A stretch of DNA of 64,000 bases from Candidatus Proruminimicrobium quisquiliarum. GTDB lineage: Bacteria; Elusimicrobiota; Endomicrobiia; Endomicrobiales; Endomicrobiaceae. Of this stretch, positions 1 through 64,000 are shown one piece after another. Under the pieces are notes generated by a model. That model saw only the letters and a program-made list of their open reading frames with translations, was not told where the DNA came from and searched no databases. The stretch spans positions 62,001-126,000 of the forward strand of contig JAHDRN010000001.1 in NCBI GenBank assembly GCA_018433245.1. Direction: 5' to 3'. A program made the translations under genes and the position numbers. How positions within the stretch are numbered: the first letter of the stretch is position 1; each line of letters begins with the position of its first letter.

Positions 1-375
1 CCGGACAGAATCATAGTAGGAGAATGCCGTTCAGGGGAAACTCTTGATATGTTGCAGGCAATGAATACCGGCCACGACGGTTCAATGACAACGGTTCATT
101 CAAATTCATGCAGAGACGCAGTGTCAAGGCTTCTGGTAATGTCGCTTATGGCTGGAGTTGAACTTCCCGAAAAATCTATAATTTCAATGATAGCATCGGC
201 AATTAATATTATAGTCCAGATCAAAAGATTTCCGGACGGTAAAAGAAAAATATCGGAAATATGCGCCGTCAAAAAAACAGACTCGCGCGATTTGTCGCAG
301 TATGAGCTTATTCCCGCGTTTGTTTATGATCCTGAAAGCGGAGAATATAAAAAAATTACGGAAGGCTGTTTATGA
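1..375 (+). CDS. tadA: Tad/Flp pilus secretion ATPase TadA (CpaF), C-terminal part
   Basis: This is the C-terminal end of the hexameric ATPase that powers assembly of Tad (Flp) pili at the inner membrane. The frame is open from base 1, so the gene begins upstream of the window. The first residues read [18 protein letters not shown], followed by [15 protein letters not shown], the typical type II/IV secretion ATPase block after Walker B, including the TVHSNS segment conserved in CpaF proteins. The stop (TGA 373-375) overlaps the ATG of the next gene (372), as in a translationally coupled operon with tadB and tadC. The family assignment is secure. The Walker A motif lies outside the window and cannot be checked. 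Confidence 0.93.
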
Positions 376-1175
376 TAAGCACGCTGCTGTTGGTTTTATT
401 TTGCTTATGTGCCGCCGTATCTTTTTATTATGCGGTTTGCGCTTTGTATTCAAAAATAAAATTAAATAAAAGTGATTCCGGAAAAAAACTTTCATTAAAC
501 CGGAAATATCTTATTGCCGTTTGTATTCTATTTACGGCCGTATTGCTGTTTTTTAATTTTATTTTTGCCGTTTTGTCCGTTATAACGGCTTTATATATAA
601 AGTATGTCTCGGATGATAAAAAGAAAAAAGACAGAATTAAAAAAATAAATTCACAGATTGCCGAAGCTATAAAAATATTCAAAAACAGCGTTATGACGGG
701 ACAATCTTTGATTCAGGCTGTGAATGAGGTTTCAAAACAGACTAATGAACCGTTGTCCGGAGAATTTAAAAAAGTTTGCGATTCGGTTTCTTTGGGCATA
801 AGTCTTGATGATGCTTTAAGCCAAACCTCAAAGAATATAACAAGCAGCCAGTATAAACTTTTTATAGACGCAATAAAAATATCTAATATTACAGGAGCAA
901 AACTTTCGGATATACTTGAAAAGATTGAAAAATCGGTCGCCAAACAAACCGAAATATACTCAAAAGTGGAAGCTTTGACGGCGCAGGGAAAAATGTCGGG
1001 TCTGATAGTCAGCATAGTCCCTTTTTTCATAATTCTTTTTGTGTATTTGTTAGAACCCGATATCATGGGGATTCTTTTTACAACAGCGATAGGCAATATT
1101 ATTTTTTTTATTGCCGTATTGATGCTTCTTTTAGGTTCCTTTTTTATGAAAAAACTTACGGAGATAGATATTTGA
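372..1175 (+). CDS. tadB: Tad pilus assembly membrane protein TadB
   Basis: Inner-membrane platform protein of the Tad pilus machine, with a T2SSF (GspF-like) domain. The 267-residue protein has hydrophobic segments near residues 1-25 and 45-75 and two at the C-terminus (about 210-262). Between them lies a helical cytoplasmic domain containing IAEAIKIFKNSVMTGQSLIQ and a VSLGISLDDAL-type segment, typical of TadB/TadC. It starts inside the stop of tadA and its TGA overlaps the TTG start of tadC. With TadC it would form the heteromeric platform on which TadA acts. It is somewhat short for TadB but otherwise ordinary. The name rests on domain type and gene order. Confidence 0.88.
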   Translation: MISTLLLVLFCLCAAVSFYYAVCALYSKIKLNKSDSGKKLSLNRKYLIAVCILFTAVLLFFNFIFAVLSVITALYIKYVSDDKKKKDRIKKINSQIAEAIKIFKNSVMTGQSLIQAVNEVSKQTNEPLSGEFKKVCDSVSLGISLDDALSQTSKNITSSQYKLFIDAIKISNITGAKLSDILEKIEKSVAKQTEIYSKVEALTAQGKMSGLIVSIVPFFIILFVYLLEPDIMGILFTTAIGNIIFFIAVLMLLLGSFFMKKLTEIDI

Positions 1176-2056
1176 ATTATCTTATAATCGGGATATTATC
1201 GCTTGCTGTATGTGTTTTTATAATACTGAATTATATTTTTGATTTGTTGTCAGGACTCGGCAACATAAAAAAAACTTATTCCGTTAAATCCAATGACGAC
1301 GGATATTTTATTTTATCGCTTATTGTTAAGTTGTCTGATTATTTATCGCGGAATATTTCAAAGATAAACTCAAAATATTTGGCGGCTTATACGGCAAAAA
1401 CAGATGCGATGTTGAAAATTCTTGATTATCCTTATACTAAATTTAACGGCGGCAGCCTTTTTGTTTTTCAGCTTTTATGCGCTTTGGGAGGTATTTGTCT
1501 GGGATTTGCGGTTGCAGGTTTTGACTTTCCCGTAATGTTTTGCGCAGGATTTTTGTTTTTTATGCTGCCATATATTAAGGTATTTGAAACATACAAGAAA
1601 AAAAGAACGGCGGTAATAAAACAGCTTCCCAATACGGCCGATTTGCTCAGCGTTATGCTCGGAGCCGGAATAGATTTTAACAATGCTCTTTTAAAAATTG
1701 CGGCAATATCGGAAGGATATTTTGCAAAAGAAATTGAAACGGTAAACTCCAAAACGGCAATGGGCGTAAATACAAAACAGGCTCTTTCGGAACTGGCCGG
1801 TAAATATGATATTGCGCAGCTTAATCTTTTTGTGCGGACTCTTAATTCGGCTTTGGAATCAGGAGCGGGGATAAGCGATTCAATAAACAAATTATCGGAA
1901 CAGTTAAAATTGGAAAACGCTTCAATAGCGGAGAAAAAAGCGCAGGAAGCGCCTGTGAAAATGCTGATTCCTATGGTGCTTTTGATGTTCCCGACTATTT
2001 TTATACTGCTTTTTGCCCCTATAATTATTTCATTTATGGCAAGCGGCGGTTTATAG
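1172..2056 (+). CDS. tadC: Tad pilus assembly membrane protein TadC
   Basis: Second T2SSF-domain platform protein of the Tad pilus, 294 residues. It has an N-terminal membrane anchor, a central pair of hydrophobic segments (about residues 95-140), the conserved helical domain with QLPNTADLLSVMLGAGIDFN, and a C-terminal segment ending in LLMFPTIFILLFAPIII, very typical of TadC. The start is a TTG at 1172 that overlaps the tadB stop, so translation is probably coupled. It is the last gene of the Tad operon; 104 bases separate it from the next gene, which has its own promoter. I see no strong terminator hairpin after it. Confidence 0.9.
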   Translation: MNYLIIGILSLAVCVFIILNYIFDLLSGLGNIKKTYSVKSNDDGYFILSLIVKLSDYLSRNISKINSKYLAAYTAKTDAMLKILDYPYTKFNGGSLFVFQLLCALGGICLGFAVAGFDFPVMFCAGFLFFMLPYIKVFETYKKKRTAVIKQLPNTADLLSVMLGAGIDFNNALLKIAAISEGYFAKEIETVNSKTAMGVNTKQALSELAGKYDIAQLNLFVRTLNSALESGAGISDSINKLSEQLKLENASIAEKKAQEAPVKMLIPMVLLMFPTIFILLFAPIIISFMASGGL

Positions 2057-2098
2057 TTTCAACTGCGTAAATATTTATCTTAAAATATAATTCTTAAA

Positions 2099-2127
2099 TT
2101 GCACTTATTGCATAGAATTTGTATCAT
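2099..2127 (+). promoter_or_regulatory. sigma-70 type promoter for the ABC/radical SAM cassette
   Basis: TTGCAC (2099-2104), a 17-base spacer and TATCAT (2122-2127) match a -35/-10 pair. The predicted transcript starts near 2134, downstream of the possible TTG start at 2119, which supports the ATG at 2161 as the true start of the first gene. It separates the Tad operon from the following cassette. Confidence 0.6.
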
Positions 2128-2160
2128 ATAGACCTGTTTATTTTGGAGACTAAACTCACA

Positions 2161-2925
2161 ATGAATAAGTTTAAAAGATACAGATTAATGGTTTGGGAAC
2201 TTGCATTTTCCGATTTCAGAATGAGAGACCAGGGAACTGCTCTCGGTTTTTTGTGGACGCTGCTTTATCCGCTGATTTTCTTTTTTATATTATATACTAT
2301 ATTCGCGGATTGGATGAAAGCAATAAAGGATTTTCCGCTTTATTTACTGATAGGTATGGTTCAATGGGGCTTTTTTGCGGGTGCCACGACGGCAACGATA
2401 ACGGCAATAATAAGATATTCAAATTTTATCAAAAGCATTTCTTTCCCGAAGGAATGCATAGTGTTTGCTTCAGTTCTTGCCGTAATGTTTTCTCATTTTT
2501 TTGAATTGATTATATTGATTATTTTTCTTTTCATAATAAAAGGTTATGTTACGGTATATGTTTTTTTTCTTATTCCTTTATTGCTGCTGACTTTGTATCT
2601 TATAGCCGGATTTTCTCTTTTATTATCTTTGATAGGCGTATATTTTGCCGATATGACAAGAATTTGGTCTTTGCTTACAACGATGGGTTTTTTTGTTACT
2701 CCTATATTTTACAGCGTTGATATGTTGTCTCCGACGAAACAGTATCTTATATATTTAAATCCGATGACTCATATAATTCAGGCGACAAGAGAACTGCTTC
2801 TTGATTGTAAAATACCGCAGTTGGACGGGCTACTTTATGTTTTTATCATGGCAACAGTTTTAATCGTTGTCGGTTATATTTTATTTAAAAAATTTGAAGG
2901 CTATTTTGTGGAAAAAATACAATGA
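2161..2925 (+). CDS. ABC-2 type polysaccharide exporter permease (Wzm-like)
   Basis: Inner-membrane permease of an ABC-2 exporter of the O-antigen/teichoic acid (Wzm/TagG) type. The roughly 254-residue protein has the family's N-terminal helix (WELAFSDFRMRDQGTALGFL) followed by six hydrophobic segments. Such permeases pass undecaprenyl-linked glycans across the inner membrane. I chose ATG 2161, with GGAG at 2145-2148, over an upstream TTG at 2119 that lies before the predicted transcription start. The stop overlaps the ATG of the ATPase gene. Substrate is unknown; the neighbouring glycosyltransferase and DUF5989 gene suggest a glycan or glycoconjugate. Confidence 0.87.
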   Translation: MNKFKRYRLMVWELAFSDFRMRDQGTALGFLWTLLYPLIFFFILYTIFADWMKAIKDFPLYLLIGMVQWGFFAGATTATITAIIRYSNFIKSISFPKECIVFASVLAVMFSHFFELIILIIFLFIIKGYVTVYVFFLIPLLLLTLYLIAGFSLLLSLIGVYFADMTRIWSLLTTMGFFVTPIFYSVDMLSPTKQYLIYLNPMTHIIQATRELLLDCKIPQLDGLLYVFIMATVLIVVGYILFKKFEGYFVEKIQ

Positions 2926-3659
2926 CGATCTCAATAAAAACAAATAATTTATCAAAACGCTTTAAAATAGGCACAAGAGAAAGACTGACTCTTTTTACAT
3001 CTTTAAGATATAAAATTACGGGCTCTCTTCCTGAGAGGGAATTGTGGGCTTTAAAGGATATATCTTTTTCCGTAAAAAAAGGCGAAATGGTTGCGGTAAT
3101 AGGTCATAACGGAGCCGGAAAAACGACTTTGTTCAGAATTTTATCCGGAATAATGAAGCAAACAGGCGGAACTTTTACTGTCAATGAAGAAGTTTCATGC
3201 ATGTTTGAACTTGGTCTGGGTTTTAATCTTAGATTTACAGCTTTGGAAAACGTATATCTTTACGGGGCGCTGCACGGAATTACAAGAAAAGAAATAGATA
3301 AAAAAATGGACGCAATAGTTGAGTTTGCCGAACTTGGAAATTTCATGGGGGCAAAACTCGGTGAATTTTCATCGGGTATGATAGCAAGGCTGGCTTTCGC
3401 CACCGTTATCCAGACTTTAAACGGTGTCATACTTGTAGACGAGGTATTGAGCGTAGGAGATATATCGTTTCAAAAAAAATGTTTGCAAGCTTTTGAAAAG
3501 GTATTATCTGACGGGCATACAGTTTTGTTTATATCGCACGGCATAGGCGAAGTAAAGAAATTTTGCACAAATGCGCTTTATATAGATCACGGCAGACAAA
3601 TGGCGTTCGGCCCGATTGACGAAGTTGAAGATATGTATAAACAAAAAATGAAAGTATAA
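2922..3659 (+). CDS. ABC exporter ATP-binding protein (Wzt/TagH-like, no C-terminal binding domain)
   Basis: ATPase partner of the preceding permease. The 245-residue protein has Walker A (GHNGAGKTT, about residues 62-70), a signature region with FSSGMIARLAFA, Walker B (VILVDEVLSVGD) and an H-loop (LFISHG). The N-terminal stretch before the nucleotide-binding domain and the DEVLSVGD form are typical of polysaccharide exporters. It lacks the C-terminal carbohydrate-binding domain that full-length Wzt proteins use to recognise a capped O-antigen, so export is probably not coupled to chain-end recognition, as in TagH-like or capsule systems. It overlaps the permease gene by four bases. Confidence 0.88.
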   Translation: MTISIKTNNLSKRFKIGTRERLTLFTSLRYKITGSLPERELWALKDISFSVKKGEMVAVIGHNGAGKTTLFRILSGIMKQTGGTFTVNEEVSCMFELGLGFNLRFTALENVYLYGALHGITRKEIDKKMDAIVEFAELGNFMGAKLGEFSSGMIARLAFATVIQTLNGVILVDEVLSVGDISFQKKCLQAFEKVLSDGHTVLFISHGIGEVKKFCTNALYIDHGRQMAFGPIDEVEDMYKQKMKV

Positions 3660-3669
3660 GGGGATAAAA

Positions 3670-3822
3670 ATGAAGAAATTTTTGAAGGAATTTTGGGATT
3701 TTTTCTGGGAAAAGAAAGCTTGGTGGCTTATTCCGATGTTTTTGGTGTTTATAATTTTGGGACTTCTTATTGTTTTTGCAAAAAGCAGCGCTGTCGTTCC
3801 GTTTGTATACGTTCTATTTTAA
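3670..3822 (+). CDS. DUF5989-like small membrane protein (50 residues)
   Basis: A 50-residue ORF reading MKKFLKEFWDFFWEKKAWWL followed by one hydrophobic helix (about residues 20-37) and the ending SSAVVPFVYVLF. This pattern of amphipathic W/K-rich N-terminus, one membrane span and a SAxxPFxYxLF tail matches my recollection of DUF5989, small proteins found beside glycan-modifying genes such as carbamoyltransferases. The start has a good AAGGGG Shine-Dalgarno (3658-3663). It lies 10 bases after the ABC ATPase gene and 14 before the first radical SAM gene, inside the operon. Function is unknown; a membrane-anchored accessory role is a guess. Confidence 0.75.
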   Translation: MKKFLKEFWDFFWEKKAWWLIPMFLVFIILGLLIVFAKSSAVVPFVYVLF

Positions 3823-3836
3823 TATAAGGAAATTTT

Positions 3837-4664
3837 ATGGAAAAAATTAATTTTGTATGGGATTCTCATTACAGGTGTAATTTTAGATGTCCTTACTGCT
3901 GGTTTGATAAAAACTGGGAAGAAATGGACAAATTAAATAAATATCCTCCGTTAAGTGAAATGATTGCTTTATGGGAAAGACTTTATAAGATGTACGGCGA
4001 GTGTCATTTGATGGTTACCGGCGGAGAACCGATGCTTTATCCTAATTTTATTGAATTGATAGATGCAATTTCAAAATGGCATACGGTAAAGGTAACATGC
4101 CAGCTTTCGGGTGATATGTTTACTTTTGCCAGAAAACTTAACCCTGAAAGGGTAAGGCTTGATATGAATTTTCATCCTTTGGAAACAAAACTCGAGCCTT
4201 TTATAAGAAAAGTTTTATATTTATATAAATATGGGTTTAAAGGCGGGGTTTGTTATCTTGCTTATCCGCCGAATATGGATAAAATAAAATATTACGACGA
4301 TGAATTTAAAAAACACGGTATTGTTATGGCCTTAGCTGCTTTTTGGGGCGAATATAACGGTAAAAAATATCCCGACAGTTATTCAAAAGAAGAAAGAGAA
4401 ATGATGTTGCCTTATCTCGGGGATTTAGACAGACAAAAATATCATTTGGAAGGAAGAAAAACAAAAGGAAAATTGTGCAGAGCAGGTCAAATTTATGCTT
4501 CAATTAAAGCTGACGGAACAGTTACAAGATGCGGTCCTCTGAGCAATAAACCTTTCGGCAATATTTTCGATAAAGATTTTAAATTGTTTGAAAAACCGAT
4601 GCCTTGCGAGGCAGAAATATGTCCTTGTGACGAGTACAAATGGATTGTTGATGAGGAAAGATAA
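3837..4664 (+). CDS. radical SAM protein with C-terminal SPASM-like cysteines
   Basis: A 275-residue radical SAM enzyme. The CxxxCxxC motif that binds the catalytic [4Fe-4S] cluster is C14-C18-C21 (CNFRCPYC), followed by an MVTGGEPML segment (the GGE motif). The C-terminus has a cysteine-rich region beginning KLCRAGQIYASIKADGTVTR and ending CEAEICPCDEY, like a SPASM/twitch domain that holds auxiliary clusters. SPASM enzymes often modify peptides, some modify sugars. An AGGAAA-type ribosome site precedes the ATG. First of three consecutive radical SAM genes behind the ABC exporter; the reaction cannot be inferred. Confidence 0.85.
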   Translation: MEKINFVWDSHYRCNFRCPYCWFDKNWEEMDKLNKYPPLSEMIALWERLYKMYGECHLMVTGGEPMLYPNFIELIDAISKWHTVKVTCQLSGDMFTFARKLNPERVRLDMNFHPLETKLEPFIRKVLYLYKYGFKGGVCYLAYPPNMDKIKYYDDEFKKHGIVMALAAFWGEYNGKKYPDSYSKEEREMMLPYLGDLDRQKYHLEGRKTKGKLCRAGQIYASIKADGTVTRCGPLSNKPFGNIFDKDFKLFEKPMPCEAEICPCDEYKWIVDEER

Positions 4665-4666
4665 AA

Positions 4667-6268
4667 TTGAAAATTTCTCTTATAAAGGCTCCATGGTGGG
4701 TAAGGTATTGTCCTCCGTACATACTGGCGTATTTTTCTACATATTTACGGCAATTAGGTCATAAAACATTTTGTTTTGATTTGAATAATTTATTTTACCA
4801 CCGGTGCAGTGAAGAAAATAAAAAATACTGGGATAACAGAGATTTTTATTCCGTCTGGGAAAACAATACATTTACCGATACGATATTAGAAGTTTCATCG
4901 GCAGATAAATTTATAAAAGAAATCATTGAAACAGGTTCCCATGTTTTTGTTTTTGATACCCATACTCCTTCCGTAAACATCAGTTATGCCGTTGCACAAA
5001 AAATTAAACAATTAAAACATGACGCTGTTATAGTTTTTTTCGGTCATAAATCCGCAAAAACACAAATGGCTTATGATTTTGCAAGTCAGCCGTTTATAGA
5101 TTATGTTTGTTACGGAGAAGCTGATATCCCGTTAAAAAATCTTTTAGAAAAGCTGGAAAAAGGTTTCGATATATTTAATTTGCCGGTATGTGAAGGATTT
5201 TTAGTTAAACAGAACGGAAACATTACGGACTGCGGACCGGGAGAAATTGTTAAAGATCTTGATACTCTTCCGATACCGGATTATGCTGATTTTAAAGAAG
5301 ACATATTAAACAATAAATATTCCCAGCCTAACAGACTTGATTTGCTTGATTCAAGAGGCTGCGTTAATGCGTGCCATTTTTGTTATGAAAGATTATTTTG
5401 GCCAAAATACAGAATTATGAGCGCAAAAAGATTGTTTGAACAGGTTGTAAAACACATCAAAGATTTTCCGCAGATAAATTATTTTTATTTCAATGGTTTA
5501 TTAATTAACGGGAATTTGAAAGTTTTAGAGGGATTTTGTGATTTGGTTATACAAAATAATATAAAAATTTCTTGGGCAGGACAGGCAATTGTCAGAAACG
5601 ATATGACTTTTGAATTATTAAAAAAAATGAAGCAGGCCGGCTGCGGATGGGTCGGATACGGGATTGAATCAGGTTCGCAAAAAGTTTTAAATGCAATGAA
5701 TAAAAATTTTGATATAACAAAAGCATTGCCGTTGTTCAAAAATACAAGAGAAGCAGGTATATCATTTCAGATAAATATGATGTGCGGGTTTCCTGTTGAA
5801 ACGGAAGAAGATTTTAATGAAACCCTTAAATTTTTAAAATTAGCCAGACCTTACGTAAATTCCATTCTGGCAAGCCAGTCTTTTTTTACGCTTGAAAAAT
5901 GTACTTACATAAAAAATAATCCTCAACAATTCGGCATTACAAATGCAGAACATCATTTATACTGGAAATCCCGTGACAATGACTATCCGGTAAGATTTGA
6001 AAGATATGAAAGATTATGCAAATTGGCGTTGGAGTTAAAATATCCTGAGACATCCGGAATAAGCGCAGTAAAGCCGGATAAATGGTTTTTGCTGGGAGAA
6101 TATTATTTTTATGATAAGGATTACAAAAAAGCAAAAGAATGTTATGATAAATCCATAGAAACTGAATTTAAATCAAAAGAAGTTTACGAGAAATTGATTG
6201 TAATTGCAGAAAAATTAAATGATGCCTGTTCAAAAGCCGTATATGTTGGCGAATTAAATAAAATGTAA
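4667..6268 (+). CDS. B12-binding-type radical SAM protein with C-terminal TPR-like region
   Basis: A 533-residue protein built like the cobalamin-binding radical SAM family. The N-terminus (MKISLIKAPWWVRYCPPYIL) and the region to about residue 190 resemble the B12-binding fold. The radical SAM motif is C232-C236-C239 (CVNACHFC), followed by a GYGIESGSQ segment typical of this class. The last 80 residues (WFLLGEYYFYDKDYKKAKEC) look like a TPR repeat. The start is a TTG at 4667, supported by GAGGAAAG six bases upstream. Such enzymes often do methylations or rearrangements on unactivated carbons; the substrate here is unknown. It sits two bases after the previous gene. Confidence 0.82.
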   Translation: MKISLIKAPWWVRYCPPYILAYFSTYLRQLGHKTFCFDLNNLFYHRCSEENKKYWDNRDFYSVWENNTFTDTILEVSSADKFIKEIIETGSHVFVFDTHTPSVNISYAVAQKIKQLKHDAVIVFFGHKSAKTQMAYDFASQPFIDYVCYGEADIPLKNLLEKLEKGFDIFNLPVCEGFLVKQNGNITDCGPGEIVKDLDTLPIPDYADFKEDILNNKYSQPNRLDLLDSRGCVNACHFCYERLFWPKYRIMSAKRLFEQVVKHIKDFPQINYFYFNGLLINGNLKVLEGFCDLVIQNNIKISWAGQAIVRNDMTFELLKKMKQAGCGWVGYGIESGSQKVLNAMNKNFDITKALPLFKNTREAGISFQINMMCGFPVETEEDFNETLKFLKLARPYVNSILASQSFFTLEKCTYIKNNPQQFGITNAEHHLYWKSRDNDYPVRFERYERLCKLALELKYPETSGISAVKPDKWFLLGEYYFYDKDYKKAKECYDKSIETEFKSKEVYEKLIVIAEKLNDACSKAVYVGELNKM

Positions 6269-6290
6269 TGTTTTGTTATCGGAGAAAAAA

Positions 6291-7412
6291 TTGAAAGAGC
6301 TAAAAGATTTTATTTACAGGTTTGGCGAATTTATAGAAAAAACGGTGCCTTCAAGGGATATTTCATGTATAGCGCCGGAAGAATTGCATTTTGAATTAAC
6401 GTATAATTGCAATACCGATTGTGTTATGTGTAATTTGAAATATTTAAAAGATAAAGAAAAAAAAGAACTTACTTTTGATGAGATTAAAAAATTTGTTCAA
6501 CAGTCAAAATATTTAAAAAATATAAAATTTATAGTTGTCAGCGGTGGGGAACCTCTTCTGCGACATGATATTATCGATATTGTAAAATTTTTAAGACAAT
6601 ATTATCCTAATACAGAAATATTAATTCTTTCGAATTTATATGATGAAAAACTGGTATTTAATAAACTTAATTTAATAAAAAAAGATATAGGATTACATAA
6701 ATTATCAATAGGAACATCTATAGATGCCGTAGGAAAAACACATGATGCCATCAGAGGCCAAATTAATGCATTTGAAAATTTATCCAAAAATCTGGAAAGG
6801 TTAAAAAAAGAGTTTCCTGAAGTTTATTTCAGTTTGAATTATACGTTAATGCCGAGCAATTGCGATAAGATGGTTGAAGTGTATGATTGGTGTTCAGAGA
6901 AAGGGTATCACGTATCTTTTCAGATGTTTGTTCAAAAAGCAGAAACAGAACAATTTATATGGGAAAATGATGTGCTCGAAAAAATTGAAGAGCAGATAGA
7001 TGAAATAACAAAAAAAATGGCGAAAGAATGCAATATAGAAAAATTTGATGAAAATATATTTCTGCAAAATGAAGGGCTTACTTCAAGATTTTTATCGCTG
7101 TACTATATAGTCAAATATATAAAGAATAAAAAAAGATTTTTTCCCAATTGTCCGTGTGGCGAGAAATATGCAATGATAAATCCTTACGGAGAAGTTTACT
7201 TTTGTCCGGTTTACAAAAATATTTTTGCAGGAGACTTAAAAAACGATCCTTTTGACGTTTTGTGGAGTTCCAAGAAAGCTCAAGACGCAAGAGATTTTTT
7301 TAATTCAAAAAAATGTCATTGCTGGCTGACATGCACAAACGGATATATGCTGCAGGACGGCATATCGTACGGGAAACAATTGTATATAGCGCAAAAATAT
7401 AAAAATAAATAA
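6291..7412 (+). CDS. radical SAM/SPASM domain protein
   Basis: Third radical SAM gene in a row. The motif is C40-C44-C47 (NCNTDCVMC), followed by VVSGGEPLL. The C-terminus carries a SPASM-type cysteine pattern: FFPNCPCGEKYAMINPYGEV, then CPVYKNIFAGDL, then CHCWLTCTNG. I chose the TTG at 6291 because GGAG lies six bases upstream (6281-6284); the longer in-frame TTG at 6273 has no such site. The product is then 373 residues. SPASM proteins often act on ribosomal peptides, but no precursor peptide gene is visible nearby, so a sugar or lipid-linked substrate is equally possible. Confidence 0.84.
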   Translation: MKELKDFIYRFGEFIEKTVPSRDISCIAPEELHFELTYNCNTDCVMCNLKYLKDKEKKELTFDEIKKFVQQSKYLKNIKFIVVSGGEPLLRHDIIDIVKFLRQYYPNTEILILSNLYDEKLVFNKLNLIKKDIGLHKLSIGTSIDAVGKTHDAIRGQINAFENLSKNLERLKKEFPEVYFSLNYTLMPSNCDKMVEVYDWCSEKGYHVSFQMFVQKAETEQFIWENDVLEKIEEQIDEITKKMAKECNIEKFDENIFLQNEGLTSRFLSLYYIVKYIKNKKRFFPNCPCGEKYAMINPYGEVYFCPVYKNIFAGDLKNDPFDVLWSSKKAQDARDFFNSKKCHCWLTCTNGYMLQDGISYGKQLYIAQKYKNK

Positions 7413-7414
7413 AA

Positions 7415-8404
7415 ATGATAAATATAACCGTAGCTATTATTTCTTCAAATAACAAATATGAATATTTACGTGAAACTGTTTCCTATATAAAACAATTTAA
7501 TGCGGATGTTTTTATTGTTCTTAACGGTCTTAATCAAATAATATCCGAATTTTTAAAAGAAACTAAAAACACATATCCGAATTTAGATTATATAGTTATT
7601 AATGAAAAAGTTGAAAAATCTACCGCAAGAAATCTCTGTGTTGAAAATATAAAGTCCGATGTGATTTATTTTTTGGATGATGACGCTTTCTTTACTGATG
7701 ACAATATCAAAATTTTACAGGATAAATTTTCCAGATATCCTTTTGTCGGAGTTATAGGCGGGCCTAATTTAACTCCTGAAAATTCTGCCCGTTTTGCAAA
7801 AATTACAGGCATAATGCTCTCAACTTATTTTCTTTCCTGGAAAATGAGCCGCAGATATCAGCGTTTCGGCAGTGACAGATTTACGGATGATTCCGAATTA
7901 ATTCTTTGTAATTTGGCGATAAAGAGAGATATTTTTATAAAATATAATTTACAGTTTGAAAAAAAATTACATTACAACGAAGAAAATCTGTTGATTGAAC
8001 AGATTAAGAAAAACAATATAAAAGTGATGTATACGCCGGATTTATCGGTATATCACCACAGAAGAAATTCCATAGAAGAGTTCAGTCTGCAGGTTTTAAA
8101 TTCCGGAAAAGGCAGGGCTTTAATGTTGTTTTTTATGCCGTCAAGCATACGGTTTATATATGTGCTGCCGGCTTTATTCGTTATATATTTGACATACTCT
8201 TTATTGTTTACGACAAAATTTATTTTTTTAGTAGTATATTTACTGCTTACGGTTAATAATATCGCAAATGTTTTTTTTAACAATAAGCTTAAAATTAAAG
8301 ATATTCCGCTTATGTTTTTGATTTCTTTTTCGGCGCATTTATTTTACGGAATAGGTTTTATAGCCGGTGTATTTCAGGGAATTATATGGAAATTAAAAAA
8401 ATAA
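7415..8404 (+). CDS. family 2 glycosyltransferase with C-terminal membrane segments
   Basis: A 329-residue GT-A fold glycosyltransferase. The N-terminal nucleotide-binding region begins MINITVAIISSNNKYEYL, and a DxD-type motif appears as FLDDDAFF (about residues 90-97). NLAIKRDIF and a later YNEENLL provide the usual acceptor-site region. The last 80 residues are hydrophobic with at least two membrane spans, so it is anchored in the inner membrane. It begins two bases after the radical SAM stop without an obvious Shine-Dalgarno and overlaps the next gene by 19 bases. It is the main hint that the cassette handles a glycan. Donor and acceptor are unknown. Confidence 0.85.
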   Translation: MINITVAIISSNNKYEYLRETVSYIKQFNADVFIVLNGLNQIISEFLKETKNTYPNLDYIVINEKVEKSTARNLCVENIKSDVIYFLDDDAFFTDDNIKILQDKFSRYPFVGVIGGPNLTPENSARFAKITGIMLSTYFLSWKMSRRYQRFGSDRFTDDSELILCNLAIKRDIFIKYNLQFEKKLHYNEENLLIEQIKKNNIKVMYTPDLSVYHHRRNSIEEFSLQVLNSGKGRALMLFFMPSSIRFIYVLPALFVIYLTYSLLFTTKFIFLVVYLLLTVNNIANVFFNNKLKIKDIPLMFLISFSAHLFYGIGFIAGVFQGIIWKLKK

Positions 8405-9393
8405 CTTTTAATTTTTATGGTATTAAAGTCTGCGTTTGCGGATATAGCGCCATAGCAGAAAAGATTGCAGGGGATTTTGAATATTTTAAGGATCTAAATC
8501 TTTCGGCTTGCGATATAAATTTAAACGTAAATTTAGTTAACCCACCTTATGAAAAAATTCCGAAAATATGCGCGTCAATGTATAAGAACGACTGTATAAG
8601 TTATGATTCCGGCTTTATGCGGTATGTTGATTATTCTGGTAAAGCGCTTGCAATATATAATACAAAAACAAATTCCGCAGATTTTTTTTCAATTGACGAA
8701 GATTTGCTTTATGAAATCGTTTATCTGTTTATTCATTCAAGAACGGGCGAACTGCTTGATAAAAAAGGAATGCACAGGATTCATGCGTGTTCATTTTCAT
8801 ATAATGAAAAAATTTGCATCGTTATGCTTCCTCAGGGCGGCGGTAAAAGCACATTGCTGATGGAATTATTAAAAAACAGCGGAATTAAACTTATTTCAGA
8901 CGACACTCCTTTTGTTGACGCCAAAGGGCAAATATATCCTTTTCCTATAAGGATAGGAGTAAGCGGCGATGTTGATACGGAATATATTCCGAGTGAATAC
9001 ATATCAATCTTTAACAGAAGAAAATTCGGCCTGAAAAAATTGATCGGTTATCAATTTTTCAAAAACAGAATAGAAACAAAAAAACATCCTGTTATTATTA
9101 TCTGCGGCATGAGATGTTTTTCAGATTATCCTTTTATGGCCAAAGGCGGTATTTTTACCGGTTTTTCTTATTTGCTTAAAAATTGTGTTGTCGGATACGG
9201 ATTGCCGCAGGTATTGGAATATTTTTTAATAGGCGGATTTAAAGATAATTTTTCAAAAATTAAAATCATCTTTTCAAGATTCCGCTCCTGCATAAATCTT
9301 TTAATGAAAAATAGACAAATTTATTGTTTTCATATTTCAAATAAAAAATCCGAAAATGCAGAGTATTTGCTGCGAGAAATAGCCAAATTGTAA
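8386..9393 (+). CDS. HPr kinase-like P-loop protein
   Basis: A 335-residue protein resembling the HprK-related family in polysaccharide and peptide-modification clusters, not the PTS regulator. After an N-terminal domain of about 125 residues come MHRIHACSFSYNEKI, a glycine-rich P-loop (PQGGGKST, about residues 149-156) and LISDDTPFV, where the acidic pair corresponds to the HprK metal/catalytic region. Known members phosphorylate small molecules or peptides; the target here is unknown. No PqqD, lasso-peptide cyclase or HPr gene is in view. It is the last gene of the cassette, overlapping the glycosyltransferase gene by 19 bases. Confidence 0.72.
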   Translation: MEIKKITFNFYGIKVCVCGYSAIAEKIAGDFEYFKDLNLSACDINLNVNLVNPPYEKIPKICASMYKNDCISYDSGFMRYVDYSGKALAIYNTKTNSADFFSIDEDLLYEIVYLFIHSRTGELLDKKGMHRIHACSFSYNEKICIVMLPQGGGKSTLLMELLKNSGIKLISDDTPFVDAKGQIYPFPIRIGVSGDVDTEYIPSEYISIFNRRKFGLKKLIGYQFFKNRIETKKHPVIIICGMRCFSDYPFMAKGGIFTGFSYLLKNCVVGYGLPQVLEYFLIGGFKDNFSKIKIIFSRFRSCINLLMKNRQIYCFHISNKKSENAEYLLREIAKL

Positions 9394-9432
9394 ACGGTTT
9401 GATTTTACAGCAGTTTATTTGTTTATACAACC

Positions 9433-9464
9433 TTGACAACAAAAAATGCTTTTTATATTATAAT
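9433..9464 (+). promoter_or_regulatory. promoter of the coiled-coil/zapA/6S segment
   Basis: A perfect -35 TTGACA (9433-9438) with TATTAT (9456-9461) at 17 bases or TATAAT (9459-9464) at 20. With the 17-base spacing, transcription would start at about 9468, exactly at the GTG used by the next gene, suggesting a leaderless mRNA. Confidence 0.7.
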
Positions 9465-9467
9465 AGA

Positions 9468-9695
9468 GTGGAAGAAGAGTTAAGAATATTATCAATAAAG
9501 CTTACGAAATTATCAAAGTCGTACAAAAAGCTGAAAGAAGATAATGAAAGGTTAAAAGCCGATATAGGATATTTGAAAGAAGAGGAAGAACGGCACAGAG
9601 CAAGAATGATTGAAAATGAAACATTGAAAGAAAGGCAAAACAGAGCCGTGAAAAAACTGGAAACGGTTTTAAAAAAAATTTCTAAAGGCGAGTAA
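9468..9695 (+). CDS. small coiled-coil protein upstream of ZapA
   Basis: A 75-residue, highly charged protein that is one continuous predicted coiled coil (KLTKLSKSYKKLKEDNERLK, then heptads to the C-terminus). I place the start at GTG 9468: the upstream in-frame extension covers the promoter and does not look coding. In gammaproteobacteria and others, small coiled-coil proteins of the ZapB/FtsB type accompany ZapA; here the next gene, nine bases on, is ZapA-like, so a divisome role is a reasonable inference. Sequence similarity to ZapB cannot be proven by eye because coiled coils look alike. Confidence 0.65.
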   Translation: MEEELRILSIKLTKLSKSYKKLKEDNERLKADIGYLKEEEERHRARMIENETLKERQNRAVKKLETVLKKISKGE

Positions 9696-9703
9696 AACTT
9701 TTA

Positions 9704-10021
9704 ATGGATAATACGGATAATAAAATTATGGGAGTAGATGCCGATATTATAGGTATTTCCGATGACGGTTCAAATGAATTGTTTGTTGATTCGCCGGCGC
9801 AGATTATGAAATTTATAAATGACAAATATAAAGAAGTTCAGAATAACGAAAAGTACAGCCATATCGTAAGCACAAGAGAGCTTATGGCTTTGACAACTTT
9901 TGAAATAGCAAAGGAATTATTAACAATTAAAGGTAATGAAGCCGGACTTTTAGATACAAATACTAAAAAGATAAAAGAGCTCGTCAAAATAGTAGACGAT
10001 GCTCTGCAGATACCTGAATAA
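9704..10021 (+). CDS. zapA: ZapA-like cell division protein
   Basis: A 105-residue protein with the ZapA pattern: an N-terminal strand region, SPAQIMKFINDKYKEVQNNE, then STRELMALTTFEIAKELLTI, and a C-terminal coiled-coil helix. ZapA binds FtsZ and promotes Z-ring bundling. The gene context supports it: zapA precedes the 6S RNA gene and ygfA in many bacteria, and both are found here just downstream. It follows the small coiled-coil gene by eight bases and is probably in the same transcript. Divergent members of this family are easily missed, so the name rests partly on synteny. Confidence 0.72.
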   Translation: MDNTDNKIMGVDADIIGISDDGSNELFVDSPAQIMKFINDKYKEVQNNEKYSHIVSTRELMALTTFEIAKELLTIKGNEAGLLDTNTKKIKELVKIVDDALQIPE

Positions 10022-10025
10022 ATTT

Positions 10026-10185
10026 TACCCTACATTGTTGGTGATTCTTTGTTAATGTATTTATTCCGATGAAGTTCTTTAGGAGAAAATGCAAGCGAGT
10101 TATGTAATTTTACATAAACCTTGTTTCTCACTTAAAAAAAGGGCTTTAAATACTTAACAGACACGGCAAATGTGGGGTTTTTTTT
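10026..10185 (+). ncRNA. ssrS: 6S RNA (ssrS/bsrA-type)
   Basis: The 170 bases between zapA and rarA fold like 6S RNA, the promoter mimic that binds sigma-70 RNA polymerase. The closing stem pairs CCCTACATT-GTTG (10028-10040) with CGGC-AAATGTGGGG (10164-10177), followed by T8 (10178-10185). An inner stem pairs TTTGTTAA (10048-10055) with TTAACAGA (10154-10161). A large central bubble follows, then an apical hairpin: GAGAAA (10083-10088) with TTTCTC (10124-10129), CAAG with CTTG, and TTATGTA (10100-10106) with TACATAA (10111-10117). Synteny fits both the zapA-ssrS-ygfA order and the B. subtilis bsrA-rarA neighbourhood. Confidence 0.78.
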
Positions 10186-10187
10186 GT

Positions 10188-11501
10188 ATGAAACAAAAAG
10201 ATTTTTTTAAAGGAAGTTCGGATTCTTCCGTAAAATACAGCCCTTTGGCTTCAAGAATGGCGCCGAAAACTCTTGAAGAATATATGGGACAAGCCGGTAT
10301 AATAGGCGACGGTAAACTGCTCAGAAGAGCGATAGAGGCGGACAGTTTGGGATCCGTAATATTTTACGGGCCTTCCGGAAGCGGAAAAACCGCTTTGGCG
10401 AGCATTATAGCGTCAAAAACAAGTTCTTATTTTGAAAAGGCAAATGCGGTTTTAATAGGCATAAATGATATAAGAGTCATTCTTGAACATGCAAAAAACA
10501 GATTGGCGATGTACGGAAAAAAGACGATTCTTATGCTTGATGAGATTCATCATTTTAACAGAACTCAGCAGGACGCTTTACTGCCGGACATAGAAAACGG
10601 TATTATTACGCTCATAGGCATAACCACGGAGAATCCGTTTTTTTATATTAATTCGGCTATACTTTCAAGAACAACTGTTTTTGAATTTAAAAAGCTGGAA
10701 GATAAAGCTCTTTTAAACATTTTAGATTTGAGTCTTTCCGATAAAGAGAAAGGTTTCGGGAATCTAAATATAAAAATTGAACAGGATGCGAAACAGCATT
10801 TAATTAAAAATTCGGACGGCGATGCAAGAAGGCTGCTGAATGCGGTAGAAATAGGCGTTTTATCAACGATGCCGGATTCGAAAGGATTAAGAATTTTTGA
10901 TTTGAAAGTTGCCGAAGAATCTATACAAAAAAGAAGTTTGGCATACGACAGAAACGGCGACCAGCATTATGATCATATTTCGGCTTTTATAAAATCAATG
11001 AGAGGCTCCGATCCTGATGCTGCCGTATACTGGATGGCAAAAATGTTAACGGCCGGAGAAGATCCGAGATTTATAGCAAGAAGAATTATAATATGCGCGT
11101 CGGAAGATGTCGGCAATGCCGATCCGAGAGCTTTAACTTTGGCGGTTTCGGCAATGCAGGCGGTTGAATTTATCGGAATGCCGGAGGCAAGAATCATACT
11201 GGCTCAGGCCGCAATTTACGTAGCTTCCGCTCCGAAATCAAACGCTTCGTATTTAGCCGTTGATAAAGCTATAGAAGAAGTGAAAAACGGGAAACGCAGA
11301 AATGTGCCGGATCATTTGAAAGACGCTTCTTTGGACGGCAAAGAATTCGGACACGGGAAAGGATATAAATATCCGCATGATTTTGAAAATCATTTTGTAG
11401 AACAAAAATATTTTGATGATCCTGTGGAGTTTTATGTTCCGACAAATCAAGGATATGAGGTAAAAATAGGTGAGCGACTTAACAAAATCAGAAAAAAGTA
11501 A
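10188..11501 (+). CDS. rarA: replication-associated recombination ATPase RarA (MgsA)
   Basis: AAA+ clamp-loader-like ATPase acting at stalled replication forks. The N-terminus has the family's SPLASRMAPKTLEEYMGQ segment. Walker A is GPSGSGKTA (about residues 61-69), Walker B MLDEIHHFN, then ITTENPFF (sensor 1) and DARRLLNAVE (sensor 2). The C-terminal MgsA tetramerisation domain includes YWMAKMLTAGEDPRFIARR. I start it at ATG 10188, giving 437 residues; an ATG at 10170 lies within the 6S RNA closing stem. The only Shine-Dalgarno-like stretch before 10188 is GGGG (10174-10177), which is also part of that stem. Confidence 0.93.
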   Translation: MKQKDFFKGSSDSSVKYSPLASRMAPKTLEEYMGQAGIIGDGKLLRRAIEADSLGSVIFYGPSGSGKTALASIIASKTSSYFEKANAVLIGINDIRVILEHAKNRLAMYGKKTILMLDEIHHFNRTQQDALLPDIENGIITLIGITTENPFFYINSAILSRTTVFEFKKLEDKALLNILDLSLSDKEKGFGNLNIKIEQDAKQHLIKNSDGDARRLLNAVEIGVLSTMPDSKGLRIFDLKVAEESIQKRSLAYDRNGDQHYDHISAFIKSMRGSDPDAAVYWMAKMLTAGEDPRFIARRIIICASEDVGNADPRALTLAVSAMQAVEFIGMPEARIILAQAAIYVASAPKSNASYLAVDKAIEEVKNGKRRNVPDHLKDASLDGKEFGHGKGYKYPHDFENHFVEQKYFDDPVEFYVPTNQGYEVKIGERLNKIRKK

Positions 11502-12063
11502 ATTAAGGTATGATTATTTGGTTATCAGAGACAGACTGGAACCGGCGATAAGATTTGCTTACAGCAGCATAATATTCTCTAAAATAAAAAAACTTGAACA
11601 ATACAGGAATGCAAAAACAGTAATGTTTTATCTTTCATATGGTTCAGAGGTAATTACGGATATTATGATTAATGAGGTCTTCACTGACGGCAAAGAAGTC
11701 GCCGTTCCTATTATTAAAAATCCCGGAGACGGGGTTATGAATGCTATCAGAATATCTAAACTTGAAGACTGTTATGAAAGTGTTTACGGAATAAGACAGC
11801 CTGAATTTAACCAAGATGATGTGGTTAACAAAAGAGACATTGATTTGGTTTTTGTTCCGGGGATTGTTTTTGACAGCAGAGGATACCGCATAGGCTACGG
11901 TAAAGGATATTATGACAAGTGGCTGGTTGATACCGAAATTTCCAAAAGAATAGGCCTTGCTTATGAAGTGCAGTTGACAGATAAACTTCCTATCGGACAA
12001 TATGATTTGCCGGTGGGGAAATTGTTAACTGAAAAAAGATGCATAGAATTTACAACAAATTGA
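11470..12063 (+). CDS. ygfA: 5-formyltetrahydrofolate cyclo-ligase
   Basis: Converts 5-formyl-THF to 5,10-methenyl-THF with ATP. The 197-residue protein shows the family order: basic N-terminal region ([20 protein letters not shown]), a central [10 protein letters not shown] segment, and the signature [20 protein letters not shown] followed by YDKWL near residues 135-160. The GTG start at 11470 lies inside the end of rarA (32-base overlap) and has GAGG nine bases upstream. Its place after 6S RNA matches the zapA-ssrS-ygfA arrangement of many bacteria, with rarA inserted between. Confidence 0.9.
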
Positions 12064-12085
12064 TATTGCAAAAGGAGAAGTTGTT

Positions 12086-13651
12086 ATGTTTATCGTAGAA
12101 AATATTTTAATGTTTTTAGGGGTTGGATGTTTATGTTTTGTCGCCGGTTTTATCGTAAGATATGTTTATGCAAGAATAGATTCTAATTCTATTGAGCAGA
12201 CTTCGGATAGAATAATAAATGAAGCTAAAATTCTTGCCGATGCAAAGACAAAACAGATGTTGATTGAAGGCAAAGAAGCTATAGACAGGGAAAGAAGGGA
12301 TTTTGACAAAGAATTAAAAGAAAAGAAAATTGAAGTTCAAAATTCCGAAAAAAGACTGCTTCAGAGAGAGGAATCTCTTGATAAAAGAATGGACAGCCTT
12401 GATAAAAGAGATAAGGAATTTCAGCAGAAAGAAAAGAATCTTCAGTTAAAAGAGAAGACTATTGACGAAAAAATAGTAGAAGTTGAAACTATAAAAAATG
12501 AACAAAAGGCTGTACTTGAAAAAATTTCAGGCATAACAAGAGAAGATGCAAAACAAACTCTAATGAAAGAGATGCTTGAAGAGGCAAAAAGAGACGCAGT
12601 GGTGCTTGCTCAGAGACTTGAACAGGATACAAGAGAAACAGCCAATAAAAAAGCAAAAGAAATTATTTCTCTTGCAATACAAAAAGTCGCCGCCGACCAT
12701 ACGGTTGACACAACTACATCAACCGTTCAGATTCCAAATGACGAGATAAAAGGAAGAATCATAGGAAGAGAAGGAAGAAATATCAGAACATTTGAACAGG
12801 CTACGGGAGTAGATTTAATAATTGACGACACTCCGGAAGCGATTACTATTTCGGCTTTTGACGGCGTAAGACGCTATGTGGCAAAAAAATCGCTTGAAAA
12901 GTTAATAGCTGACGGAAGAATTCATCCGGCAAGAATAGAAGAAGTCGTGCAGAAAACGCAAAAAGAAGTTGAAGACCAGATAAAAGAAATAGGCGAACAG
13001 GCGGCAATTGATTCGGGCGTTCCGAATCTGCATCCGGAAATAATTAAATTGCTCGGAAGGCTTAAATTCAGGACTTCCTACGGGCAGAATCAGCTCCAGC
13101 ATACTCTTGAAGTAACATGGCTTGCAGGAGCGATTGCCGGAGAATTGGGATTAGATGTCGCTTTCTGTAAAAAAGCAGGTTTAATGCATGATATAGGCAA
13201 AGCAGTTGATCATGAAGTTGAAGGAACTCATCACCAGATATCGGCGGAACTTGCAAAAAAGTTCAACGAATCTCCAAAGATGATAAACGCTATTTTATCG
13301 CATCATGAAGGTTTTGACGAACCGAAAAGCGCCGAAGCTTTTGTTATAGCCGCCGCAGATGCCATATCAGCCGCAAGACCGGGAGCAAGAAGAGAAACAA
13401 TTGAAAACTATCTTAAGAGACTTGAAAAACTTGAAACTGTCGCAAAAGAATTTAAAGGAGTATCGTCCGCCTATGCAATACAGGCGGGAAGAGAAATAAG
13501 AGTTTTGGTGGAACCGGAAAATATAGACGATAAACAGGCTCAGGTAGTCGCTCATGATATTGCAAAAAAAATAGAGCAGGAAATGGATTATCCCGGTCAA
13601 ATTAAAGTTACCGTTATAAGAGAAGTTCGCGCTCAGGATGTTGCAAAGTAA
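12086..13651 (+). CDS. rny: ribonuclease Y
   Basis: Membrane-anchored endoribonuclease that starts mRNA decay. The 521 residues are in the canonical order: one N-terminal membrane span ([16 protein letters not shown]), a long charged coiled coil (about 35-190), a KH RNA-binding domain with [18 protein letters not shown] (about 215-240), and an HD domain with [11 protein letters not shown] followed by AILSHHEG. Length is typical of RNase Y. A strong AAAGGAG site precedes the ATG. Presence of RNase Y rather than RNase E is consistent with a deep-branching, non-proteobacterial Gram-negative. Confidence 0.96.
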
Positions 13652-13687
13652 TAACGGCCGTACTGTTTTACTGATGCGGGGACAGCA

Positions 13688-14908
13688 ATGAATCTTGAAG
13701 ATAAAATTATATATACCGTAAGCCGGATAAATAACGAGATAAAAACCGTTTTGGAAGACTCATATCCGGCAGTATGGATTACCGGAGAAGTTTCCGGTTT
13801 TAAGACTTATTCCTCGGGGCATTCATATTTTAATCTCAAAGACGAGAATTCCCAGATTCAGGCTGTTTTATTCGCCGGTTTCGGAAAGAATATTAATTTT
13901 GTTCCGCAGGACGGAATGCAGGTTGTGGTTTACGGCAAGATAACTTCTTACGTACAGAGAGGAACATACCAGATTCAGGTTTTTACAATTGAGCAGTCCG
14001 GCAAAGGAACTTTGCAGGAATCTTTTGAAAAACTTAAAAACAAACTTCAAAGAGAAGGTTTTTTTGACGAATCAAGAAAAAAAACGCTTCCTTTTTTTAT
14101 AAAAAAAATAGCTGTTGTTACGTCAAAAGACGGAGCGGCGCTTCACGATATTCTGAAAGTTATAAATCAGATAAAATCAAGTCTGGATATTTTAATATAT
14201 CCGGTAAAAGTTCAGGGTGAACAGGCAAAATTTGAAATAGCTGAGGCAATAGAATATCTTAATAAAAATCACGGTGATATTGACGTTATGCTTGTCGGCA
14301 GAGGCGGCGGGTCTCTTGAAGATTTATGGGCTTTTAACGAAGAAATAGTCGCAAAAGCGATATATAATTCAAAAATACCCGTTATATCGTGCGTTGGGCA
14401 TGAAATTGACTATACTATAGCCGATTTTACGGCAGACGTAAGAGCGGCGACGCCTTCGGTGGCGGCTGAAATTATAGTAAAAAACAGAAAAAATATTGAA
14501 GACAAAATTGATTTGCTGTTTGAACGCATGAGCGGCGGAATAAAAAATATTTTATTTGTCTGCGGCGAAAAAATAGAAAGATTTAAAACGTCAAGAGCGT
14601 TGTCAAAACCTCATTTGATATATGAAGATAAAATACAGTATATTGACGAGTGCGGAACAGGAATTTTACGCAGAATGAAAGAATTTTTTATATTGAAAAA
14701 TACAAAGCTTGAATTAAATTCCCAGAAACTTAATCTGCTTTCTCCTTTAAATATTCTCGGCAAAGGATATGCCGTGTGTTCCGGAACGAACGGTATATTG
14801 AAAAGCGTAAAAGACATAAAAAACGATGACAATGTAAACATACAATTTGCCGACGGTAAGGCAAAAGCAAGAATTACAGAGGTTAATTATGAAAAAAAAC
14901 AGCTTTGA
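13688..14908 (+). CDS. xseA: exodeoxyribonuclease VII large subunit
   Basis: Catalytic subunit of the single-strand-specific exonuclease. The 406-residue protein has an N-terminal OB fold (YPAVWITGEVSGFKTYSSGH, about residues 27-46), the catalytic core with IAVVTSKDGAALHDIL and DVMLVGRGGGSLEDLWAFN, and CVGHEIDYTIADFTADVRA, all family hallmarks, and a helical C-terminal part. It is slightly shorter than the E. coli protein. It overlaps xseB by 20 bases, which fits the need to balance both subunits. Confidence 0.95.
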   Translation: MNLEDKIIYTVSRINNEIKTVLEDSYPAVWITGEVSGFKTYSSGHSYFNLKDENSQIQAVLFAGFGKNINFVPQDGMQVVVYGKITSYVQRGTYQIQVFTIEQSGKGTLQESFEKLKNKLQREGFFDESRKKTLPFFIKKIAVVTSKDGAALHDILKVINQIKSSLDILIYPVKVQGEQAKFEIAEAIEYLNKNHGDIDVMLVGRGGGSLEDLWAFNEEIVAKAIYNSKIPVISCVGHEIDYTIADFTADVRAATPSVAAEIIVKNRKNIEDKIDLLFERMSGGIKNILFVCGEKIERFKTSRALSKPHLIYEDKIQYIDECGTGILRRMKEFFILKNTKLELNSQKLNLLSPLNILGKGYAVCSGTNGILKSVKDIKNDDNVNIQFADGKAKARITEVNYEKKQL

Positions 14909-15116
14909 ATCGTCTCTGAAAAGGCTTGAACAAATCGTAAATGAAATGGAAAACGCCGAACTTGACATTGATAAAGCGATGAAACTTTTTGAGGAAGGAA
15001 TATCTCTTGTAAGAGAATGTTCGGCAAAGCTTAACGAAGCAAAGAAAAAAGTTGAAATCCTTACCGAGAAAAACGGTAAATTTGAAAAAACAGCGTTTTC
15101 CCAAGACGATAAATAA
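14889..15116 (+). CDS. xseB: exodeoxyribonuclease VII small subunit
   Basis: A 75-residue subunit that binds the helical region of XseA. The sequence FESSLKRLEQIVNEMENAEL, followed by DIDKAMKLFEEGISL, is the conserved XseB pattern. I start it at ATG 14889, which has GAGG at 14879-14882; an in-frame GTG/ATG further upstream would only extend into xseA. Its stop shares a base with the following kinase ATG (TAATG at 15114-15118), so the three genes form one transcript. Confidence 0.93.
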   Translation: MKKNSFESSLKRLEQIVNEMENAELDIDKAMKLFEEGISLVRECSAKLNEAKKKVEILTEKNGKFEKTAFSQDDK

Positions 15117-15907
15117 TGAAAATTCTCGCGATGACATGCTGCTGCGTTGACGTATTTCCTGAAAAAAACACGGTTGTAGCAGGCGGCAACGCATTAAATC
15201 TTGCCGTAGCGTGTTCAAAAACCGGAAAAGCCGGCGTTTACGTAATGGGAAATATCGGAGATGACGACTACGGAAAAACGGTAAGAGAGTCAGCTTCAAG
15301 GTTTAACATAGATTTAAGCCGCTTGTATACGGTAAAAGGATTTACTGCCCATCACGTCATAAATATAGACAGTAACGGAGACAGGTATTTTAAACCGGGC
15401 AGCTGGCATGACGGAGTATGGAAAAAATATATTATTACGCCGTCGGATGCAGAGTTTATGAAAGAAATGGATGCGGTTGCGACAACATGTTATGAATCGT
15501 GTTTTGAAAGTATAATAGACTTGAGAAAAAAATCAAATTTTATGCTTTCCGTTGACTTTCACGACGAAAAAATTAATTCGCATTGGGAAAAATATTTTAA
15601 TATGATAGATTTATTTTTTATAAGCGGCAATAACCAAAATCTTGATGTTCTTGAAAAGTGGTCCAAAAAATTTAATACGGTATTTACCGCCACGCTGGGA
15701 AGGGACGGCAGCATCAGTTTTCATCAGGGGAAGAAATTTTTGTGCGATGCCGTAAAAGTTGAAAAAATAATTGATACGACCGGATGCGGAGACAGTTATC
15801 AGGGAACTTTTCTGACGGATTATTTGCTGCGCCGGGACGTTCGCGGCGCAATGGAAAGCGGTTCAAAAGCCGCCGCCGAAACGCTGTCTTTTGTAGGCGG
15901 GTTTTAA
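15116..15907 (+). CDS. PfkB-family sugar kinase, fructoselysine 6-kinase-like (FrlD)
   Basis: A 263-residue ribokinase-fold kinase. The N-terminus (CCVDVFPEKNTVVAGGNALN) closely matches the FrlD pattern of a short VDxxP region then GGNAxNxAV. GDDDYGKTVRE and TAHHVINIDSNGDRYF follow, and the C-terminal anion hole and catalytic aspartate are in TTGCGDSYQGTF (GCGD instead of the usual GAGD). FrlD phosphorylates fructoselysine, an Amadori product, before FrlB cleaves it; no frlB, frlA or frlC lies nearby, so substrate is uncertain. Translationally coupled to xseB, an unrelated neighbour. Confidence 0.75.
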   Translation: MKILAMTCCCVDVFPEKNTVVAGGNALNLAVACSKTGKAGVYVMGNIGDDDYGKTVRESASRFNIDLSRLYTVKGFTAHHVINIDSNGDRYFKPGSWHDGVWKKYIITPSDAEFMKEMDAVATTCYESCFESIIDLRKKSNFMLSVDFHDEKINSHWEKYFNMIDLFFISGNNQNLDVLEKWSKKFNTVFTATLGRDGSISFHQGKKFLCDAVKVEKIIDTTGCGDSYQGTFLTDYLLRRDVRGAMESGSKAAAETLSFVGGF

Positions 15908-15968
15908 TTTGCGGTAAAATATTATAAAATCCGTAATACGCGGGTTTAAATTGGAGTTAAATATTATA

Positions 15969-17294
15969 ATGCATAAAAAAATAGCCATAGTAGGCAGACC
16001 TAATGTCGGTAAATCAACGCTGTTCAACAGGTTTGTCGGCAAAAAGAAAGCAATCATACATGATATGCCCGGAACGACCAGAGACAGAAATGATTTTGTA
16101 ATTAACTGGAAAGATAAAAGTTTTATCGTTACCGATACAGCCGGATGGAGCAGCGATATCAGCGAATTTTCAAAAGCCATGAGCCGTCAGCTTGATGCGG
16201 CGATAAGCGGCTGCGATATCGTTCTTTTTGTGGTAGACGGCAAAGACGGCATTCATCCCTTTGAACCTTCAATAGCGAAAACTCTCAGAAGCAGTAAAAA
16301 AGAAGTCATTTTGGTTATAAATAAAATAGATACTTTTGCCGAAGAAGTAAAGACTTATGAGTTTTACAGTTTAGGCTTTGACGAAATGATACCGGTTTCC
16401 GCAAGCCACGGCAGAAATATGACGGAACTTTTGGAAACGATATGCGATAAGATCGGAGATAACGACAATATACGCAATGACGATAAAATTTTAAAAATTA
16501 TTTTTGTAGGCAAACCGAATGTAGGAAAATCATCTCTCGTAAACGCTATAGTCAAAGAAGAAAGATGCATCGTTCATAATACTCCCGGCACTACGAGAGA
16601 TTCTCTTACTGTACACGCTACTTATAACGATACAGATTATCTTCTTACCGATACTGCCGGGCTTCACAGGGGAAACAAAACAAAAGACGACATGGAATAT
16701 CTGTCAAATTTAAGCACAAATTATGCATTGGACGAAGCCGATATTGCCGTTTTAGTCGCTGATGCTTCTCAGGGAATAGGCGAAACGGAAGCGAAAATTG
16801 CCGGATATATCATAGAAAAAAAGAAGCCGTGCATAGTGGCCGTAAATAAATGGGATTTAATTGAGGATAAAGAAGACAGAGTTAAATTATTTCAAACCCA
16901 GTTGGAACAAAAATTGAAATTTTTGAATTGGGCCGACATAATTTTTATGTCCGCCAAAACGGGACAAAGAATAGACAGAATATTCAGGCTTGTTCCTTTA
17001 ATATATGAGCAATATTCAAAACTTTTAACGCAGCAGGAACTCAACGATGCGATAAGAACGGCTACAGCCAATAAACCTTTGCAAAGAAAAGGGAAATTAT
17101 TAAAAATCAAGGAATCGGAACAATTGATATCAAAACCTCCGACATTCAGATTTTCGGTCAATAATTTGGAACTGTTGCATTTTTCATACAGAAGATATAT
17201 TGAAAATTTTTTAAGAGAAAGATTTTCGTTTCAGGGAACGCCGATAGTTTTAAAATTCAGACAGCATAATAAATCAGATAAGGAAAATAAATGA
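15969..17294 (+). CDS. der: ribosome biogenesis GTPase Der (EngA)
   Basis: Essential GTPase for 50S ribosomal subunit assembly, with two tandem G domains and a C-terminal KH-like domain. Domain 1 has IVGRPNVGKSTLFN, PGTTRDR, DTAGW and NKID; domain 2 has FVGKPNVGKSSLVN, PGTTRDS, DTAGL and NKWD. The KH-like part begins near residue 350. I choose ATG 15969 (441 residues) with GGAG at 15953-15956; the longer in-frame TTG at 15951 overlaps that site. Der is followed by plsY with a four-base overlap, a common pairing (der, plsY, gpsA). Confidence 0.96.
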   Translation: MHKKIAIVGRPNVGKSTLFNRFVGKKKAIIHDMPGTTRDRNDFVINWKDKSFIVTDTAGWSSDISEFSKAMSRQLDAAISGCDIVLFVVDGKDGIHPFEPSIAKTLRSSKKEVILVINKIDTFAEEVKTYEFYSLGFDEMIPVSASHGRNMTELLETICDKIGDNDNIRNDDKILKIIFVGKPNVGKSSLVNAIVKEERCIVHNTPGTTRDSLTVHATYNDTDYLLTDTAGLHRGNKTKDDMEYLSNLSTNYALDEADIAVLVADASQGIGETEAKIAGYIIEKKKPCIVAVNKWDLIEDKEDRVKLFQTQLEQKLKFLNWADIIFMSAKTGQRIDRIFRLVPLIYEQYSKLLTQQELNDAIRTATANKPLQRKGKLLKIKESEQLISKPPTFRFSVNNLELLHFSYRRYIENFLRERFSFQGTPIVLKFRQHNKSDKENK

Positions 17295-17890
17295 AGATTG
17301 CGATATATTTAATTATGGCTTATTTATGCGGCGCAATACCTTTTGCATATATAATCTCAAAATATTTTAAAAATGTTGATATAAGAAAATGCGGTTCAGG
17401 CAATCCCGGTGCTACAAATGTTTTTAGAAGCGTAAGCAAATCTCTCGGAATTGTTACATTTATATTAGACGCTTTAAAAGGATTCGTTCCTGTTTATTTT
17501 GCAGGCTTGGTAAATCATTCGGTTTATTTTATATTGGCCGTGGCTTTTATTACGATAATTGGTCATATTTATACTGTTTTTTTAAATTTTAAAGGAGGCA
17601 AAGGCGTTGCAACCGGATGCGGAGTATTTTTAGCTTTTGCGCCGCTTGTAACTCTGATATGTTTTTTAATTTTTGCAGTTGTTTTGTTTATTTCAAAATA
17701 TGTCGCTCTTTCCTCCATAGCTGCCGCGGTTTCACTGCCTTTAATTTTAAAAATATTTAATTATCCCGATACAATTGTTTTATTTTCAGTACTTATTGCC
17801 GTTATTGTCGTAATAAGGCATTTAAGCAACATAAAAAGAATATTAAAGGGTACGGAAAGTAAAATTATTTTTTCAGGACAAAAGAGGTAA
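17291..17890 (+). CDS. plsY: acyl-phosphate:glycerol-3-phosphate acyltransferase PlsY
   Basis: Makes lysophosphatidic acid from acyl-phosphate and glycerol-3-phosphate in the inner membrane, the first step of phospholipid synthesis. The 199-residue protein is mostly membrane helices and has the conserved loops GSGNPGATNVFR (about residues 37-48) and FKGGKGVATGCGVF (about 99-112), plus the C-terminal RHLSNIKRILKGTE segment. Its ATG overlaps the der stop. The next gene, gpsA, supplies its glycerol-3-phosphate substrate, so the two form a phospholipid-precursor unit. Confidence 0.96.
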   Translation: MKIAIYLIMAYLCGAIPFAYIISKYFKNVDIRKCGSGNPGATNVFRSVSKSLGIVTFILDALKGFVPVYFAGLVNHSVYFILAVAFITIIGHIYTVFLNFKGGKGVATGCGVFLAFAPLVTLICFLIFAVVLFISKYVALSSIAAAVSLPLILKIFNYPDTIVLFSVLIAVIVVIRHLSNIKRILKGTESKIIFSGQKR

Positions 17891-17895
17891 AAAAT

Positions 17896-18891
17896 ATGAA
17901 AATTTCTGTTTTGGGCGCCGGTTCATGGGGAACTACTCTTGCATGCGTATTGTCGGATAACGGTCATGATGTTTCTGTTTGGGAATTTGATAAAGCGGCT
18001 GCGGACAAATTAAACAGAGAAAGGATGATTCCTTTTATAGGCGGCGCTGAAATACCGGCTAACGTTATAATTTCAAACAATTTAAATATTATATCTTCCT
18101 GTGAGGCGGTATTGATAGTCGTTCCTTCTCATTTTTTAAGGTCAACATTATATTCCGTTAAAAAATCCGGAATAAATCTTAAGGATAAACTCATAATAAG
18201 CGCGACTAAAGGGATTGAAAATGATTCATTGCTTCGTCCTTCTGAAATTGTTGAAGAAATTTTTCCAGAAACTAAAGATTTAATTGTGGCTTTATCCGGC
18301 CCGAGCCATGCGGAAGAAGTGTCAAAAAAGATGCCGACTGCTATCGTTTCGGCTTCTAAAAATGAAAAAAACGCCGTATTATGCAGAGATTTGTTTATGA
18401 ACGATTATTTGCGGGTATACACTCAAGATGATATAATAGGAGTTGAACTCGGAGCATCGTTGAAAAATGTTTTTGCGATTGCCGGCGGAATTATAGACGG
18501 ACTTTCCTTTGGGGATAATACAAAAGCCGCGATAGTTTCAAGAGGACTTAAAGAACTTGTGAATTTAGGTGTATTGCTTGGCGGAGATAAAAATACTTTT
18601 TACGGTTTATCCGGAGTAGGCGATTTGATGGTTACCTGTTTTTCAAAACATTCCAGAAACAGAAGTCTTGGAGAAACGATAGCAAAGGGAAAAACGCTGC
18701 AGGAAGCCGAAAAGAATTTGAAAATGGTTGCCGAAGGCGTTAAAACGGCGATAAGCGCTTATGAACTGGGAAAAAAATATAAAGTTGAACTTCCGATTAT
18801 AAATGAAGTTTATAACGTGTTGTTTAAAAATAAGTCTGCAAAACAAGCCGTTATTGATCTTATGACAAGAGCTCCGAAAGCGGAAATTTAA
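17896..18891 (+). CDS. gpsA: NAD(P)-dependent glycerol-3-phosphate dehydrogenase
   Basis: Reduces dihydroxyacetone phosphate to sn-glycerol-3-phosphate in the cytosol. The 331-residue protein opens with the dinucleotide-binding loop VLGAGSWGTTLA, followed by ISATKGIE, ALSGPSHAEEV, the catalytic lysine region GASLKNVFAIAGG, and YGLSGVGDLMVTC with SRNRSLGE, all diagnostic of GpsA. An AGAGGT ribosome site precedes the ATG. It lies five bases after plsY, whose substrate it makes. Confidence 0.96.
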   Translation: MKISVLGAGSWGTTLACVLSDNGHDVSVWEFDKAAADKLNRERMIPFIGGAEIPANVIISNNLNIISSCEAVLIVVPSHFLRSTLYSVKKSGINLKDKLIISATKGIENDSLLRPSEIVEEIFPETKDLIVALSGPSHAEEVSKKMPTAIVSASKNEKNAVLCRDLFMNDYLRVYTQDDIIGVELGASLKNVFAIAGGIIDGLSFGDNTKAAIVSRGLKELVNLGVLLGGDKNTFYGLSGVGDLMVTCFSKHSRNRSLGETIAKGKTLQEAEKNLKMVAEGVKTAISAYELGKKYKVELPIINEVYNVLFKNKSAKQAVIDLMTRAPKAEI

Positions 18892-18933
18892 AATCAAAAT
18901 TCCGGAGCCGGTGTTTTTTATCAGGAGAAAATT

Positions 18934-19191
18934 ATGACGAAAAATGATTTAATCAATAAGCTGGGCGAAATGATGCCGTCAAAAAAATATGCGGCCGAAG
19001 CAGTTAATAAACTTTTTGAATGTATGATAGCCGCTTTAAAAGACGGTCAAAAAGTCGTCATAACCGGATTTGGCAGTTTTAATTTAAAAGTTACCGAAAC
19101 AAAAAAGGGAAGAAATCCAAAGACGGGCGATATAGTTATGATTCCGCCTAAGAAAAAAATAAGATTTAAACAGTCAAAGGAAATTTTTTAA
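18934..19191 (+). CDS. hup: HU-family DNA-binding protein
   Basis: An 85-residue nucleoid protein. The beta-arm signature GFGSFNLKVTETKKGRNPKT is the standard HU/IHF pattern, preceded by the helical dimerisation region beginning MTKNDLINKLGEMM. It bends DNA and compacts the chromosome. It has a strong AGGAG site and its TAA overlaps the ATG of the MerR-type gene (TAATG), so the two are translated together. Whether it is HU or IHF-like cannot be told from sequence alone; a lone homodimer is more likely. Confidence 0.93.
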   Translation: MTKNDLINKLGEMMPSKKYAAEAVNKLFECMIAALKDGQKVVITGFGSFNLKVTETKKGRNPKTGDIVMIPPKKKIRFKQSKEIF

Positions 19192-19532
19192 TGTTTAATC
19201 CGAATAAGAAATATCTTTCAATAAGAGAAGTTTCTAAGAGAGAACAGGTTCCGGCTCACACTCTGCGCTATTGGGAAAAAGAAAAATTGCTCAAACCTGA
19301 AAGACATTCGGGAATAAGAAAATATTCGCAATATGACATTGATGTTATTCACGAAATCAAAGATTTATTGTATAATAAAAGGCTTACAGTATCCGGCGCT
19401 AAAAAAATTTTAAAAGGGGACAGAAGAGTAAAGGATCCCCAACTTAAATTATTTAAAGAAGTACAGAATATAAGTTCATTAAAATCCATTAAAGAAGATA
19501 TTAAAGAGATCTTAGATATCTTAAAAGAGTAA
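19191..19532 (+). CDS. MerR-family transcriptional regulator
   Basis: A 113-residue protein with a winged helix-turn-helix of the MerR class: YLSIREVSKREQVPAHTLRY, then WEKEKLLKPERHSGIRKYSQ (about residues 7-46), and a short helical tail. No C-terminal ligand-binding domain is visible, so it is a small MerR-like regulator of the type often found beside hup/ihfA genes. It overlaps hup by one base, and the tRNA-Pro gene begins six bases after its stop. Target genes are unknown. Confidence 0.85.
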   Translation: MFNPNKKYLSIREVSKREQVPAHTLRYWEKEKLLKPERHSGIRKYSQYDIDVIHEIKDLLYNKRLTVSGAKKILKGDRRVKDPQLKLFKEVQNISSLKSIKEDIKEILDILKE

Positions 19533-19538
19533 TAAATT

Positions 19539-19612
19539 CGGGGCGTAGCGCAGGTGGCTAGCGCACTCCCTTGGGGTGGGAGAGGCCGCTGGTTCAAGTC
19601 CAGTCGCCCCGA
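19539..19612 (+). tRNA. tRNA-Pro (anticodon GGG)
   Basis: A complete cloverleaf: acceptor CGGGGCG/CGCCCCG (19539-19545 with 19605-19611), D arm GCGC/GCGC, anticodon arm CTCCC/GGGAG with loop TTGGGGT and anticodon GGG, and T arm GCTGG/CCAGT with loop TTCAAGT. The discriminator is A19612. CCA is not encoded, so it must be added after transcription. The acceptor start CGGGG is typical of bacterial tRNA-Pro. Confidence 0.96.
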
Positions 19613-19645
19613 TATAAAAACTCTTTTGAAATAAATTGAAAATTA

Positions 19646-20830
19646 ATGAAAAAATACATATGTCTGTCGTTTACGTTTTTTATTATCTTTCTGCAGCCGC
19701 ATAAACTCTTAGCAATCAATACCGGAGATTCTTCAAATTCACAGGAACTTTACCAAAATATAAATCCCGGTTCTTTCGGACATCAAAACGTGTGGCTGAA
19801 TCTGGATTCAAATATAGGATATATAGCTCCTAATGAAATTTTATACAATAATCCTTCAACAAATGAAGTTGAAGAAGTCGCAGAATCTCCTTATTTTGAC
19901 TATTTTGATTACATGCCTGATACGAAATCGGATTTATTGATTCTTGAACCTGATAATAAGATAATCATAAAAAACGAATCACAGACAATATTGCAAACCG
20001 AATATTTTGATTTTTACGGCAACGAGATAGCGGATGATTATCCGAAGATTTATTACAGAATAAAGAACAGCGGCGATGCTTTTATTGAAATTAAAATGGA
20101 TAAATCATCCGGCAATTTGTTTTCAAAAAATCTTGATGTTGTTTACGGTGAATATGAATATTACTGTACGGCGTCAAATAATAATTATCCCGGCATTTAC
20201 AGATCACCGATACGCGCTTTTATTGTTACGGAAAGACCTCATTCATTTCTTAATTTAAACCCCAATACGCAAAACGACGGCGCAAATTCAAACACCTCGA
20301 TTTCTTTCAGCTGGACTGCCGCAAAAGGGGTTGAGTCCGACATTCTTTCATACAGATTTTATATGGGTACAGATATTAATAATTTTGAAGAAAATAACTT
20401 AAATATAAGCAATTACTGCACAATAAACAATTTGCAGCCCAGAACAAGATATTATTGGAAAGTTGAAGTGTCAAATCAGTACGGCGTTGAACTTTTAAAT
20501 CCTGAAGTTTTTTCGTTTATAACTCTTGGAGAAATATCAAGAGTTTATAATGCTCCTAATCCTTTTAATCCTCAAAAAGGCGAAAATACAAGAATATTTT
20601 TTGAAATGCCGCAAAACGGGTCGGCGCAATTGGATATATATTCCGAATACGGCGATAAAATCAAGACGATTTCGTTGAATAATCTGCTTCAGGGCAGCAA
20701 TGAAATTTCATATGACGGAAGAGACGCAAACGGAAAAATGTTATATAACGGCACATATTTATGCGTTTTAAAGAAAAAATACGCCGGACAGACAAAAACG
20801 GAAAAATGCAGACTTTTAATAATAAAATAA
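19646..20830 (+). CDS. secreted protein with FnIII-like region and FlgD/type IX-like C-terminal domain
   Basis: A 394-residue exported protein. Residues 1-23 are a signal peptide (MKKYICLSFTFFIIFLQPHK). The middle contains a fibronectin type III-like stretch (SISFSWTAAKG to RTRYYWKVEVSNQYG, about residues 220-290). The last 90 residues begin YNAPNPFNPQKGENTRIFFE and end in a beta-rich domain with YDGRDANGKMLYNGTYLCVL, the FlgD Ig-like/type IX secretion tail pattern. Such tails direct proteins through the type IX system or to the cell surface. It overlaps the following PorV-like gene by 25 bases, so cargo and barrel are co-translated. The binding target is unknown. Confidence 0.75.
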   Translation: MKKYICLSFTFFIIFLQPHKLLAINTGDSSNSQELYQNINPGSFGHQNVWLNLDSNIGYIAPNEILYNNPSTNEVEEVAESPYFDYFDYMPDTKSDLLILEPDNKIIIKNESQTILQTEYFDFYGNEIADDYPKIYYRIKNSGDAFIEIKMDKSSGNLFSKNLDVVYGEYEYYCTASNNNYPGIYRSPIRAFIVTERPHSFLNLNPNTQNDGANSNTSISFSWTAAKGVESDILSYRFYMGTDINNFEENNLNISNYCTINNLQPRTRYYWKVEVSNQYGVELLNPEVFSFITLGEISRVYNAPNPFNPQKGENTRIFFEMPQNGSAQLDIYSEYGDKIKTISLNNLLQGSNEISYDGRDANGKMLYNGTYLCVLKKKYAGQTKTEKCRLLIIK

Positions 20831-22599
20831 TATTATCCGCGGCATTAGTTTTGACTTTATGTTCAAATTTGTATCCGTACGGAGCAAGAAAAAATTTTCT
20901 TTCACACGGACCGTCCGTTTCCGCTTTTTCGCAGGGAGAAACTGTTTTAAATAACATAAACGACCCTGCAATAATATTTTATAACGGTTCACTTTTGTCT
21001 TTTTTTGATTATAATGCTATGTCGCTTGGCAGATATAATTTATTTGACGGAACATCCTATAATTCGGCTTCATTAAATTTTAATTTAACCGATAAATTTG
21101 ATTTTGGTTTTTCTGTTATTAATTTATCAAGCGGCGATGTTGAAATCAGAACAGATCCGTTTGACGTTCCTAAGACCGTAAAAACAAACCAATGGGCATA
21201 TATACTGGCATCTTCATACTTTATTAATCAAATTAAAACAGCTTTGGGAGCCGGCATCAAATACATTATTATGGATTTGTATGAAAAAAAAGACGCAGGA
21301 ATTTCTTTTGATATGTCATTGTCAAAATTTATAAATGACGTAGATATGTTTAACACGCAAACCCAAATAGGATTCGGACTGGCAGCTCAAAATATAGCCG
21401 GAACAGGCATAAAATTAGATACTTACCGTGAAGATTTTCAGAAGATTTTTATACTAAGCTCAATGATAAAAATTCCCGTCAAATTCAGACTGGAATCTAA
21501 AGATACGGTTACCGTCTCCCTGGATGCCAGAAACGAAGATTGCGAAACAGAATTGTTTACCGGAATAGAGTACCGCATGTCGGATAAATATTCTTTAAGA
21601 GCCGGCTATTACTGCGAGCACATAACCGCGGGTCTCGGTGTTGATATATCAAATTTTACGGCCGCTTATTCGGCTGATTTTAATGAGATAGATTTAATTA
21701 ACAGATTTTCATTGTCATATAAATGGAATCAAAAGAAAAAACTCAAAGCGAATGACGGATTATATATTGAAGCACAAACTGTCGCGGAAGAAGAAAAAAT
21801 GTCAAGAATTGAAGCTGAAAAAATGTTTGACGAAGCAAAAAAATATTATTCAAACGGGCAGTATCTGTATGCGACTGAAATTCTGCAGAAACTTATAGTA
21901 AAATATCCGAATCACGAATCATCGTTGTTTTTTTATAAAAAAATAAAAAATAAAATGCGCGATGATTCAGGTTCAATGCTGGTCAGCGATTTCGGGTCAT
22001 ATACTTATGCTTCGGGATATGTCAATTATTATAACGGCAATTATTATCAATGCGCAAAAGAATGGATGAAATATATGCAGTTGGACAAAGAAAATAAGGA
22101 AATAGAAGAGAAATTAAAACAGGTAAAAGATATTTTGGCAAATGAAATCTTAAAACAGCAAAAAATTACGTTTGAAAAAGAAGCAGCCGGTATGCTGCAC
22201 TCCGGGATTGATAATTTTAATAATAATAAATGGATAGCCTGCATAAAACAAATGGAAAAACTGCAGATGTTTGTACAATCTTCAAAATTTACCACATCTT
22301 TCAATTTTTATGAGACAGCAAAAGATTATATTGACAAATCGGTTGCCGCATTAATGCTGTCAATCAAAAAAATCAATGCGGAAAAATCAAAAAATGAAAA
22401 TGTTCATCCGCAGATAAACGAAATTCAGGAAATTGATGAAAAAACAGCCGATATAAAATACCGGGAAGGTTTGGCTTTATATGCAAACGGCAAATATTTT
22501 GAGGCTGAAAGAATGTGGGAACTGACGCTTCGCTTAAACCCTAATCATATAAGAGCCATTAATGCTCTAAACCGTTTGAGAAATCAGAATAAAATATGA
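20806..22599 (+). CDS. PorV/UPF0164-like outer-membrane barrel with C-terminal TPR-like repeats
   Basis: A 597-residue exported protein. I start it at ATG 20806, which places a signal peptide (FNNKIILSAALVLTLCSNLY) at the N-terminus; an ATG at 20761 adds only a hydrophilic lead. Residues 20-310 resemble the PorV/UPF0164 outer-membrane barrel: a GARKNFLSHGPSVSAFSQGE opening then alternating strands, LRAGYYCEHITAGLGVD. The rest is helical with TPR-like repeats (AEKMFDEAKKYYSNGQYLYA; EGLALYANGKYFEAERMWEL). PorV carries type IX substrates to their exit pore in Bacteroidota. A barrel fused to TPRs is unusual and may bind partners in the periplasm. Confidence 0.7.
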   Translation: MQTFNNKIILSAALVLTLCSNLYPYGARKNFLSHGPSVSAFSQGETVLNNINDPAIIFYNGSLLSFFDYNAMSLGRYNLFDGTSYNSASLNFNLTDKFDFGFSVINLSSGDVEIRTDPFDVPKTVKTNQWAYILASSYFINQIKTALGAGIKYIIMDLYEKKDAGISFDMSLSKFINDVDMFNTQTQIGFGLAAQNIAGTGIKLDTYREDFQKIFILSSMIKIPVKFRLESKDTVTVSLDARNEDCETELFTGIEYRMSDKYSLRAGYYCEHITAGLGVDISNFTAAYSADFNEIDLINRFSLSYKWNQKKKLKANDGLYIEAQTVAEEEKMSRIEAEKMFDEAKKYYSNGQYLYATEILQKLIVKYPNHESSLFFYKKIKNKMRDDSGSMLVSDFGSYTYASGYVNYYNGNYYQCAKEWMKYMQLDKENKEIEEKLKQVKDILANEILKQQKITFEKEAAGMLHSGIDNFNNNKWIACIKQMEKLQMFVQSSKFTTSFNFYETAKDYIDKSVAALMLSIKKINAEKSKNENVHPQINEIQEIDEKTADIKYREGLALYANGKYFEAERMWELTLRLNPNHIRAINALNRLRNQNKI

Positions 22600-22634
22600 A
22601 TTTAAAAATTGTATTTAAACCTGTATATTTTTAA

Positions 22635-22663
22635 TTGATTTTTAAGTGGTATTTTAATATAAT
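22635..22663 (+). promoter_or_regulatory. promoter of the bamA-lpx operon
   Basis: TTGATT (22635-22640), 17 bases, then a perfect TATAAT (22658-22663). Predicted start near 22670, leaving a roughly 34-base leader that contains AAAGGAAG before bamA. It fits a strong housekeeping promoter for the envelope operon. Confidence 0.75.
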
Positions 22664-22703
22664 CCCATAGATATAATTCAAATTTAAAGGAAGACTGTAT
22701 AAA

Positions 22704-24983
22704 ATGAAAAAATTAGCGGTTGTTATCATATCTTTGTTCTTTGTTTCGTCTCTGTTTGCCGCAAACGACGGATTTAAAATCAAGACGGTTATAATTGAAG
22801 GAGTCAAAAACGTAAAACCTAAAGCGGTTTTATCGGAGATACATACAAAAAAAGGCAAACGTTATTCCGAATCTGTGGCAAGAGAAGATATAAGAAAGAT
22901 ACTTTCTTTGGGAAATTTTGAAAATGCCGAATTGTATGTTGACCAAGAGAAACGGATTGTAAAATTTATTGTATCTGAAAAGCCGTATATAAAAAAAGTG
23001 ATTGTCAAGGGCAATAAACAGTTTTCCGCCGGAAAATTGAAAGGGGAAGCCACTATAAAAGAAAAAGGTTTTTTTGACATAGTGGAACTTGAAGAATCAA
23101 AAAGAAAAATTTTGACTTTATACAGAGACAAAGGTTATGCCGATTGCCAAATAGAAGCCTATCCTACGACCGATGTTGATACAAATGTTATGACGGTAAC
23201 TTTTTTGATAACGGAAAACAATAAAATTCTCATAGGAGATTTAATAATAGAAGGATGCAAATCTTTTAAATACAAAAAAATCAAAAAACTCGCTAAAACA
23301 AAAAGAAAAAAAGTATTTAAAGAAGAAACTTTAAAAAATGATATTTCCGCAATAACTAAATTTTACAAAAACCGCGGTTTTATGGATTTTTCGGCGGAAG
23401 AACCTAAAATAACTTACAATGAAGAAAGAACAAAAATGTTTATTACTTTAAAAATAGACGAAGGCCCTAAATACAAAATAGGAGATATCTCTTTTCAGGG
23501 GAATTACGTAATTACCGAGAAAGAATTGGCAAAACATTGTGAAATGAAAAAAAACGATGTTTTCAATCAGGAAAAAATAGCTTTGACCTTAAATAAAATA
23601 TATGAAGATTATTCAAACAAAGGATACCTGCAGTCCTACATAATGCCTGATTTTAAAAAGACCGATAACAACGACGGCGTTGTTGATGTAGTCTATAATA
23701 TTCAGGAAAACAATAAAGTGTATGTGGGAGATATTTTTATAGACGGTCTTGTAAGCACCAGAGAAGGAACGATACGCAGGGAAATATTGCTTAAATCGGG
23801 AGACGTCCTTTCTTCCGGCAAAGTCCGCAGAAGTATGGAAAAAATTTACAATTTAGGATTTATAGACGGCGCAGAACCTAATATACTGCCTACAAATACT
23901 CCTGATATAATGAATTTGGCGTTTAACATAACTGAAGGAAAGCCCGGCATGATAACGGCCGGAGCCGGATATTCTTCAATAGACCAATTTGTCGGTTCAA
24001 TTCAGCTGCAGCATATGAATCTTTTCGGAAGAGCGCAAAGATTGAATTTGCTGTGGGAATTCGGAGCAAGAAGACAAAATTACCAGATAGACTGGACAGA
24101 ACCGTGGTTTTTAAATAAGGCTATGAGTTTGGGGTTAACGGTTTACAATATGGAAAGATTAAGAGATTATCACTACACTACAGACGCTTATAAAGAAGGC
24201 AGAACCGGAGGTTCGGTAAAAATAAGTCCGAGAATTTCCGAAAATACGTCGCTTGTGTTCGGATATACCTATGAGAATGTAAGTATTTTTGACATAACCG
24301 ATGAGGATCTTAAACGACAGATTTTAAACGATCCGGATTTGGCCAGAGATAAAACATCAAGCGTTTTAACGCAGGTAATATATGATTCAAGAGATTATAT
24401 TTTTGATGCGACAAAAGGATCAAGATATTCGTACGGCATAACGGTCGCCGGAGGCCCTTTCGGCGGAAATGTTCATTATTTGAGAAATTCCGCAAGAGCG
24501 ACGTGGTTTTTTCCGACATTTTGGAAATTTGTTTTTTCAGTAAATGTTAATCTCGGCTACATAGAAAGCTACGGGGATTCAAGCGACGTTCCTTTATATG
24601 AAAAGTATTATATAGGCGGCGCAGATACCGTAAGAGGTTATAAATATAGAACGGAAATCGGACCTTACGAGGGAGGAAAAGTTTTGTCGGTCGCAAATTT
24701 TGAATATAAGTTTCCTATAGTACAGGAAAATAAAAAAACAATATTGCAGGGAGCTTTTTTCTACGATATAGGCGGGACATGGAAAACTCCAAAAGATATA
24801 AATATGAAATTCGGCACCGATAACTCCGATAACAATGAATACTATTTGAAGTCAGGCGTCGGTTTCGGTATCAGATTTGCGACTCCGGTATTTCCTTTAA
24901 GACTTGACTGGGGATACGGATTAAATCATAAACCCGGCGAAGATTTGCAGCAGTTTTATTTTACTATAGGAAACGCTTTTTAA
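22704..24983 (+). CDS. bamA: outer-membrane protein assembly factor BamA
   Basis: Core of the machine that inserts beta-barrels into the outer membrane. The 759-residue protein has a signal peptide (residues 1-19), about five POTRA repeats (residues 25-420; for example [58 protein letters not shown]), and a C-terminal barrel of about 330 residues that includes [15 protein letters not shown] and ends in phenylalanine. It opens the lpx operon. No skp/ompH gene lies between bamA and lpxD, unlike the E. coli order. Confidence 0.95.
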
Positions 24984-24997
24984 AGGATAAAACAAAA

Positions 24998-26035
24998 ATG
25001 AAAATTACTGCGGAAGAAATTGCAAAAATTATCAACGGTAAAGTTGCCGGCGATAAAGATATTATTATAACCGGTGCATCAAACTTATCGGATGCGGCCG
25101 CATCTGATATAACTTTTTTCGGAGGAGATAAGAAACTTTTAAGTTTGGTGCCGGATACAAAAGCCGGAGTTATAATATATCCGGATAATATAAGTTATGA
25201 ACATTTGGGAAGTAAAAATTTAATTTTAGTTTCAAATCCGTATTTGGCTTTTGCGAAAATTTTAACAATAATTGATAACGAAAGATTATCAAATATTCGA
25301 CCGGGAATCAGCCGGAAATCAACGGTTTCAGAAAGCGCGACAATAGGAGAAAATGTTACCGTAAGCGACAATGTCGTTATAGAAGAAAAAGTTTTTATCG
25401 GCAAAAATACAAAGATACTTCCCAATGTTTACATAGGAGCAGACGTAAGCATAGGAGATAATTGTTTAATTTACCCGAACGTTACCATAAGAAATAACGT
25501 TAAAATCGGAACAGGATGCATACTTCAATCAGGAGTAGTTATAGGAGGAGACGGATTCGGTTATAAAACAGTAGGAAGCGAAGTTTTCAAAATACCGCAG
25601 ATAGGAACGGTTGAAATAGGAAATAATGTTGAAGTAGGTTCCAATACTACGATAGACAGGGCTACAACCGGAAAAACCGTCATTGGAGATAACACAAAAA
25701 TAGATAATTTGGTTATGATTGCCCATAATGTCAAGATCGGCAGAAATTGCAAGATTGTCGCGCAGGTTGGTATTGCCGGTTCAACGGAAATAGGAGATAA
25801 TGTTACTCTTGCCGGGCAGGTAGGGCTTTCCGGCCATATTAAAATAGGAAATAATGTCATGGTGGGAGCCAAGTCTGGTATTATGTCTGATATTGAAGAC
25901 GGATCAGTTGTTTTCGGAAGTCCCGCTCAGCCTATTAAGGAACATATGAAAATGTTTGCGGTTATGAAAAAATTGCCCGAAATATACGGAAAAATAAAAA
26001 AATTAGAAAAATTTTTAGATAAAAAAGAGGATTAA
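24998..26035 (+). CDS. lpxD: UDP-3-O-acylglucosamine N-acyltransferase LpxD
   Basis: Third acylation step of lipid A synthesis, cytosolic trimer. The 345-residue protein has the N-terminal uridine-binding domain ([19 protein letters not shown]) and a left-handed beta-helix of hexapeptide repeats ([20 protein letters not shown] onward, about residues 110-310), with the catalytic histidine region [16 protein letters not shown] short helical C-terminus follows. It starts 14 bases after bamA and eight before the lpxC-fabZ fusion. Confidence 0.96.
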
Positions 26036-26043
26036 TCGTTTTT

Positions 26044-27375
26044 ATGGCAAAACAGACTACAATATCAAAAGATGTAACTGTGGAAGGAATAGGATTGCAT
26101 ACCGGCAATAAAAGTAAAATGGTTTTTAAGCCGGCTCAGGCAAATTACGGCATACATTTTGTAAGAGTGGATTTGCCCGGACAACCGGATTTGCCGGCCA
26201 ACTGGCAGAATTTATCAGATGAGGTTGCAATAAGAGGAACAATTATTGAAAAAAACGCCGTAAAGATGTATACGGTTGAACACATACTTGCAATTTGTTC
26301 CGCGCTTAAAATAGACAATATGATTGTTGAAATAGATAATAACGAACCTCCGATATCCGACGGCAGCGCTAAACTTCTTACAGAGCAAATAATTTCAGCC
26401 GGAATAAAAGAACTGGAAACGGAAAGAGAATATTATATCGTCAAAGAACCGGTTACGTTTAGTGACGGGCAAACAACGATAACGGCATATCCTTCCGATA
26501 AATTTGAAATAGAATGTACGATAGGTTTTGAACACCCGTTTTTATCAAACCAGAAAGCCGCTTTTGCCGTGACTCCTGAAATTTTTGTAAACGAAATAGC
26601 TCCTTCAAGAACATTTTGTTTTGATTTTGAAATAGAAGCTCTTCAGGCAAACGGTCTTGCAAAAGGCGGCAGTCTTGAAAATGCGGTCGTTATAGGACCT
26701 GCAGGAATATACAACAAGGAACCGTTAAGATATGAAAATGAATTTGTAAGACATAAAATATTGGATTTAATCGGAGATTTATATCTGTCCGGAAAACAAA
26801 TAAAAGCAAAAATAGTCGCGGTAAAACCGGGTCATAAAAATAACGGGCTTTTTGTAAAAGAGTTTGTAAAAAAAGCGGTTTTAGTTAAAGAAGAAAATAA
26901 AGCGGAGGAAAAAGTGCAAGAATTTACAGCCGGCGAAAGAATAATAAACAGCGCGGAAATTCAGACGATTATTCCGCACAGATATCCTATTTTAATGGTT
27001 GACAGAGTTAAACTTACCGATGATACTAAAAAAGCGACCGGATATAAAGCCGTCAGCGGAAACGAAGGTTTTTTTCAGGGGCATTTTCCTGGACAGCCCA
27101 TTATGCCGGGAGTTTTGATTGTTGAAGCTATGGCGCAAACGTCATGCGTTTTGTTTTTGTCAAAACCGAATATGAAAAATAAACTGGCTTATTTTATGGG
27201 GATAGATAACGTCAAATTCAGAAAAACCGTTATTCCGGGAGATATGCTGGAACTTAAAATAGAAGTGCTTAAAGACAGCGGCAGTAAAGGTAAAGTAAAG
27301 GGCGAAGCTTTCGTTGACGGGAAACTTGTTACGGAAGCGGAATTTATGTTTATTATAGTTAACAGAGGGGCATAA
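26044..27375 (+). CDS. lpxC/fabZ: bifunctional LpxC deacetylase / FabZ dehydratase fusion
   Basis: A 443-residue two-domain protein. Residues 1-285 are LpxC, the zinc-dependent UDP-3-O-acyl-GlcNAc deacetylase that commits to lipid A synthesis: VEGIGLHTGNKSKMVFKPA, VEHILA (zinc ligand), then HKILDLIGDLYLSG with HKxxDxxGD and GHKNNGLFVKE. After a charged linker (about 286-297), residues 298-443 are FabZ, the 3-hydroxyacyl-ACP dehydratase: IPHRYPILMVDR, then GHFPGQPIMPGVLIVEAMAQ with the catalytic His and Glu. The fusion is known in Bacteroidota and a few others and couples the supply and use of hydroxyacyl-ACP. Confidence 0.96.
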   Translation: MAKQTTISKDVTVEGIGLHTGNKSKMVFKPAQANYGIHFVRVDLPGQPDLPANWQNLSDEVAIRGTIIEKNAVKMYTVEHILAICSALKIDNMIVEIDNNEPPISDGSAKLLTEQIISAGIKELETEREYYIVKEPVTFSDGQTTITAYPSDKFEIECTIGFEHPFLSNQKAAFAVTPEIFVNEIAPSRTFCFDFEIEALQANGLAKGGSLENAVVIGPAGIYNKEPLRYENEFVRHKILDLIGDLYLSGKQIKAKIVAVKPGHKNNGLFVKEFVKKAVLVKEENKAEEKVQEFTAGERIINSAEIQTIIPHRYPILMVDRVKLTDDTKKATGYKAVSGNEGFFQGHFPGQPIMPGVLIVEAMAQTSCVLFLSKPNMKNKLAYFMGIDNVKFRKTVIPGDMLELKIEVLKDSGSKGKVKGEAFVDGKLVTEAEFMFIIVNRGA

Positions 27376-27377
27376 TT

Positions 27378-28142
27378 ATGATACATCAGACGGCAATTGT
27401 AGATAAATCGGCAGTTATAGGACAAAATGTTGAAATCGGGCCGTATGCGGTTATAGGAGAAGAAGTTACAATAGGCGACGGAACGATTGTCGGTCCGCAC
27501 GCAATCATTGAATATGCCGATATAGGTAAAAACTGTAAAATATTCGGGCATGCCATAATAGGAACCGAGCCGCAGTATTTAAAATATGCCGGCGAAAAAA
27601 CTAAGGCTATTATAGGCGACGGATCCGTAATGAGAGAATATGTGACCGTCAACAGAGCAACCAGCAATACAGGCAAAACGATCGTCGGTAAAAACTGCCT
27701 GCTTATGGCATATACTCATATAGGACATGACAGCGTCGTAGGCAACAACGTTATTATCGCAAACGCATGTTCCATAGCCGGACATGTTGAAATAGACGAT
27801 AATGTTGTATTCGGCGGAATGGCTGCCGTGCATCAATTTACAAAAATAGGCAGAAACGCGATAATCGGAGGCGGTTCAAAGGTAAATATGGATATAATAC
27901 CTTTTGCCGAAACACACGGCGACAGAGCAAGACTTGTAGGTCTCAATCTTATAGGACTTAAAAGACATAAAATGTCAACCGAAACGATTGACGCGATAAA
28001 ACATGCGTATAAAACTCTTTTTATGTCAAAATTAACGCTGGAAGAGGCGCTTTCAAGACTTATTGAAGTTAAAGTTCCGGAAGTCCAGGAAATAGTGACT
28101 TTTATAAGAAGATCACAAAGAGGAATCGCAAGAACCAGATGA
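27378..28142 (+). CDS. lpxA: acyl-ACP--UDP-N-acetylglucosamine O-acyltransferase LpxA
   Basis: First enzyme of lipid A synthesis. The 254-residue protein is a left-handed beta-helix of hexapeptide repeats from residue 1 (IHQTAIVDKSAVIGQNVEIG), the catalytic-histidine region MAYTHIGHDSVVGNN, and the C-terminal helical domain with VGLNLIGLKRHKMSTETIDA. Its length fits the family. It begins two bases after lpxC-fabZ and overlaps lpxI by four bases. Whether it accepts UDP-GlcNAc or its 3-amino analogue cannot be told from sequence and bears on the aminotransferase pair downstream. Confidence 0.96.
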   Translation: MIHQTAIVDKSAVIGQNVEIGPYAVIGEEVTIGDGTIVGPHAIIEYADIGKNCKIFGHAIIGTEPQYLKYAGEKTKAIIGDGSVMREYVTVNRATSNTGKTIVGKNCLLMAYTHIGHDSVVGNNVIIANACSIAGHVEIDDNVVFGGMAAVHQFTKIGRNAIIGGGSKVNMDIIPFAETHGDRARLVGLNLIGLKRHKMSTETIDAIKHAYKTLFMSKLTLEEALSRLIEVKVPEVQEIVTFIRRSQRGIARTR

Positions 28143-28948
28143 AAAATATTAATTATACCGGTTTAATTGCCGGAGGCGGCAGATTTCCGGTTATTGTTGC
28201 CAGTGAGATTCAAAAACACGGAAATAAGTTATTTGTGATAGGCCTGAAAGAAGGAGCCGATCCGGATATTGAAAAAATTTCGGAAGATTTTATTTGGCTT
28301 TCCGTAGGCCAATTGCAGAAATGCATAGATATTTTAAAAGAAAAAAATATTAAAACTTTGACAATGGTCGGATATGTCAAACATGCCAATATTTATTCCG
28401 CGTTGAAAATGGATATGAGAGCAATGAAACTAATGGGTTCTCTTATAAATAAAAAAGCGGATACAATTCTTGAGGCGGTTGTCAAAGAATTTAAAAAAGA
28501 CGGAATAGATTTTTTGCCGTCTCATATTTATTTAAAACATTTGCTTGCGCCTAAAGGGTTGCTTACAGGCAAAAAATTAAATTCGGAGGAAAATAAAGAC
28601 GTTGAGTTCGGATTTGATATAGCAAAAAGCATAGCGGGCCTTGATATAGGTCAGACGGTTGTTGTAAAAGGCAGATCCGTTCTTGCCGTTGAATCAATTG
28701 AAGGAACGGACGAATGTATAAAAAGAGCTTATTCTTTGGGGGGTGAAAACGCAATTGTAATAAAAGTTGCAAAACCGAACCAGGATTTCAGATTTGATGT
28801 TCCTGTTATAGGATTGAAAACAATAGATACGTTAAAAAATAATAAAATCAGGGCTATGGCGATTGAAGCCGGTTCAACTTTGATTTTAGATAAAGATGAA
28901 GTTATCAAAAAAGCCAAAGAGAATGATATCACTATAGTGGCTGTTTAA
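28139..28948 (+). CDS. lpxI: UDP-2,3-diacylglucosamine pyrophosphatase LpxI
   Basis: Hydrolyses UDP-2,3-diacylglucosamine to lipid X, the job LpxH does in E. coli. The 269-residue protein has the LpxI (DUF1009) pattern: GLIAGGGRFPVIVASEIQK at the N-terminus, WLSVGQLQKCIDILKE, VKHANIYSALKMDMRAMKLM, and the C-terminal GQTVVVKGRSVLAVESIEGT and EAGSTLILDKDE. LpxI is typical of bacteria lacking LpxH. It overlaps lpxA by four bases and closes the lpx run. Confidence 0.93.
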   Translation: MKNINYTGLIAGGGRFPVIVASEIQKHGNKLFVIGLKEGADPDIEKISEDFIWLSVGQLQKCIDILKEKNIKTLTMVGYVKHANIYSALKMDMRAMKLMGSLINKKADTILEAVVKEFKKDGIDFLPSHIYLKHLLAPKGLLTGKKLNSEENKDVEFGFDIAKSIAGLDIGQTVVVKGRSVLAVESIEGTDECIKRAYSLGGENAIVIKVAKPNQDFRFDVPVIGLKTIDTLKNNKIRAMAIEAGSTLILDKDEVIKKAKENDITIVAV

Positions 28949-28963
28949 AACGGAGGGAAAATA

Positions 28964-30052
28964 ATGGCAAAGTATTCAAAATATTTAGTAGTTTTTTTGG
29001 TTGTTTTTTTCACAGCAAGTTCTGTTAGAGCAAAGGGACCTTTTATTACTCCAGGAGCAAGAGCGACTGGTTTCGGAACAGCATTTGTTTCAATAGCCGA
29101 TGATTTAACGGCTATTTACTGGAACCCGGCTGGTTTAGCTTATCAAAAAAATAAACAAGTAATGCTTTCTTCTTATTTTATTTCCGATAGTGCAATGTCA
29201 AACGATACAGGCGGAGGTCCTACAAAATATGAAACAACGGCAATAATTCCTTTTTTAGGATTTTCCACTCCGTTTAATGAAACAATGACAATTGCGTTTG
29301 GCATTTATGCTTCGGGCGGCGGCGGTGGCAAATTGGTAGGATTGCCGGCTGGAGTAAAAATTGAAGGTCAACAAAGTTTTATGATTTATAACGTATCCGT
29401 AGCAAAGAATATAAACGATAAATTATCAGTAGGTTTTGGTTTTGAAGGTATAGAAATGAGAGATAAATTAGTGGCCAATTTATATGGTATTGATTATGAT
29501 AGAAGTGCGTTCGGATTTCAATGCAATTTGGGTATAATGTACAAACCTGTTAAAAAATTAAGTACAGGTTTTATATTAAGAAGCGGAACTCGCATAGGGT
29601 TGCCAAAAGAACTAAATGCGTCAAATCCGTCTTTTATTGATGGTTATACTTATCCTATGACAATGGAACTGGGAACTTCATATAAAGCTTTGAATCAGTT
29701 AACGGTTGCGGTTGCCGTAGCATATAATAAGTATTCATGGACAAGCGCCAATTACACTGATACTGTCCAATTTAGAATCGGTACCGAATATAAGGCTAAT
29801 GATAAATTAGCGTTGCATTTAGGTTTCTTTACTGACCCTAATATTTATAATAAATCAGATACATATACCCTGACGAATATAGATATGTATAATATGCAAT
29901 ATGGTTGCATAGGGGCCGGATATGATGTCTCTAAAAATGTTAATTTGGATCTTACATATACGCATTCGTTTACTCAGGATGTTGTGTATAATGGCGTAAC
30001 CTACGAATATCCGATTGATATGGCAAGATTTGACATTAATTACAAGTTTTAA
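28964..30052 (+). CDS. FadL/OmpP1/TodX-family outer-membrane protein
   Basis: A 362-residue exported barrel. After a signal peptide (about residues 1-22) comes KGPFITPGARATGFGTAFVS and DDLTAIYWNPAGLAYQ, the conserved FadL-family N-terminal hatch pattern including NPAG. Strands follow to a C-terminal YPIDMARFDINYKF ending in phenylalanine. FadL homologues take up hydrophobic compounds such as fatty acids. It is 15 bases after lpxI with a GGAGG site, so it may belong to the lpx transcript. A close paralogue follows at 30288. Ligand unknown. Confidence 0.87.
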   Translation: MAKYSKYLVVFLVVFFTASSVRAKGPFITPGARATGFGTAFVSIADDLTAIYWNPAGLAYQKNKQVMLSSYFISDSAMSNDTGGGPTKYETTAIIPFLGFSTPFNETMTIAFGIYASGGGGGKLVGLPAGVKIEGQQSFMIYNVSVAKNINDKLSVGFGFEGIEMRDKLVANLYGIDYDRSAFGFQCNLGIMYKPVKKLSTGFILRSGTRIGLPKELNASNPSFIDGYTYPMTMELGTSYKALNQLTVAVAVAYNKYSWTSANYTDTVQFRIGTEYKANDKLALHLGFFTDPNIYNKSDTYTLTNIDMYNMQYGCIGAGYDVSKNVNLDLTYTHSFTQDVVYNGVTYEYPIDMARFDINYKF

Positions 30053-30182
30053 AATGCATATAACGGTTATAATTAAGAAATTATTTTTATATTAAAACAT
30101 AAAATACCGATTAAATTTATAATTTAAATGAGATTTAAAAGATAATTTACTTTTCGTGCGCTTTGATTTATTATGTATAAAA

Positions 30183-30248
30183 CAGTTTTCAAAGTACATT
30201 TTTCCAAATACTGATTTGCGAATCAAATATTAAATAAAACGAAAACTG
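30183..30248. promoter_or_regulatory. spaced inverted repeat in the gap before the second FadL-like gene
   Basis: CAGTTTTC (30183-30190) and GAAAACTG (30241-30248) are exact inverted copies 50 bases apart, and TGATTTGCGAATCA (30212-30225), itself nearly palindromic, sits midway. The whole stretch lies just upstream of the second barrel's ribosome site. This could be an operator or a transcript structure. The rest of the 235-base gap (30053-30287) shows nothing coding and no convincing -35/-10 pair. Confidence 0.3.
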
Positions 30249-30287
30249 CGTGGTTATTTCGTGACAAACAATAAAAACGGAGGACGA

Positions 30288-31502
30288 ATGATAAGGATTT
30301 TGAAGTTTTTAGGAGTCGCATTCTTTGTTTTGAGTTTTTCAAGTTATATTTATGCCAAAGGTATTTTTATTCAGCCAGGAGCAAGGGCTGCCGGATATGG
30401 ACAGGCTTTTACTGCTGTCGCCGATGATTTGACAGCGATTTTTTGGAATCCCGCCGGACTTGCATATCAAAAAAAAACACAGGTTATGACATCTGTTTTT
30501 TATATAAACTACGATGCTACTTCAGACGGCACTATGTTTAATAAATTCCAAACAAACGCTTTGCTGCCTTTTGCGGCATTTTCAACAGCCGTTGATAAGG
30601 ATAAAAAAACTATAGTCGCAGCCGGTATTTACGTTTCAGGCGGAGGCGGAGGAAAGCTTGAACAAACGCTTCCTACTCCGCCTTATCCGTCAGGAACGAT
30701 AGCGAAAATAGAGGGGCAATACAGTTTTTTGGTTTGCAATTTTTCCGTTGCAAGAGAAATATACGAAAATTTATCAGTTGCTGTAGGCGTTGATCTTGTA
30801 AATATGAATGAAAGAAGAACAATTACTAATTTGGGCTCTCTTGATACGGATTACACAAGAAGCGGATACGGTTTTCAGGGAAACTTGGGTTTAATATACA
30901 AACCTTTTAGAAAACTAAGTACAGGTGCTATTTTTAGAAGCGGCAGTTCTATAAGACTTACCGATATAGCTGGAATGGATAAACATTACAGATATCCGAT
31001 GACTATAGAAGGAGGTATTGCTTACGATTTATTTGATAACTTTAGATTTACCGCAGCTATTGCGCACACAGAGTATTCTTGGACATCCGCCAAATATGTT
31101 GACACTACTGTTGTTAAATTTGGCACAGAATATATGCCTACTGAAAAATTATCGCTACTTTTTGGTTTTTATAATGATCCGGATATTTACAATACCGCCG
31201 TATTGTATAACGGTCAAACGGCGAATGTTGCTGACGTAAATATGTACTCCGACTTTTGATTCTAGTGTTTCAACTTATTTGGTCAAACGGCGAATGTTGC
31301 TGACGTAAATATGTACAATATGAGATATTTTAATATAGGAGCCGGATATAAATTTACAAAATCTTTTAGTGCGACGCTTTTATATTCGCGCTCATATACT
31401 CAGGAAGTTTCAGCTATAGATCCGTTCACTCATAGTCAGACAACTTATAAGTATCCTATAAATCTTGTAAAGATGGATTTAAGTTATAAATTCGGAATAT
31501 AA
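30288..31502 (+). pseudogene. FadL-like outer-membrane protein interrupted by a 69-bp partial duplication
   Basis: A paralogue of the preceding barrel: signal peptide MIRILKFLGVAFFVLSFSSY, then KGIFIQPGARAAGYGQAFTA and FWNPAGLAYQ. ATG 30288 follows GGAGG. The frame hits TGA at 31257-31259 and a second in-frame stop, TAG, at 31263-31265, then resumes in the same frame and ends at 31502 with a proper barrel C-terminus (INLVKMDLSYKFGI). The stops lie inside a 33-base insert flanked by two identical 36-base repeats (31212-31247 and 31281-31316). Removing 69 bases restores an intact barrel of about 381 residues. It is either a recent mutation, a phase-variable state or an assembly error. Confidence 0.8.
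31212..31316. repeat. 36-bp direct repeat flanking a 33-bp insert
   Basis: The 36-base unit starting GGTCAAACGGCGAATG occurs at 31212-31247 and, with no mismatch, at 31281-31316. The 33 bases between (31248-31280) have no counterpart in the paralogous gene and contain two in-frame stops. The offset of 69 is a multiple of three, so loss of one copy plus insert is in frame. The insert shows no terminal inverted repeats, so it is not a recognisable transposon. Confidence 0.95.
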
Positions 31503-31523
31503 CAATTAAAAAATTTATACAAT

Positions 31524-31566
31524 AAAAAGAGCCGAACTAAATTATTAAATTCGGCTCTTTTTATTT
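31524..31566 (+). terminator. rho-independent terminator after the lpx/FadL region
   Basis: AAAGAGCCGAA pairs with TTCGGCTCTTT around a 13-base loop, followed by a T-rich tail. It ends the envelope operon and separates it from the aminotransferase/oxidoreductase pair. Confidence 0.88.
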
Positions 31567-31655
31567 TTTATGTTTTTTGAAATTTATTTTATATAATATG
31601 AAATAAATTTTTAAAAATATAAAAACAAAAATTTTAAAATATCAGGAGAAATACT

Positions 31656-32747
31656 ATGATTCCTTTAGTGCATCCGATTTTCGGCAAAGAAGAAAAAAAG
31701 ATTATCAATGAAGTAATTGATTCAAGAGTCGTTGCAAGCGGCAAATACGTTGAGCAGTTTGAACGGCAGTTTGCAAAACTCTCAAATGCTAAATTCGGAA
31801 TAGCTTGTTCAAACGGGACTACGGCTTTACATACTGCGTTAATCGCATGCGGAGTTAAAGCAGGCGACAAAGTAATAACTACGCCGTTTACTTTTATCGC
31901 TACCGCAAATTCAATTCTTTTTTGCGGAGCCAAACCGGTATTTGCCGATATAGATCCATTGACATTCAATATTTGTCCTAAAAGCGTTGAAAAAATATTA
32001 AAAACGCAAAAAGTAAAAGCCGTTATATGCGTTCATCTTTACGGACTTTCAAGCGACATGGGAGCTTTGCTTAAATTAAAGAAAAAATATAAATTTGCTT
32101 TGATTGAGGACGCATGTCAGGCTCATTTGGCTGAACACAATAATAAAAAAGTAGGTTCAATAGGGGATGCGGCGGCATATTCTTTTTACGCGACAAAAAA
32201 TATGACGACGGGAGAAGGCGGAATAGTTTTGACAAACAATAAAAATATTGATGCTCTTTCAAGACAGGTCATCAACCACGGCAGAGCCGGACATTCAACG
32301 CATACGGTTTTGGGATATAATTACAGATTAACAAATATTGCGGCCGCTATGGGAATAGAGCAGTGCAAAGAGATAGAAAAATGGACAAAACAAAGAATAA
32401 AAAACGCAAGCCTGCTGTCAAACGGATTAAAAGGTTTGGATTTTATCGGCGCGCCTTATGTTCCAAAAGGATGTGTCCATGTTTTTCACCAATATACGGT
32501 CAGAATTAAAAACGGATTAAGAGACAGATTTATGAAATATTTACAGGAAAACGGTATCGGATGCGGTATTTATTATCCTGAGGTTATTTATAAACAGCCG
32601 CTTTATAAAGATTTGGGATATAAAAAAGTCAGTTGCCCGCAAGCCGAGCAGGCCGTAAAAGAAGTATTGTCGCTTCCCGTTCATCCGGCGCTTTCGGATA
32701 AAGACATAAAGTTTATGGTAAATACAATAAGGAATTTTAAAAAATAA
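31656..32747 (+). CDS. DegT/DnrJ/EryC1/StrS-family sugar aminotransferase
   Basis: A 363-residue PLP enzyme that aminates keto-sugar nucleotides. It has GTTALHTALIACGVKAGDKV, TPFTFIATANSILFCGAKPV, LIEDACQAHLAE (the EDxAQ/H motif) and the PLP lysine in SFYATKNMTTGEGG. A clear AGGAG site precedes the ATG. Two bases after its stop begins an oxidoreductase gene, so together they would oxidise and aminate one sugar carbon. Candidates are the GnnA/GnnB reaction giving UDP-GlcNAc3N for lipid A, or a WbpB/WbpE-type reaction. The closeness of the lpx genes favours the former, but this is inference. Confidence 0.9.
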   Translation: MIPLVHPIFGKEEKKIINEVIDSRVVASGKYVEQFERQFAKLSNAKFGIACSNGTTALHTALIACGVKAGDKVITTPFTFIATANSILFCGAKPVFADIDPLTFNICPKSVEKILKTQKVKAVICVHLYGLSSDMGALLKLKKKYKFALIEDACQAHLAEHNNKKVGSIGDAAAYSFYATKNMTTGEGGIVLTNNKNIDALSRQVINHGRAGHSTHTVLGYNYRLTNIAAAMGIEQCKEIEKWTKQRIKNASLLSNGLKGLDFIGAPYVPKGCVHVFHQYTVRIKNGLRDRFMKYLQENGIGCGIYYPEVIYKQPLYKDLGYKKVSCPQAEQAVKEVLSLPVHPALSDKDIKFMVNTIRNFKK

Positions 32748-32749
32748 AG

Positions 32750-33688
32750 ATGAATAAAATTAAAACGGCGGTTGTAGGAGTCGGTTCGTTAGGACAGCAT
32801 CACGCGAGAATATTATCGCAACACGAAAATTCGGAATTGGTCGCAGTCATAGACGCAAGCGAGGAAAGAGGCGCTCAAATTGCGCAATTACGCGGAACGA
32901 AAAATTTTACGTCGGTTGATGACGTAATAGGAAAGATAAATGCCGCCGTAATAGCCGTACCTACTCCTTATCATTACGATATCGCAAAGAAATTTTTAAA
33001 TGCCGGAATACATTGTCTTGTTGAAAAACCTATTACTATTTCCGTTGAACATGCCGATGAACTCATAAGTATCGCAAAAACAAAAAAACTTGTTTTGCAG
33101 GTAGGACATATTGAAAGATTTAATCCCGCTTTTACAGCCGCAAAACCTTATATAAAAGAACCTAAATTTATTGAAGCCGTACGCATCGGCCCTTATGACC
33201 CTAGAATGAATCATATAGGCGTAGTTTTAGATTTAATGATTCATGATTTAGACGTAATTTTGACATTGGTAAAATCTAAGATTGTATCAATTGAAGCTTA
33301 CGGGAAAAAAGTTTTTTCGGAATACGAAGATACGGCAAAAGCCAGACTTAGATTTGAAAACGGATGTATCGCCGATATTTCCATAAGCCGGGTTTCGTTT
33401 GACAAATGCAGAAAAATGGCAGTTTGTCAAAATAACGGAGCCGTGCATATTGATTACGCCGGTAAAACGGTAAATGTTTATTCGTCTAAAAATGACGTAA
33501 AACATCTTAAAACTATGGCGGATATAGAAACAATAACTCCGGAAATAGGAACAAAGGAACCGTTATTTTATGAAGATGATCATTTTTTGTCATGTATTAA
33601 AGATAACAAAGCTCCTATGATAACCGGCGAAAACGGCAGAGACGCTTTAAAATTAGCCCATGAAATACTTAAAAACATCAGATATTGA
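32750..33688 (+). CDS. Gfo/Idh/MocA-family oxidoreductase
   Basis: A 312-residue NAD(P)-dependent sugar oxidoreductase. The N-terminal Rossmann fold has VVGVGSLGQHHARILSQH, then AVPTPYHYDIAKKFLNAG and the EKPIT motif with its lysine (about residue 93). The C-terminal domain includes VLDLMIHDLDVILTLVK, whose histidine is in the usual catalytic position. It directly follows the aminotransferase, suggesting it makes the 3-keto sugar nucleotide that enzyme aminates, as GnnA does for UDP-GlcNAc. WbpB-like and other roles are possible. Confidence 0.88.
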   Translation: MNKIKTAVVGVGSLGQHHARILSQHENSELVAVIDASEERGAQIAQLRGTKNFTSVDDVIGKINAAVIAVPTPYHYDIAKKFLNAGIHCLVEKPITISVEHADELISIAKTKKLVLQVGHIERFNPAFTAAKPYIKEPKFIEAVRIGPYDPRMNHIGVVLDLMIHDLDVILTLVKSKIVSIEAYGKKVFSEYEDTAKARLRFENGCIADISISRVSFDKCRKMAVCQNNGAVHIDYAGKTVNVYSSKNDVKHLKTMADIETITPEIGTKEPLFYEDDHFLSCIKDNKAPMITGENGRDALKLAHEILKNIRY

Positions 33689-33700
33689 TTTTTTTAATTA

Positions 33701-33729
33701 TTGCAAAACAGACGTTTTTAATGTATACT
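33701..33729 (+). promoter_or_regulatory. promoter of the PorV-like/M6 protease pair
   Basis: TTGCAA (33701-33706), 17 bases, TATACT (33724-33729). Predicted start near 33736, giving a leader of about 16 bases without a Shine-Dalgarno before the ATG at 33752. Confidence 0.6.
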
Positions 33730-33751
33730 TGGACGCGTAACAAATCATAAT

Positions 33752-34645
33752 ATGAAAATAAAAATCTTATCAATTTGTTTCTTGATGTTTTTTGTTACCG
33801 CATATCTTACGGCCGGCGGCGTCGGCAGTACGGCTTTTCAGGTTTTAACGATACCTATGACGGCTTCGGATGCCGCTTTATCAAACACCAATATATCAAG
33901 CGTTGCATCGGCGGCGTCAAATCCTTCTGTAATTCCTTTTTCACCATATTCTCTTATAGTAACTCATGCCGTTTATATTGAAAATACAGGATACAGCGTT
34001 GCCTGTTTTAACGTTCCGGTCACTAAAAATTCCGGAATAGGCATATCCGTTACTTATTTGGATTTGGGATCTTTGGACAGAATTTCTGATACCGGAATTC
34101 AACAGGGAAGTTTCGGGGCAAGCGATAAAGTTGTAAGTTTGTCATACGGATTAAAATTCAATGAAACAATTTCGGCCGGTATTTCCGCAAAATATCTGCA
34201 GCAGGCAATAGATGATGTTTCTTATTCCGGATTTGCAGGTTCTTTAAGCGGAATATATTTTATAAATGAAACTTTTTATTTTGGTTCGGGTTTAAATAAT
34301 TTCGGATCTCAGGTTAACGGTTTTAACCTGCCTTCCGATTTTTATTTTTCGGTTATAGGCAACGTTTCCGATGCATCGTCTGTAATAGCGCAGTTTGACA
34401 GTTATTTTAACGATGATATAAGCGATTTGAAATTAGCCGCAGAAACAAAATTTGAAAATTTGAAATTCAGAATAGGCTATTCTTTTCCTTTAATTAGAAA
34501 CGAAGTTGACAATACGACTGAATTTATATCAAATCTTACGGCCGGTCTCGGTTTTGATTTTGATTATTTATCGGTAGATTACGCGTGGCTGCCAAAAGGC
34601 GATGTGGGAACTACGCATATGTTTTCTTTGGTAGTAAAGTTTTAA
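33752..34645 (+). CDS. PorV/UPF0164-family outer-membrane protein
   Basis: A 297-residue exported barrel. After a signal peptide (about residues 1-21) comes GGVGSTAFQVLTIPMTASDA, then ALSNTNISSVASAASNPSVI, the characteristic PorV/PorQ/UPF0164 opening with the SNP turn. Regular strands follow, ending DVGTTHMFSLVVKF with a terminal phenylalanine. In Bacteroidota PorV shuttles type IX cargo from the translocon. It sits 12 bases before an M6 protease whose tail resembles a type IX sorting domain, so the two probably form one secretion unit. Other UPF0164 proteins have no proven function. Confidence 0.8.
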   Translation: MKIKILSICFLMFFVTAYLTAGGVGSTAFQVLTIPMTASDAALSNTNISSVASAASNPSVIPFSPYSLIVTHAVYIENTGYSVACFNVPVTKNSGIGISVTYLDLGSLDRISDTGIQQGSFGASDKVVSLSYGLKFNETISAGISAKYLQQAIDDVSYSGFAGSLSGIYFINETFYFGSGLNNFGSQVNGFNLPSDFYFSVIGNVSDASSVIAQFDSYFNDDISDLKLAAETKFENLKFRIGYSFPLIRNEVDNTTEFISNLTAGLGFDFDYLSVDYAWLPKGDVGTTHMFSLVVKF

Positions 34646-34657
34646 AAGGTAAATTTT

Positions 34658-37222
34658 ATGAAAAAAATCAGAAATATTTGGTTTTACTTGTTTTTAATGT
34701 TTGTTCTAATTTATTCTTCGGAAATTTCTTTTGCCGTAATTGCAAATCCTAAAGCGGTTGAAGTTTCGCAGCCGGACGGTTCAAAAATTAAAATATGCTT
34801 AAAAGGCGACGAATTTTATAGCTGGAATGAAGACAGTTCCGGTTATACGATTTTAAAGGATAATAAAAGTAAATACTGGGTTTACGCCCAAAAAGATACA
34901 GACGGAAGTTTAAAACCTTCCGCTAAGATCGTAGGTAAAAATTTCCCGGTTTCTATTCAAAAATCTTTAAAAGATGAAACTAAATTGCAAAAAGCAAGAC
35001 AAAAAAAATCAGCTTACAAAACAAAATCCCAACAACAGACATATTCGTCCGTTACTTCAAATTATTCGAAGGCTCCATATATAACAGAACAATTAACTAA
35101 AACGAATTTGGTTATTTTAGTTCAGTTTAATGATGTGAAGTTTACTTCAAGTATTCCTTTCAAAAATTCAAGCGACAGTGAAATTATAAGTGCTTATAAT
35201 AATCTTTTTAATCAAAACGGCTATTCTCTTGACGGAGCAAAAGGTTCGGTATTTGATTTTTTTAAAGAAGCTTCATACGCAAAAATAAATATGAATTCCG
35301 TTATTACGCAGATAATTACGCTTGATAACGATTATGAATATTACTACCAAAACGGAATGGAACATATACAGGATATGGTAACCGAAGCTTTGACAAAACT
35401 AAACAATTCGGGTTTTAATTTTAAAGAAATATGGCCGACATCCGATACTCCGGATAATTTAACTATTATTCATGCCGGCGGAGGAGCAGAGTATGCCGGA
35501 AATGATGGTATATGGTCTCATATGGGATTTATTCCGGATACCGTTATAGACGGTATTACGTTTTCAAGATATCATACGGCGCCGGCAAGAAGAGGTTATG
35601 ACCTTCTCCCGGATACTCACGGAATAACCATAATAGGAGTAATTTGCCATGAATCCATGCATTTTTTCGGTGTTCCTGATTTATATGATTATACATATAC
35701 AAGCGCCGGAGTAGGTCCATTTTGTTTGATGGCGGGAGGAAGTTGGAATACTTGGCAGGGGCCTTCCGGGAATATGCCTGCACATCCGAGTGCATGGATA
35801 AAATATATTCTTGGCTGGATTAATCCTAAAACGCCTGTTACGGGTGTAAATAATATTGCAGCTTCAGGCACATCTCCCGAAGGTTTTTATATATTAAAAA
35901 GTCCTAATTTTAGCTCATATGAATATTTTTTGGTAGAAAACAGACAAGCACTGGGATTTGATTATGCTTTACCTGAATATAGTGCAAAAAGAGGTCTTTT
36001 AATTTACCACATTGATGAATCACGCTTCGATTTTAATGATCCGATGAATCCGCAAAAAAATAATAATGACAGAACTCATTATTTAGTGGCATTAGAACAG
36101 GCAAGTGCCGGAACGTGGGATTGGACACAATATGCTTTGGCAAACGATGCAAGTTATCAGGGTTTATCATCAGATTATTTTAGAACTGATACGGTTTCCG
36201 CATTTAACGATACAAATACATCGTCTCCCGACAGCAGAAGTTATTATCTTGATAGTTTAGGAGAAAGAATTAATTCAGGGATACAGTTATCCGGAATTTC
36301 AAATAGTGCTAATAATATGTATTTTATTTTTGGACAATATTTGCCGGATTATGAAGCTTTTGTAGATGCGTTATCGGATGCCGGACTTAGTTTTGTCAAC
36401 AAAATTATGGGTTATTCACAGAATACGACAAGAATTTTATTGAAGGAAAAATTGGCAAGTGAATCTGAAAAAACAAGACTTAGTAAATATTTTTCGCCTA
36501 CAGTACAAGGCGCCGATGACGCCGGAACTATGGGAACTATATATTCTGAGTACCAAAGCGGCAGCGTATGCGGAATTCCGAATGGGTCAATGGGTATAGT
36601 TTCGGCTACAAATGCAAGATTGATAGTCAAACTAAATTATGCAATAGAAGAAACAAGCCAGGCATATAAAACTGTAGGCAATATAACCGATAAAAATAAT
36701 GACCCTCTCATACCGGATACTTCTGTAAGCGGAGTTTCCAACAAAAGATTTACCGGAACCACAGCAATTGCTGATGTCAATAACGCGCTTCAAAACTACG
36801 GTTATTTGATGCCTAATTTTACGAAAATGAAAGCAAACCAGTCTTATAATATAGAGCCTGTTTATGAAACTACGGACGTCACTTCAAGAAAAGATTTTAC
36901 ATATTTCCCGGGCAAACAATCCGTAATATTTACCGATTTGGCCCATGTAATTTACTATCCTAATCCGGTAAGAAATTCAAAATTGTCAATAATAAATTTA
37001 CCGTCCGACCAGCAAAATCTTAGCATTCAGTTTTTTACCGTTTCAGGACAATTGATAAGAATGTTTTCCATAGAGGATACAGTGCTTATGGGAAGCGGCA
37101 GCAGAATGTTTGAATGGGATTGTAAAAATAAATCGGGCAGCGAAGTGGCTCAAGGCGTTTATTTTATGATGATAAGAACTGATTCCGATAAACTTATTAA
37201 AAAGATAGCGGTAATAAGATAA
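34658..37222 (+). CDS. secreted M6-family metalloprotease with sorting-type C-terminal domain
   Basis: An 854-residue exported zinc protease. Residues 1-26 are a signal peptide; a prodomain-like region follows. The M6 (immune inhibitor A) motif is H331-E-S-M-H335-x2-G-x2-D341, continuing VPDLYDYTYTSAGVGPFCLM and MAGGSWNTWQGPSG, which contains the conserved zinc-site and structural residues. The C-terminal 90 residues begin VIYYPNPVRNSKLSI and end GVYFMMIRTDSDKLIKKIAV, a type IX/FlgD-like sorting domain. It is likely exported with help from the PorV-like barrel encoded just upstream. The natural substrate is unknown. Confidence 0.9.
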   Translation: MKKIRNIWFYLFLMFVLIYSSEISFAVIANPKAVEVSQPDGSKIKICLKGDEFYSWNEDSSGYTILKDNKSKYWVYAQKDTDGSLKPSAKIVGKNFPVSIQKSLKDETKLQKARQKKSAYKTKSQQQTYSSVTSNYSKAPYITEQLTKTNLVILVQFNDVKFTSSIPFKNSSDSEIISAYNNLFNQNGYSLDGAKGSVFDFFKEASYAKINMNSVITQIITLDNDYEYYYQNGMEHIQDMVTEALTKLNNSGFNFKEIWPTSDTPDNLTIIHAGGGAEYAGNDGIWSHMGFIPDTVIDGITFSRYHTAPARRGYDLLPDTHGITIIGVICHESMHFFGVPDLYDYTYTSAGVGPFCLMAGGSWNTWQGPSGNMPAHPSAWIKYILGWINPKTPVTGVNNIAASGTSPEGFYILKSPNFSSYEYFLVENRQALGFDYALPEYSAKRGLLIYHIDESRFDFNDPMNPQKNNNDRTHYLVALEQASAGTWDWTQYALANDASYQGLSSDYFRTDTVSAFNDTNTSSPDSRSYYLDSLGERINSGIQLSGISNSANNMYFIFGQYLPDYEAFVDALSDAGLSFVNKIMGYSQNTTRILLKEKLASESEKTRLSKYFSPTVQGADDAGTMGTIYSEYQSGSVCGIPNGSMGIVSATNARLIVKLNYAIEETSQAYKTVGNITDKNNDPLIPDTSVSGVSNKRFTGTTAIADVNNALQNYGYLMPNFTKMKANQSYNIEPVYETTDVTSRKDFTYFPGKQSVIFTDLAHVIYYPNPVRNSKLSIINLPSDQQNLSIQFFTVSGQLIRMFSIEDTVLMGSGSRMFEWDCKNKSGSEVAQGVYFMMIRTDSDKLIKKIAVIR

Positions 37223-37226
37223 TAAT

Positions 37227-37724
37227 TTATAGTTTTTTTATAAAATCCGAAGACTCTGTTAAAGCTTTATTTAGCAGGGTCTTTATTTGTTTTTTATAAT
37301 TTGGATGAGTAAGAGAGGGTGCTATTTCTGCAAGAGGATAAAGTACAAAAAGCCTGTTTTTTATTTCTTTATGCGGGATAATAATATTTTTTTGACGTAT
37401 AATTTTATCGGAATAAAAGAGTATGTCTATGTCAATAATTCTGGGGCCCCATTTTATGTTTTTTATCCTTCCCAAATCCTCTTCAATTTTTTTTAAAATC
37501 ATCAACAGATCTTTTGGAGTAAAAGATGTTCTGAATTTAGCAGCCGAATTATAGAAGAATCTTTGTGACGGTCCCACAGGAGAAGTTTTATAATAGGAAG
37601 ATTTTTTTATTAGACGTATATTTTTCTGTTTTAATTTTTCAAAAGCTTTTTCTATGTTTTTTTTTCTATTACCGATATTGCTTCCGAAGGCCAGATAAAC
37701 ATTAACATATTTTATTTTTTTCAT
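37227..37724 (-). CDS. folK: 2-amino-4-hydroxy-6-hydroxymethyldihydropteridine pyrophosphokinase
   Basis: Activates the pterin in folate synthesis by ATP pyrophosphoryl transfer. The 165-residue protein has VYLAFGSNIGNRKKNIEKAF at the N-terminus and the signature WGPRIIDIDILFYSD (about residues 95-110). It is the last gene of the minus-strand lysine operon, with a terminator hairpin directly before its start codon and no Shine-Dalgarno, so its expression may depend on read-through. Its stop lies four bases from that of the convergent protease gene. Confidence 0.93.
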   Translation of the reverse strand: MKKIKYVNVYLAFGSNIGNRKKNIEKAFEKLKQKNIRLIKKSSYYKTSPVGPSQRFFYNSAAKFRTSFTPKDLLMILKKIEEDLGRIKNIKWGPRIIDIDILFYSDKIIRQKNIIIPHKEIKNRLFVLYPLAEIAPSLTHPNYKKQIKTLLNKALTESSDFIKKL

Positions 37725-37735
37725 TTTTTAAATAA

Positions 37736-37771
37736 AAATACGGCTTTAGAGTTTTTCATAAAGCCGTATTT
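37736..37771 (-). terminator. terminator between dapL and folK
   Basis: Read on the minus strand, AAATACGGCTTTA pairs with TAAAGCCGTATTT around a 10-base loop, then a T-rich tail. It ends the lysine operon. folK starts only about 12 bases beyond, so either some transcripts read through or folK has a promoter I cannot see. Confidence 0.85.
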
Positions 37772-37790
37772 CTTTAATTATATATATTTT

Positions 37791-38954
37791 TTACCATTTT
37801 AAATTTGCTATTCTTTCCAAAGCTTCTTTAATTCTTGGAACCGGAACCGTAAGGGCAAACCTCACGTATCCTTCTCCGGAAGAGCCCATGCCGTTTCCGG
37901 GAGTGCATACTATTGCGCATTCGTCAAGAAGTTTCCCGACAGTTTTTGCAGAAGTATATCCTTTTGGTATTTTAGCCCATACGTAAAACGTTGCCTTGGG
38001 TTTTGTTATCTGCCATCCGAGTTTTGTCAGGCCGTCGCATAATACGTCTCTTCTTTCTTTATACATTTTTCTCATTTCTTCAACGCATTCCTGTGAAGAA
38101 GTAAGAGCGCAGATTCCTGCTTCCTGAACTGCCTGAAAAGCGCCTGAATCATAGTTGTCTTTGACTTTTGCTACTCCTGCTACTATATCTTTATTGCCGC
38201 ATACCCAGCCGATTCTCCATCCTGTCATGTTGTAAGTTTTTGACAGGGAATGAAATTCCACTCCGACTTCTTTGGCTCCGGGTATTTCAAGAAAACTCAA
38301 AGGTTTTTCTTCGTAATACATTTCGGAATAAGCGTTGTCGTAGGCGACTATTATGTTGTTCTTTTTTGCAAATTCAACAAGTTTAACCAAAAAATCTCTC
38401 GGTGCAACGGCTGAAGTTGGGTTATTTGGATAATTTATAAATATTATTTTTGCTTTTTTAACTACCTCGTTAGGAATTGAATCCAAATCGGGCAAAAATT
38501 TATTTTTTTCAAGAAGAGGCATAAAATATGGTACGCCGTCGGTAAATATTGTGCCTGTATTATAAACAGGATAGCCCGGTTCAGGTATTAAAACGACATC
38601 GCCGGGATTTATAAAACCGAGATGAATGTGTCCGATGCCTTCTTTTGAACCTATCAAAGCGCAGACTTCGTTTTCTGCATTGATATCAACGTTAAATCTT
38701 GATTTATACCATTCAGACACGGCTTTTCTGAAAGAAATCATTCCCGCGCCGAAAGGATACTGGTGATTTGCGGATTTTTCAAGAGCTTTTTGTCCGGCTT
38801 TTATTATATGGTCAGGCGTAGGCATATCCGGATCGCCTACTCCTAAAGCGATTATATCGGCTCCCCTAGCGATAGCTTCCTTCTTTTTTCTGTCAATTTC
38901 AATAAAAAGATATGGGGGCAGTTTTTTTAATTTATCGTTGTACTTAATGTCCAT
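37791..38954 (-). CDS. dapL: LL-diaminopimelate aminotransferase
   Basis: Converts tetrahydrodipicolinate directly to LL-diaminopimelate, bypassing the succinylase/acetylase steps. The 387-residue class I/II aminotransferase shows ALGVGDPDMPTPDHII near the N-terminus, KIIFINYPNNPTSAVAP, a tyrosine in YDNAYSEMYYEEKPLSFLE, and the PLP lysine in SLSKTYNMTGWRIGWVCG. I choose the second ATG (38954): AGGAG lies six bases before it, whereas the first ATG (38960) abuts that site. With dapA, dapB, dapF and lysA in the same operon, it completes a five-step route to lysine. Confidence 0.93.
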   Translation of the reverse strand: MDIKYNDKLKKLPPYLFIEIDRKKKEAIARGADIIALGVGDPDMPTPDHIIKAGQKALEKSANHQYPFGAGMISFRKAVSEWYKSRFNVDINAENEVCALIGSKEGIGHIHLGFINPGDVVLIPEPGYPVYNTGTIFTDGVPYFMPLLEKNKFLPDLDSIPNEVVKKAKIIFINYPNNPTSAVAPRDFLVKLVEFAKKNNIIVAYDNAYSEMYYEEKPLSFLEIPGAKEVGVEFHSLSKTYNMTGWRIGWVCGNKDIVAGVAKVKDNYDSGAFQAVQEAGICALTSSQECVEEMRKMYKERRDVLCDGLTKLGWQITKPKATFYVWAKIPKGYTSAKTVGKLLDECAIVCTPGNGMGSSGEGYVRFALTVPVPRIKEALERIANLKW

Positions 38955-38975
38955 TAGCATCTCCTGTTGCTTTTG

Positions 38976-39752
38976 TTATTTTAGACCCAAAACGTCTCTC
39001 ATATCATAAAGACCGGGTTTCTGGTTTTCAAGCCATCTGCAGGCTTTGACAGCGCCTGATGCAAGATTTTCTCTTGAGTGGGCTCTGTGGGTAATTTCTA
39101 TTCTTTCGCCCAGACCTGCGAAGTAAACAGTATGATCTCCGACAATATCGCCGCATCTTACGGCGTGTATTCCTATTTCTTCTTTTGTTCTTTCAGGACT
39201 CAAACCGTGTCTGCCGTATACGGCTTGTTCTTTCAAATTTCTACCGAGTCCTTTTGCAACAGCTTCGGCAAGCCTTACGGCGGTTCCGGAAGGAGCGTCT
39301 TTTTTCTTATTGTGATGAAATTCAACGACTTCAACTTCATAATTCGGTATTTTTTTTGCAAGTTCTTCAACCAAATCTATAAGTATGTTGATGCCTACCG
39401 ACATATTAGGGGAAAAAACAACCGGTATTGTTTTTGAAGCTTTTTCAATTTCTTCTTTTTGTCCGTCGGAAAGACCTGTTGTTCCTATTACCATTTTTGC
39501 GTTTTTCTTTACGGCTGTTTTTAAAACGTTAACTGTGTTTGATGCTACGGTAAAATCAACCAAAATATCGCCGGGATTTACTATTTTGTCCAAATCGGAT
39601 ATTTTTGTTATGACGGGATTTCCGGTCCCTACGGCCGGGCTTGAATCAATTTCAACTGCGCCCGTTATTTTTATTTCAGGGTCTGCTTTTGCGATATTTA
39701 TTATTGAACGGCCCATTCTTCCGTCTGCGCCGCAAACTATTATATTAATCAT
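38976..39752 (-). CDS. dapB: 4-hydroxy-tetrahydrodipicolinate reductase
   Basis: Second step of the diaminopimelate pathway, NAD(P)H-dependent. The 258-residue protein has the nucleotide loop IVCGADGRMGRSI and the signature VEVVEFHHNKKKDAPSGTAV, whose HHNKKKDAPSGT motif carries the catalytic His and Lys. Preceded by AAAGGAG. It lies between dapA and dapL in the minus-strand operon. Confidence 0.96.
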   Translation of the reverse strand: MINIIVCGADGRMGRSIINIAKADPEIKITGAVEIDSSPAVGTGNPVITKISDLDKIVNPGDILVDFTVASNTVNVLKTAVKKNAKMVIGTTGLSDGQKEEIEKASKTIPVVFSPNMSVGINILIDLVEELAKKIPNYEVEVVEFHHNKKKDAPSGTAVRLAEAVAKGLGRNLKEQAVYGRHGLSPERTKEEIGIHAVRCGDIVGDHTVYFAGLGERIEITHRAHSRENLASGAVKACRWLENQKPGLYDMRDVLGLK

Positions 39753-39762
39753 AAAAACTCCT

Positions 39763-40638
39763 TTACTTTATAAGTCCGTAAGCTTTTAAAGCTTCAGCCA
39801 ACTTATCTCTGTTAGCCTTTTGCATATGGCACATAGGCAGCCTTAATTCATCCGAACAAAGGCCCATCATTCCCATTGCCGTTTTTACAGGAATAGGATT
39901 TGTTTCTATAAACATCATTTTTACAAGCTGAAATAATTTAAAGTGAAGTTTCTGCGCTTTGTCCAAATCGCCTTTAAGCATGGCGTTTACCATATCCGAA
40001 ACGTCTTTCGGCACGATGTTGGATAATACGGATATAACCCCTTTGCCGCCTATTGACATTAAAGGCAGAGTCAGAGAATCATCGCCGGAAAGCATGCATA
40101 AATCGGGCGACAAAAGCCTTATCTGCGACATTTGGTCCAAAGAACCCGAAGCTTCTTTTACGGAAACTATGTTTTTGCAATCGTCGTGAAGTTTTTTAAT
40201 AGTCGCAGGTTCTATGTTGACGGCCGTTCTTCCCTGAATGTTGTAAAGAATTACCGGAATTTTCAAAGATTCTGCTATTTCTTTAAAATGAAGATATAAA
40301 CCCTGCTGCGTGGGTTTGTTGTAATAAGGTGAAACGAGCAATACCGCGTCGCATCCTACTTCTTCGGCGTGTTTTGACAGTCTTATTGCTTCGGCAGTTG
40401 AATTTGACCCCGTTCCTGCAATTACTTTAATTCTTTTTTTTGCATATTTTACCGCCGCTTCAATCACTTCATCGTGTTCCTGATGTGATAAAGTCGCCGA
40501 TTCGCCTGTAGTGCCGCAAGGGACAACTCCCGTAATTCCGCCTGCAATCTGCATTTCTATTAATTTTTCAAAAGCATCAAAATCAACGCTGTTATTTTTG
40601 AATGGTGTTACTAATGCCGTATACGACCCTGAAAACAT
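39763..40638 (-). CDS. dapA: 4-hydroxy-tetrahydrodipicolinate synthase
   Basis: Condenses pyruvate with aspartate-semialdehyde, first committed step of lysine/DAP synthesis. The 291-residue TIM barrel has VPCGTTGESATLSHQEHDEV, the YYNKPTQQGLYLHF segment with the active-site tyrosine, and the Schiff-base lysine in NIVSVKEASGSLDQM. An AAGGAG site precedes the ATG. Typical length and order. Confidence 0.97.
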   Translation of the reverse strand: MFSGSYTALVTPFKNNSVDFDAFEKLIEMQIAGGITGVVPCGTTGESATLSHQEHDEVIEAAVKYAKKRIKVIAGTGSNSTAEAIRLSKHAEEVGCDAVLLVSPYYNKPTQQGLYLHFKEIAESLKIPVILYNIQGRTAVNIEPATIKKLHDDCKNIVSVKEASGSLDQMSQIRLLSPDLCMLSGDDSLTLPLMSIGGKGVISVLSNIVPKDVSDMVNAMLKGDLDKAQKLHFKLFQLVKMMFIETNPIPVKTAMGMMGLCSDELRLPMCHMQKANRDKLAEALKAYGLIK

Positions 40639-40661
40639 AAAATCTCCTTAAACATTTTTAA

Positions 40662-41477
40662 TTAAACGACGACAGTTCCCTTAAAGGCTACTATTGCCGG
40701 ACCTTCTAAAAATACGTTTGAAATTTTTGAGTTTTCAAACGAACAATTTACCGAAAGTTTATCTTTGCCTCTTGTGATAATTTTTACCGGAACTTTAACT
40801 TTATTTTTTATTGCCGCAATTATGGAAGAAGCTGTTACTCCGGTTCCGCAGGCAAGAGTTTCATCCTCTACGCCTCTTTCATAAGTTCTGACCAAAATCG
40901 TATTATTCTGTGCAACCTGTACAAAATTTACGTTTGTGCCTGCCGGCGCGAATTTTTCATGATGTCTTATGAGCCTGCCGTATTTAAAAACATTAATTTT
41001 TTCAATATCATCAACAAATATTACCGCGTGAGGAACGCCTGTGTTCAGAGAAGATATTTCAAAATTTTTATCTTCAATTTGTAATTTTATATCAAGTTGT
41101 AAATCTTTCGGATCATACAGCGCCAAATTAACGACAGTTTCGGATTTTATGTCTGCCGTTATCAATCCGGCGTCAGTTTCAAACTTCATATTTTGTTTAA
41201 CTATGCCGAGCTCATATGCAAATCTCGCTATGGATCTGCCTCCGTTGCCGCACATGCTCGCATGCGATCCGTCCGAATTATAATACCTCATTCTGAAATC
41301 GGCTTTTTCGCTTTTTTCAAGCAAAATTAAACCGTCTGCCCCGATTGCATATTTTCTGTCGCAGAGTTTTAAAGCCACAGCGGATTGTTCCGATTCCCGT
41401 ATTATATTATTTCTGTTATCTATCAGAACAAAATCATTGCCGGCTGCCGTTAGTTTATAAAAATTAATGTTTTTCAT
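40662..41477 (-). CDS. dapF: diaminopimelate epimerase
   Basis: Interconverts LL- and meso-diaminopimelate. The 271-residue protein carries the two catalytic cysteines in HASMCGNGGRSIARFA and DETLACGTGVTASSI, and the N-terminal FYKLTAAGNDFVLIDN. It overlaps lysA by four bases, so the two are translationally coupled. meso-DAP is also needed for peptidoglycan. Confidence 0.97.
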   Translation of the reverse strand: MKNINFYKLTAAGNDFVLIDNRNNIIRESEQSAVALKLCDRKYAIGADGLILLEKSEKADFRMRYYNSDGSHASMCGNGGRSIARFAYELGIVKQNMKFETDAGLITADIKSETVVNLALYDPKDLQLDIKLQIEDKNFEISSLNTGVPHAVIFVDDIEKINVFKYGRLIRHHEKFAPAGTNVNFVQVAQNNTILVRTYERGVEDETLACGTGVTASSIIAAIKNKVKVPVKIITRGKDKLSVNCSFENSKISNVFLEGPAIVAFKGTVVV

Positions 41478-42727
41478 GAAATTTTTTCCAGATTTTCTTC
41501 CAGCCTCAATAAATCTTCAAAAGTATCTCTTCTTCTTATATGTATAATTTTTTTACCGTCAATTATGACTCCTCTGGCTCTTTTTCTTGAATTATATTGT
41601 GACGACATTGACGAACCGTAAGCGCCTATGCATTCAACGGCAATCAAATCTCCCTGTTCCAAAAGAGGAAATTTTCTGTCTTTTGCCATGAAATCGCCGC
41701 TTTCGCATACCGGCCCGACGATATCCATTATTATTTGTTTTTTAAAAGTTTTTTTAACCGGTATTATATTATGATAAGCGTCATACAAAGTAGGTCTTAT
41801 TAAGTCGTTCATCGCAATATCAACTATCAGGAAATTTTTGTTCCCGGATTTTTTTCTGTAGAGAACTCTGCCGATCATAACGCCTGTATCTCCGATTATG
41901 GATCTGCCCGGTTCAACTATTAAAGTTTTATTTTTGTATTTGCCGAAAACCGACATTACGGCTTTCTTTAATTCTGCCGGTTTAGGAGGTTTTTGTGAAT
42001 TTTCATATTTTATTCCCAAACCGCCTCCGATATCTATATATTTCAATATAATGTTTTCTTTTTCAAGCCTGTCTATAAGTTTTGCAATTTTTACAGCCGC
42101 CAGCCTGTAAGGTTCAACTTTTAAAATTTGTGAGCCTATATGCGTGTCAATGCCTACGATTTCAATATTGCTCATTTTTGACGCAGCTGTATACATATCA
42201 AGCGCGTCTTCATATTTTATTCCGAATTTTGTTCCGTGTTTTCCTGTTGCGATATATTTATGAGTATCTGGATCAACATTCGGGTTAATTCTGAAAGAAA
42301 TTCTTGCGGTTTTATTTATTTTTTTTGCAATTTTATTTATTTCGCAAAGTTCCTCATATGATTCTATATTAAACATTAGAATATTGCTTTCAATAGCATA
42401 AGTTATTTCTTCGGCGGTTTTTCCTACGCCGGAATAAACTATCTTTTGCGGGTCAATACCGGCTCTTAAGGCTTTAAATAATTCGCCGCCCGAGACTATA
42501 TCGGCTCCCGCGCCGAGTTCGGAAAGTATTTTTAATAACGTCTGATTTGAATTTGCTTTAACCGCATAGCAAACTATATCATTTTTGAATGCTTTCTTAT
42601 AATTATTAAAATTATTTAATATTAATTTTTTTGAATATACATATGTAGGCGTCCCGCACAATTTGGCAAGTTGCGCAGCGGACAAACCTTCTATGTATAA
42701 TTCGTTTTTTATGTATTTTATAGACAT
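41474..42727 (-). CDS. lysA: diaminopimelate decarboxylase
   Basis: Decarboxylates meso-DAP to L-lysine; PLP enzyme. The 417-residue protein has the PLP lysine in VCYAVKANSNQTLLKIL, the glycine-rich YIDIGGGLGIKYEN, EPGRSIIGDTGVMIG, and the CESGDF motif with the active-site cysteine. First gene of the operon, with GGAGG six bases before ATG and a matching promoter upstream. Confidence 0.96.
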   Translation of the reverse strand: MSIKYIKNELYIEGLSAAQLAKLCGTPTYVYSKKLILNNFNNYKKAFKNDIVCYAVKANSNQTLLKILSELGAGADIVSGGELFKALRAGIDPQKIVYSGVGKTAEEITYAIESNILMFNIESYEELCEINKIAKKINKTARISFRINPNVDPDTHKYIATGKHGTKFGIKYEDALDMYTAASKMSNIEIVGIDTHIGSQILKVEPYRLAAVKIAKLIDRLEKENIILKYIDIGGGLGIKYENSQKPPKPAELKKAVMSVFGKYKNKTLIVEPGRSIIGDTGVMIGRVLYRKKSGNKNFLIVDIAMNDLIRPTLYDAYHNIIPVKKTFKKQIIMDIVGPVCESGDFMAKDRKFPLLEQGDLIAVECIGAYGSSMSSQYNSRKRARGVIIDGKKIIHIRRRDTFEDLLRLEENLEKIS

Positions 42728-42752
42728 TTATTCCTCCGAAACTAATCCCGAA

Positions 42753-42782
42753 ATAATATCAAATATGCCATAATAGTGTCAA
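42753..42782 (-). promoter_or_regulatory. promoter of the lysA-dapFABL operon
   Basis: On the minus strand TTGACA (42777-42782), an 18-base spacer and TATTAT (42753-42758). Predicted start near 42746, about 20 bases before lysA, with GGAGG in between. It accounts for the whole lysine operon; no riboswitch is present in the short leader. Confidence 0.82.
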
Positions 42783-42785
42783 TGA

Positions 42786-42828
42786 ATTAAAAATGCCCGC
42801 CGCATTATGATGGTGCAGGCAGGCATTT
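42786..42828 (-). terminator. terminator of the Spy-like gene
   Basis: Minus-strand hairpin pairing AAATGCCTGCC with GGCGGGCATTT (one mismatch, plus CAT/ATG inside the loop), followed by a T-rich tail. It lies between the Spy-like gene and the lysA promoter. Confidence 0.75.
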
Positions 42829-42851
42829 CTATAAAATGTTAATTTACAGGC

Positions 42852-43370
42852 TTATTCTTCCATCGGAGGCGGAGGCGGCATATCGTCTTTCATCTTTTTC
42901 ATTTTTTTCATTTCCATTTTTGGTTTTTTTGCCTCAAGTTTTTTAAATTGTTCAAGAGTAAGAATTTTTCTCATTTCTATGGCAACGTTTGCTCTTTCTA
43001 CCGCCATTGAGCCGGAAAGTTCTTTTATATCATTTTTTAACCCGTCAAGCGCGTCTGCGTCATAATTGTCTTTTAACAGTTCGGTCTTTATTGCGTCTCT
43101 TTTTTCTTTCATTTGTGTTCTTAATACGCTGATTTTTTCTTCGTGATTTTTTCTTAATGATTCAAGTTTTGTTTTTTGTTCAGGGGTTACTTTTAACTCT
43201 TCCATCATTTTGGCTTCCATTTTATCTCTTTTTGCCTGCATTTTTGAGAATTGTCCTTTTTCTCCTTTATTCATGCAGTCGGGACTCATACACTCGCCGG
43301 CAAGTCCATTTGAAACATAAAACGGCAAAATAAACAGTAATCCTAAAAAAATTTTACTTACGTTTTTCAT
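42852..43370 (-). CDS. Spy/CpxP-like periplasmic protein with Met/Pro-rich tail
   Basis: A 172-residue exported protein starting at ATG 43370, which has GGAGAGGT upstream; the longer ORF start is less well supported. Signal peptide about residues 1-25 (MKNVSKIFLGLLFILPFYVS). The mature protein is long amphipathic helices with the Spy LTxxQ-like motifs VTPEQKTKLESLRK and LTLEQFKKLE. The C-terminus (KMKKMKDDMPPPPPMEE) is methionine-, lysine- and proline-rich, perhaps metal binding. Spy-type proteins are periplasmic chaperones or metal-stress sensors. Alone on the minus strand with its own terminator. Confidence 0.8.
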   Translation of the reverse strand: MKNVSKIFLGLLFILPFYVSNGLAGECMSPDCMNKGEKGQFSKMQAKRDKMEAKMMEELKVTPEQKTKLESLRKNHEEKISVLRTQMKEKRDAIKTELLKDNYDADALDGLKNDIKELSGSMAVERANVAIEMRKILTLEQFKKLEAKKPKMEMKKMKKMKDDMPPPPPMEE

Positions 43371-43426
43371 AAGACCTCTCCTTTTTTTTGAAATATGTTT
43401 ATTAGACAAATGCGGAATATAAAATG

Positions 43427-43455
43427 TTACAACATTGTGCTTAATTTTGTATAAT
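43427..43455 (+). promoter_or_regulatory. promoter of htpX
   Basis: Perfect TATAAT (43450-43455) with a poor -35 (TTACAA, 43427-43432) at 17 bases. Predicted start near 43462, leaving a short leader with GGAAGGA before htpX. Confidence 0.55.
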
Positions 43456-43477
43456 ACTAAAAATTGGAAGGACGGTA

Positions 43478-44347
43478 ATGTATATGAATAAATTAAAAAC
43501 TTTTTCTCTTTTGTTATTGTTGACGCTGTTATTCTTGATTATAGGCAATATGATAGGCGGAAACGCCGGAATGGCCATAGGTTTTATATTTGCGGTAATT
43601 ATGAATTTTACCTCTTACTGGTTTTCGGACAAAATAGTCCTTTCAATGTACGGAGCAAAGGAAGTATCTCCCGAATCCGAACCTAAACTATATCAAATGA
43701 TAAAAGAACTTGCCTTGCAGGCAAATATTCCGACGCCTAAGCTTTATTATATAAACAGCAATATGCCGAACGCTTTTGCAACAGGCAGAGATCCCGAACA
43801 TGCCGTTGTAGCCGTAACGGAAGGAATTTTGAATATTTTGGACGAAAGAGAATTGAGAGGCGTCATAGCGCATGAAATATCCCATGTAAAAAACAGGGAT
43901 ATTCTTATAGGTTCTGTCGCGGCCACGGTGGCGGGAGCGATAATGCTTATTGCCAGATTCGCTTTCTTTTTCGGAGGCAGCCGCGACAATAAAAATCCTC
44001 TTGCCATGATTTTATTTATGGTTCTGGCTCCGGTTGCCGCCATGCTTATACAAATGGCGATTTCCCGTTCCAGAGAATATATTGCCGATGAAACAGGCGG
44101 AATTATTTCCAAAGATCCTCTGGCGTTGGCAAATGCTTTAAGAAAACTTACCAACGGGAACGAGAAATTAAATAATACCGTCAGTCTGCAGACTGCGCAT
44201 ATGTTTATAGTTTCGCCGTTTTCTTCAAAGAATGTAAGCAATTTGTTTTCAACGCATCCGCCGGTACAGGAGAGAATAAAAAGACTGGAACATATGGCGA
44301 GTATGGCCGGCGAAGAAAAATATAAAATTCCGAAAGTGATTTACTAA
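43478..44347 (+). CDS. htpX: HtpX-family zinc metalloprotease
   Basis: Membrane-bound M48 protease that degrades misfolded membrane proteins. The 289 residues include two N-terminal spans (about 5-45), the zinc motif H132-E-I-S-H136 in GVIAHEISHVKNRDILIG, two further spans (about 148-200), and EYIADETGGIIS, providing the third zinc ligand. The C-terminal HPPVQERIKRLEHM is also typical. It begins a plus-strand run with rlmN and a patatin gene. Confidence 0.95.
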   Translation: MYMNKLKTFSLLLLLTLLFLIIGNMIGGNAGMAIGFIFAVIMNFTSYWFSDKIVLSMYGAKEVSPESEPKLYQMIKELALQANIPTPKLYYINSNMPNAFATGRDPEHAVVAVTEGILNILDERELRGVIAHEISHVKNRDILIGSVAATVAGAIMLIARFAFFFGGSRDNKNPLAMILFMVLAPVAAMLIQMAISRSREYIADETGGIISKDPLALANALRKLTNGNEKLNNTVSLQTAHMFIVSPFSSKNVSNLFSTHPPVQERIKRLEHMASMAGEEKYKIPKVIY

Positions 44348-44354
44348 GGGGAAA

Positions 44355-45407
44355 ATGAAACAATTAAAAAAGGCTTTTATACTGGATGTTGAACCGAAAC
44401 AGCTTTATTCCGTTTTAAAACCGTTGGTCTGCGAAGAATACAGAATAAAACAAATTGCGGAATGGCTTTATGTTAAAAAGGCCGATTCGTTTGAAAAATT
44501 TTCAAATTTGCCAAAAGATATCAGAGGAAATTTGGAATCATCTTTTTATTTAAGAAGTTTTCAAAATGTAATAAAAAAAGAATCTGTGTTGGACGGCACT
44601 GTCAGATATACTTTCAAAACGTATGATTCACATTATGTATATGCGGTGTATCTGCCTTCTGAATCGGCAAAATCCGTATGTATTTCAACCCAAATAGGAT
44701 GTCCGGTTTCCTGCAATTTTTGTTCTTCCGGCAAAATCAAATTCTTAAGAAATTTATCAAGAGGCGAAATTTTAGAACAAATTATACACATAGAAAATGA
44801 CATAAAAGAAAGGATCTCCGGAGTTTTATTTATGGGAATGGGAGAACCTTTTTTGAATTATACAAATCTGACTTCGGCCATTGAGAGCATAATTTCAAAA
44901 AAAGAATTAAATATAGGCAAAAGGCATATAACGGTTTCATCGGTAGGAATAATACCGGCGATTAAGAATCTGGCAAATGCGATGTACGGCGTCAGATTTG
45001 CGTTGTCTTTGCATGCTACCGACGACAAACAAAGAAAAAAGATTATTCCGAATAATTTTGACGCCAAAATATCCGATTTGCTGCAGGCGTGCAGATATTA
45101 TCTGAAAAAAACAAACTCAAGAATAACCGTGGAATATATTCTGATAAAAGGATTTAATGACACGTCGTCGGATGCTCACAGGCTTGCAAGACTTATGAGA
45201 ACCGCCGATTTGATCGGCCCCGCGGTTCAGGTCAATTTGATACCTTATAACCGGTCCGATAAAAATGATTATGAAACTCCCGAGCAGATAGCGGTTTTAA
45301 ATTTTAAAAAAATACTAAAATTAAACGGAATAACGGTTAATATAAGGGAAGCAAAGGGTTTGGATATAGGCGCGGCATGCGGGCAACTCGGCTATTGTGC
45401 AAAATAA
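44355..45407 (+). CDS. rlmN: 23S rRNA (adenine-C2)-methyltransferase RlmN
   Basis: Radical SAM enzyme that methylates A2503 of 23S rRNA and A37 of some tRNAs. The 350-residue protein has CPVSCNFCSSGKIKFLRNLS (CxxxCxxC), GVLFMGMGEPFLNY, HITVSSVGIIPAI, and the C-terminal DIGAACGQLGY, whose cysteine takes part in the methyl-transfer intermediate. It is eight bases after htpX. Its sequence distinguishes it from the cassette and EPS radical SAM proteins in this window. Confidence 0.95.
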   Translation: MKQLKKAFILDVEPKQLYSVLKPLVCEEYRIKQIAEWLYVKKADSFEKFSNLPKDIRGNLESSFYLRSFQNVIKKESVLDGTVRYTFKTYDSHYVYAVYLPSESAKSVCISTQIGCPVSCNFCSSGKIKFLRNLSRGEILEQIIHIENDIKERISGVLFMGMGEPFLNYTNLTSAIESIISKKELNIGKRHITVSSVGIIPAIKNLANAMYGVRFALSLHATDDKQRKKIIPNNFDAKISDLLQACRYYLKKTNSRITVEYILIKGFNDTSSDAHRLARLMRTADLIGPAVQVNLIPYNRSDKNDYETPEQIAVLNFKKILKLNGITVNIREAKGLDIGAACGQLGYCAK

Positions 45408-45429
45408 TTTTATGTGTAAAGGAAGAAAC

Positions 45430-46368
45430 ATGAAAAAAGCTATTGCATTGGGCGGCGGCGGGGCAAGAGGTTTGGCTCATCTGGGGATATTAAAAATTCT
45501 TGAAGAAAATAATATAAGATTTGATATGATTGCCGGCACTTCAATGGGTTCTGTTATAGGCGCGTTATACGCCGTAGAACAGGACGTTGACAAAATAGAA
45601 AAAACGCTTAAAGATTATCTTTTCAATAAGATGTTTTCAAAACTTAATATGGAAAAATTACAGGGAGACGCGCAGGCGCCTTCCGCAAAAAATCTTATCA
45701 GAAAAGCCAGAGAATTCGTAAAATACGGCACATCGGGCGACGGGAACTCTTTTTTTGCCAATTCAATGTTGGAAGAGATGATTAATACGATAATTCCAGA
45801 TATTGACATCAGGGATACAAAGATTCCATTGGCGTGCGTTGCAACCGATATCACAAACGGTAAAGAAAAAATTTTTACCGAAGGCTCTTTAAGAAAAATA
45901 GTTTTGGCGTCAACTTCAATTCCCGGAGTTTTTCCGCCGGTAAATATAGACGGCGTTTGGTATACTGACGGCGCCCACGTTAACGTCACTCCGGTTTCGG
46001 TGGCAAGATTAATGGGAGCTGATTTTGTTATCGGTTCCGACGTTAAAAGCAAATTGAAAACTTTGGATGCGATTCCTTCAAATTCGCGGGATATTATGAA
46101 CAGATGCAATTTTATAGCAACGCATTTGTTTTATGAGATATTAATAAAAGAAGCAAACGTTGTTTTGGAACCGAATATAAAACAAATATCATGGTCGGAA
46201 TTTAATAAATTTAATTTAATGGTAAACGAAGGGATAAAAGAAGCCAGATTAAAATTACCGGTTATAAAACGCGAAATAAAAAGATTAAATTCTCCGTTGT
46301 CGCAATGTAAGCGGCTGTTCAAAAAATTTATAAATTCAAAAGATAATTTAAGGGCTGCCATATACTGA
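45430..46368 (+). CDS. patatin-like phospholipase (RssA-type)
   Basis: A 312-residue serine hydrolase of the bacterial patatin family. It has the oxyanion loop LGGGGARGLAHLG, the nucleophile in GTSMGSVIGALYA (GxSxG) and the catalytic aspartate in WYTDGAHVNVTP (the DG[AG] motif). I start it at ATG 45430, which has AAAGGAAG; an upstream in-frame ATG at 45397 would overlap rlmN. Predicted to hydrolyse lipids at or near the inner membrane. The substrate is unknown. Its stop abuts that of the convergent FAD-linked gene with no spacer. Confidence 0.88.
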   Translation: MKKAIALGGGGARGLAHLGILKILEENNIRFDMIAGTSMGSVIGALYAVEQDVDKIEKTLKDYLFNKMFSKLNMEKLQGDAQAPSAKNLIRKAREFVKYGTSGDGNSFFANSMLEEMINTIIPDIDIRDTKIPLACVATDITNGKEKIFTEGSLRKIVLASTSIPGVFPPVNIDGVWYTDGAHVNVTPVSVARLMGADFVIGSDVKSKLKTLDAIPSNSRDIMNRCNFIATHLFYEILIKEANVVLEPNIKQISWSEFNKFNLMVNEGIKEARLKLPVIKREIKRLNSPLSQCKRLFKKFINSKDNLRAAIY

Positions 46369-47844
46369 TTATTTCATTTTGAAGATGTTATTCTGTCCTA
46401 GTATATTTGAAGGGTCAAGCGACAATTTTAGTTTTCTCATTTCTTCTATGCCGTTTTTACCAAGCATTATTTCAGCAAAAGGATGTTTTGTTTTTCCTAT
46501 TCCGTGCTCGGCCGAAACTGTGCCGCCTAAAGAAACGGCTTTTTTTGCTATTTGAATATAAATGCTGCGGCATTTTTCATATTCCTCTTTTGTAGACGCT
46601 ATTAGATTTGCATGAAGATGGCTTTCTCCTATGTGTCCGAAAGTCAGATGCATTAATTTTTCTTTATTGAATGTCGTTTCGCAGAAATTTATCATTTTTT
46701 CAAGTTTGTCATGAGGCACGGCTATATCCGTGCCGACTTTCGGAATTTTGTATTTTTTAACGATTTCATTTACCCTTTCCGGTATTTTATGCCTGAACTT
46801 TCTGAATTCTTCCTGTTCTTTTTCATTTGTCGCAAACCAAACGTTGTTTATGTCAATTCCGTATTTTTCAATTATTTTTATCCATTTGTCTAAAAGCGCA
46901 TCATAATTTTTTTTTGTGCAATCCTGTTCAAAAAGAATTCCGGCGTCAACGTCGGACGGTATTACCGGATAATCTTTTTTTATAAGTTCAAGTGCATTTT
47001 TGTCAAAATATTCCAGTGAAAGAGCGTTTATGGCATCTGAATTTTTTTGCTTTGACAGATTTCTTATTTCATTTACGAAGTTCCATGATTTTTTTCTTTC
47101 ATCAAAAAATATGATGCCTCCGAAAAGCGTTTCAAAAGGTTTGATTAAAACAAGTTCTGCCGACACAATTACGCCGAGAGTTCCTTCGCTGCCTATGAAA
47201 ACGTCAATTAAATCGGAATTTTCATAATTAAAATATCCTGTCGCATTTTTTATTTTCGGAAGTTTGTAATCCGGCAGTTTAATTTTTTTAGTCCCGTTGC
47301 TTGTATTGAAAGATATTTCATTTTTAGAGTCTGCGAATACTGTCCCGCGTTTTACCGACATAAATGCCCCGTCCGGCAAAACAACGTCAACGCAATTGAT
47401 ATAGTCTCTGGTGGTTCCGTATTTAAATCCTCTGCCGCCGGAGGCGTTTGTGGATATGTTCCCGCCTATGGTAGCGTTTTTTTCAGTCGGATCCGGCGGA
47501 TACATCCATCCGTTTTTTAATGCGTAATTTTTTATGTCGCTTACAAGACTGCCGGCTCCGACTTTTATAGATGCTTTTCTGTCGGAAACGGTTTTAATAA
47601 TGCCTATGTCATTTAATCTTTCGGTTGACAATATAATTCCGCCGAATGCAAGACAGCCGCCCGTAACGCCCGTAGCTCCGCCTACTACTGTAACGGGAGT
47701 TGCGGTTTCGGAAGATTTTTGCATTATAGCCATAACATCTTCTTTTGATTCGGCAATCACGACTTTGTCGGCGTGCGCTCCGAGCATTCCGGAACTGTCC
47801 TCAAAATAATGCTGTATAAATTCTGGATTTGTTTTAATAATCAT
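46369..47844 (-). CDS. FAD-linked oxidoreductase (GlcD/D-lactate dehydrogenase-like)
   Basis: A 491-residue flavoprotein of the vanillyl-alcohol-oxidase fold. The FAD_binding_4 part has VTVVGGATGVTGGCLAFGG, PDPTEKNATIGGNISTNASG and GSEGTLGVI; the C-terminal cap has LTFGHIGESHLHANLI and SAEHGIGKTK. These match GlcD and D-lactate dehydrogenases that oxidise 2-hydroxyacids. No FeS partner (glcF) is next to it. It starts at ATG 47844, only six bases from a -10 box with no Shine-Dalgarno, so it may be leaderless. Substrate unproven; D-lactate or glycolate are candidates. Confidence 0.85.
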   Translation of the reverse strand: MIIKTNPEFIQHYFEDSSGMLGAHADKVVIAESKEDVMAIMQKSSETATPVTVVGGATGVTGGCLAFGGIILSTERLNDIGIIKTVSDRKASIKVGAGSLVSDIKNYALKNGWMYPPDPTEKNATIGGNISTNASGGRGFKYGTTRDYINCVDVVLPDGAFMSVKRGTVFADSKNEISFNTSNGTKKIKLPDYKLPKIKNATGYFNYENSDLIDVFIGSEGTLGVIVSAELVLIKPFETLFGGIIFFDERKKSWNFVNEIRNLSKQKNSDAINALSLEYFDKNALELIKKDYPVIPSDVDAGILFEQDCTKKNYDALLDKWIKIIEKYGIDINNVWFATNEKEQEEFRKFRHKIPERVNEIVKKYKIPKVGTDIAVPHDKLEKMINFCETTFNKEKLMHLTFGHIGESHLHANLIASTKEEYEKCRSIYIQIAKKAVSLGGTVSAEHGIGKTKHPFAEIMLGKNGIEEMRKLKLSLDPSNILGQNNIFKMK

Positions 47845-47850
47845 TCCGTC

Positions 47851-47856
47851 ATTATA
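47851..47856 (-). promoter_or_regulatory. -10 box directly before the FAD-linked oxidoreductase
   Basis: Minus-strand TATAAT (47851-47856) ends six bases before the ATG at 47844, implying that transcription begins at or next to the start codon. The -35 is poor. Confidence 0.5.
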
Positions 47857-47895
47857 TAAATTTTAAAAGATAAATGAAAAACAATTAAAATTTTA

Positions 47896-47924
47896 TTGTA
47901 TAAGTATTCAAAAATTATTATAAT
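47896..47924 (+). promoter_or_regulatory. promoter of the citrate/homocitrate synthase-like gene
   Basis: TTGTAT (47896-47901), 17 bases, TATAAT (47919-47924). Predicted start near 47931, leader about 29 bases containing GGGAGG before ATG 47960. It is divergent from the FAD-linked oxidoreductase promoter. Confidence 0.75.
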
Positions 47925-47959
47925 TAACAGCTAAATAATCATGTTACTGGGAGGTTTAA

Positions 47960-49336
47960 ATGTTGGTTTATAATAAAGAAAAAAGAATGCTTGAACCTGA
48001 AGAATATCTTTTTGAGCTTCAAGACGTTGAAGAACCGAATTTGCTCAGAGATACTTTTACATATAAGGACATCCCTAAAATATCATTTAACGGAACGGTT
48101 GTTCCGATGAACCCGCCTGAAAATATATTTATTACCGACACCACTTTCAGAGACGGACAGCAGGCAGTTCCTCCTTTTACGGTAAAACAGATAGTTGATC
48201 TTTTTGAACTTATGCATAGATTGGGCGGTCCTAACGGGATGATAAGACAGACGGAATTTTTTCTCTATTCCGAAAAAGACAGAGAAGCAGTGAGAAAATG
48301 TCAGGAAAAAGGATATAAATTCCCTATAATTACTTCATGGATAAGAGCGACAAAAAGCGATTTTAAGCTTGTAAAAGAGATGAATATAGAAGAGACCGGA
48401 ATTTTAACTTCTTGTTCCGATTATCATATTTTTCTTAAGCTTAAAAAGAACAGAAGACAGGCTTTGGATATGTATCTTGACATAGTAAAAGCTGCGCTTG
48501 ACGAAGGAATAAGGCCGAGATGTCATTTTGAGGATATCACAAGAGCCGATTTTTACGGTTTTGTGGTTCCATTTGCAAGAGAATTAATGAAACTTTCAAA
48601 GCAGTATAATATACCGATCAAAGTAAGAGCGTGCGATACTCTGGGGTTCGGAGTGGCTTATCCGGGATGCGCGATGCCGAGAAACGTAAACGGAATTATG
48701 TACGGACTGACTCATCATGCCGGAGTTCCTTCAGAATGGCTGGAATGGCACGGACACAACGATTTTTACAGAGCTTTGACTAATGCGACTTTTGCATGGC
48801 TTTACGGATGTTCGGGTGCAAACGGAACGCTTTTGGGTATAGGAGAGAGAACAGGCAATACTCCCATAGAAGCTCTTGCCATAGAATATGTCGCTTTAAG
48901 AGGGGATAATAACGGAATGGATTTGGCTGTGATAACAGAAATTGCCAATTATTTTAAAAATGAGTTGAATTATCAGATTCCGAGTATGCAGCCTCTTGTA
49001 GGAGCGCATTTTAACAGCACAAGAGCCGGTATTCATGCCGACGGATTGCTGAAAGAACAGGAAATATATAATATTTTTGATACTCATTCTATTTTAAACA
49101 GACCGCCTGAAGTTGCAATAACCGACAGAGCAGGTCTAGCCGGAATAGCATATAATATAAACACAAGACATCCTGCTTTTAAAGGCGGAGATAAAAAAAT
49201 TGATAAAACTCATCCCGGCGTAATAAAAATCAATGAAGAAATTATCAAGCAGTTTGAAGCCGGCAGAGTTAACGCTTTGGATGATGACGAATTATTTGAG
49301 CTTGTTGAAAAGTACATTGTTATTGAGAAGAAATAA
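47960..49336 (+). CDS. HMGL-like acyl-CoA lyase/synthase, possible Re-citrate or homocitrate synthase
   Basis: A 458-residue protein of the isopropylmalate/homocitrate synthase (HMGL-like) TIM-barrel family. It has FITDTTFRDGQQAVPPFT with the DxxxRDGxQ metal-binding motif, CHFEDITRADFYGFVVPF, KVRACDTLGFGVAYPGCA and EWHGHNDFYRALTNATFAW, with the metal histidines. Length and divergence from LeuA suggest the group that includes Re-citrate synthase of strict anaerobes (citrate from oxaloacetate and acetyl-CoA). Homocitrate synthase is the alternative. No other TCA or lysine-AAA gene lies nearby, and lysine here is made via DAP, which makes homocitrate less likely. Confidence 0.75.
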   Translation: MLVYNKEKRMLEPEEYLFELQDVEEPNLLRDTFTYKDIPKISFNGTVVPMNPPENIFITDTTFRDGQQAVPPFTVKQIVDLFELMHRLGGPNGMIRQTEFFLYSEKDREAVRKCQEKGYKFPIITSWIRATKSDFKLVKEMNIEETGILTSCSDYHIFLKLKKNRRQALDMYLDIVKAALDEGIRPRCHFEDITRADFYGFVVPFARELMKLSKQYNIPIKVRACDTLGFGVAYPGCAMPRNVNGIMYGLTHHAGVPSEWLEWHGHNDFYRALTNATFAWLYGCSGANGTLLGIGERTGNTPIEALAIEYVALRGDNNGMDLAVITEIANYFKNELNYQIPSMQPLVGAHFNSTRAGIHADGLLKEQEIYNIFDTHSILNRPPEVAITDRAGLAGIAYNINTRHPAFKGGDKKIDKTHPGVIKINEEIIKQFEAGRVNALDDDELFELVEKYIVIEKK

Positions 49337-49357
49337 ACGCACGGATGTGTGCATATA

Positions 49358-49777
49358 ATGTGTAATATTAAAAATTGTTTATTAGCCGCAGCGGCGGTTG
49401 TTTGTTTTGTATGCCCGGTTTTTTCAGCTCAGCCCGAAAACAACGTAAAAAGCAGTGTGCCGGATTTGACTTCTTTTCAAAAGCAGAAACTTGAATATTA
49501 CCAAATGGAACTTGAAGCAAAAACGGCCGTGTTAAAAAAAGAACTTTTGATAAGAAAAAAATTGTTTTCGGAAGAACTTGAAAAAAGCAACGATAAGGTT
49601 AACGTGTATTTATTGGAACAGATAGCGGATGACATAAAATATTTTTCGTCCGTTATTGAACAATTATGGATAGACGCCGAACTCAGTATAAGAAATACGA
49701 TGTCATATGAACAATATTCAGAATTCAAATCGGTTCAATATTCTTTGCAAGAAAAAAACTCGCGCAATAAAAAATAA
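49358..49777 (+). CDS. small Spy-like periplasmic protein
   Basis: A 139-residue exported protein with a signal peptide (MCNIKNCLLAAAAVVCFVCP) and a mature part of amphipathic helices. The patterns LTSFQKQKLEYYQMELEAK near the front and MSYEQYSEFKSVQ near the end match the paired LTxxQ motifs of the Spy/CpxP family. I use ATG 49358; a GTG at 49349 would add three residues. It follows the preceding synthase by 21 bases, without a clear Shine-Dalgarno. Function is inferred only from fold-level resemblance. Confidence 0.6.
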   Translation: MCNIKNCLLAAAAVVCFVCPVFSAQPENNVKSSVPDLTSFQKQKLEYYQMELEAKTAVLKKELLIRKKLFSEELEKSNDKVNVYLLEQIADDIKYFSSVIEQLWIDAELSIRNTMSYEQYSEFKSVQYSLQEKNSRNKK

Positions 49778-49778
49778 A

Positions 49779-50855
49779 TCAAATTATAAACATTGAATCT
49801 CCGTATGAAAAAAATCTGTATTTTTTTTCCACGGCTTCTTTATACGCTTCAAGTATAAAACTTCGGCCGGCGAAAGCGCTTGCCATTATTAAAGGCGTTG
49901 AGCACGGCAGATGAAGATTTGTTATCATTGAGTTAACTATTTTAAAAGAATATCCGGGATGAATAAAAATATCGGTTCGGCCGCTTGACGCTTTTATTGA
50001 TGAAAGTTTATTTCCGTCGTAAACTCCTGTAACGTTTGCCACGGATTCAAGAGTTCTTACGGTTGTAGTTCCTACCGCGATTATTCGTTTTTGCGAAGAC
50101 AGAGCCGTATTTATTTTTTTTGCGTTATATTCGTCAATTATATATTTTTCATCAAGCATTTTGTGAGTTGAGATATCTTCATTTTCTATTGTTTTGAAAG
50201 TACCCCAGCCTACATGAAGAGTAATTTCTGCAATTTCCACTTTTTTATTTTTCAGCTCATTTAGAATTTCTTTTGTAAAATGCAGCCCGGCGGTAGGCGC
50301 CGCGATGGCTCCTTTTTCATCGGCGTAAACGGTCTGGTATCTTTCTCTGTCCATATTAGATAATTTCAGAGCGAGATCATCTTTTCTTTTTATATACGGC
50401 GGTAAAGGCATAAATCCGTGTTTTTCAAGAAGAGGAGATATGTCATCGTTATTAAAGATTACGGTTTTATTTAAAGGATCGTCAGTTTGTTCGACAACGC
50501 ATTCATAATTATCTTCAAAGTATATTTTTTCTCCGTGTTTTACGTACGGCTTCATAAGAACATGGTGTCTTGCTCCGTGTAGGGCGGGATTTAAAAAAAG
50601 AAGCTCTACTTTGCCGCCTGTTTTCTTTTTACCGTATAAACGCGCCGGTACAACTTTTGTCGTATTTATTACAAGCAAATCATTTGCGCCGAGCATTTTT
50701 GTTATATCTGAAAAATTGTGATGGCTTATGCCAAGAGACTGTCTGTTTAATACTATAAGTTTTGAATTGTCTCTTTTTTCAACAGGAATCTGGGCTATAA
50801 GTTCATTAGGAACGTAATAGTTATAATTTTGAAGCAGATTGTCGTTATTTTTCAT
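49779..50855 (-). CDS. queA: S-adenosylmethionine:tRNA ribosyltransferase-isomerase
   Basis: Adds the epoxycyclopentane precursor in queuosine synthesis to tRNA position 34. The 358-residue protein has NELIAQIPVEKRDNSKLIVL near the N-terminus, NTTKVVPARLYGKKKTGGKV, and AIAAPTAGLHFTKEIL, with VGWGTFKTIENEDI. All are QueA hallmarks. It overlaps the end of the SpoIID gene upstream by 11 bases (same strand), so they share a transcript. Only this queuosine gene is in the window. Confidence 0.95.
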   Translation of the reverse strand: MKNNDNLLQNYNYYVPNELIAQIPVEKRDNSKLIVLNRQSLGISHHNFSDITKMLGANDLLVINTTKVVPARLYGKKKTGGKVELLFLNPALHGARHHVLMKPYVKHGEKIYFEDNYECVVEQTDDPLNKTVIFNNDDISPLLEKHGFMPLPPYIKRKDDLALKLSNMDRERYQTVYADEKGAIAAPTAGLHFTKEILNELKNKKVEIAEITLHVGWGTFKTIENEDISTHKMLDEKYIIDEYNAKKINTALSSQKRIIAVGTTTVRTLESVANVTGVYDGNKLSSIKASSGRTDIFIHPGYSFKIVNSMITNLHLPCSTPLIMASAFAGRSFILEAYKEAVEKKYRFFSYGDSMFII

Positions 50856-51984
50856 ATTCTATGTTTTTAATTTTAGTTTTAGGATAGTAGTATTGAAGTA
50901 TTTTTTTATAAGATAATCCTTTTTCTGCCATTACTTTTGCTCCGCATTGGCATAATCCTACTCTGTGTCCCCAGCCTCTGCCTGAAAATATAAAATCCGT
51001 TCCTTTTCTTTTTATATTTTTTATCATAGCGCTTTTTATAAGTCCTGAATCTACCGCAAGTCTGAATTTATAAGTTTTTAATTTTAGTTTTCCGTCTTTA
51101 TGTGTTATTATCACAAATTCTTTTGCATGTCCGCCTGTGTTGCCGGAGAGAGTAATTTTTTTAATACTTCCAATTTTGTATCCGGATGAAAGAAGTTTTT
51201 TTCTTATGATTTTTTCCGAAAGAGTGCATGTCCATTCATTATGCGGACTATCCGAACAATACTTATCTTTTCTCCCTTTTAAATAATCAGGAGTTGCGTT
51301 TTTCCAATCCCATACGTATTTGGGATCTTCCGTATAACCTCCGCAGCTTGCGTGAAAAACAGTTTGGGCAATTTCATTATCAAACATTAAAACCTGTCCG
51401 TGCGTATCGGCTATTGCTTTGTTGCATTTTTCGTTTTCGGCGCTTGCTCCGCCGTAAACCTGACAATGAACGCTTGAGCACATATTAAAATTTTCGGTAA
51501 TATGCCTGTTTAAATTTTTAACGGCGTAACTTCTGCTTATTACAGCCTGTGCTTTTAAAGCCTCTATATCCCATGAGGCGGACACTTCTTTAGGCAGGAC
51601 GCCTTTTAAATAATCTTCAATATTTAATACGTTTATTATATTTAACTTTCTGTTTTTTGAAAGCCGGACTGCAATATTTCCCCTGTAAATAACTTTATTG
51701 ACAATAATATAAGAATCTGACGTAATTTGAACCGGCAGTTTTAAATTATATTTTCCTGCAATTATTTTATCGCCTAAAATACGTATGTTAATATTGCCTG
51801 GAGAAAGATTCAATATTTTTTCTGAATTTTTTATTGAATATTTTTTATCCGAAGCGATATTGAATGATTCTACATCAAGCAAAATACCTACATTAACGCT
51901 TTCTTTTACTTTTAAATCGGCAAAAGCGGATGCGTGCATAGAAAATAACAAAAAGAATACGGTGATTGTTAAAATATTTTTCAT
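50845..51984 (-). CDS. SpoIID/LytB-domain protein, probable lytic transglycosylase
   Basis: A 379-residue exported protein with a SpoIID domain. I start it at ATG 51984, giving a signal peptide (MKNILTITVFFLLFSMHASA); the longer ORF start adds a hydrophilic lead that would lie upstream of the predicted transcript start. The domain is recognised by YLKGVLPKEVSASWDIEALK, AQAVISRSYAVKNL, VFHASCGGYTEDPKYVW and, near the end, FIFSGRGWGHRVGLCQCGAK. SpoIID-type proteins cleave peptidoglycan glycan strands stripped of peptides. In non-sporulating bacteria they act in wall remodelling or lipoprotein-linked division roles. Partner of queA in a two-gene unit. Confidence 0.87.
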   Translation of the reverse strand: MKNILTITVFFLLFSMHASAFADLKVKESVNVGILLDVESFNIASDKKYSIKNSEKILNLSPGNINIRILGDKIIAGKYNLKLPVQITSDSYIIVNKVIYRGNIAVRLSKNRKLNIINVLNIEDYLKGVLPKEVSASWDIEALKAQAVISRSYAVKNLNRHITENFNMCSSVHCQVYGGASAENEKCNKAIADTHGQVLMFDNEIAQTVFHASCGGYTEDPKYVWDWKNATPDYLKGRKDKYCSDSPHNEWTCTLSEKIIRKKLLSSGYKIGSIKKITLSGNTGGHAKEFVIITHKDGKLKLKTYKFRLAVDSGLIKSAMIKNIKRKGTDFIFSGRGWGHRVGLCQCGAKVMAEKGLSYKKILQYYYPKTKIKNIEYEK

Positions 51985-51993
51985 AACTTTATA

Positions 51994-52023
51994 ATTATAA
52001 TATAAAGCATATTTTATTTGCAA
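51994..52023 (-). promoter_or_regulatory. promoter of the spoIID-queA unit
   Basis: Minus-strand TTGCAA (52018-52023), an 18-base spacer and TATAAT (51994-51999). The predicted start falls within about three bases of ATG 51984, so the mRNA is probably leaderless. It is divergent from the promoter at 52043-52072. Confidence 0.6.
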
Positions 52024-52042
52024 TATGAAATTAAAAAAACAG

Positions 52043-52072
52043 TTGTTATTTGTTTTTTTATTTTGTTATAAT
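52043..52072 (+). promoter_or_regulatory. promoter of the FecR-like/barrel pair
   Basis: TTGTTA (52043-52048), 18 bases, TATAAT (52067-52072). Predicted start near 52079; a leader of about 29 bases holds GGAGG before ATG 52108. The two divergent promoters are about 20 bases apart, so one regulator could affect both. Confidence 0.65.
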
Positions 52073-52107
52073 AAGCGCAAATGAAGTATTATTGTGGAGG
52101 ATGTTAT

Positions 52108-52647
52108 ATGAAAAAAACAATTTTTACATTGTTGATGTTTTTGTTTTGTATCCAATTTGCCTATACAGAGGTCGTTGTATCTGCCGGCGATTATAAAAAA
52201 ATATATAATGAAACGGCAAAATTTGGAATAAATTCTCAGGAAGATGTTATCATCACAAGTGATAAACTAACGATAATGGTTCCCAAAGGGCAGAAAGTAA
52301 TAGTAAGGATTGATATTAATGAAAATGGAGAGACAGTAATTAATATATCCGGAACCGGATTTAGAAATATAGAAATTAACGGATATCTTGTAAGTTCAAC
52401 TGAAAAGACTTCTTTTAGCGTAAATTCAAAAACGGGTGAAATAGTCGTTACAGACGGCTATCTTACAGCCAAAGACCGCCAAGGACACATAATGTTTGCG
52501 GCAAAAAATGTTCCGTTTAAAATTGATTTAGATGCGGCTTCTGTTATATCTGATGCCGAATCTAAATTTAAAATTATAAATGAGATTACGGATAACGATG
52601 AAAGAAAACAGGAACAAAAGGATTTAAGTCCTTCAGCTCCGAGATAA
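52108..52647 (+). CDS. periplasmic FecR-like domain protein
   Basis: A 179-residue exported protein. I choose ATG 52108 (GGAGG seven bases upstream) rather than an ATG at 52081. The signal peptide is MKKTIFTLLMFLFCIQFAYT. The mature part is beta-rich, with ITSDKLTIMVPKGQKVIVRI and FSVNSKTGEIVVTDGYLTAK, which resembles a FecR-type beta domain, though I am not sure. The C-terminus is charged (ITDNDERKQEQKDLSPSA). It is followed by an outer-membrane barrel gene, so it may be a periplasmic component of an export or surface system. Confidence 0.5.
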   Translation: MKKTIFTLLMFLFCIQFAYTEVVVSAGDYKKIYNETAKFGINSQEDVIITSDKLTIMVPKGQKVIVRIDINENGETVINISGTGFRNIEINGYLVSSTEKTSFSVNSKTGEIVVTDGYLTAKDRQGHIMFAAKNVPFKIDLDAASVISDAESKFKIINEITDNDERKQEQKDLSPSAPR

Positions 52648-52677
52648 AAAATAAGGCAAACAAGGATGGTAAGAAAA

Positions 52678-53787
52678 ATGAAGAAAGCAATTGTATTTTT
52701 AATTTTAATTTTAGGGGTTTCCAATATAACCGCTGCCGGTAAGTTTAAATATTCTGTAAGTGAAAGTATATTTTATGACAGCAATATTTATCTTACAAAT
52801 AATAACAGTATAAGCTCATGGATAAGTTTAACACAATTGAATGCCGATTATTTGTCGCGTATACCTGATACGGCGCTTTCTTTAGGCGTAGGCGCAAATG
52901 TCGGATATAATGCTTATACCGAAAACAGCGCTAAAAATAATTATTGTGACGCCGGATTAGACGTTTTTTTGAAAAACGATTTTTTTAATTTAAAAAATAA
53001 GTTTATTTATACTTCGGAACAGGCTTCAAACGCATTTACGGAAAGAGCCGAGAGAATAAGCAATGAAGTGTCCTTTAATTTTAAAACAAAAATGGAAAAG
53101 ATGTTTTCAATAGGCGTTGTAGTATCTGATATTTTAGACGATTATATAAAAAAGGAAGATGAATTATTGAACAGAAACCGCTTTAACGCAGGCCTTCAGT
53201 TTTTTTATAATATTTCTCCAAAAACATCTGTTTTTGTTGAGGATGTATTTTCTTTTATCGGTTATGAAAAAAATAGCGTAAATAATTCAAAAGAAAACAG
53301 TTTAGCTTTAGGTATAGACGGGAGTATTTCTCCAAAAATAAAAGGAAATGTTAAAGTATCATACGATAAAAGAGATTATGAAGAAAACAATGCAGAGTCG
53401 GCTTCTATTTGCGGGTATTCGGCACAATTGGTTTATGAACCTACGAATACCGGATCTGTAACATTAACAGGCAAAAGAAAAATGGAAGAAACGACTTATG
53501 ACGTCAACAGATATTATATAGGCACAAGCGCCAACTTATTATTGTCAAAACAGATATACAGGAAATTTGATACTTCTTTAATGTTTTCATACGAGAATAT
53601 GATGTATCCTTATGGTTCGTATAAAAGAGAGGATAATTTTTACAGAATTCGTCCGGCAATAACATGTATGATTACGAAAAAATTGTTTTCAACTCTTTGG
53701 TATCAGTTTAAAACAAGGCAATCCAATATTGAAGATATGAAATATACCGATAATATGGTCGGTTTAAATATAAAACTTTCTTTTTAA
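52678..53787 (+). CDS. outer-membrane beta-barrel protein of unknown function
   Basis: A 369-residue exported protein starting at ATG 52678, after a signal peptide (MKKAIVFLILILGVSNITAA). The mature part is alternating beta strands throughout, opening with FKYSVSESIFYDSNIYLTNN, a motif common in barrels of exopolysaccharide loci (BBP2_2/Wzi-like groups), and ending DNMVGLNIKLSF with a terminal phenylalanine. No plug or TonB box is visible. It follows the FecR-like gene and precedes the polysaccharide genes, so a role in surface polysaccharide export or attachment is possible but unproven. Confidence 0.7.
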   Translation: MKKAIVFLILILGVSNITAAGKFKYSVSESIFYDSNIYLTNNNSISSWISLTQLNADYLSRIPDTALSLGVGANVGYNAYTENSAKNNYCDAGLDVFLKNDFFNLKNKFIYTSEQASNAFTERAERISNEVSFNFKTKMEKMFSIGVVVSDILDDYIKKEDELLNRNRFNAGLQFFYNISPKTSVFVEDVFSFIGYEKNSVNNSKENSLALGIDGSISPKIKGNVKVSYDKRDYEENNAESASICGYSAQLVYEPTNTGSVTLTGKRKMEETTYDVNRYYIGTSANLLLSKQIYRKFDTSLMFSYENMMYPYGSYKREDNFYRIRPAITCMITKKLFSTLWYQFKTRQSNIEDMKYTDNMVGLNIKLSF

Positions 53788-53802
53788 TATAATTTTTTAG
53801 TT

Positions 53803-53841
53803 AAAAACCGCACAGTATGACAAATATATAGTGCGGTTTTT
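53803..53841. terminator. bidirectional terminator
   Basis: AAAAACCGCAC pairs with GTGCGGTTTTT around a 17-base loop, with T-rich tails on both strands. It separates the plus-strand barrel gene from the minus-strand glycoside-hydrolase-like gene, whose stop codon lies in its 3' arm. Confidence 0.9.
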
Positions 53842-54904
53842 ATTTTGGTTTTACAATATTGTCTGATTTTTTTAAAATCCAAACACTGTAAGCAGGCAAC
53901 ATGGATTTTTTTATGATTTTTTTAAGTTTTCTTTCTTTATTAAACAGGACATCAATGTTTTTTTTAAGAAAAATTTTATCGGCTTTTATATTTTGACTAG
54001 TCGGATTTATTAAAATCATATAAATTGTATTGTCATAAAGATAAGTTTTTAAGCGCAATGGATTATAAATTTGAGGAGTTTCAATTTCTTTACCGTTTGT
54101 AATTATTTTTGTAACTTGAGCCAGTTCTGACACGACATCTTGAACATCTTTCCAATTTTCAGGTTTTGCTTTAGGCAACGGTATGCCATTTGACGTATAA
54201 ATGAAATAAAAAAGCCCCGTCGCACCGTTAAATATGGCGTCATAAGACATAAATCTTATTTCATCTTTTGTCGGGAATCTGCCTATTCTGTCATTATCGG
54301 ATCTGTATTGTTCGTATTCTCGCCAGTCAAAAATTTGGATAACGGCCCATAAAGGTTTGTCTTTGCAGCCTATTTTAATAAGTTCTTTTTTTGCTGTTTC
54401 TAGCTGCTGTCCCAAAGACTCCAACTTTAAGTGCGGAACAGGATACCAGTCAACCATTAAAATATCCGCAATATCATAAAAGTTTGTTTCAGTTTTGCCC
54501 TGTCCTATAACAAAAACTGTTTTATCCGAAGGAAAAAAATGTTTTGTTTTCGTATCCAAATCGTTAAGCTCAGTATGTGAAATATTGTTGACGTCAGGTT
54601 CATCAAACAGATACCATGCTTTAACGGGTAAACCAAGAGATGTATTTGGATTAAACTTTTTTAAAAAATTATCGGGATAAACAATAATTTTCATATCTTG
54701 TTTTTTTGCTTCTTCGGCAAGTTTTGTTATGACAGTAATATCTTTTAGGTATGTCTGTATAGTATTGAAACCGGCATCTTTTACTACGCCAATATCCTGA
54801 GGATTATTTACTCCGTAAATGCCAAGCGTAAAATCATCGCAGTAAGCTGTAATTGTTAAGAAGAATAAAACCGGAAATAAAACATACGGCATAATTTTTC
54901 GCAT
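53840..54904 (-). CDS. exported glycoside-hydrolase-like TIM-barrel protein
   Basis: A 354-residue exported protein with a signal peptide (MRKIMPYVLFPVLFFLTITA). The mature part reads like a TIM-barrel glycosidase: FTLGIYGVNNPQDIGVVKDA, an AWYLFDEPDVNNI segment with acidic residues at a strand end, DILMVDWYPVP, KPLWAVIQIFDWREYE and MSYDAIFNGATGLFYFIY. The C-terminal 90 residues look like a beta-sandwich. I cannot assign a numbered family. The gene lies 21 bases after the initiating sugar transferase on the same strand, so it may cut or edit the exopolysaccharide. Confidence 0.65.
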   Translation of the reverse strand: MRKIMPYVLFPVLFFLTITAYCDDFTLGIYGVNNPQDIGVVKDAGFNTIQTYLKDITVITKLAEEAKKQDMKIIVYPDNFLKKFNPNTSLGLPVKAWYLFDEPDVNNISHTELNDLDTKTKHFFPSDKTVFVIGQGKTETNFYDIADILMVDWYPVPHLKLESLGQQLETAKKELIKIGCKDKPLWAVIQIFDWREYEQYRSDNDRIGRFPTKDEIRFMSYDAIFNGATGLFYFIYTSNGIPLPKAKPENWKDVQDVVSELAQVTKIITNGKEIETPQIYNPLRLKTYLYDNTIYMILINPTSQNIKADKIFLKKNIDVLFNKERKLKKIIKKSMLPAYSVWILKKSDNIVKPK

Positions 54905-54925
54905 AATATAGTTATAAGTTAAAAA

Positions 54926-56239
54926 TTAATTTTTTAAAACAGAATCTTTTATAAACATTCTTTTTGCTGTTTTTAATATTATTTCTAAATCAAGAAAAAT
55001 TGAACGATTCTTTATATACCATATATCATAAGATAATCTTTTATATGCATCGTCAAAAACAATGTCGGGATTTTTATTTTCAAAAAATGATTTATCTTGA
55101 ACACAATAAACAATAGGAGCTTTATGATTTAACTGAGCATGTCCGGTTAAACCGGGCGTAATCATGGTTCTGACAATGTTGTTTGGGATGTGATTATTTA
55201 TAAAGTTATATTCCTGGCTCCAAATTGGACGTGGCCCGACAAATGATATATCTCCTTTTAATATATTTACAAGTTGCGGCAGTTCGTCAAGTCTGAAATT
55301 TCTCAAAATTTTACCTAATTTGGTTGCTGTTTCCGTATTTGGAATCATTGTTCTGAATTTATAAATATAAATATGTATTCCGTTTTTGCCGATTCGCTGC
55401 TGAGAAAATATAGGATTTGATTTGTCTATATTTTTTATCAAAAAATAAATCAAAATTATGATCGGTAAAAAAATTATGAGAAGAAATATACTCGCTATAA
55501 TATCAATTGCTCGTTTTATTATAGAAGAAATAATATTGTTTATAGAGTTTGTTGTTATGCTTTGAAAAAGCCATAAACTGTCTTTTATTCCTTCAATCGG
55601 AGTTCTATTTAAAAAATCTTCAAAGAAAACGATATCAGTTTTTATCTCAACATTTTTTATTAATAATTTTCCAAAAACGTCAGCTAAAATTTTTTTGTTG
55701 TTTAATAAAAGGGCATTTGATATAACTATCAACTCGGTTTCTTTCGGTAAATAATCAGAATATTCATCAAAATTTCCGACGATTTTATAATAGGGGGAAT
55801 TGGCAAGTTCTTTCTGAAGTTTTCCCATCGTCATACTTTTACCTATTAAAGTTATATTTGTCTGTTTTTTAAAAACTGTAAGATATATCTTTCTTGAAAA
55901 AATTATATATAGGTAATATATAATAAAAATTATTATTAAATTTGTTTTAGGCGTTACAAGTTTAAATACTGGTGCAAGAAAATAGATAATTGTTGATGAA
56001 AAGAGAAAAGTGAATATAAAAGCTATTAGAAGATTTCTATAATTTATTTTATGTAATTTGTTAAAATCATAAAGTGAAAATATAAACAAATCTAAAGTTA
56101 TAATCGTAAAAGCAGGTATTAATACAAAAAAATTGGCTATAAAAAAACTTACATTATATGAACTGCTTCTTGTTGCAAGAACGATTACTGCGATGATTAA
56201 AAATACAGCAAAGTCTAAAAGTAAAAAAAACATTCTCAT
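54926..56239 (-). CDS. polyprenyl-phosphate sugar phosphotransferase (initiating transferase)
   Basis: Starts polysaccharide synthesis by moving a sugar-1-phosphate to undecaprenyl phosphate in the inner membrane. The 437-residue protein has four to five N-terminal spans, a central CoA-binding-like region, one more span, and the C-terminal bacterial sugar transferase domain: FRTMIPNTETATKLGKILRN, RLDELPQLVNILKGDISFVG and PRPIWSQEY, with the catalytic DE in RLDELPQ. This is the WbaP/EpsE-type layout. It is transcribed on the minus strand from beyond the LMW phosphatase gene, away from the other glycosyltransferases, but clearly belongs with them. Confidence 0.92.
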   Translation of the reverse strand: MRMFFLLLDFAVFLIIAVIVLATRSSSYNVSFFIANFFVLIPAFTIITLDLFIFSLYDFNKLHKINYRNLLIAFIFTFLFSSTIIYFLAPVFKLVTPKTNLIIIFIIYYLYIIFSRKIYLTVFKKQTNITLIGKSMTMGKLQKELANSPYYKIVGNFDEYSDYLPKETELIVISNALLLNNKKILADVFGKLLIKNVEIKTDIVFFEDFLNRTPIEGIKDSLWLFQSITTNSINNIISSIIKRAIDIIASIFLLIIFLPIIILIYFLIKNIDKSNPIFSQQRIGKNGIHIYIYKFRTMIPNTETATKLGKILRNFRLDELPQLVNILKGDISFVGPRPIWSQEYNFINNHIPNNIVRTMITPGLTGHAQLNHKAPIVYCVQDKSFFENKNPDIVFDDAYKRLSYDIWYIKNRSIFLDLEIILKTAKRMFIKDSVLKN

Positions 56240-56291
56240 TTTTGTTTACGCTCTCGTTTAACAAATTTTTCAATTTGCACGGAAGTACTGT

Positions 56292-56747
56292 TTAATTGGT
56301 CAAGTTCAATTTTTTTGCTGTTTTTAAAACAGCTTCTTTGATTTTTGTTGCAATTTTATCAAATTGTTTGCCGGTTTTTCCGATAGGATCCGGCATATCT
56401 TCTTTTGTGTTATCGGCAAACTCTAAAAATAAATGTATTTTATCTGTAAACTCTGCATATTTATCGGTTAGTAATTCTAATTGTTCATTTGTCATTACAA
56501 AAATCAAATCGCTTGTGACTATATCATCTTTAGCTATTAAGGCAGGGGTATGTTTTTTGTATTCAATACCATTTTTTATTAAAAAATCTATGTTTTTTTG
56601 CGGCATTTGGCAGTCTTCAAAAGCAAAAACACCTCTGGAAATAACTTCAGTACCGGTTATAAGGCTGTCAGATATGATTTTTTTAAAAAACTCCTGAGCT
56701 AAAAAACTTCTGCATACATTAGCATGGCATACAAAACATATTTTCAT
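56292..56747 (-). CDS. low molecular weight protein-tyrosine phosphatase (Wzb-like)
   Basis: A 151-residue phosphatase. The P-loop is at the extreme N-terminus: C7-HANVC-R13-S14 in ICFVCHANVCRS, matching C(x)5R. The general-acid Asp lies in DMPDPIGKTGKQFDK (about residues 115-120). I use ATG 56747; the upstream ATG 56753 adds two residues. Wzb-type enzymes dephosphorylate the tyrosine kinase that controls capsule export, but no BY-kinase is in the window. It shares the intergenic region with the plus-strand EPS genes and lies near the sugar transferase. Confidence 0.87.
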   Translation of the reverse strand: MKICFVCHANVCRSFLAQEFFKKIISDSLITGTEVISRGVFAFEDCQMPQKNIDFLIKNGIEYKKHTPALIAKDDIVTSDLIFVMTNEQLELLTDKYAEFTDKIHLFLEFADNTKEDMPDPIGKTGKQFDKIATKIKEAVLKTAKKLNLTN

Positions 56748-56755
56748 ACACATAA

Positions 56756-56785
56756 ACTATATCAAATTATGATTATTTTTATCAA
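56756..56785 (-). promoter_or_regulatory. promoter of the LMW phosphatase gene
   Basis: Minus-strand TTGATA (56780-56785), an 18-base spacer and TATAGT (56756-56761). The -10 box ends eight bases before ATG 56747, so the transcript is likely leaderless or nearly so. Confidence 0.6.
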
Positions 56786-56796
56786 TAATCTTTTGG

Positions 56797-56802
56797 TATA
56801 AT
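56797..56802 (+). promoter_or_regulatory. -10 box of the plus-strand EPS operon
   Basis: Perfect TATAAT (56797-56802) ends seven bases before the GTG start at 56810. No good -35 is visible. Divergent from, and about 11 bases from, the -35 of the LMW phosphatase promoter. Confidence 0.5.
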
Positions 56803-56809
56803 AATATAC

Positions 56810-57622
56810 GTGATTAATCAAGAGTTTTCAGTATTGATGTCAGTTTATTATAAAGATAATCCACAGTGGCTCAAAGAAGCCATTGAAAGTGTTATTAATC
56901 AAACTGTTAAACCATCACAAATTCTTTTAGTTATTGATGGTCCTATTGGCAAAGATTTAGAAGAAATTATATCTAATTTTGCTGAGAAATTAGATATTCT
57001 CCGTTTAAAAGAAAATTCAGGGTTAGGAATAGCGTTGCAAAAAGGACTTGAACTATGCAAATATCCTTTAGTTGCCAGAATGGACAGCGATGACATAAGT
57101 CTTCCTATCCGTTTTGAATTGCAGTTAAAAGAATTTAGCAATAACTCAAATTTGAGTATACTAAGCGGATTTGTTCAGGAAATTGACTGTGATACTAAAG
57201 AAGAATTAAGTATAAGAAAAGTTCCGTTGACGGATGTTGATATAAAACAATATATAAAAACACGTTCTCCTTTCAATCACCCATGCGTAATGTTTAAAAA
57301 AGATGATGTTTTAAAGGTTGGTAATTATCAACCTTTTCACTTTTTAGAAGATTATTATCTCTGGATAAGAATGGTAAAAAATAATTTCAATATGAAAAAT
57401 TTGCCTAAAGTTATGTTAAACATGAGAGTTAATAAGAATTTATATGTAAGAAGAGGCGGATACAAATATTTTAGAAACAATATATTTCTAAATAAAGAAA
57501 TGTTAAAACTAGGGATAATTAATTATCCTTTTTATATATTTAATATTGTAGTTCGTTTTAGTGCACAAGTTTTGATGCCAAATAAATTAAGAGAACTTTT
57601 TTACAAAAAGGCTTTGAGATAA
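56810..57622 (+). CDS. family 2 glycosyltransferase
   Basis: A 270-residue GT-A enzyme. It has FSVLMSVYYKDNPQWLKEAI, ENSGLGIALQKGLELCK and the DxD motif in RMDSDDISLP (about residues 87-96), followed by HPCVMFKKDDVLKVGNYQ and FLEDYYLWIRM, the ED(Y) base region. No membrane spans, so it acts at the cytosolic face. The GTG start at 56810 needs no leader given the -10 box upstream, and no Shine-Dalgarno is seen. First of the plus-strand EPS genes, coupled to the radical SAM gene by a one-base overlap (TAATG). Confidence 0.9.
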   Translation: MINQEFSVLMSVYYKDNPQWLKEAIESVINQTVKPSQILLVIDGPIGKDLEEIISNFAEKLDILRLKENSGLGIALQKGLELCKYPLVARMDSDDISLPIRFELQLKEFSNNSNLSILSGFVQEIDCDTKEELSIRKVPLTDVDIKQYIKTRSPFNHPCVMFKKDDVLKVGNYQPFHFLEDYYLWIRMVKNNFNMKNLPKVMLNMRVNKNLYVRRGGYKYFRNNIFLNKEMLKLGIINYPFYIFNIVVRFSAQVLMPNKLRELFYKKALR

Positions 57623-58722
57623 TGGAAAAAATAAAGAGATTTATTGAATGTTTAATTCCTATTACCGGATGCAACTTAAAATGTGGTTACTGTTATGTTA
57701 TTCAAAGAAATAAAAGAAGTTTGCAAAGTGCTGTGATGAAATATTCTCCCGAACAAATAGGCTTGGCCATGAACAAAATGCGTTGGGGCGGTACTTGTTA
57801 TTTTAGCATTTGTGGAGCAGGAGAAACTATTCTGCAAAAAGATATAGAGGAAATTGTTTTTAATATTTTAAAAAATGGACATTATGTAAATATTACCACC
57901 AATGGAACTATAACAAATCAGTTAAATAAAATATTAGACAAATCCTTATCTTTTATAAATCATTTACACTTTTCTTTTTCTTTTCATTATTTAGAACTTC
58001 TGGATAAAAATTTATTAGATGTGTTTTTTGATAATGTTAAAAAATGTAAAGAAAAAGGTGCATCCATAATGGTGCAGGTTAATATGTGCGATGAATATTT
58101 GCCATATTTGGAAGATATGAAAAATTTGTGTATAAAAAACATAGGAGCAATGCCGCAAATAGCAGCGACTCGCAAAGAAATGTCAGGGTTGCAGAAAATA
58201 GAATTATTAACTTCTCATACTGAACAAGAATATAAAATGTTTGGCAAAAGTTTTAATTCCCCTTTATTTGATTTTACAATGAAGAATTTTAATGTAAAAA
58301 GAAAAGAATTTTGTTATGCAGGGGATTGGAGCGGCAATTTAAATCTTGCTACCGGTATATTTAGGAGATGTTATGCTTCTTGCATACATCAAGATATTTT
58401 CAAAAATCCAAAAGAAAAAATAAATTTTTTAGCTGTAGGAAATCACTGCGGAAGTTCATTTTGTATGAATTCCAGTCATTTTATGTCATTGGGCACAATA
58501 CCAAGTTTGCAAGCTCCAACTTATGCGCATTTAAGGAATAGAAAAGAATCCGGATGGTACACTAAAGAGATGGAAAATTTTTTATCCGGCAAATTAAAAG
58601 ATAATAACAATGAATATAGCAGTTTCAAAAAAATTATTTGTAACAGTGTTGGTTTAATAGATAACCTTATTTATTTTATTTATGTTAGAATAAAAAAAAA
58701 TAGAAGAAAAAATGCTTATTAG
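57622..58722 (+). CDS. radical SAM protein in the polysaccharide locus
   Basis: A 366-residue radical SAM protein. The cluster motif is C17-C21-C24 (CNLKCGYC), followed by FSICGAGETIL (a GAGE variant of the usual GGE) and MVQVNMCDEYLPYLEDM. Further cysteines lie in the C-terminal half (KEFCYAGDWSGNLNLATGIF, then RRCYASC and GNHCGSSFCMN), which could bind auxiliary clusters. It differs from the three cassette enzymes. It lies among glycosyltransferases, so it may modify a sugar or surface peptide; no substrate is visible. Overlaps neighbours on both sides. Confidence 0.8.
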   Translation: MEKIKRFIECLIPITGCNLKCGYCYVIQRNKRSLQSAVMKYSPEQIGLAMNKMRWGGTCYFSICGAGETILQKDIEEIVFNILKNGHYVNITTNGTITNQLNKILDKSLSFINHLHFSFSFHYLELLDKNLLDVFFDNVKKCKEKGASIMVQVNMCDEYLPYLEDMKNLCIKNIGAMPQIAATRKEMSGLQKIELLTSHTEQEYKMFGKSFNSPLFDFTMKNFNVKRKEFCYAGDWSGNLNLATGIFRRCYASCIHQDIFKNPKEKINFLAVGNHCGSSFCMNSSHFMSLGTIPSLQAPTYAHLRNRKESGWYTKEMENFLSGKLKDNNNEYSSFKKIICNSVGLIDNLIYFIYVRIKKNRRKNAY

Positions 58723-59758
58723 AAATATTTTGCCAATAAATTGTTATTATAAATTGAGATTTCTCAAAGATTTTATATTTCAGAAATCTATCAGTATATC
58801 GTTGTCAAAACAAAAAAAAATTTGGTTTTTGGATTCGCCTTCTTACGGGAATTTAGGGGATCAGTCTATTGCTTATGCTACTGCTAAATTTTTAAAAGAC
58901 AATTTGCCCGATTATCAGTTAATTGAAGTTATGGAAAATAAGTTAATTTCCTGTTTGTCTTATCTAAAAAGAAAAATAGAGAAAGAAGATTTGGTTGTTT
59001 TGCAGGGCGGCGGAAATCTTGGAAATTTATACTCAAGATATGAATTTTTGAGAAGACAAGTTATTAAGAACTTTCCCGATAATAAAATTATTATTTTTCC
59101 TCAATCTATTTACTTTTCTGATACCGCAAAAGGCCGAAAAGAACAAAAAATTTCATCCGAAATATATGGTAAACATAAAAATTTAATTGTTTGTGCCAGA
59201 GACAGTAAGGCAGCTTCCGTAATGCAACAAGTTTTTTTTAAAAATAAAATTTGTTTATGCCCGGATATTGCGTTATATTTAATAAATTTAGTAAATGGCA
59301 ATAATAGATCCGGTGTTGGTGTTTGTTTAAGAGAGGATTCTGAAAAAATACCTTTAAATGAATCTCAAAATAGATTTTTGCAAAATATTTATAAAAAATA
59401 TAGAAAAATCGAAACGTTAACAACTTTATCACTTGAAAAACAAAATATCGTGTCAAATTTAAGAGAAAAGTTGGTTTTAGAAAAGTTAAAAGAATTTAGT
59501 AAATATCAGCTTATTATTACAGATAGATTGCATGGAATGATTTTCGCTTATATTACATCAACACCTTGTATAGTTTTTACCAGTAAAACAGAAAAAGCAG
59601 AAAATTTATATAAAGATTGGCTTAAAGACTGCTCTTTCGTTTCTATTTATAACGGTCATGAAAAACTAGATAGTATATTTGAAAATTGCAAGCCGGAAAG
59701 TCTGAATTTTTCTAATTTAATTTCTGTTTTACAAGAAACTAAAGGGTTTAAATTATGA
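58712..59758 (+). CDS. polysaccharide pyruvyl transferase-family protein
   Basis: A 348-residue protein of the PF04230 type, which adds pyruvate ketal groups to EPS sugars. It has FLDSPSYGNLGDQSIAYATA near the N-terminus, VVLQGGGNLGNLYSRYE, NKIIIFPQSIYFSDT, and RLHGMIFAYITSTPCIVFTS near the C-terminus, all typical. It overlaps the radical SAM gene by 11 bases and the GT14 gene by four bases. Some members instead are sugar transferases, so the pyruvyl activity is likely but not certain. Confidence 0.85.
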   Translation: MLIRNILPINCYYKLRFLKDFIFQKSISISLSKQKKIWFLDSPSYGNLGDQSIAYATAKFLKDNLPDYQLIEVMENKLISCLSYLKRKIEKEDLVVLQGGGNLGNLYSRYEFLRRQVIKNFPDNKIIIFPQSIYFSDTAKGRKEQKISSEIYGKHKNLIVCARDSKAASVMQQVFFKNKICLCPDIALYLINLVNGNNRSGVGVCLREDSEKIPLNESQNRFLQNIYKKYRKIETLTTLSLEKQNIVSNLREKLVLEKLKEFSKYQLIITDRLHGMIFAYITSTPCIVFTSKTEKAENLYKDWLKDCSFVSIYNGHEKLDSIFENCKPESLNFSNLISVLQETKGFKL

Positions 59759-60630
59759 AACTTGCTATTTTGCTTTTATGTCATAAAAATCCTGACCAAA
59801 TAAATAAATTTTTAGAGGTTATGAGACATTCGCAGATTGTTTTTTTTATCCATATTGATAAGAAAAATAATTTTGCCGAACAAATTGTTAAAAGAGATGA
59901 TGTTTATGTATTACCTGATAATTTCTGTCAAGATATTCAATGGGGTAATATATCTATGGTTCAAGCAACATTGAATTTAATTGAATTTGCCCTTTCTAAA
60001 AATCTTTCTTTTGATTATTTTTGGCTTTGTTCAGGACAGGATTTTCCGATAAAACCGGTTAAAGAAATTATTAATTTTTTAGAAAATAAAACAGATAATT
60101 TTATTAATTTGTTTAATTCAAAAAATTCTGTAGGAAAATATAGCAATTATGATAAAAGAAACAGTTTGTATTATCCTGCATGGATAATGGGTAACAGCTT
60201 GTTTCAAAGAATTTTAAAAAGAATTTATGTAATAATTACCGGAGGTTATAAAAAAACTTATTTTTTAAATCGCAAGAATAGTACAAAGTTTGATTTTTAT
60301 TTTGGTTCTCAATGGTGGTGCTTAAATAACAAAACAATAAAATGGATAATGGCTTATTGCAAAGACAACAATGAATATTATGAGTTTCATAAAAATTGTG
60401 TGGTGCCTGACGAATCTTTTTTTCATACGCTTGTTCTAAATTCACCTTTTGCTAAAGATAGAAAAGATTATTTACATTATATTGATTGGTCTGATTCCGG
60501 GAATTCTCCAAAAACGTTGACTTTAAAAGATTTAGACAAAATAGTTGCAAGTCCATTTTTAATGGCCAGGAAATTAGATTTTCAAGTTGATAAAAATTTA
60601 TTTCAAATAATTATAAATAGGATATTGTAA
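59755..60630 (+). CDS. core-2/I-branching-type glycosyltransferase (GT14-like)
   Basis: A 291-residue protein of the beta-1,6-N-acetylglucosaminyltransferase (core-2/I-branching) family. It has LAILLLCHKNPDQINKFLEV and IHIDKKNNFAEQIV, then WGNISMVQATLNLIEFAL, WLCSGQDFPIKPVKEIINFL and the PDESFFHTLVLNSPF motif with its catalytic glutamate. Such enzymes in bacteria make branches on EPS or host-like glycans. Four-base overlap with the pyruvyl transferase gene and one-base overlap with the next gene. Confidence 0.83.
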   Translation: MKLAILLLCHKNPDQINKFLEVMRHSQIVFFIHIDKKNNFAEQIVKRDDVYVLPDNFCQDIQWGNISMVQATLNLIEFALSKNLSFDYFWLCSGQDFPIKPVKEIINFLENKTDNFINLFNSKNSVGKYSNYDKRNSLYYPAWIMGNSLFQRILKRIYVIITGGYKKTYFLNRKNSTKFDFYFGSQWWCLNNKTIKWIMAYCKDNNEYYEFHKNCVVPDESFFHTLVLNSPFAKDRKDYLHYIDWSDSGNSPKTLTLKDLDKIVASPFLMARKLDFQVDKNLFQIIINRIL

Positions 60631-61727
60631 TGCAAAAAATCGTTTATATCATTTCTACATTAAAAAAAGCCGGACCGGTAAATGTACTTTTAGATTTAGT
60701 GTCTAATTTAGACAGAACAAAGTATAAACCTTATATTATTACCCTCTCAAAAGAGACAGAAACTTCACAGAAAGAATCATTTCAACAATTAAATTTGCCA
60801 ATGATCTGTCTTAATTTATCACGTTATACTTCTGTTTTTTTAGGTCATTTTAAATTAAACCGTATAATAAATAAAATCAAACCTGATTTAATACACACTC
60901 ATTGTTTTAGATCTAATATGCTGGCAATTACAGCATTAAGAAAATATAAAACATTTACTAGTATTCATTGTGATTTTACGGAAGATTTTCCTTTGCACTA
61001 TGGTAAATTGATTGGTTTTTTAGCTTGTAAAATAAATATTTTCGCTATTAAAAGAATATCAAAAACAATTTGCGTTTCCAAAACACTTGCAAATATATTG
61101 GGTGGAAAGTTTCCAAAGTTAAGATTTTTTGCTGTTGATAATGGGATAAATATGACAAATTTTTGTCCTTCTAAAGATAAATTATCTTTGAGAAAAAAAT
61201 TACATTTGCCATTTGATAAAAAAATTTTTATTTGGTGCGGCAGTTTTATTCATCGTAAAAATCCTCTTCTTTTGGTTGAAAGTATAAAACAGTTTAAAAA
61301 TGATAATTGTTTTTTTATTTTTTGCGGTGCCAAAGGAATCTTATTCGAACAAGCTAAAGATGAACTTAAAAACTATAAAAATGTTCTATTTGCAGGATAT
61401 TTAGATAACATTGCGGAATATTTGCAGGCGAGTGATTTTTATATTTCTACTTCTCTTTCCGAAGGATTTCATCTGACTGTTTATGAATCTATGGCTTGCG
61501 GTGTGCCTGTAATATTACCTAAAATCAGCGTTTATAATAAAATATTTGAAAACGATATGGCTTTAACATTTTGTTTGTCGGATGTTCAAACATTAACTAA
61601 ATGTTTAGAAGATTCTTTGAGGTTAGACTATAAAATATGGAGAGATAATTCCATAATTTTTGTAAAAAAATATTTTTCTGCTCAAGTCATGACAAAAAAT
61701 TATCAAAAGTTTTATGAGGATATTTGA
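60630..61727 (+). CDS. family 4 glycosyltransferase (GT-B)
   Basis: A 365-residue GT-B enzyme. N-terminal domain: VYIISTLKKAGPVNVLLDLV and DLIHTHCFRSNMLAI. C-terminal donor domain: KKIFIWCGSFIHRKNPLLLV, YLQASDFYISTSLSEGFHLT and VYESMACGVPVILPK, with the E(x)7E-type motif. Typical of EPS and O-antigen assembly. It overlaps the EpsG-like gene only at its stop. Donor and acceptor are unknown. Confidence 0.9.
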   Translation: MQKIVYIISTLKKAGPVNVLLDLVSNLDRTKYKPYIITLSKETETSQKESFQQLNLPMICLNLSRYTSVFLGHFKLNRIINKIKPDLIHTHCFRSNMLAITALRKYKTFTSIHCDFTEDFPLHYGKLIGFLACKINIFAIKRISKTICVSKTLANILGGKFPKLRFFAVDNGINMTNFCPSKDKLSLRKKLHLPFDKKIFIWCGSFIHRKNPLLLVESIKQFKNDNCFFIFCGAKGILFEQAKDELKNYKNVLFAGYLDNIAEYLQASDFYISTSLSEGFHLTVYESMACGVPVILPKISVYNKIFENDMALTFCLSDVQTLTKCLEDSLRLDYKIWRDNSIIFVKKYFSAQVMTKNYQKFYEDI

Positions 61728-61729
61728 AA

Positions 61730-62815
61730 ATGATTTATTTTATTGTTATTTATATTGCTGTTATAACTTTAAGTTTTGCTGATTTTACATCTAAATTTAA
61801 TAAATTCGGGACTTGGGCTTGTATAATTTTACTTTCCTGTTTGTCAGGATTTCGCAATTTAGGCGGAAAGGATTTTTTTGTTTATCAACAAATGTATGAA
61901 ACAAATATTTTTTATAGGGGCATAGAAAAATTTTATATCATAATAAATCAATTATTTTCAAATTTAGGCGTTTCTTATAATGTTTTTTTATTTATACTTT
62001 CTTTTATTGCTATTTTACTTTTAATAAGCGCGTATCAAAAAATATCTTATTTTCCTAAACTTTCATTAATGTTTTATTTAGGGACTTATTTCTTCTATTA
62101 CAATATGATTCTTAATCGGCAGATGATAGCAGTGGCTTTACTTTTATGGGTAATATATTTTTGGGATAAAAATAAAATATATAGTTTTGTACTTTTGCTT
62201 TTCGGTTTTTTATTTCATCAAAGCATAATCGTTATTTTACCGTTCTTATTTATTTTTAGTTTCATTAAAAAAGGTAAAATTTTATTAGGTTTTTGTTTAA
62301 TAACAGGTCTTTTAGCCGCATTATTTATAAACCCTCAAAGTATTATGAATTATATATTTAGCGGGGAAGAATCAATTGTTACAAACAGACTAATCGGATA
62401 CATGGTAAAAGCTGAAGGCAGCAATTATTCAGTTGAGCTTTTTGAATATATTAAATTGGCAGTTATTCTTTGTATTATAATTCCTGTCTGGAAAAAACTA
62501 TTTCAAGATTCCAAAACATCAGTTTGGCTATTTTTATATTGCATAGGTGCAATATTTTTACTGTGGAGTTCTAAGTTTGAAATCATGTTCCGTATTTTTA
62601 TGTATTTTGATTTAAGTTTCACTATTTTAGTGCCTGCCGCTATAAGAATATATTTAAATAAAATAGCTTTAACCAAATCTCAAAAAAATTTTTCTATATT
62701 ACTCGTTTACATTATGATTGGTATTATTGCTTTAATTTCTATTTTGCACCGTATTACAAATTTCGATCAAGGTTCATTTTTAGACTATAAATTTTATTTT
62801 ATAGAGTATTTATGA
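61730..62815 (+). CDS. EpsG-family polysaccharide polymerase (Wzy-like)
   Basis: A 361-residue inner-membrane protein with about ten hydrophobic segments, including YFIVIYIAVITLSFADF and CLSGFRNLGGKDFFVYQQMY, a conserved EpsG loop with FRNLGGKDFFVY. EpsG-type proteins polymerise repeat units, like Wzy. I choose ATG 61730, nine bases after GAGGA; the TTG at 61724 lies too close to that site. No flippase (Wzx) is in the window; it may lie downstream. It overlaps the next glycosyltransferase by four bases (ATGA). Confidence 0.85.
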   Translation: MIYFIVIYIAVITLSFADFTSKFNKFGTWACIILLSCLSGFRNLGGKDFFVYQQMYETNIFYRGIEKFYIIINQLFSNLGVSYNVFLFILSFIAILLLISAYQKISYFPKLSLMFYLGTYFFYYNMILNRQMIAVALLLWVIYFWDKNKIYSFVLLLFGFLFHQSIIVILPFLFIFSFIKKGKILLGFCLITGLLAALFINPQSIMNYIFSGEESIVTNRLIGYMVKAEGSNYSVELFEYIKLAVILCIIIPVWKKLFQDSKTSVWLFLYCIGAIFLLWSSKFEIMFRIFMYFDLSFTILVPAAIRIYLNKIALTKSQKNFSILLVYIMIGIIALISILHRITNFDQGSFLDYKFYFIEYL

Positions 62816-63684
62816 TAACAGTTTTTACTTCAACTTTTAATCGTGGTTATAAATTACCGGAACTTTATAAAAGTTTGCAAAAACAAACCTATAAAAATTT
62901 TGAATGGCTTATTATTGATGATGGCAGCACGGACAATACAGAACATCTTTTTAATAAATGGGGAAATGAAACTAATTTTTTCCGTATAACTTATATAAAA
63001 CAAAAAAATGGCGGTAAACATCGCGCAATAAACAAAGGTGTACAACTTGCAAAAGGTGAACTGTTTTTTATTGTCGATAGCGATGATTTTTTAGCTTCGT
63101 TTGCTTTACAACGAATACAAGAAGTTTACGAAACAATATCTGAAAATGAATTATTTGCCGGAGTATCCGGTATGAAAGCTTACCCTGACAACAAAAGGGT
63201 TGGAGGATCTTTACCGTTTAAACAAATAGATTGTTCTATGATAGATATACGGGCAAAATACCATATAAAAGGAGATATGGCAGAAATATTCAAAACTGAA
63301 ATCTTACGACAATATCCATTCCAAGAATTTGATGGCGAGAATTTTATTAGCGAAGGAGTAGTATGGAGTAAAATAGGTCAAAAATATCTTTTAAGGTATT
63401 TTTGCGATAACATTTATTTTTGTGAATATTTGCCTGATGGATTAACTCATTCAATTGCTAAAAGATTTAGACAAAACCCGCAAGGTTCAATGTACGCTTT
63501 TATGCAAATAATAAACAGTCCTAAACATGATATAAAAATAAAAATTAAAACGGCTGTAAAATATTGGAGGGCCGTTCCTTTTTACAAAGGGGAAAAAACA
63601 AAAGAAATGAAGCCTAAAATGTGGCAATATTTATTTTGGCCGTTTGGATTAATAATTTATTTTTATGATTTAATAAGGGAATAA
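62812..63684 (+). CDS. family 2 glycosyltransferase
   Basis: A 290-residue GT-A enzyme with MITVFTSTFNRGYKLPELYK, WLIIDDGSTDNTEHLFNKW, NGGKHRAINKGVQLAKGELF and the DxD motif in FIVDSDDFLA (about residues 87-96), then EGVVWSKIGQKYLLRYF. No membrane span except a possible short C-terminal amphipathic helix. Second GT2 of the EPS operon, distinct in sequence from that at 56810. It is two bases from the next gene. Confidence 0.9.
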   Translation: MITVFTSTFNRGYKLPELYKSLQKQTYKNFEWLIIDDGSTDNTEHLFNKWGNETNFFRITYIKQKNGGKHRAINKGVQLAKGELFFIVDSDDFLASFALQRIQEVYETISENELFAGVSGMKAYPDNKRVGGSLPFKQIDCSMIDIRAKYHIKGDMAEIFKTEILRQYPFQEFDGENFISEGVVWSKIGQKYLLRYFCDNIYFCEYLPDGLTHSIAKRFRQNPQGSMYAFMQIINSPKHDIKIKIKTAVKYWRAVPFYKGEKTKEMKPKMWQYLFWPFGLIIYFYDLIRE

Positions 63685-63686
63685 TT

Positions 63687-64000
63687 ATGACAAAAAAAAT
63701 AGGTCTTTTAACTTTTCACAGAGCTAATAATTACGGTGCGGTAATGCAAGCTTATTCTTTAAAAATAAGTTTGCAAAAATTAGGAGCCGAAGCAAAAATA
63801 ATAAATTATTTATCACCTAAAATAGAGGAACAAAGGACTTTGAACTTTAATAAATTTAGTTTAAAAAAATTATTTAAAATACCTTTTAATTGCATATTAA
63901 ATAAACGATTTAGCTCTTTTAGAAAAATGTTTTTAACTGATACTCCGAAATATATAAAAAAAGATTTAGAAAAACTAACAGATTACTATGCCTTTATAAC
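63687..64000 (+). CDS. polysaccharide pyruvyl transferase-family protein, N-terminal part
   Basis: The open frame from ATG 63687 runs past the window end (104 residues seen). It begins MTKKIGLLTFHRANNYGAVM then QAYSLKISLQKLGAEAKIIN, the characteristic opening of PF04230 pyruvyl transferases (GxLTxHxAxNYGAVLQAYAL). It is a second member of this family in the cluster, with low similarity to that at 58712. The EPS operon clearly continues beyond the window. Confidence 0.88.
   Translation, partial: MTKKIGLLTFHRANNYGAVMQAYSLKISLQKLGAEAKIINYLSPKIEEQRTLNFNKFSLKKLFKIPFNCILNKRFSSFRKMFLTDTPKYIKKDLEKLTDYYAFI

Follow-up and report, generated by a model that had tools for sequence, protein, structure and literature searches.

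An eight-gene cassette encoding an ABC exporter, three radical SAM proteins (RS1 to RS3), a DUF5989 membrane peptide, a GT2 glycosyltransferase and an HprK-like P-loop protein was identified in the window, that is, the whole 64,000-nucleotide stretch analyzed here, which belongs to the genome designated G000. These eight genes are a conserved export-and-assembly cassette, and they constitute the smaller half of a system whose remaining components, comprising 30 further radical SAM genes, a solenoid nucleotidyltransferase (NTase)-like protein and three glycosyltransferases, lie elsewhere in the genome. Together, cassette and array probably make and export a heavily radical-modified surface molecule. 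The initial annotation of this DNA had recognized the cassette, which is real; the far larger radical SAM array had escaped it.

Gene content and conservation of the cassette

The cassette lies close to the interval marked by the initial annotation, with all its genes on the forward strand and intergenic gaps of -19 to +14 bp:

2119..2925, +, ABC-2 permease, Wzm/TarG-like (Pfam ABC2_membrane, 54.4 bits)
2922..3659, +, ABC ATPase, Wzt/TarH-like (Pfam ABC_tran, 70.7 bits)
3670..3822, +, DUF5989 membrane peptide, 50 aa (PF19451, 67.2 bits; cut-off 27)
3837..4664, +, RS1, radical SAM protein, STM4011-like (PF04055, 41.9 bits)
4667..6268, +, RS2, radical SAM protein with a B12-binding-like N-terminus and C-terminal TPR (PF04055, 67.5 bits; TPR_2, 25.5 bits)
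6273..7412, +, RS3, radical SAM/SPASM protein, twitch-like (PF04055, 58.2 bits; SPASM, 31.9 bits)
7415..8404, +, GT2 glycosyltransferase with a hydrophobic C-terminal segment (PF00535, 57.4 bits); its position between RS3 and the HprK-like gene is conserved
8386..9393, +, HprK-like P-loop protein with a PEPCK/HPr-kinase fold; last gene of the cassette

RS1 orthologues were found in 10 of the 60 genomes searched, G000 counted. A search for the eight genes in the same order, as the initial annotation had proposed, recovered all of them with identical order and strand in four genomes, namely G000 and its relatives G001, G011 and G020, the latter three spanning two genera. This conservation is far beyond chance, and in G011 and G020 the cassettes sit at a different chromosomal site, between other genes; the eight-gene block is therefore one unit, tightly packed as the initial annotation had described it. 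The same comparison delimits the conserved block, which runs from the permease to the HprK-like gene and stops there. ORF9 (9399-9695) and the gene that follows it were considered as further members and rejected, as both are missing beside the cassette in G011 and G020.

Scattering of the homologues among relatives, which had been named as evidence against a system, was mostly not what we found: besides the four genomes with intact order, the cassette genes of distant families remain in one region, interleaved with others, and G041 carries only RS2-RS3-GT2-HprK without RS1, which indicates that this sub-block can occur alone. The relatives' loci add YdjC-GT2, PMT, carbamoyltransferase and SGNH-TPR genes. 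In G028 the contig ends after RS2, and in G024 the ABC genes do not adjoin RS1. An apparent case of cassette decay was observed in G034, with RS1 broken by stop codons (locus L057, contig C170) and the HprK-like gene alone on another contig (L235). When named genome contigs were scanned with RS1, nearly all matches were short and distant; the only near full-length RS1-like gene was in an Armatimonadetes MAG (L063), with RS1-like sequence at two nearby places (55-840 and 1771-2562; 30% identity), and thus the RS1 family reaches beyond the phylum of G000.

The genes are presumably co-transcribed. The description of the unit as promoter-led is unproven, since promoter-like sites in the region scanned were as numerous as expected from shuffling (39 vs 38.6), none fell in the 62 bp upstream of the cassette, and the sole strong site lies after it. 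This sigma-70-like site (9433-9461; 11/12, TTGACA-17-TATTAT) is located just 3' of the cassette, before a ZapB-like coiled-coil gene.

The exporter was correctly assigned to the polysaccharide-type Wzm/Wzt class, as the Pfam matches and the nearest solved chains agree. Those of the ATPase (245 aa) are the ABC transporter 6amx/8dku (E 3e-47), TarH (6jbh), TagH (9cfl) and O-antigen RfbE. The pair thus resembles the Wzm/Wzt, TarGH and O-antigen/galactan ABC exporters in its permease-ATPase arrangement and in an ATPase closest to Wzt/TarH/RfbE chains, but differs from them in its association with radical SAM arrays, in scores far under the NCBIfam equivalog cut-offs, and in an ATPase whose only match above cut-off is ABC_tran, without the C-terminal glycan-binding (substrate-recognition) domain. 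Such a domain is present in only some O-antigen Wzt proteins. The conserved start of the permease is probably the ATG at 2161; its orthologues are the first cassette gene in G001, G011 and G020 (84, 73 and 75% identity, respectively).

The radical SAM proteins had been described as two SPASM-like and one B12-type with TPR, which holds in part. RS3 is a SPASM protein by its Pfam score and also matches the N_Twi_rSAM model (89.8 bits, below the model's cut-off), while the SPASM match of RS1 (18.8 bits) falls under the cut-off of 21.5; the TPR region of RS2 is clear, and its N-terminal B12-binding match is weak (17.5 bits, under the cut-off of 32.1). RS1 is the best-conserved cassette gene (98.5% to G001), with an invariant CX3CX2C motif and conserved C-terminal cysteines. 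Its nearest named family is STM4011 (NF038073; 88 bits), yet below the cut-off of 200.

The HprK-like protein has no Pfam match, the HprK domain included. Its initial naming is correct at the fold level, because the AF2 model (pLDDT 87) matches PEPCK (E 2e-10) and HPr kinase (1ko7, E 4e-6) in Foldseek searches, and the P-loop GGK and SDDT motifs are invariant. It thus shares the fold, P-loop and SDD motif of HPr kinases and of HprK-related kinase A (TIGR04352), from which it differs in score (18.5 bits; cut-off 200) and in adjoining GT2 and radical SAM genes.

The DUF5989 peptide was correctly identified, but the family is not specific to this system: it is found in 100 of 341 genomes of the phylum vs 33 of 341 for RS1-like proteins, and elsewhere in the phylum, where checked, it adjoins a carbamoyltransferase or SxtJ. 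On these grounds it was rejected as a precursor peptide. The cassette shares the DUF5989 family with carbamoyltransferase-SxtJ-DUF5989 modules; it contains neither of the two partners, and radical SAM genes come after DUF5989 instead. The carbamoyltransferases of G000 lie elsewhere in the genome.

The radical SAM array and its linkage to the cassette

The G000 genome holds 82 radical SAM matches. On contig C23, 28 consecutive radical SAM genes occupy positions 231736-273410 (41.7 kb) on a single strand, without other genes and with gaps of at most 62 bp. Orthologues defined by reciprocal best hits are collinear with G000 in G001 (26/26), G011 (20/20), G037 (15/15), G038 (10/10) and G040 (8/10). 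We carried out a domain census of 33 proteins, of which 25 are encoded in the G000 array, two on contig C25 and three in the cassette; the remaining three were taken from the G011 array in place of G000 array genes left out. Radical_SAM (PF04055) and CX3CX2C were present in 33/33, SPASM in 20, TPR in about nine, B12-binding in three (that of the member at C23:231736 is clear, with 50 bits) and an STM4011 match in eight; the alignment shows no invariant residues besides Met1 and the three CX3CX2C cysteines.

In transcription order, the array is preceded by a beta-solenoid gene cut at the contig end, whose other half starts contig C25. No direct sequence overlap was found between the two contigs; they are taken as adjacent because truncated halves of one gene occur in four genomes, the gene being split likewise at contig ends in G001, G011 and G020. 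A repeated DNA sequence at the end of the G011 contig may explain these breaks. If both halves are one gene, the protein has at least 1,800 aa, and no signal peptide is evident. The C-terminal ~500 residues have no Pfam match and carry an LRRG...DWIxGxSDID motif, invariant in six sequences. Foldseek relates this C-terminus to the AadA/ANT aminoglycoside nucleotidyltransferase fold (prob 1.00 but E 7e-3, from an uneven model with pLDDT 75.5), and the protein is therefore described here as putatively NTase-like. On C25, the solenoid gene is preceded by GT2, two radical SAM genes, GT4 and GT2, an order kept in G001, G011 and G020, to which the latter two add one radical SAM gene. In G037 (L054, 13052-18445), the solenoid frame holds much of the C-terminal domain twice with identical sequence, reflecting either a recent duplication or an assembly artefact.

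Whether cassette and array belong together was assessed by linkage and co-occurrence. That they are two separate systems, an ABC glycan cassette and an unrelated cluster that merely co-occurs with it, would fit with their being unlinked in G000, G001 and G011 and with the sub-block of G041. We consider this quite improbable: in G037, G038 and G040, all from other families, the array and cassette genes are found at a single locus, and RS1 is paralogous to array members, with identities up to 44%. Within the order, co-occurrence is near-exact, with array paralogues in 9 of the 10 genomes with RS1, the tenth being G034. In G292, a radical SAM array lies next to the genes for the ATPase, the permease and the HprK-like protein. 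RS1-like proteins were detected in 33 of the phylum's 341 genomes (18 of 100 genera) and HprK-like proteins in 54 (two weak matches excluded), the latter in 27/33 genomes with the RS1-like family vs 27/308 without it (Fisher p 2e-19 by genome and 5e-11 by genus, values inflated by the relatedness and non-independence of the genomes).

Other radical SAM loci were also observed. In the window, an exopolysaccharide-like cluster of the Wzy type (54926-63684) encodes glycosyltransferases, a pyruvyltransferase-like protein and a radical SAM protein of its own (57622-58722). G000 also carries a gene set for diderm lipid A, which together with the pattern of kinship may point to an Elusimicrobiota (Endomicrobia-like) genome. 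A second cluster of radical SAM genes in G000 (C6, 23-45 kb; L012/L013) includes several B12-type genes, a PMT-like protein and an apparent U32 peptidase-like gene, and a U32-like gene lies near the radical SAM array of G204 (L171). In distant arrays (L166, 217-882; L163, 4753-6432), a metallo-beta-lactamase-fold protein is found beside radical SAM genes and apparently fused to them.

Proposed function and alternative readings

From the observed gene content, folds, conserved order, linkage and co-occurrence, we tentatively favor a system of glycan or glycoconjugate assembly, radical modification and ABC export, encoded in two loci (one in distant relatives), in which the cassette would be the export and late-assembly module. 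Export and glycosyl transfer are assigned from homology, and we infer the chemistry, the glycan nature of the product, the substrates, the reactions and the order of steps. The glycosyltransferases, of which the array operon encodes three and the cassette one, would build the glycan or glycoconjugate in the cytosol. Serial modifications, for which dehydrogenation, epimerization, C-C or C-S bond formation and C-methylation are candidates, would then be installed by the ~33 radical SAM enzymes; most of these are SPASM/STM4011-like, many have TPR regions and a few are of the B12 type. The giant beta-solenoid, which carries a domain resembling aminoglycoside nucleotidyltransferases, may act as scaffold and/or substrate activator, the PEPCK/HprK-fold protein possibly phosphorylates the substrate, and the Wzm/Wzt-type pair would export the product. 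Like the initial annotation, we infer a modified, perhaps phosphorylated glycan.

A glycan is favored because the ATPase is nearest to Wzt/TarH/TagH/RfbE, glycosyltransferases occur in both halves, and relatives' loci contribute the YdjC-GT2, PMT, SGNH-TPR and carbamoyltransferase genes, the last also among the neighbors of DUF5989 together with SxtJ. Several points count against it: the cassette has no sugar-nucleotide pathway, acceptor-loading enzyme or polymerase; SPASM proteins are known chiefly from work on peptides; the B12-binding match of RS2 stays below its cut-off; the two halves are unlinked in G000 and the co-occurrence counts come from related genomes; and the solenoid NTase match derives from an uneven model, with E above 0.001.

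SPASM radical SAM proteins act mostly on peptide substrates, and the rival that we take most seriously, while judging it unlikely, is that they modify a polypeptide here, perhaps the solenoid itself as a RiPP-like, oversized precursor decorated by the glycosyltransferases. The solenoid lies at the 5' end of the array and is the fastest-diverging protein (32% identity to G011 vs 39-88% for the enzymes), and the B12-type members have sub-threshold matches to RiPP C-methyltransferase models. The solenoid nevertheless bears an enzyme-like NTase domain, DUF5989 is common without the array, and Wzm/Wzt pairs do not usually export folded proteins. Further, profile scans of cassette and census proteins gave no PqqD/RRE match, no linked precursor peptide was found, and the array gaps leave no space for a small precursor gene. 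The statement of the initial annotation that no precursor peptide, PqqD or flippase is visible is supported.

Sub-threshold matches of the system's radical SAM proteins to HpnJ, BchE and ladderane-lipid models, together with the absence of a dedicated glycan polymerase, could instead point to a lipid or secondary metabolite as the modified substrate, with the ABC pair as its exporter; this is improbable given several glycosyltransferases, a glycan-class exporter and the deacetylase and carbamoyltransferase neighbors in relatives.

Novelty and significance of the system

To our knowledge, an operon with so many radical SAM genes is not part of any described system; in the pathways familiar to us, each product requires one to a few radical SAM enzymes. 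Radical SAM/SPASM RiPP clusters share SPASM-type enzymes with this system but contain one to a few rather than ~33, and here neither a precursor peptide nor PqqD was found. As the initial annotation had suspected, no described system matching the combination was found: a limited literature search of partial coverage returned no system or paper with such radical SAM arrays, and the word 'radical' is absent from the main text of an Endomicrobia genome paper (PMC11257099). The newness resides in the combined system and not in any single protein family.

Associated with glycosyltransferases, an exporter and a giant solenoid NTase-like protein, the conserved run of 28 radical SAM genes implies unusually dense radical chemistry. 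It places many uncharacterized enzyme families in one pathway and connects them to a single product in a way that can be tested. A more speculative and rather doubtful proposal is a radical SAM assembly line, in which ~30 enzymes would successively modify one glycan (or polypeptide) for export by its dedicated ABC transporter, and the many TPR regions could dock on the cytosolic solenoid NTase. If this is true, the product would belong to a so far undescribed class of surface polymers hypermodified by radical chemistry.
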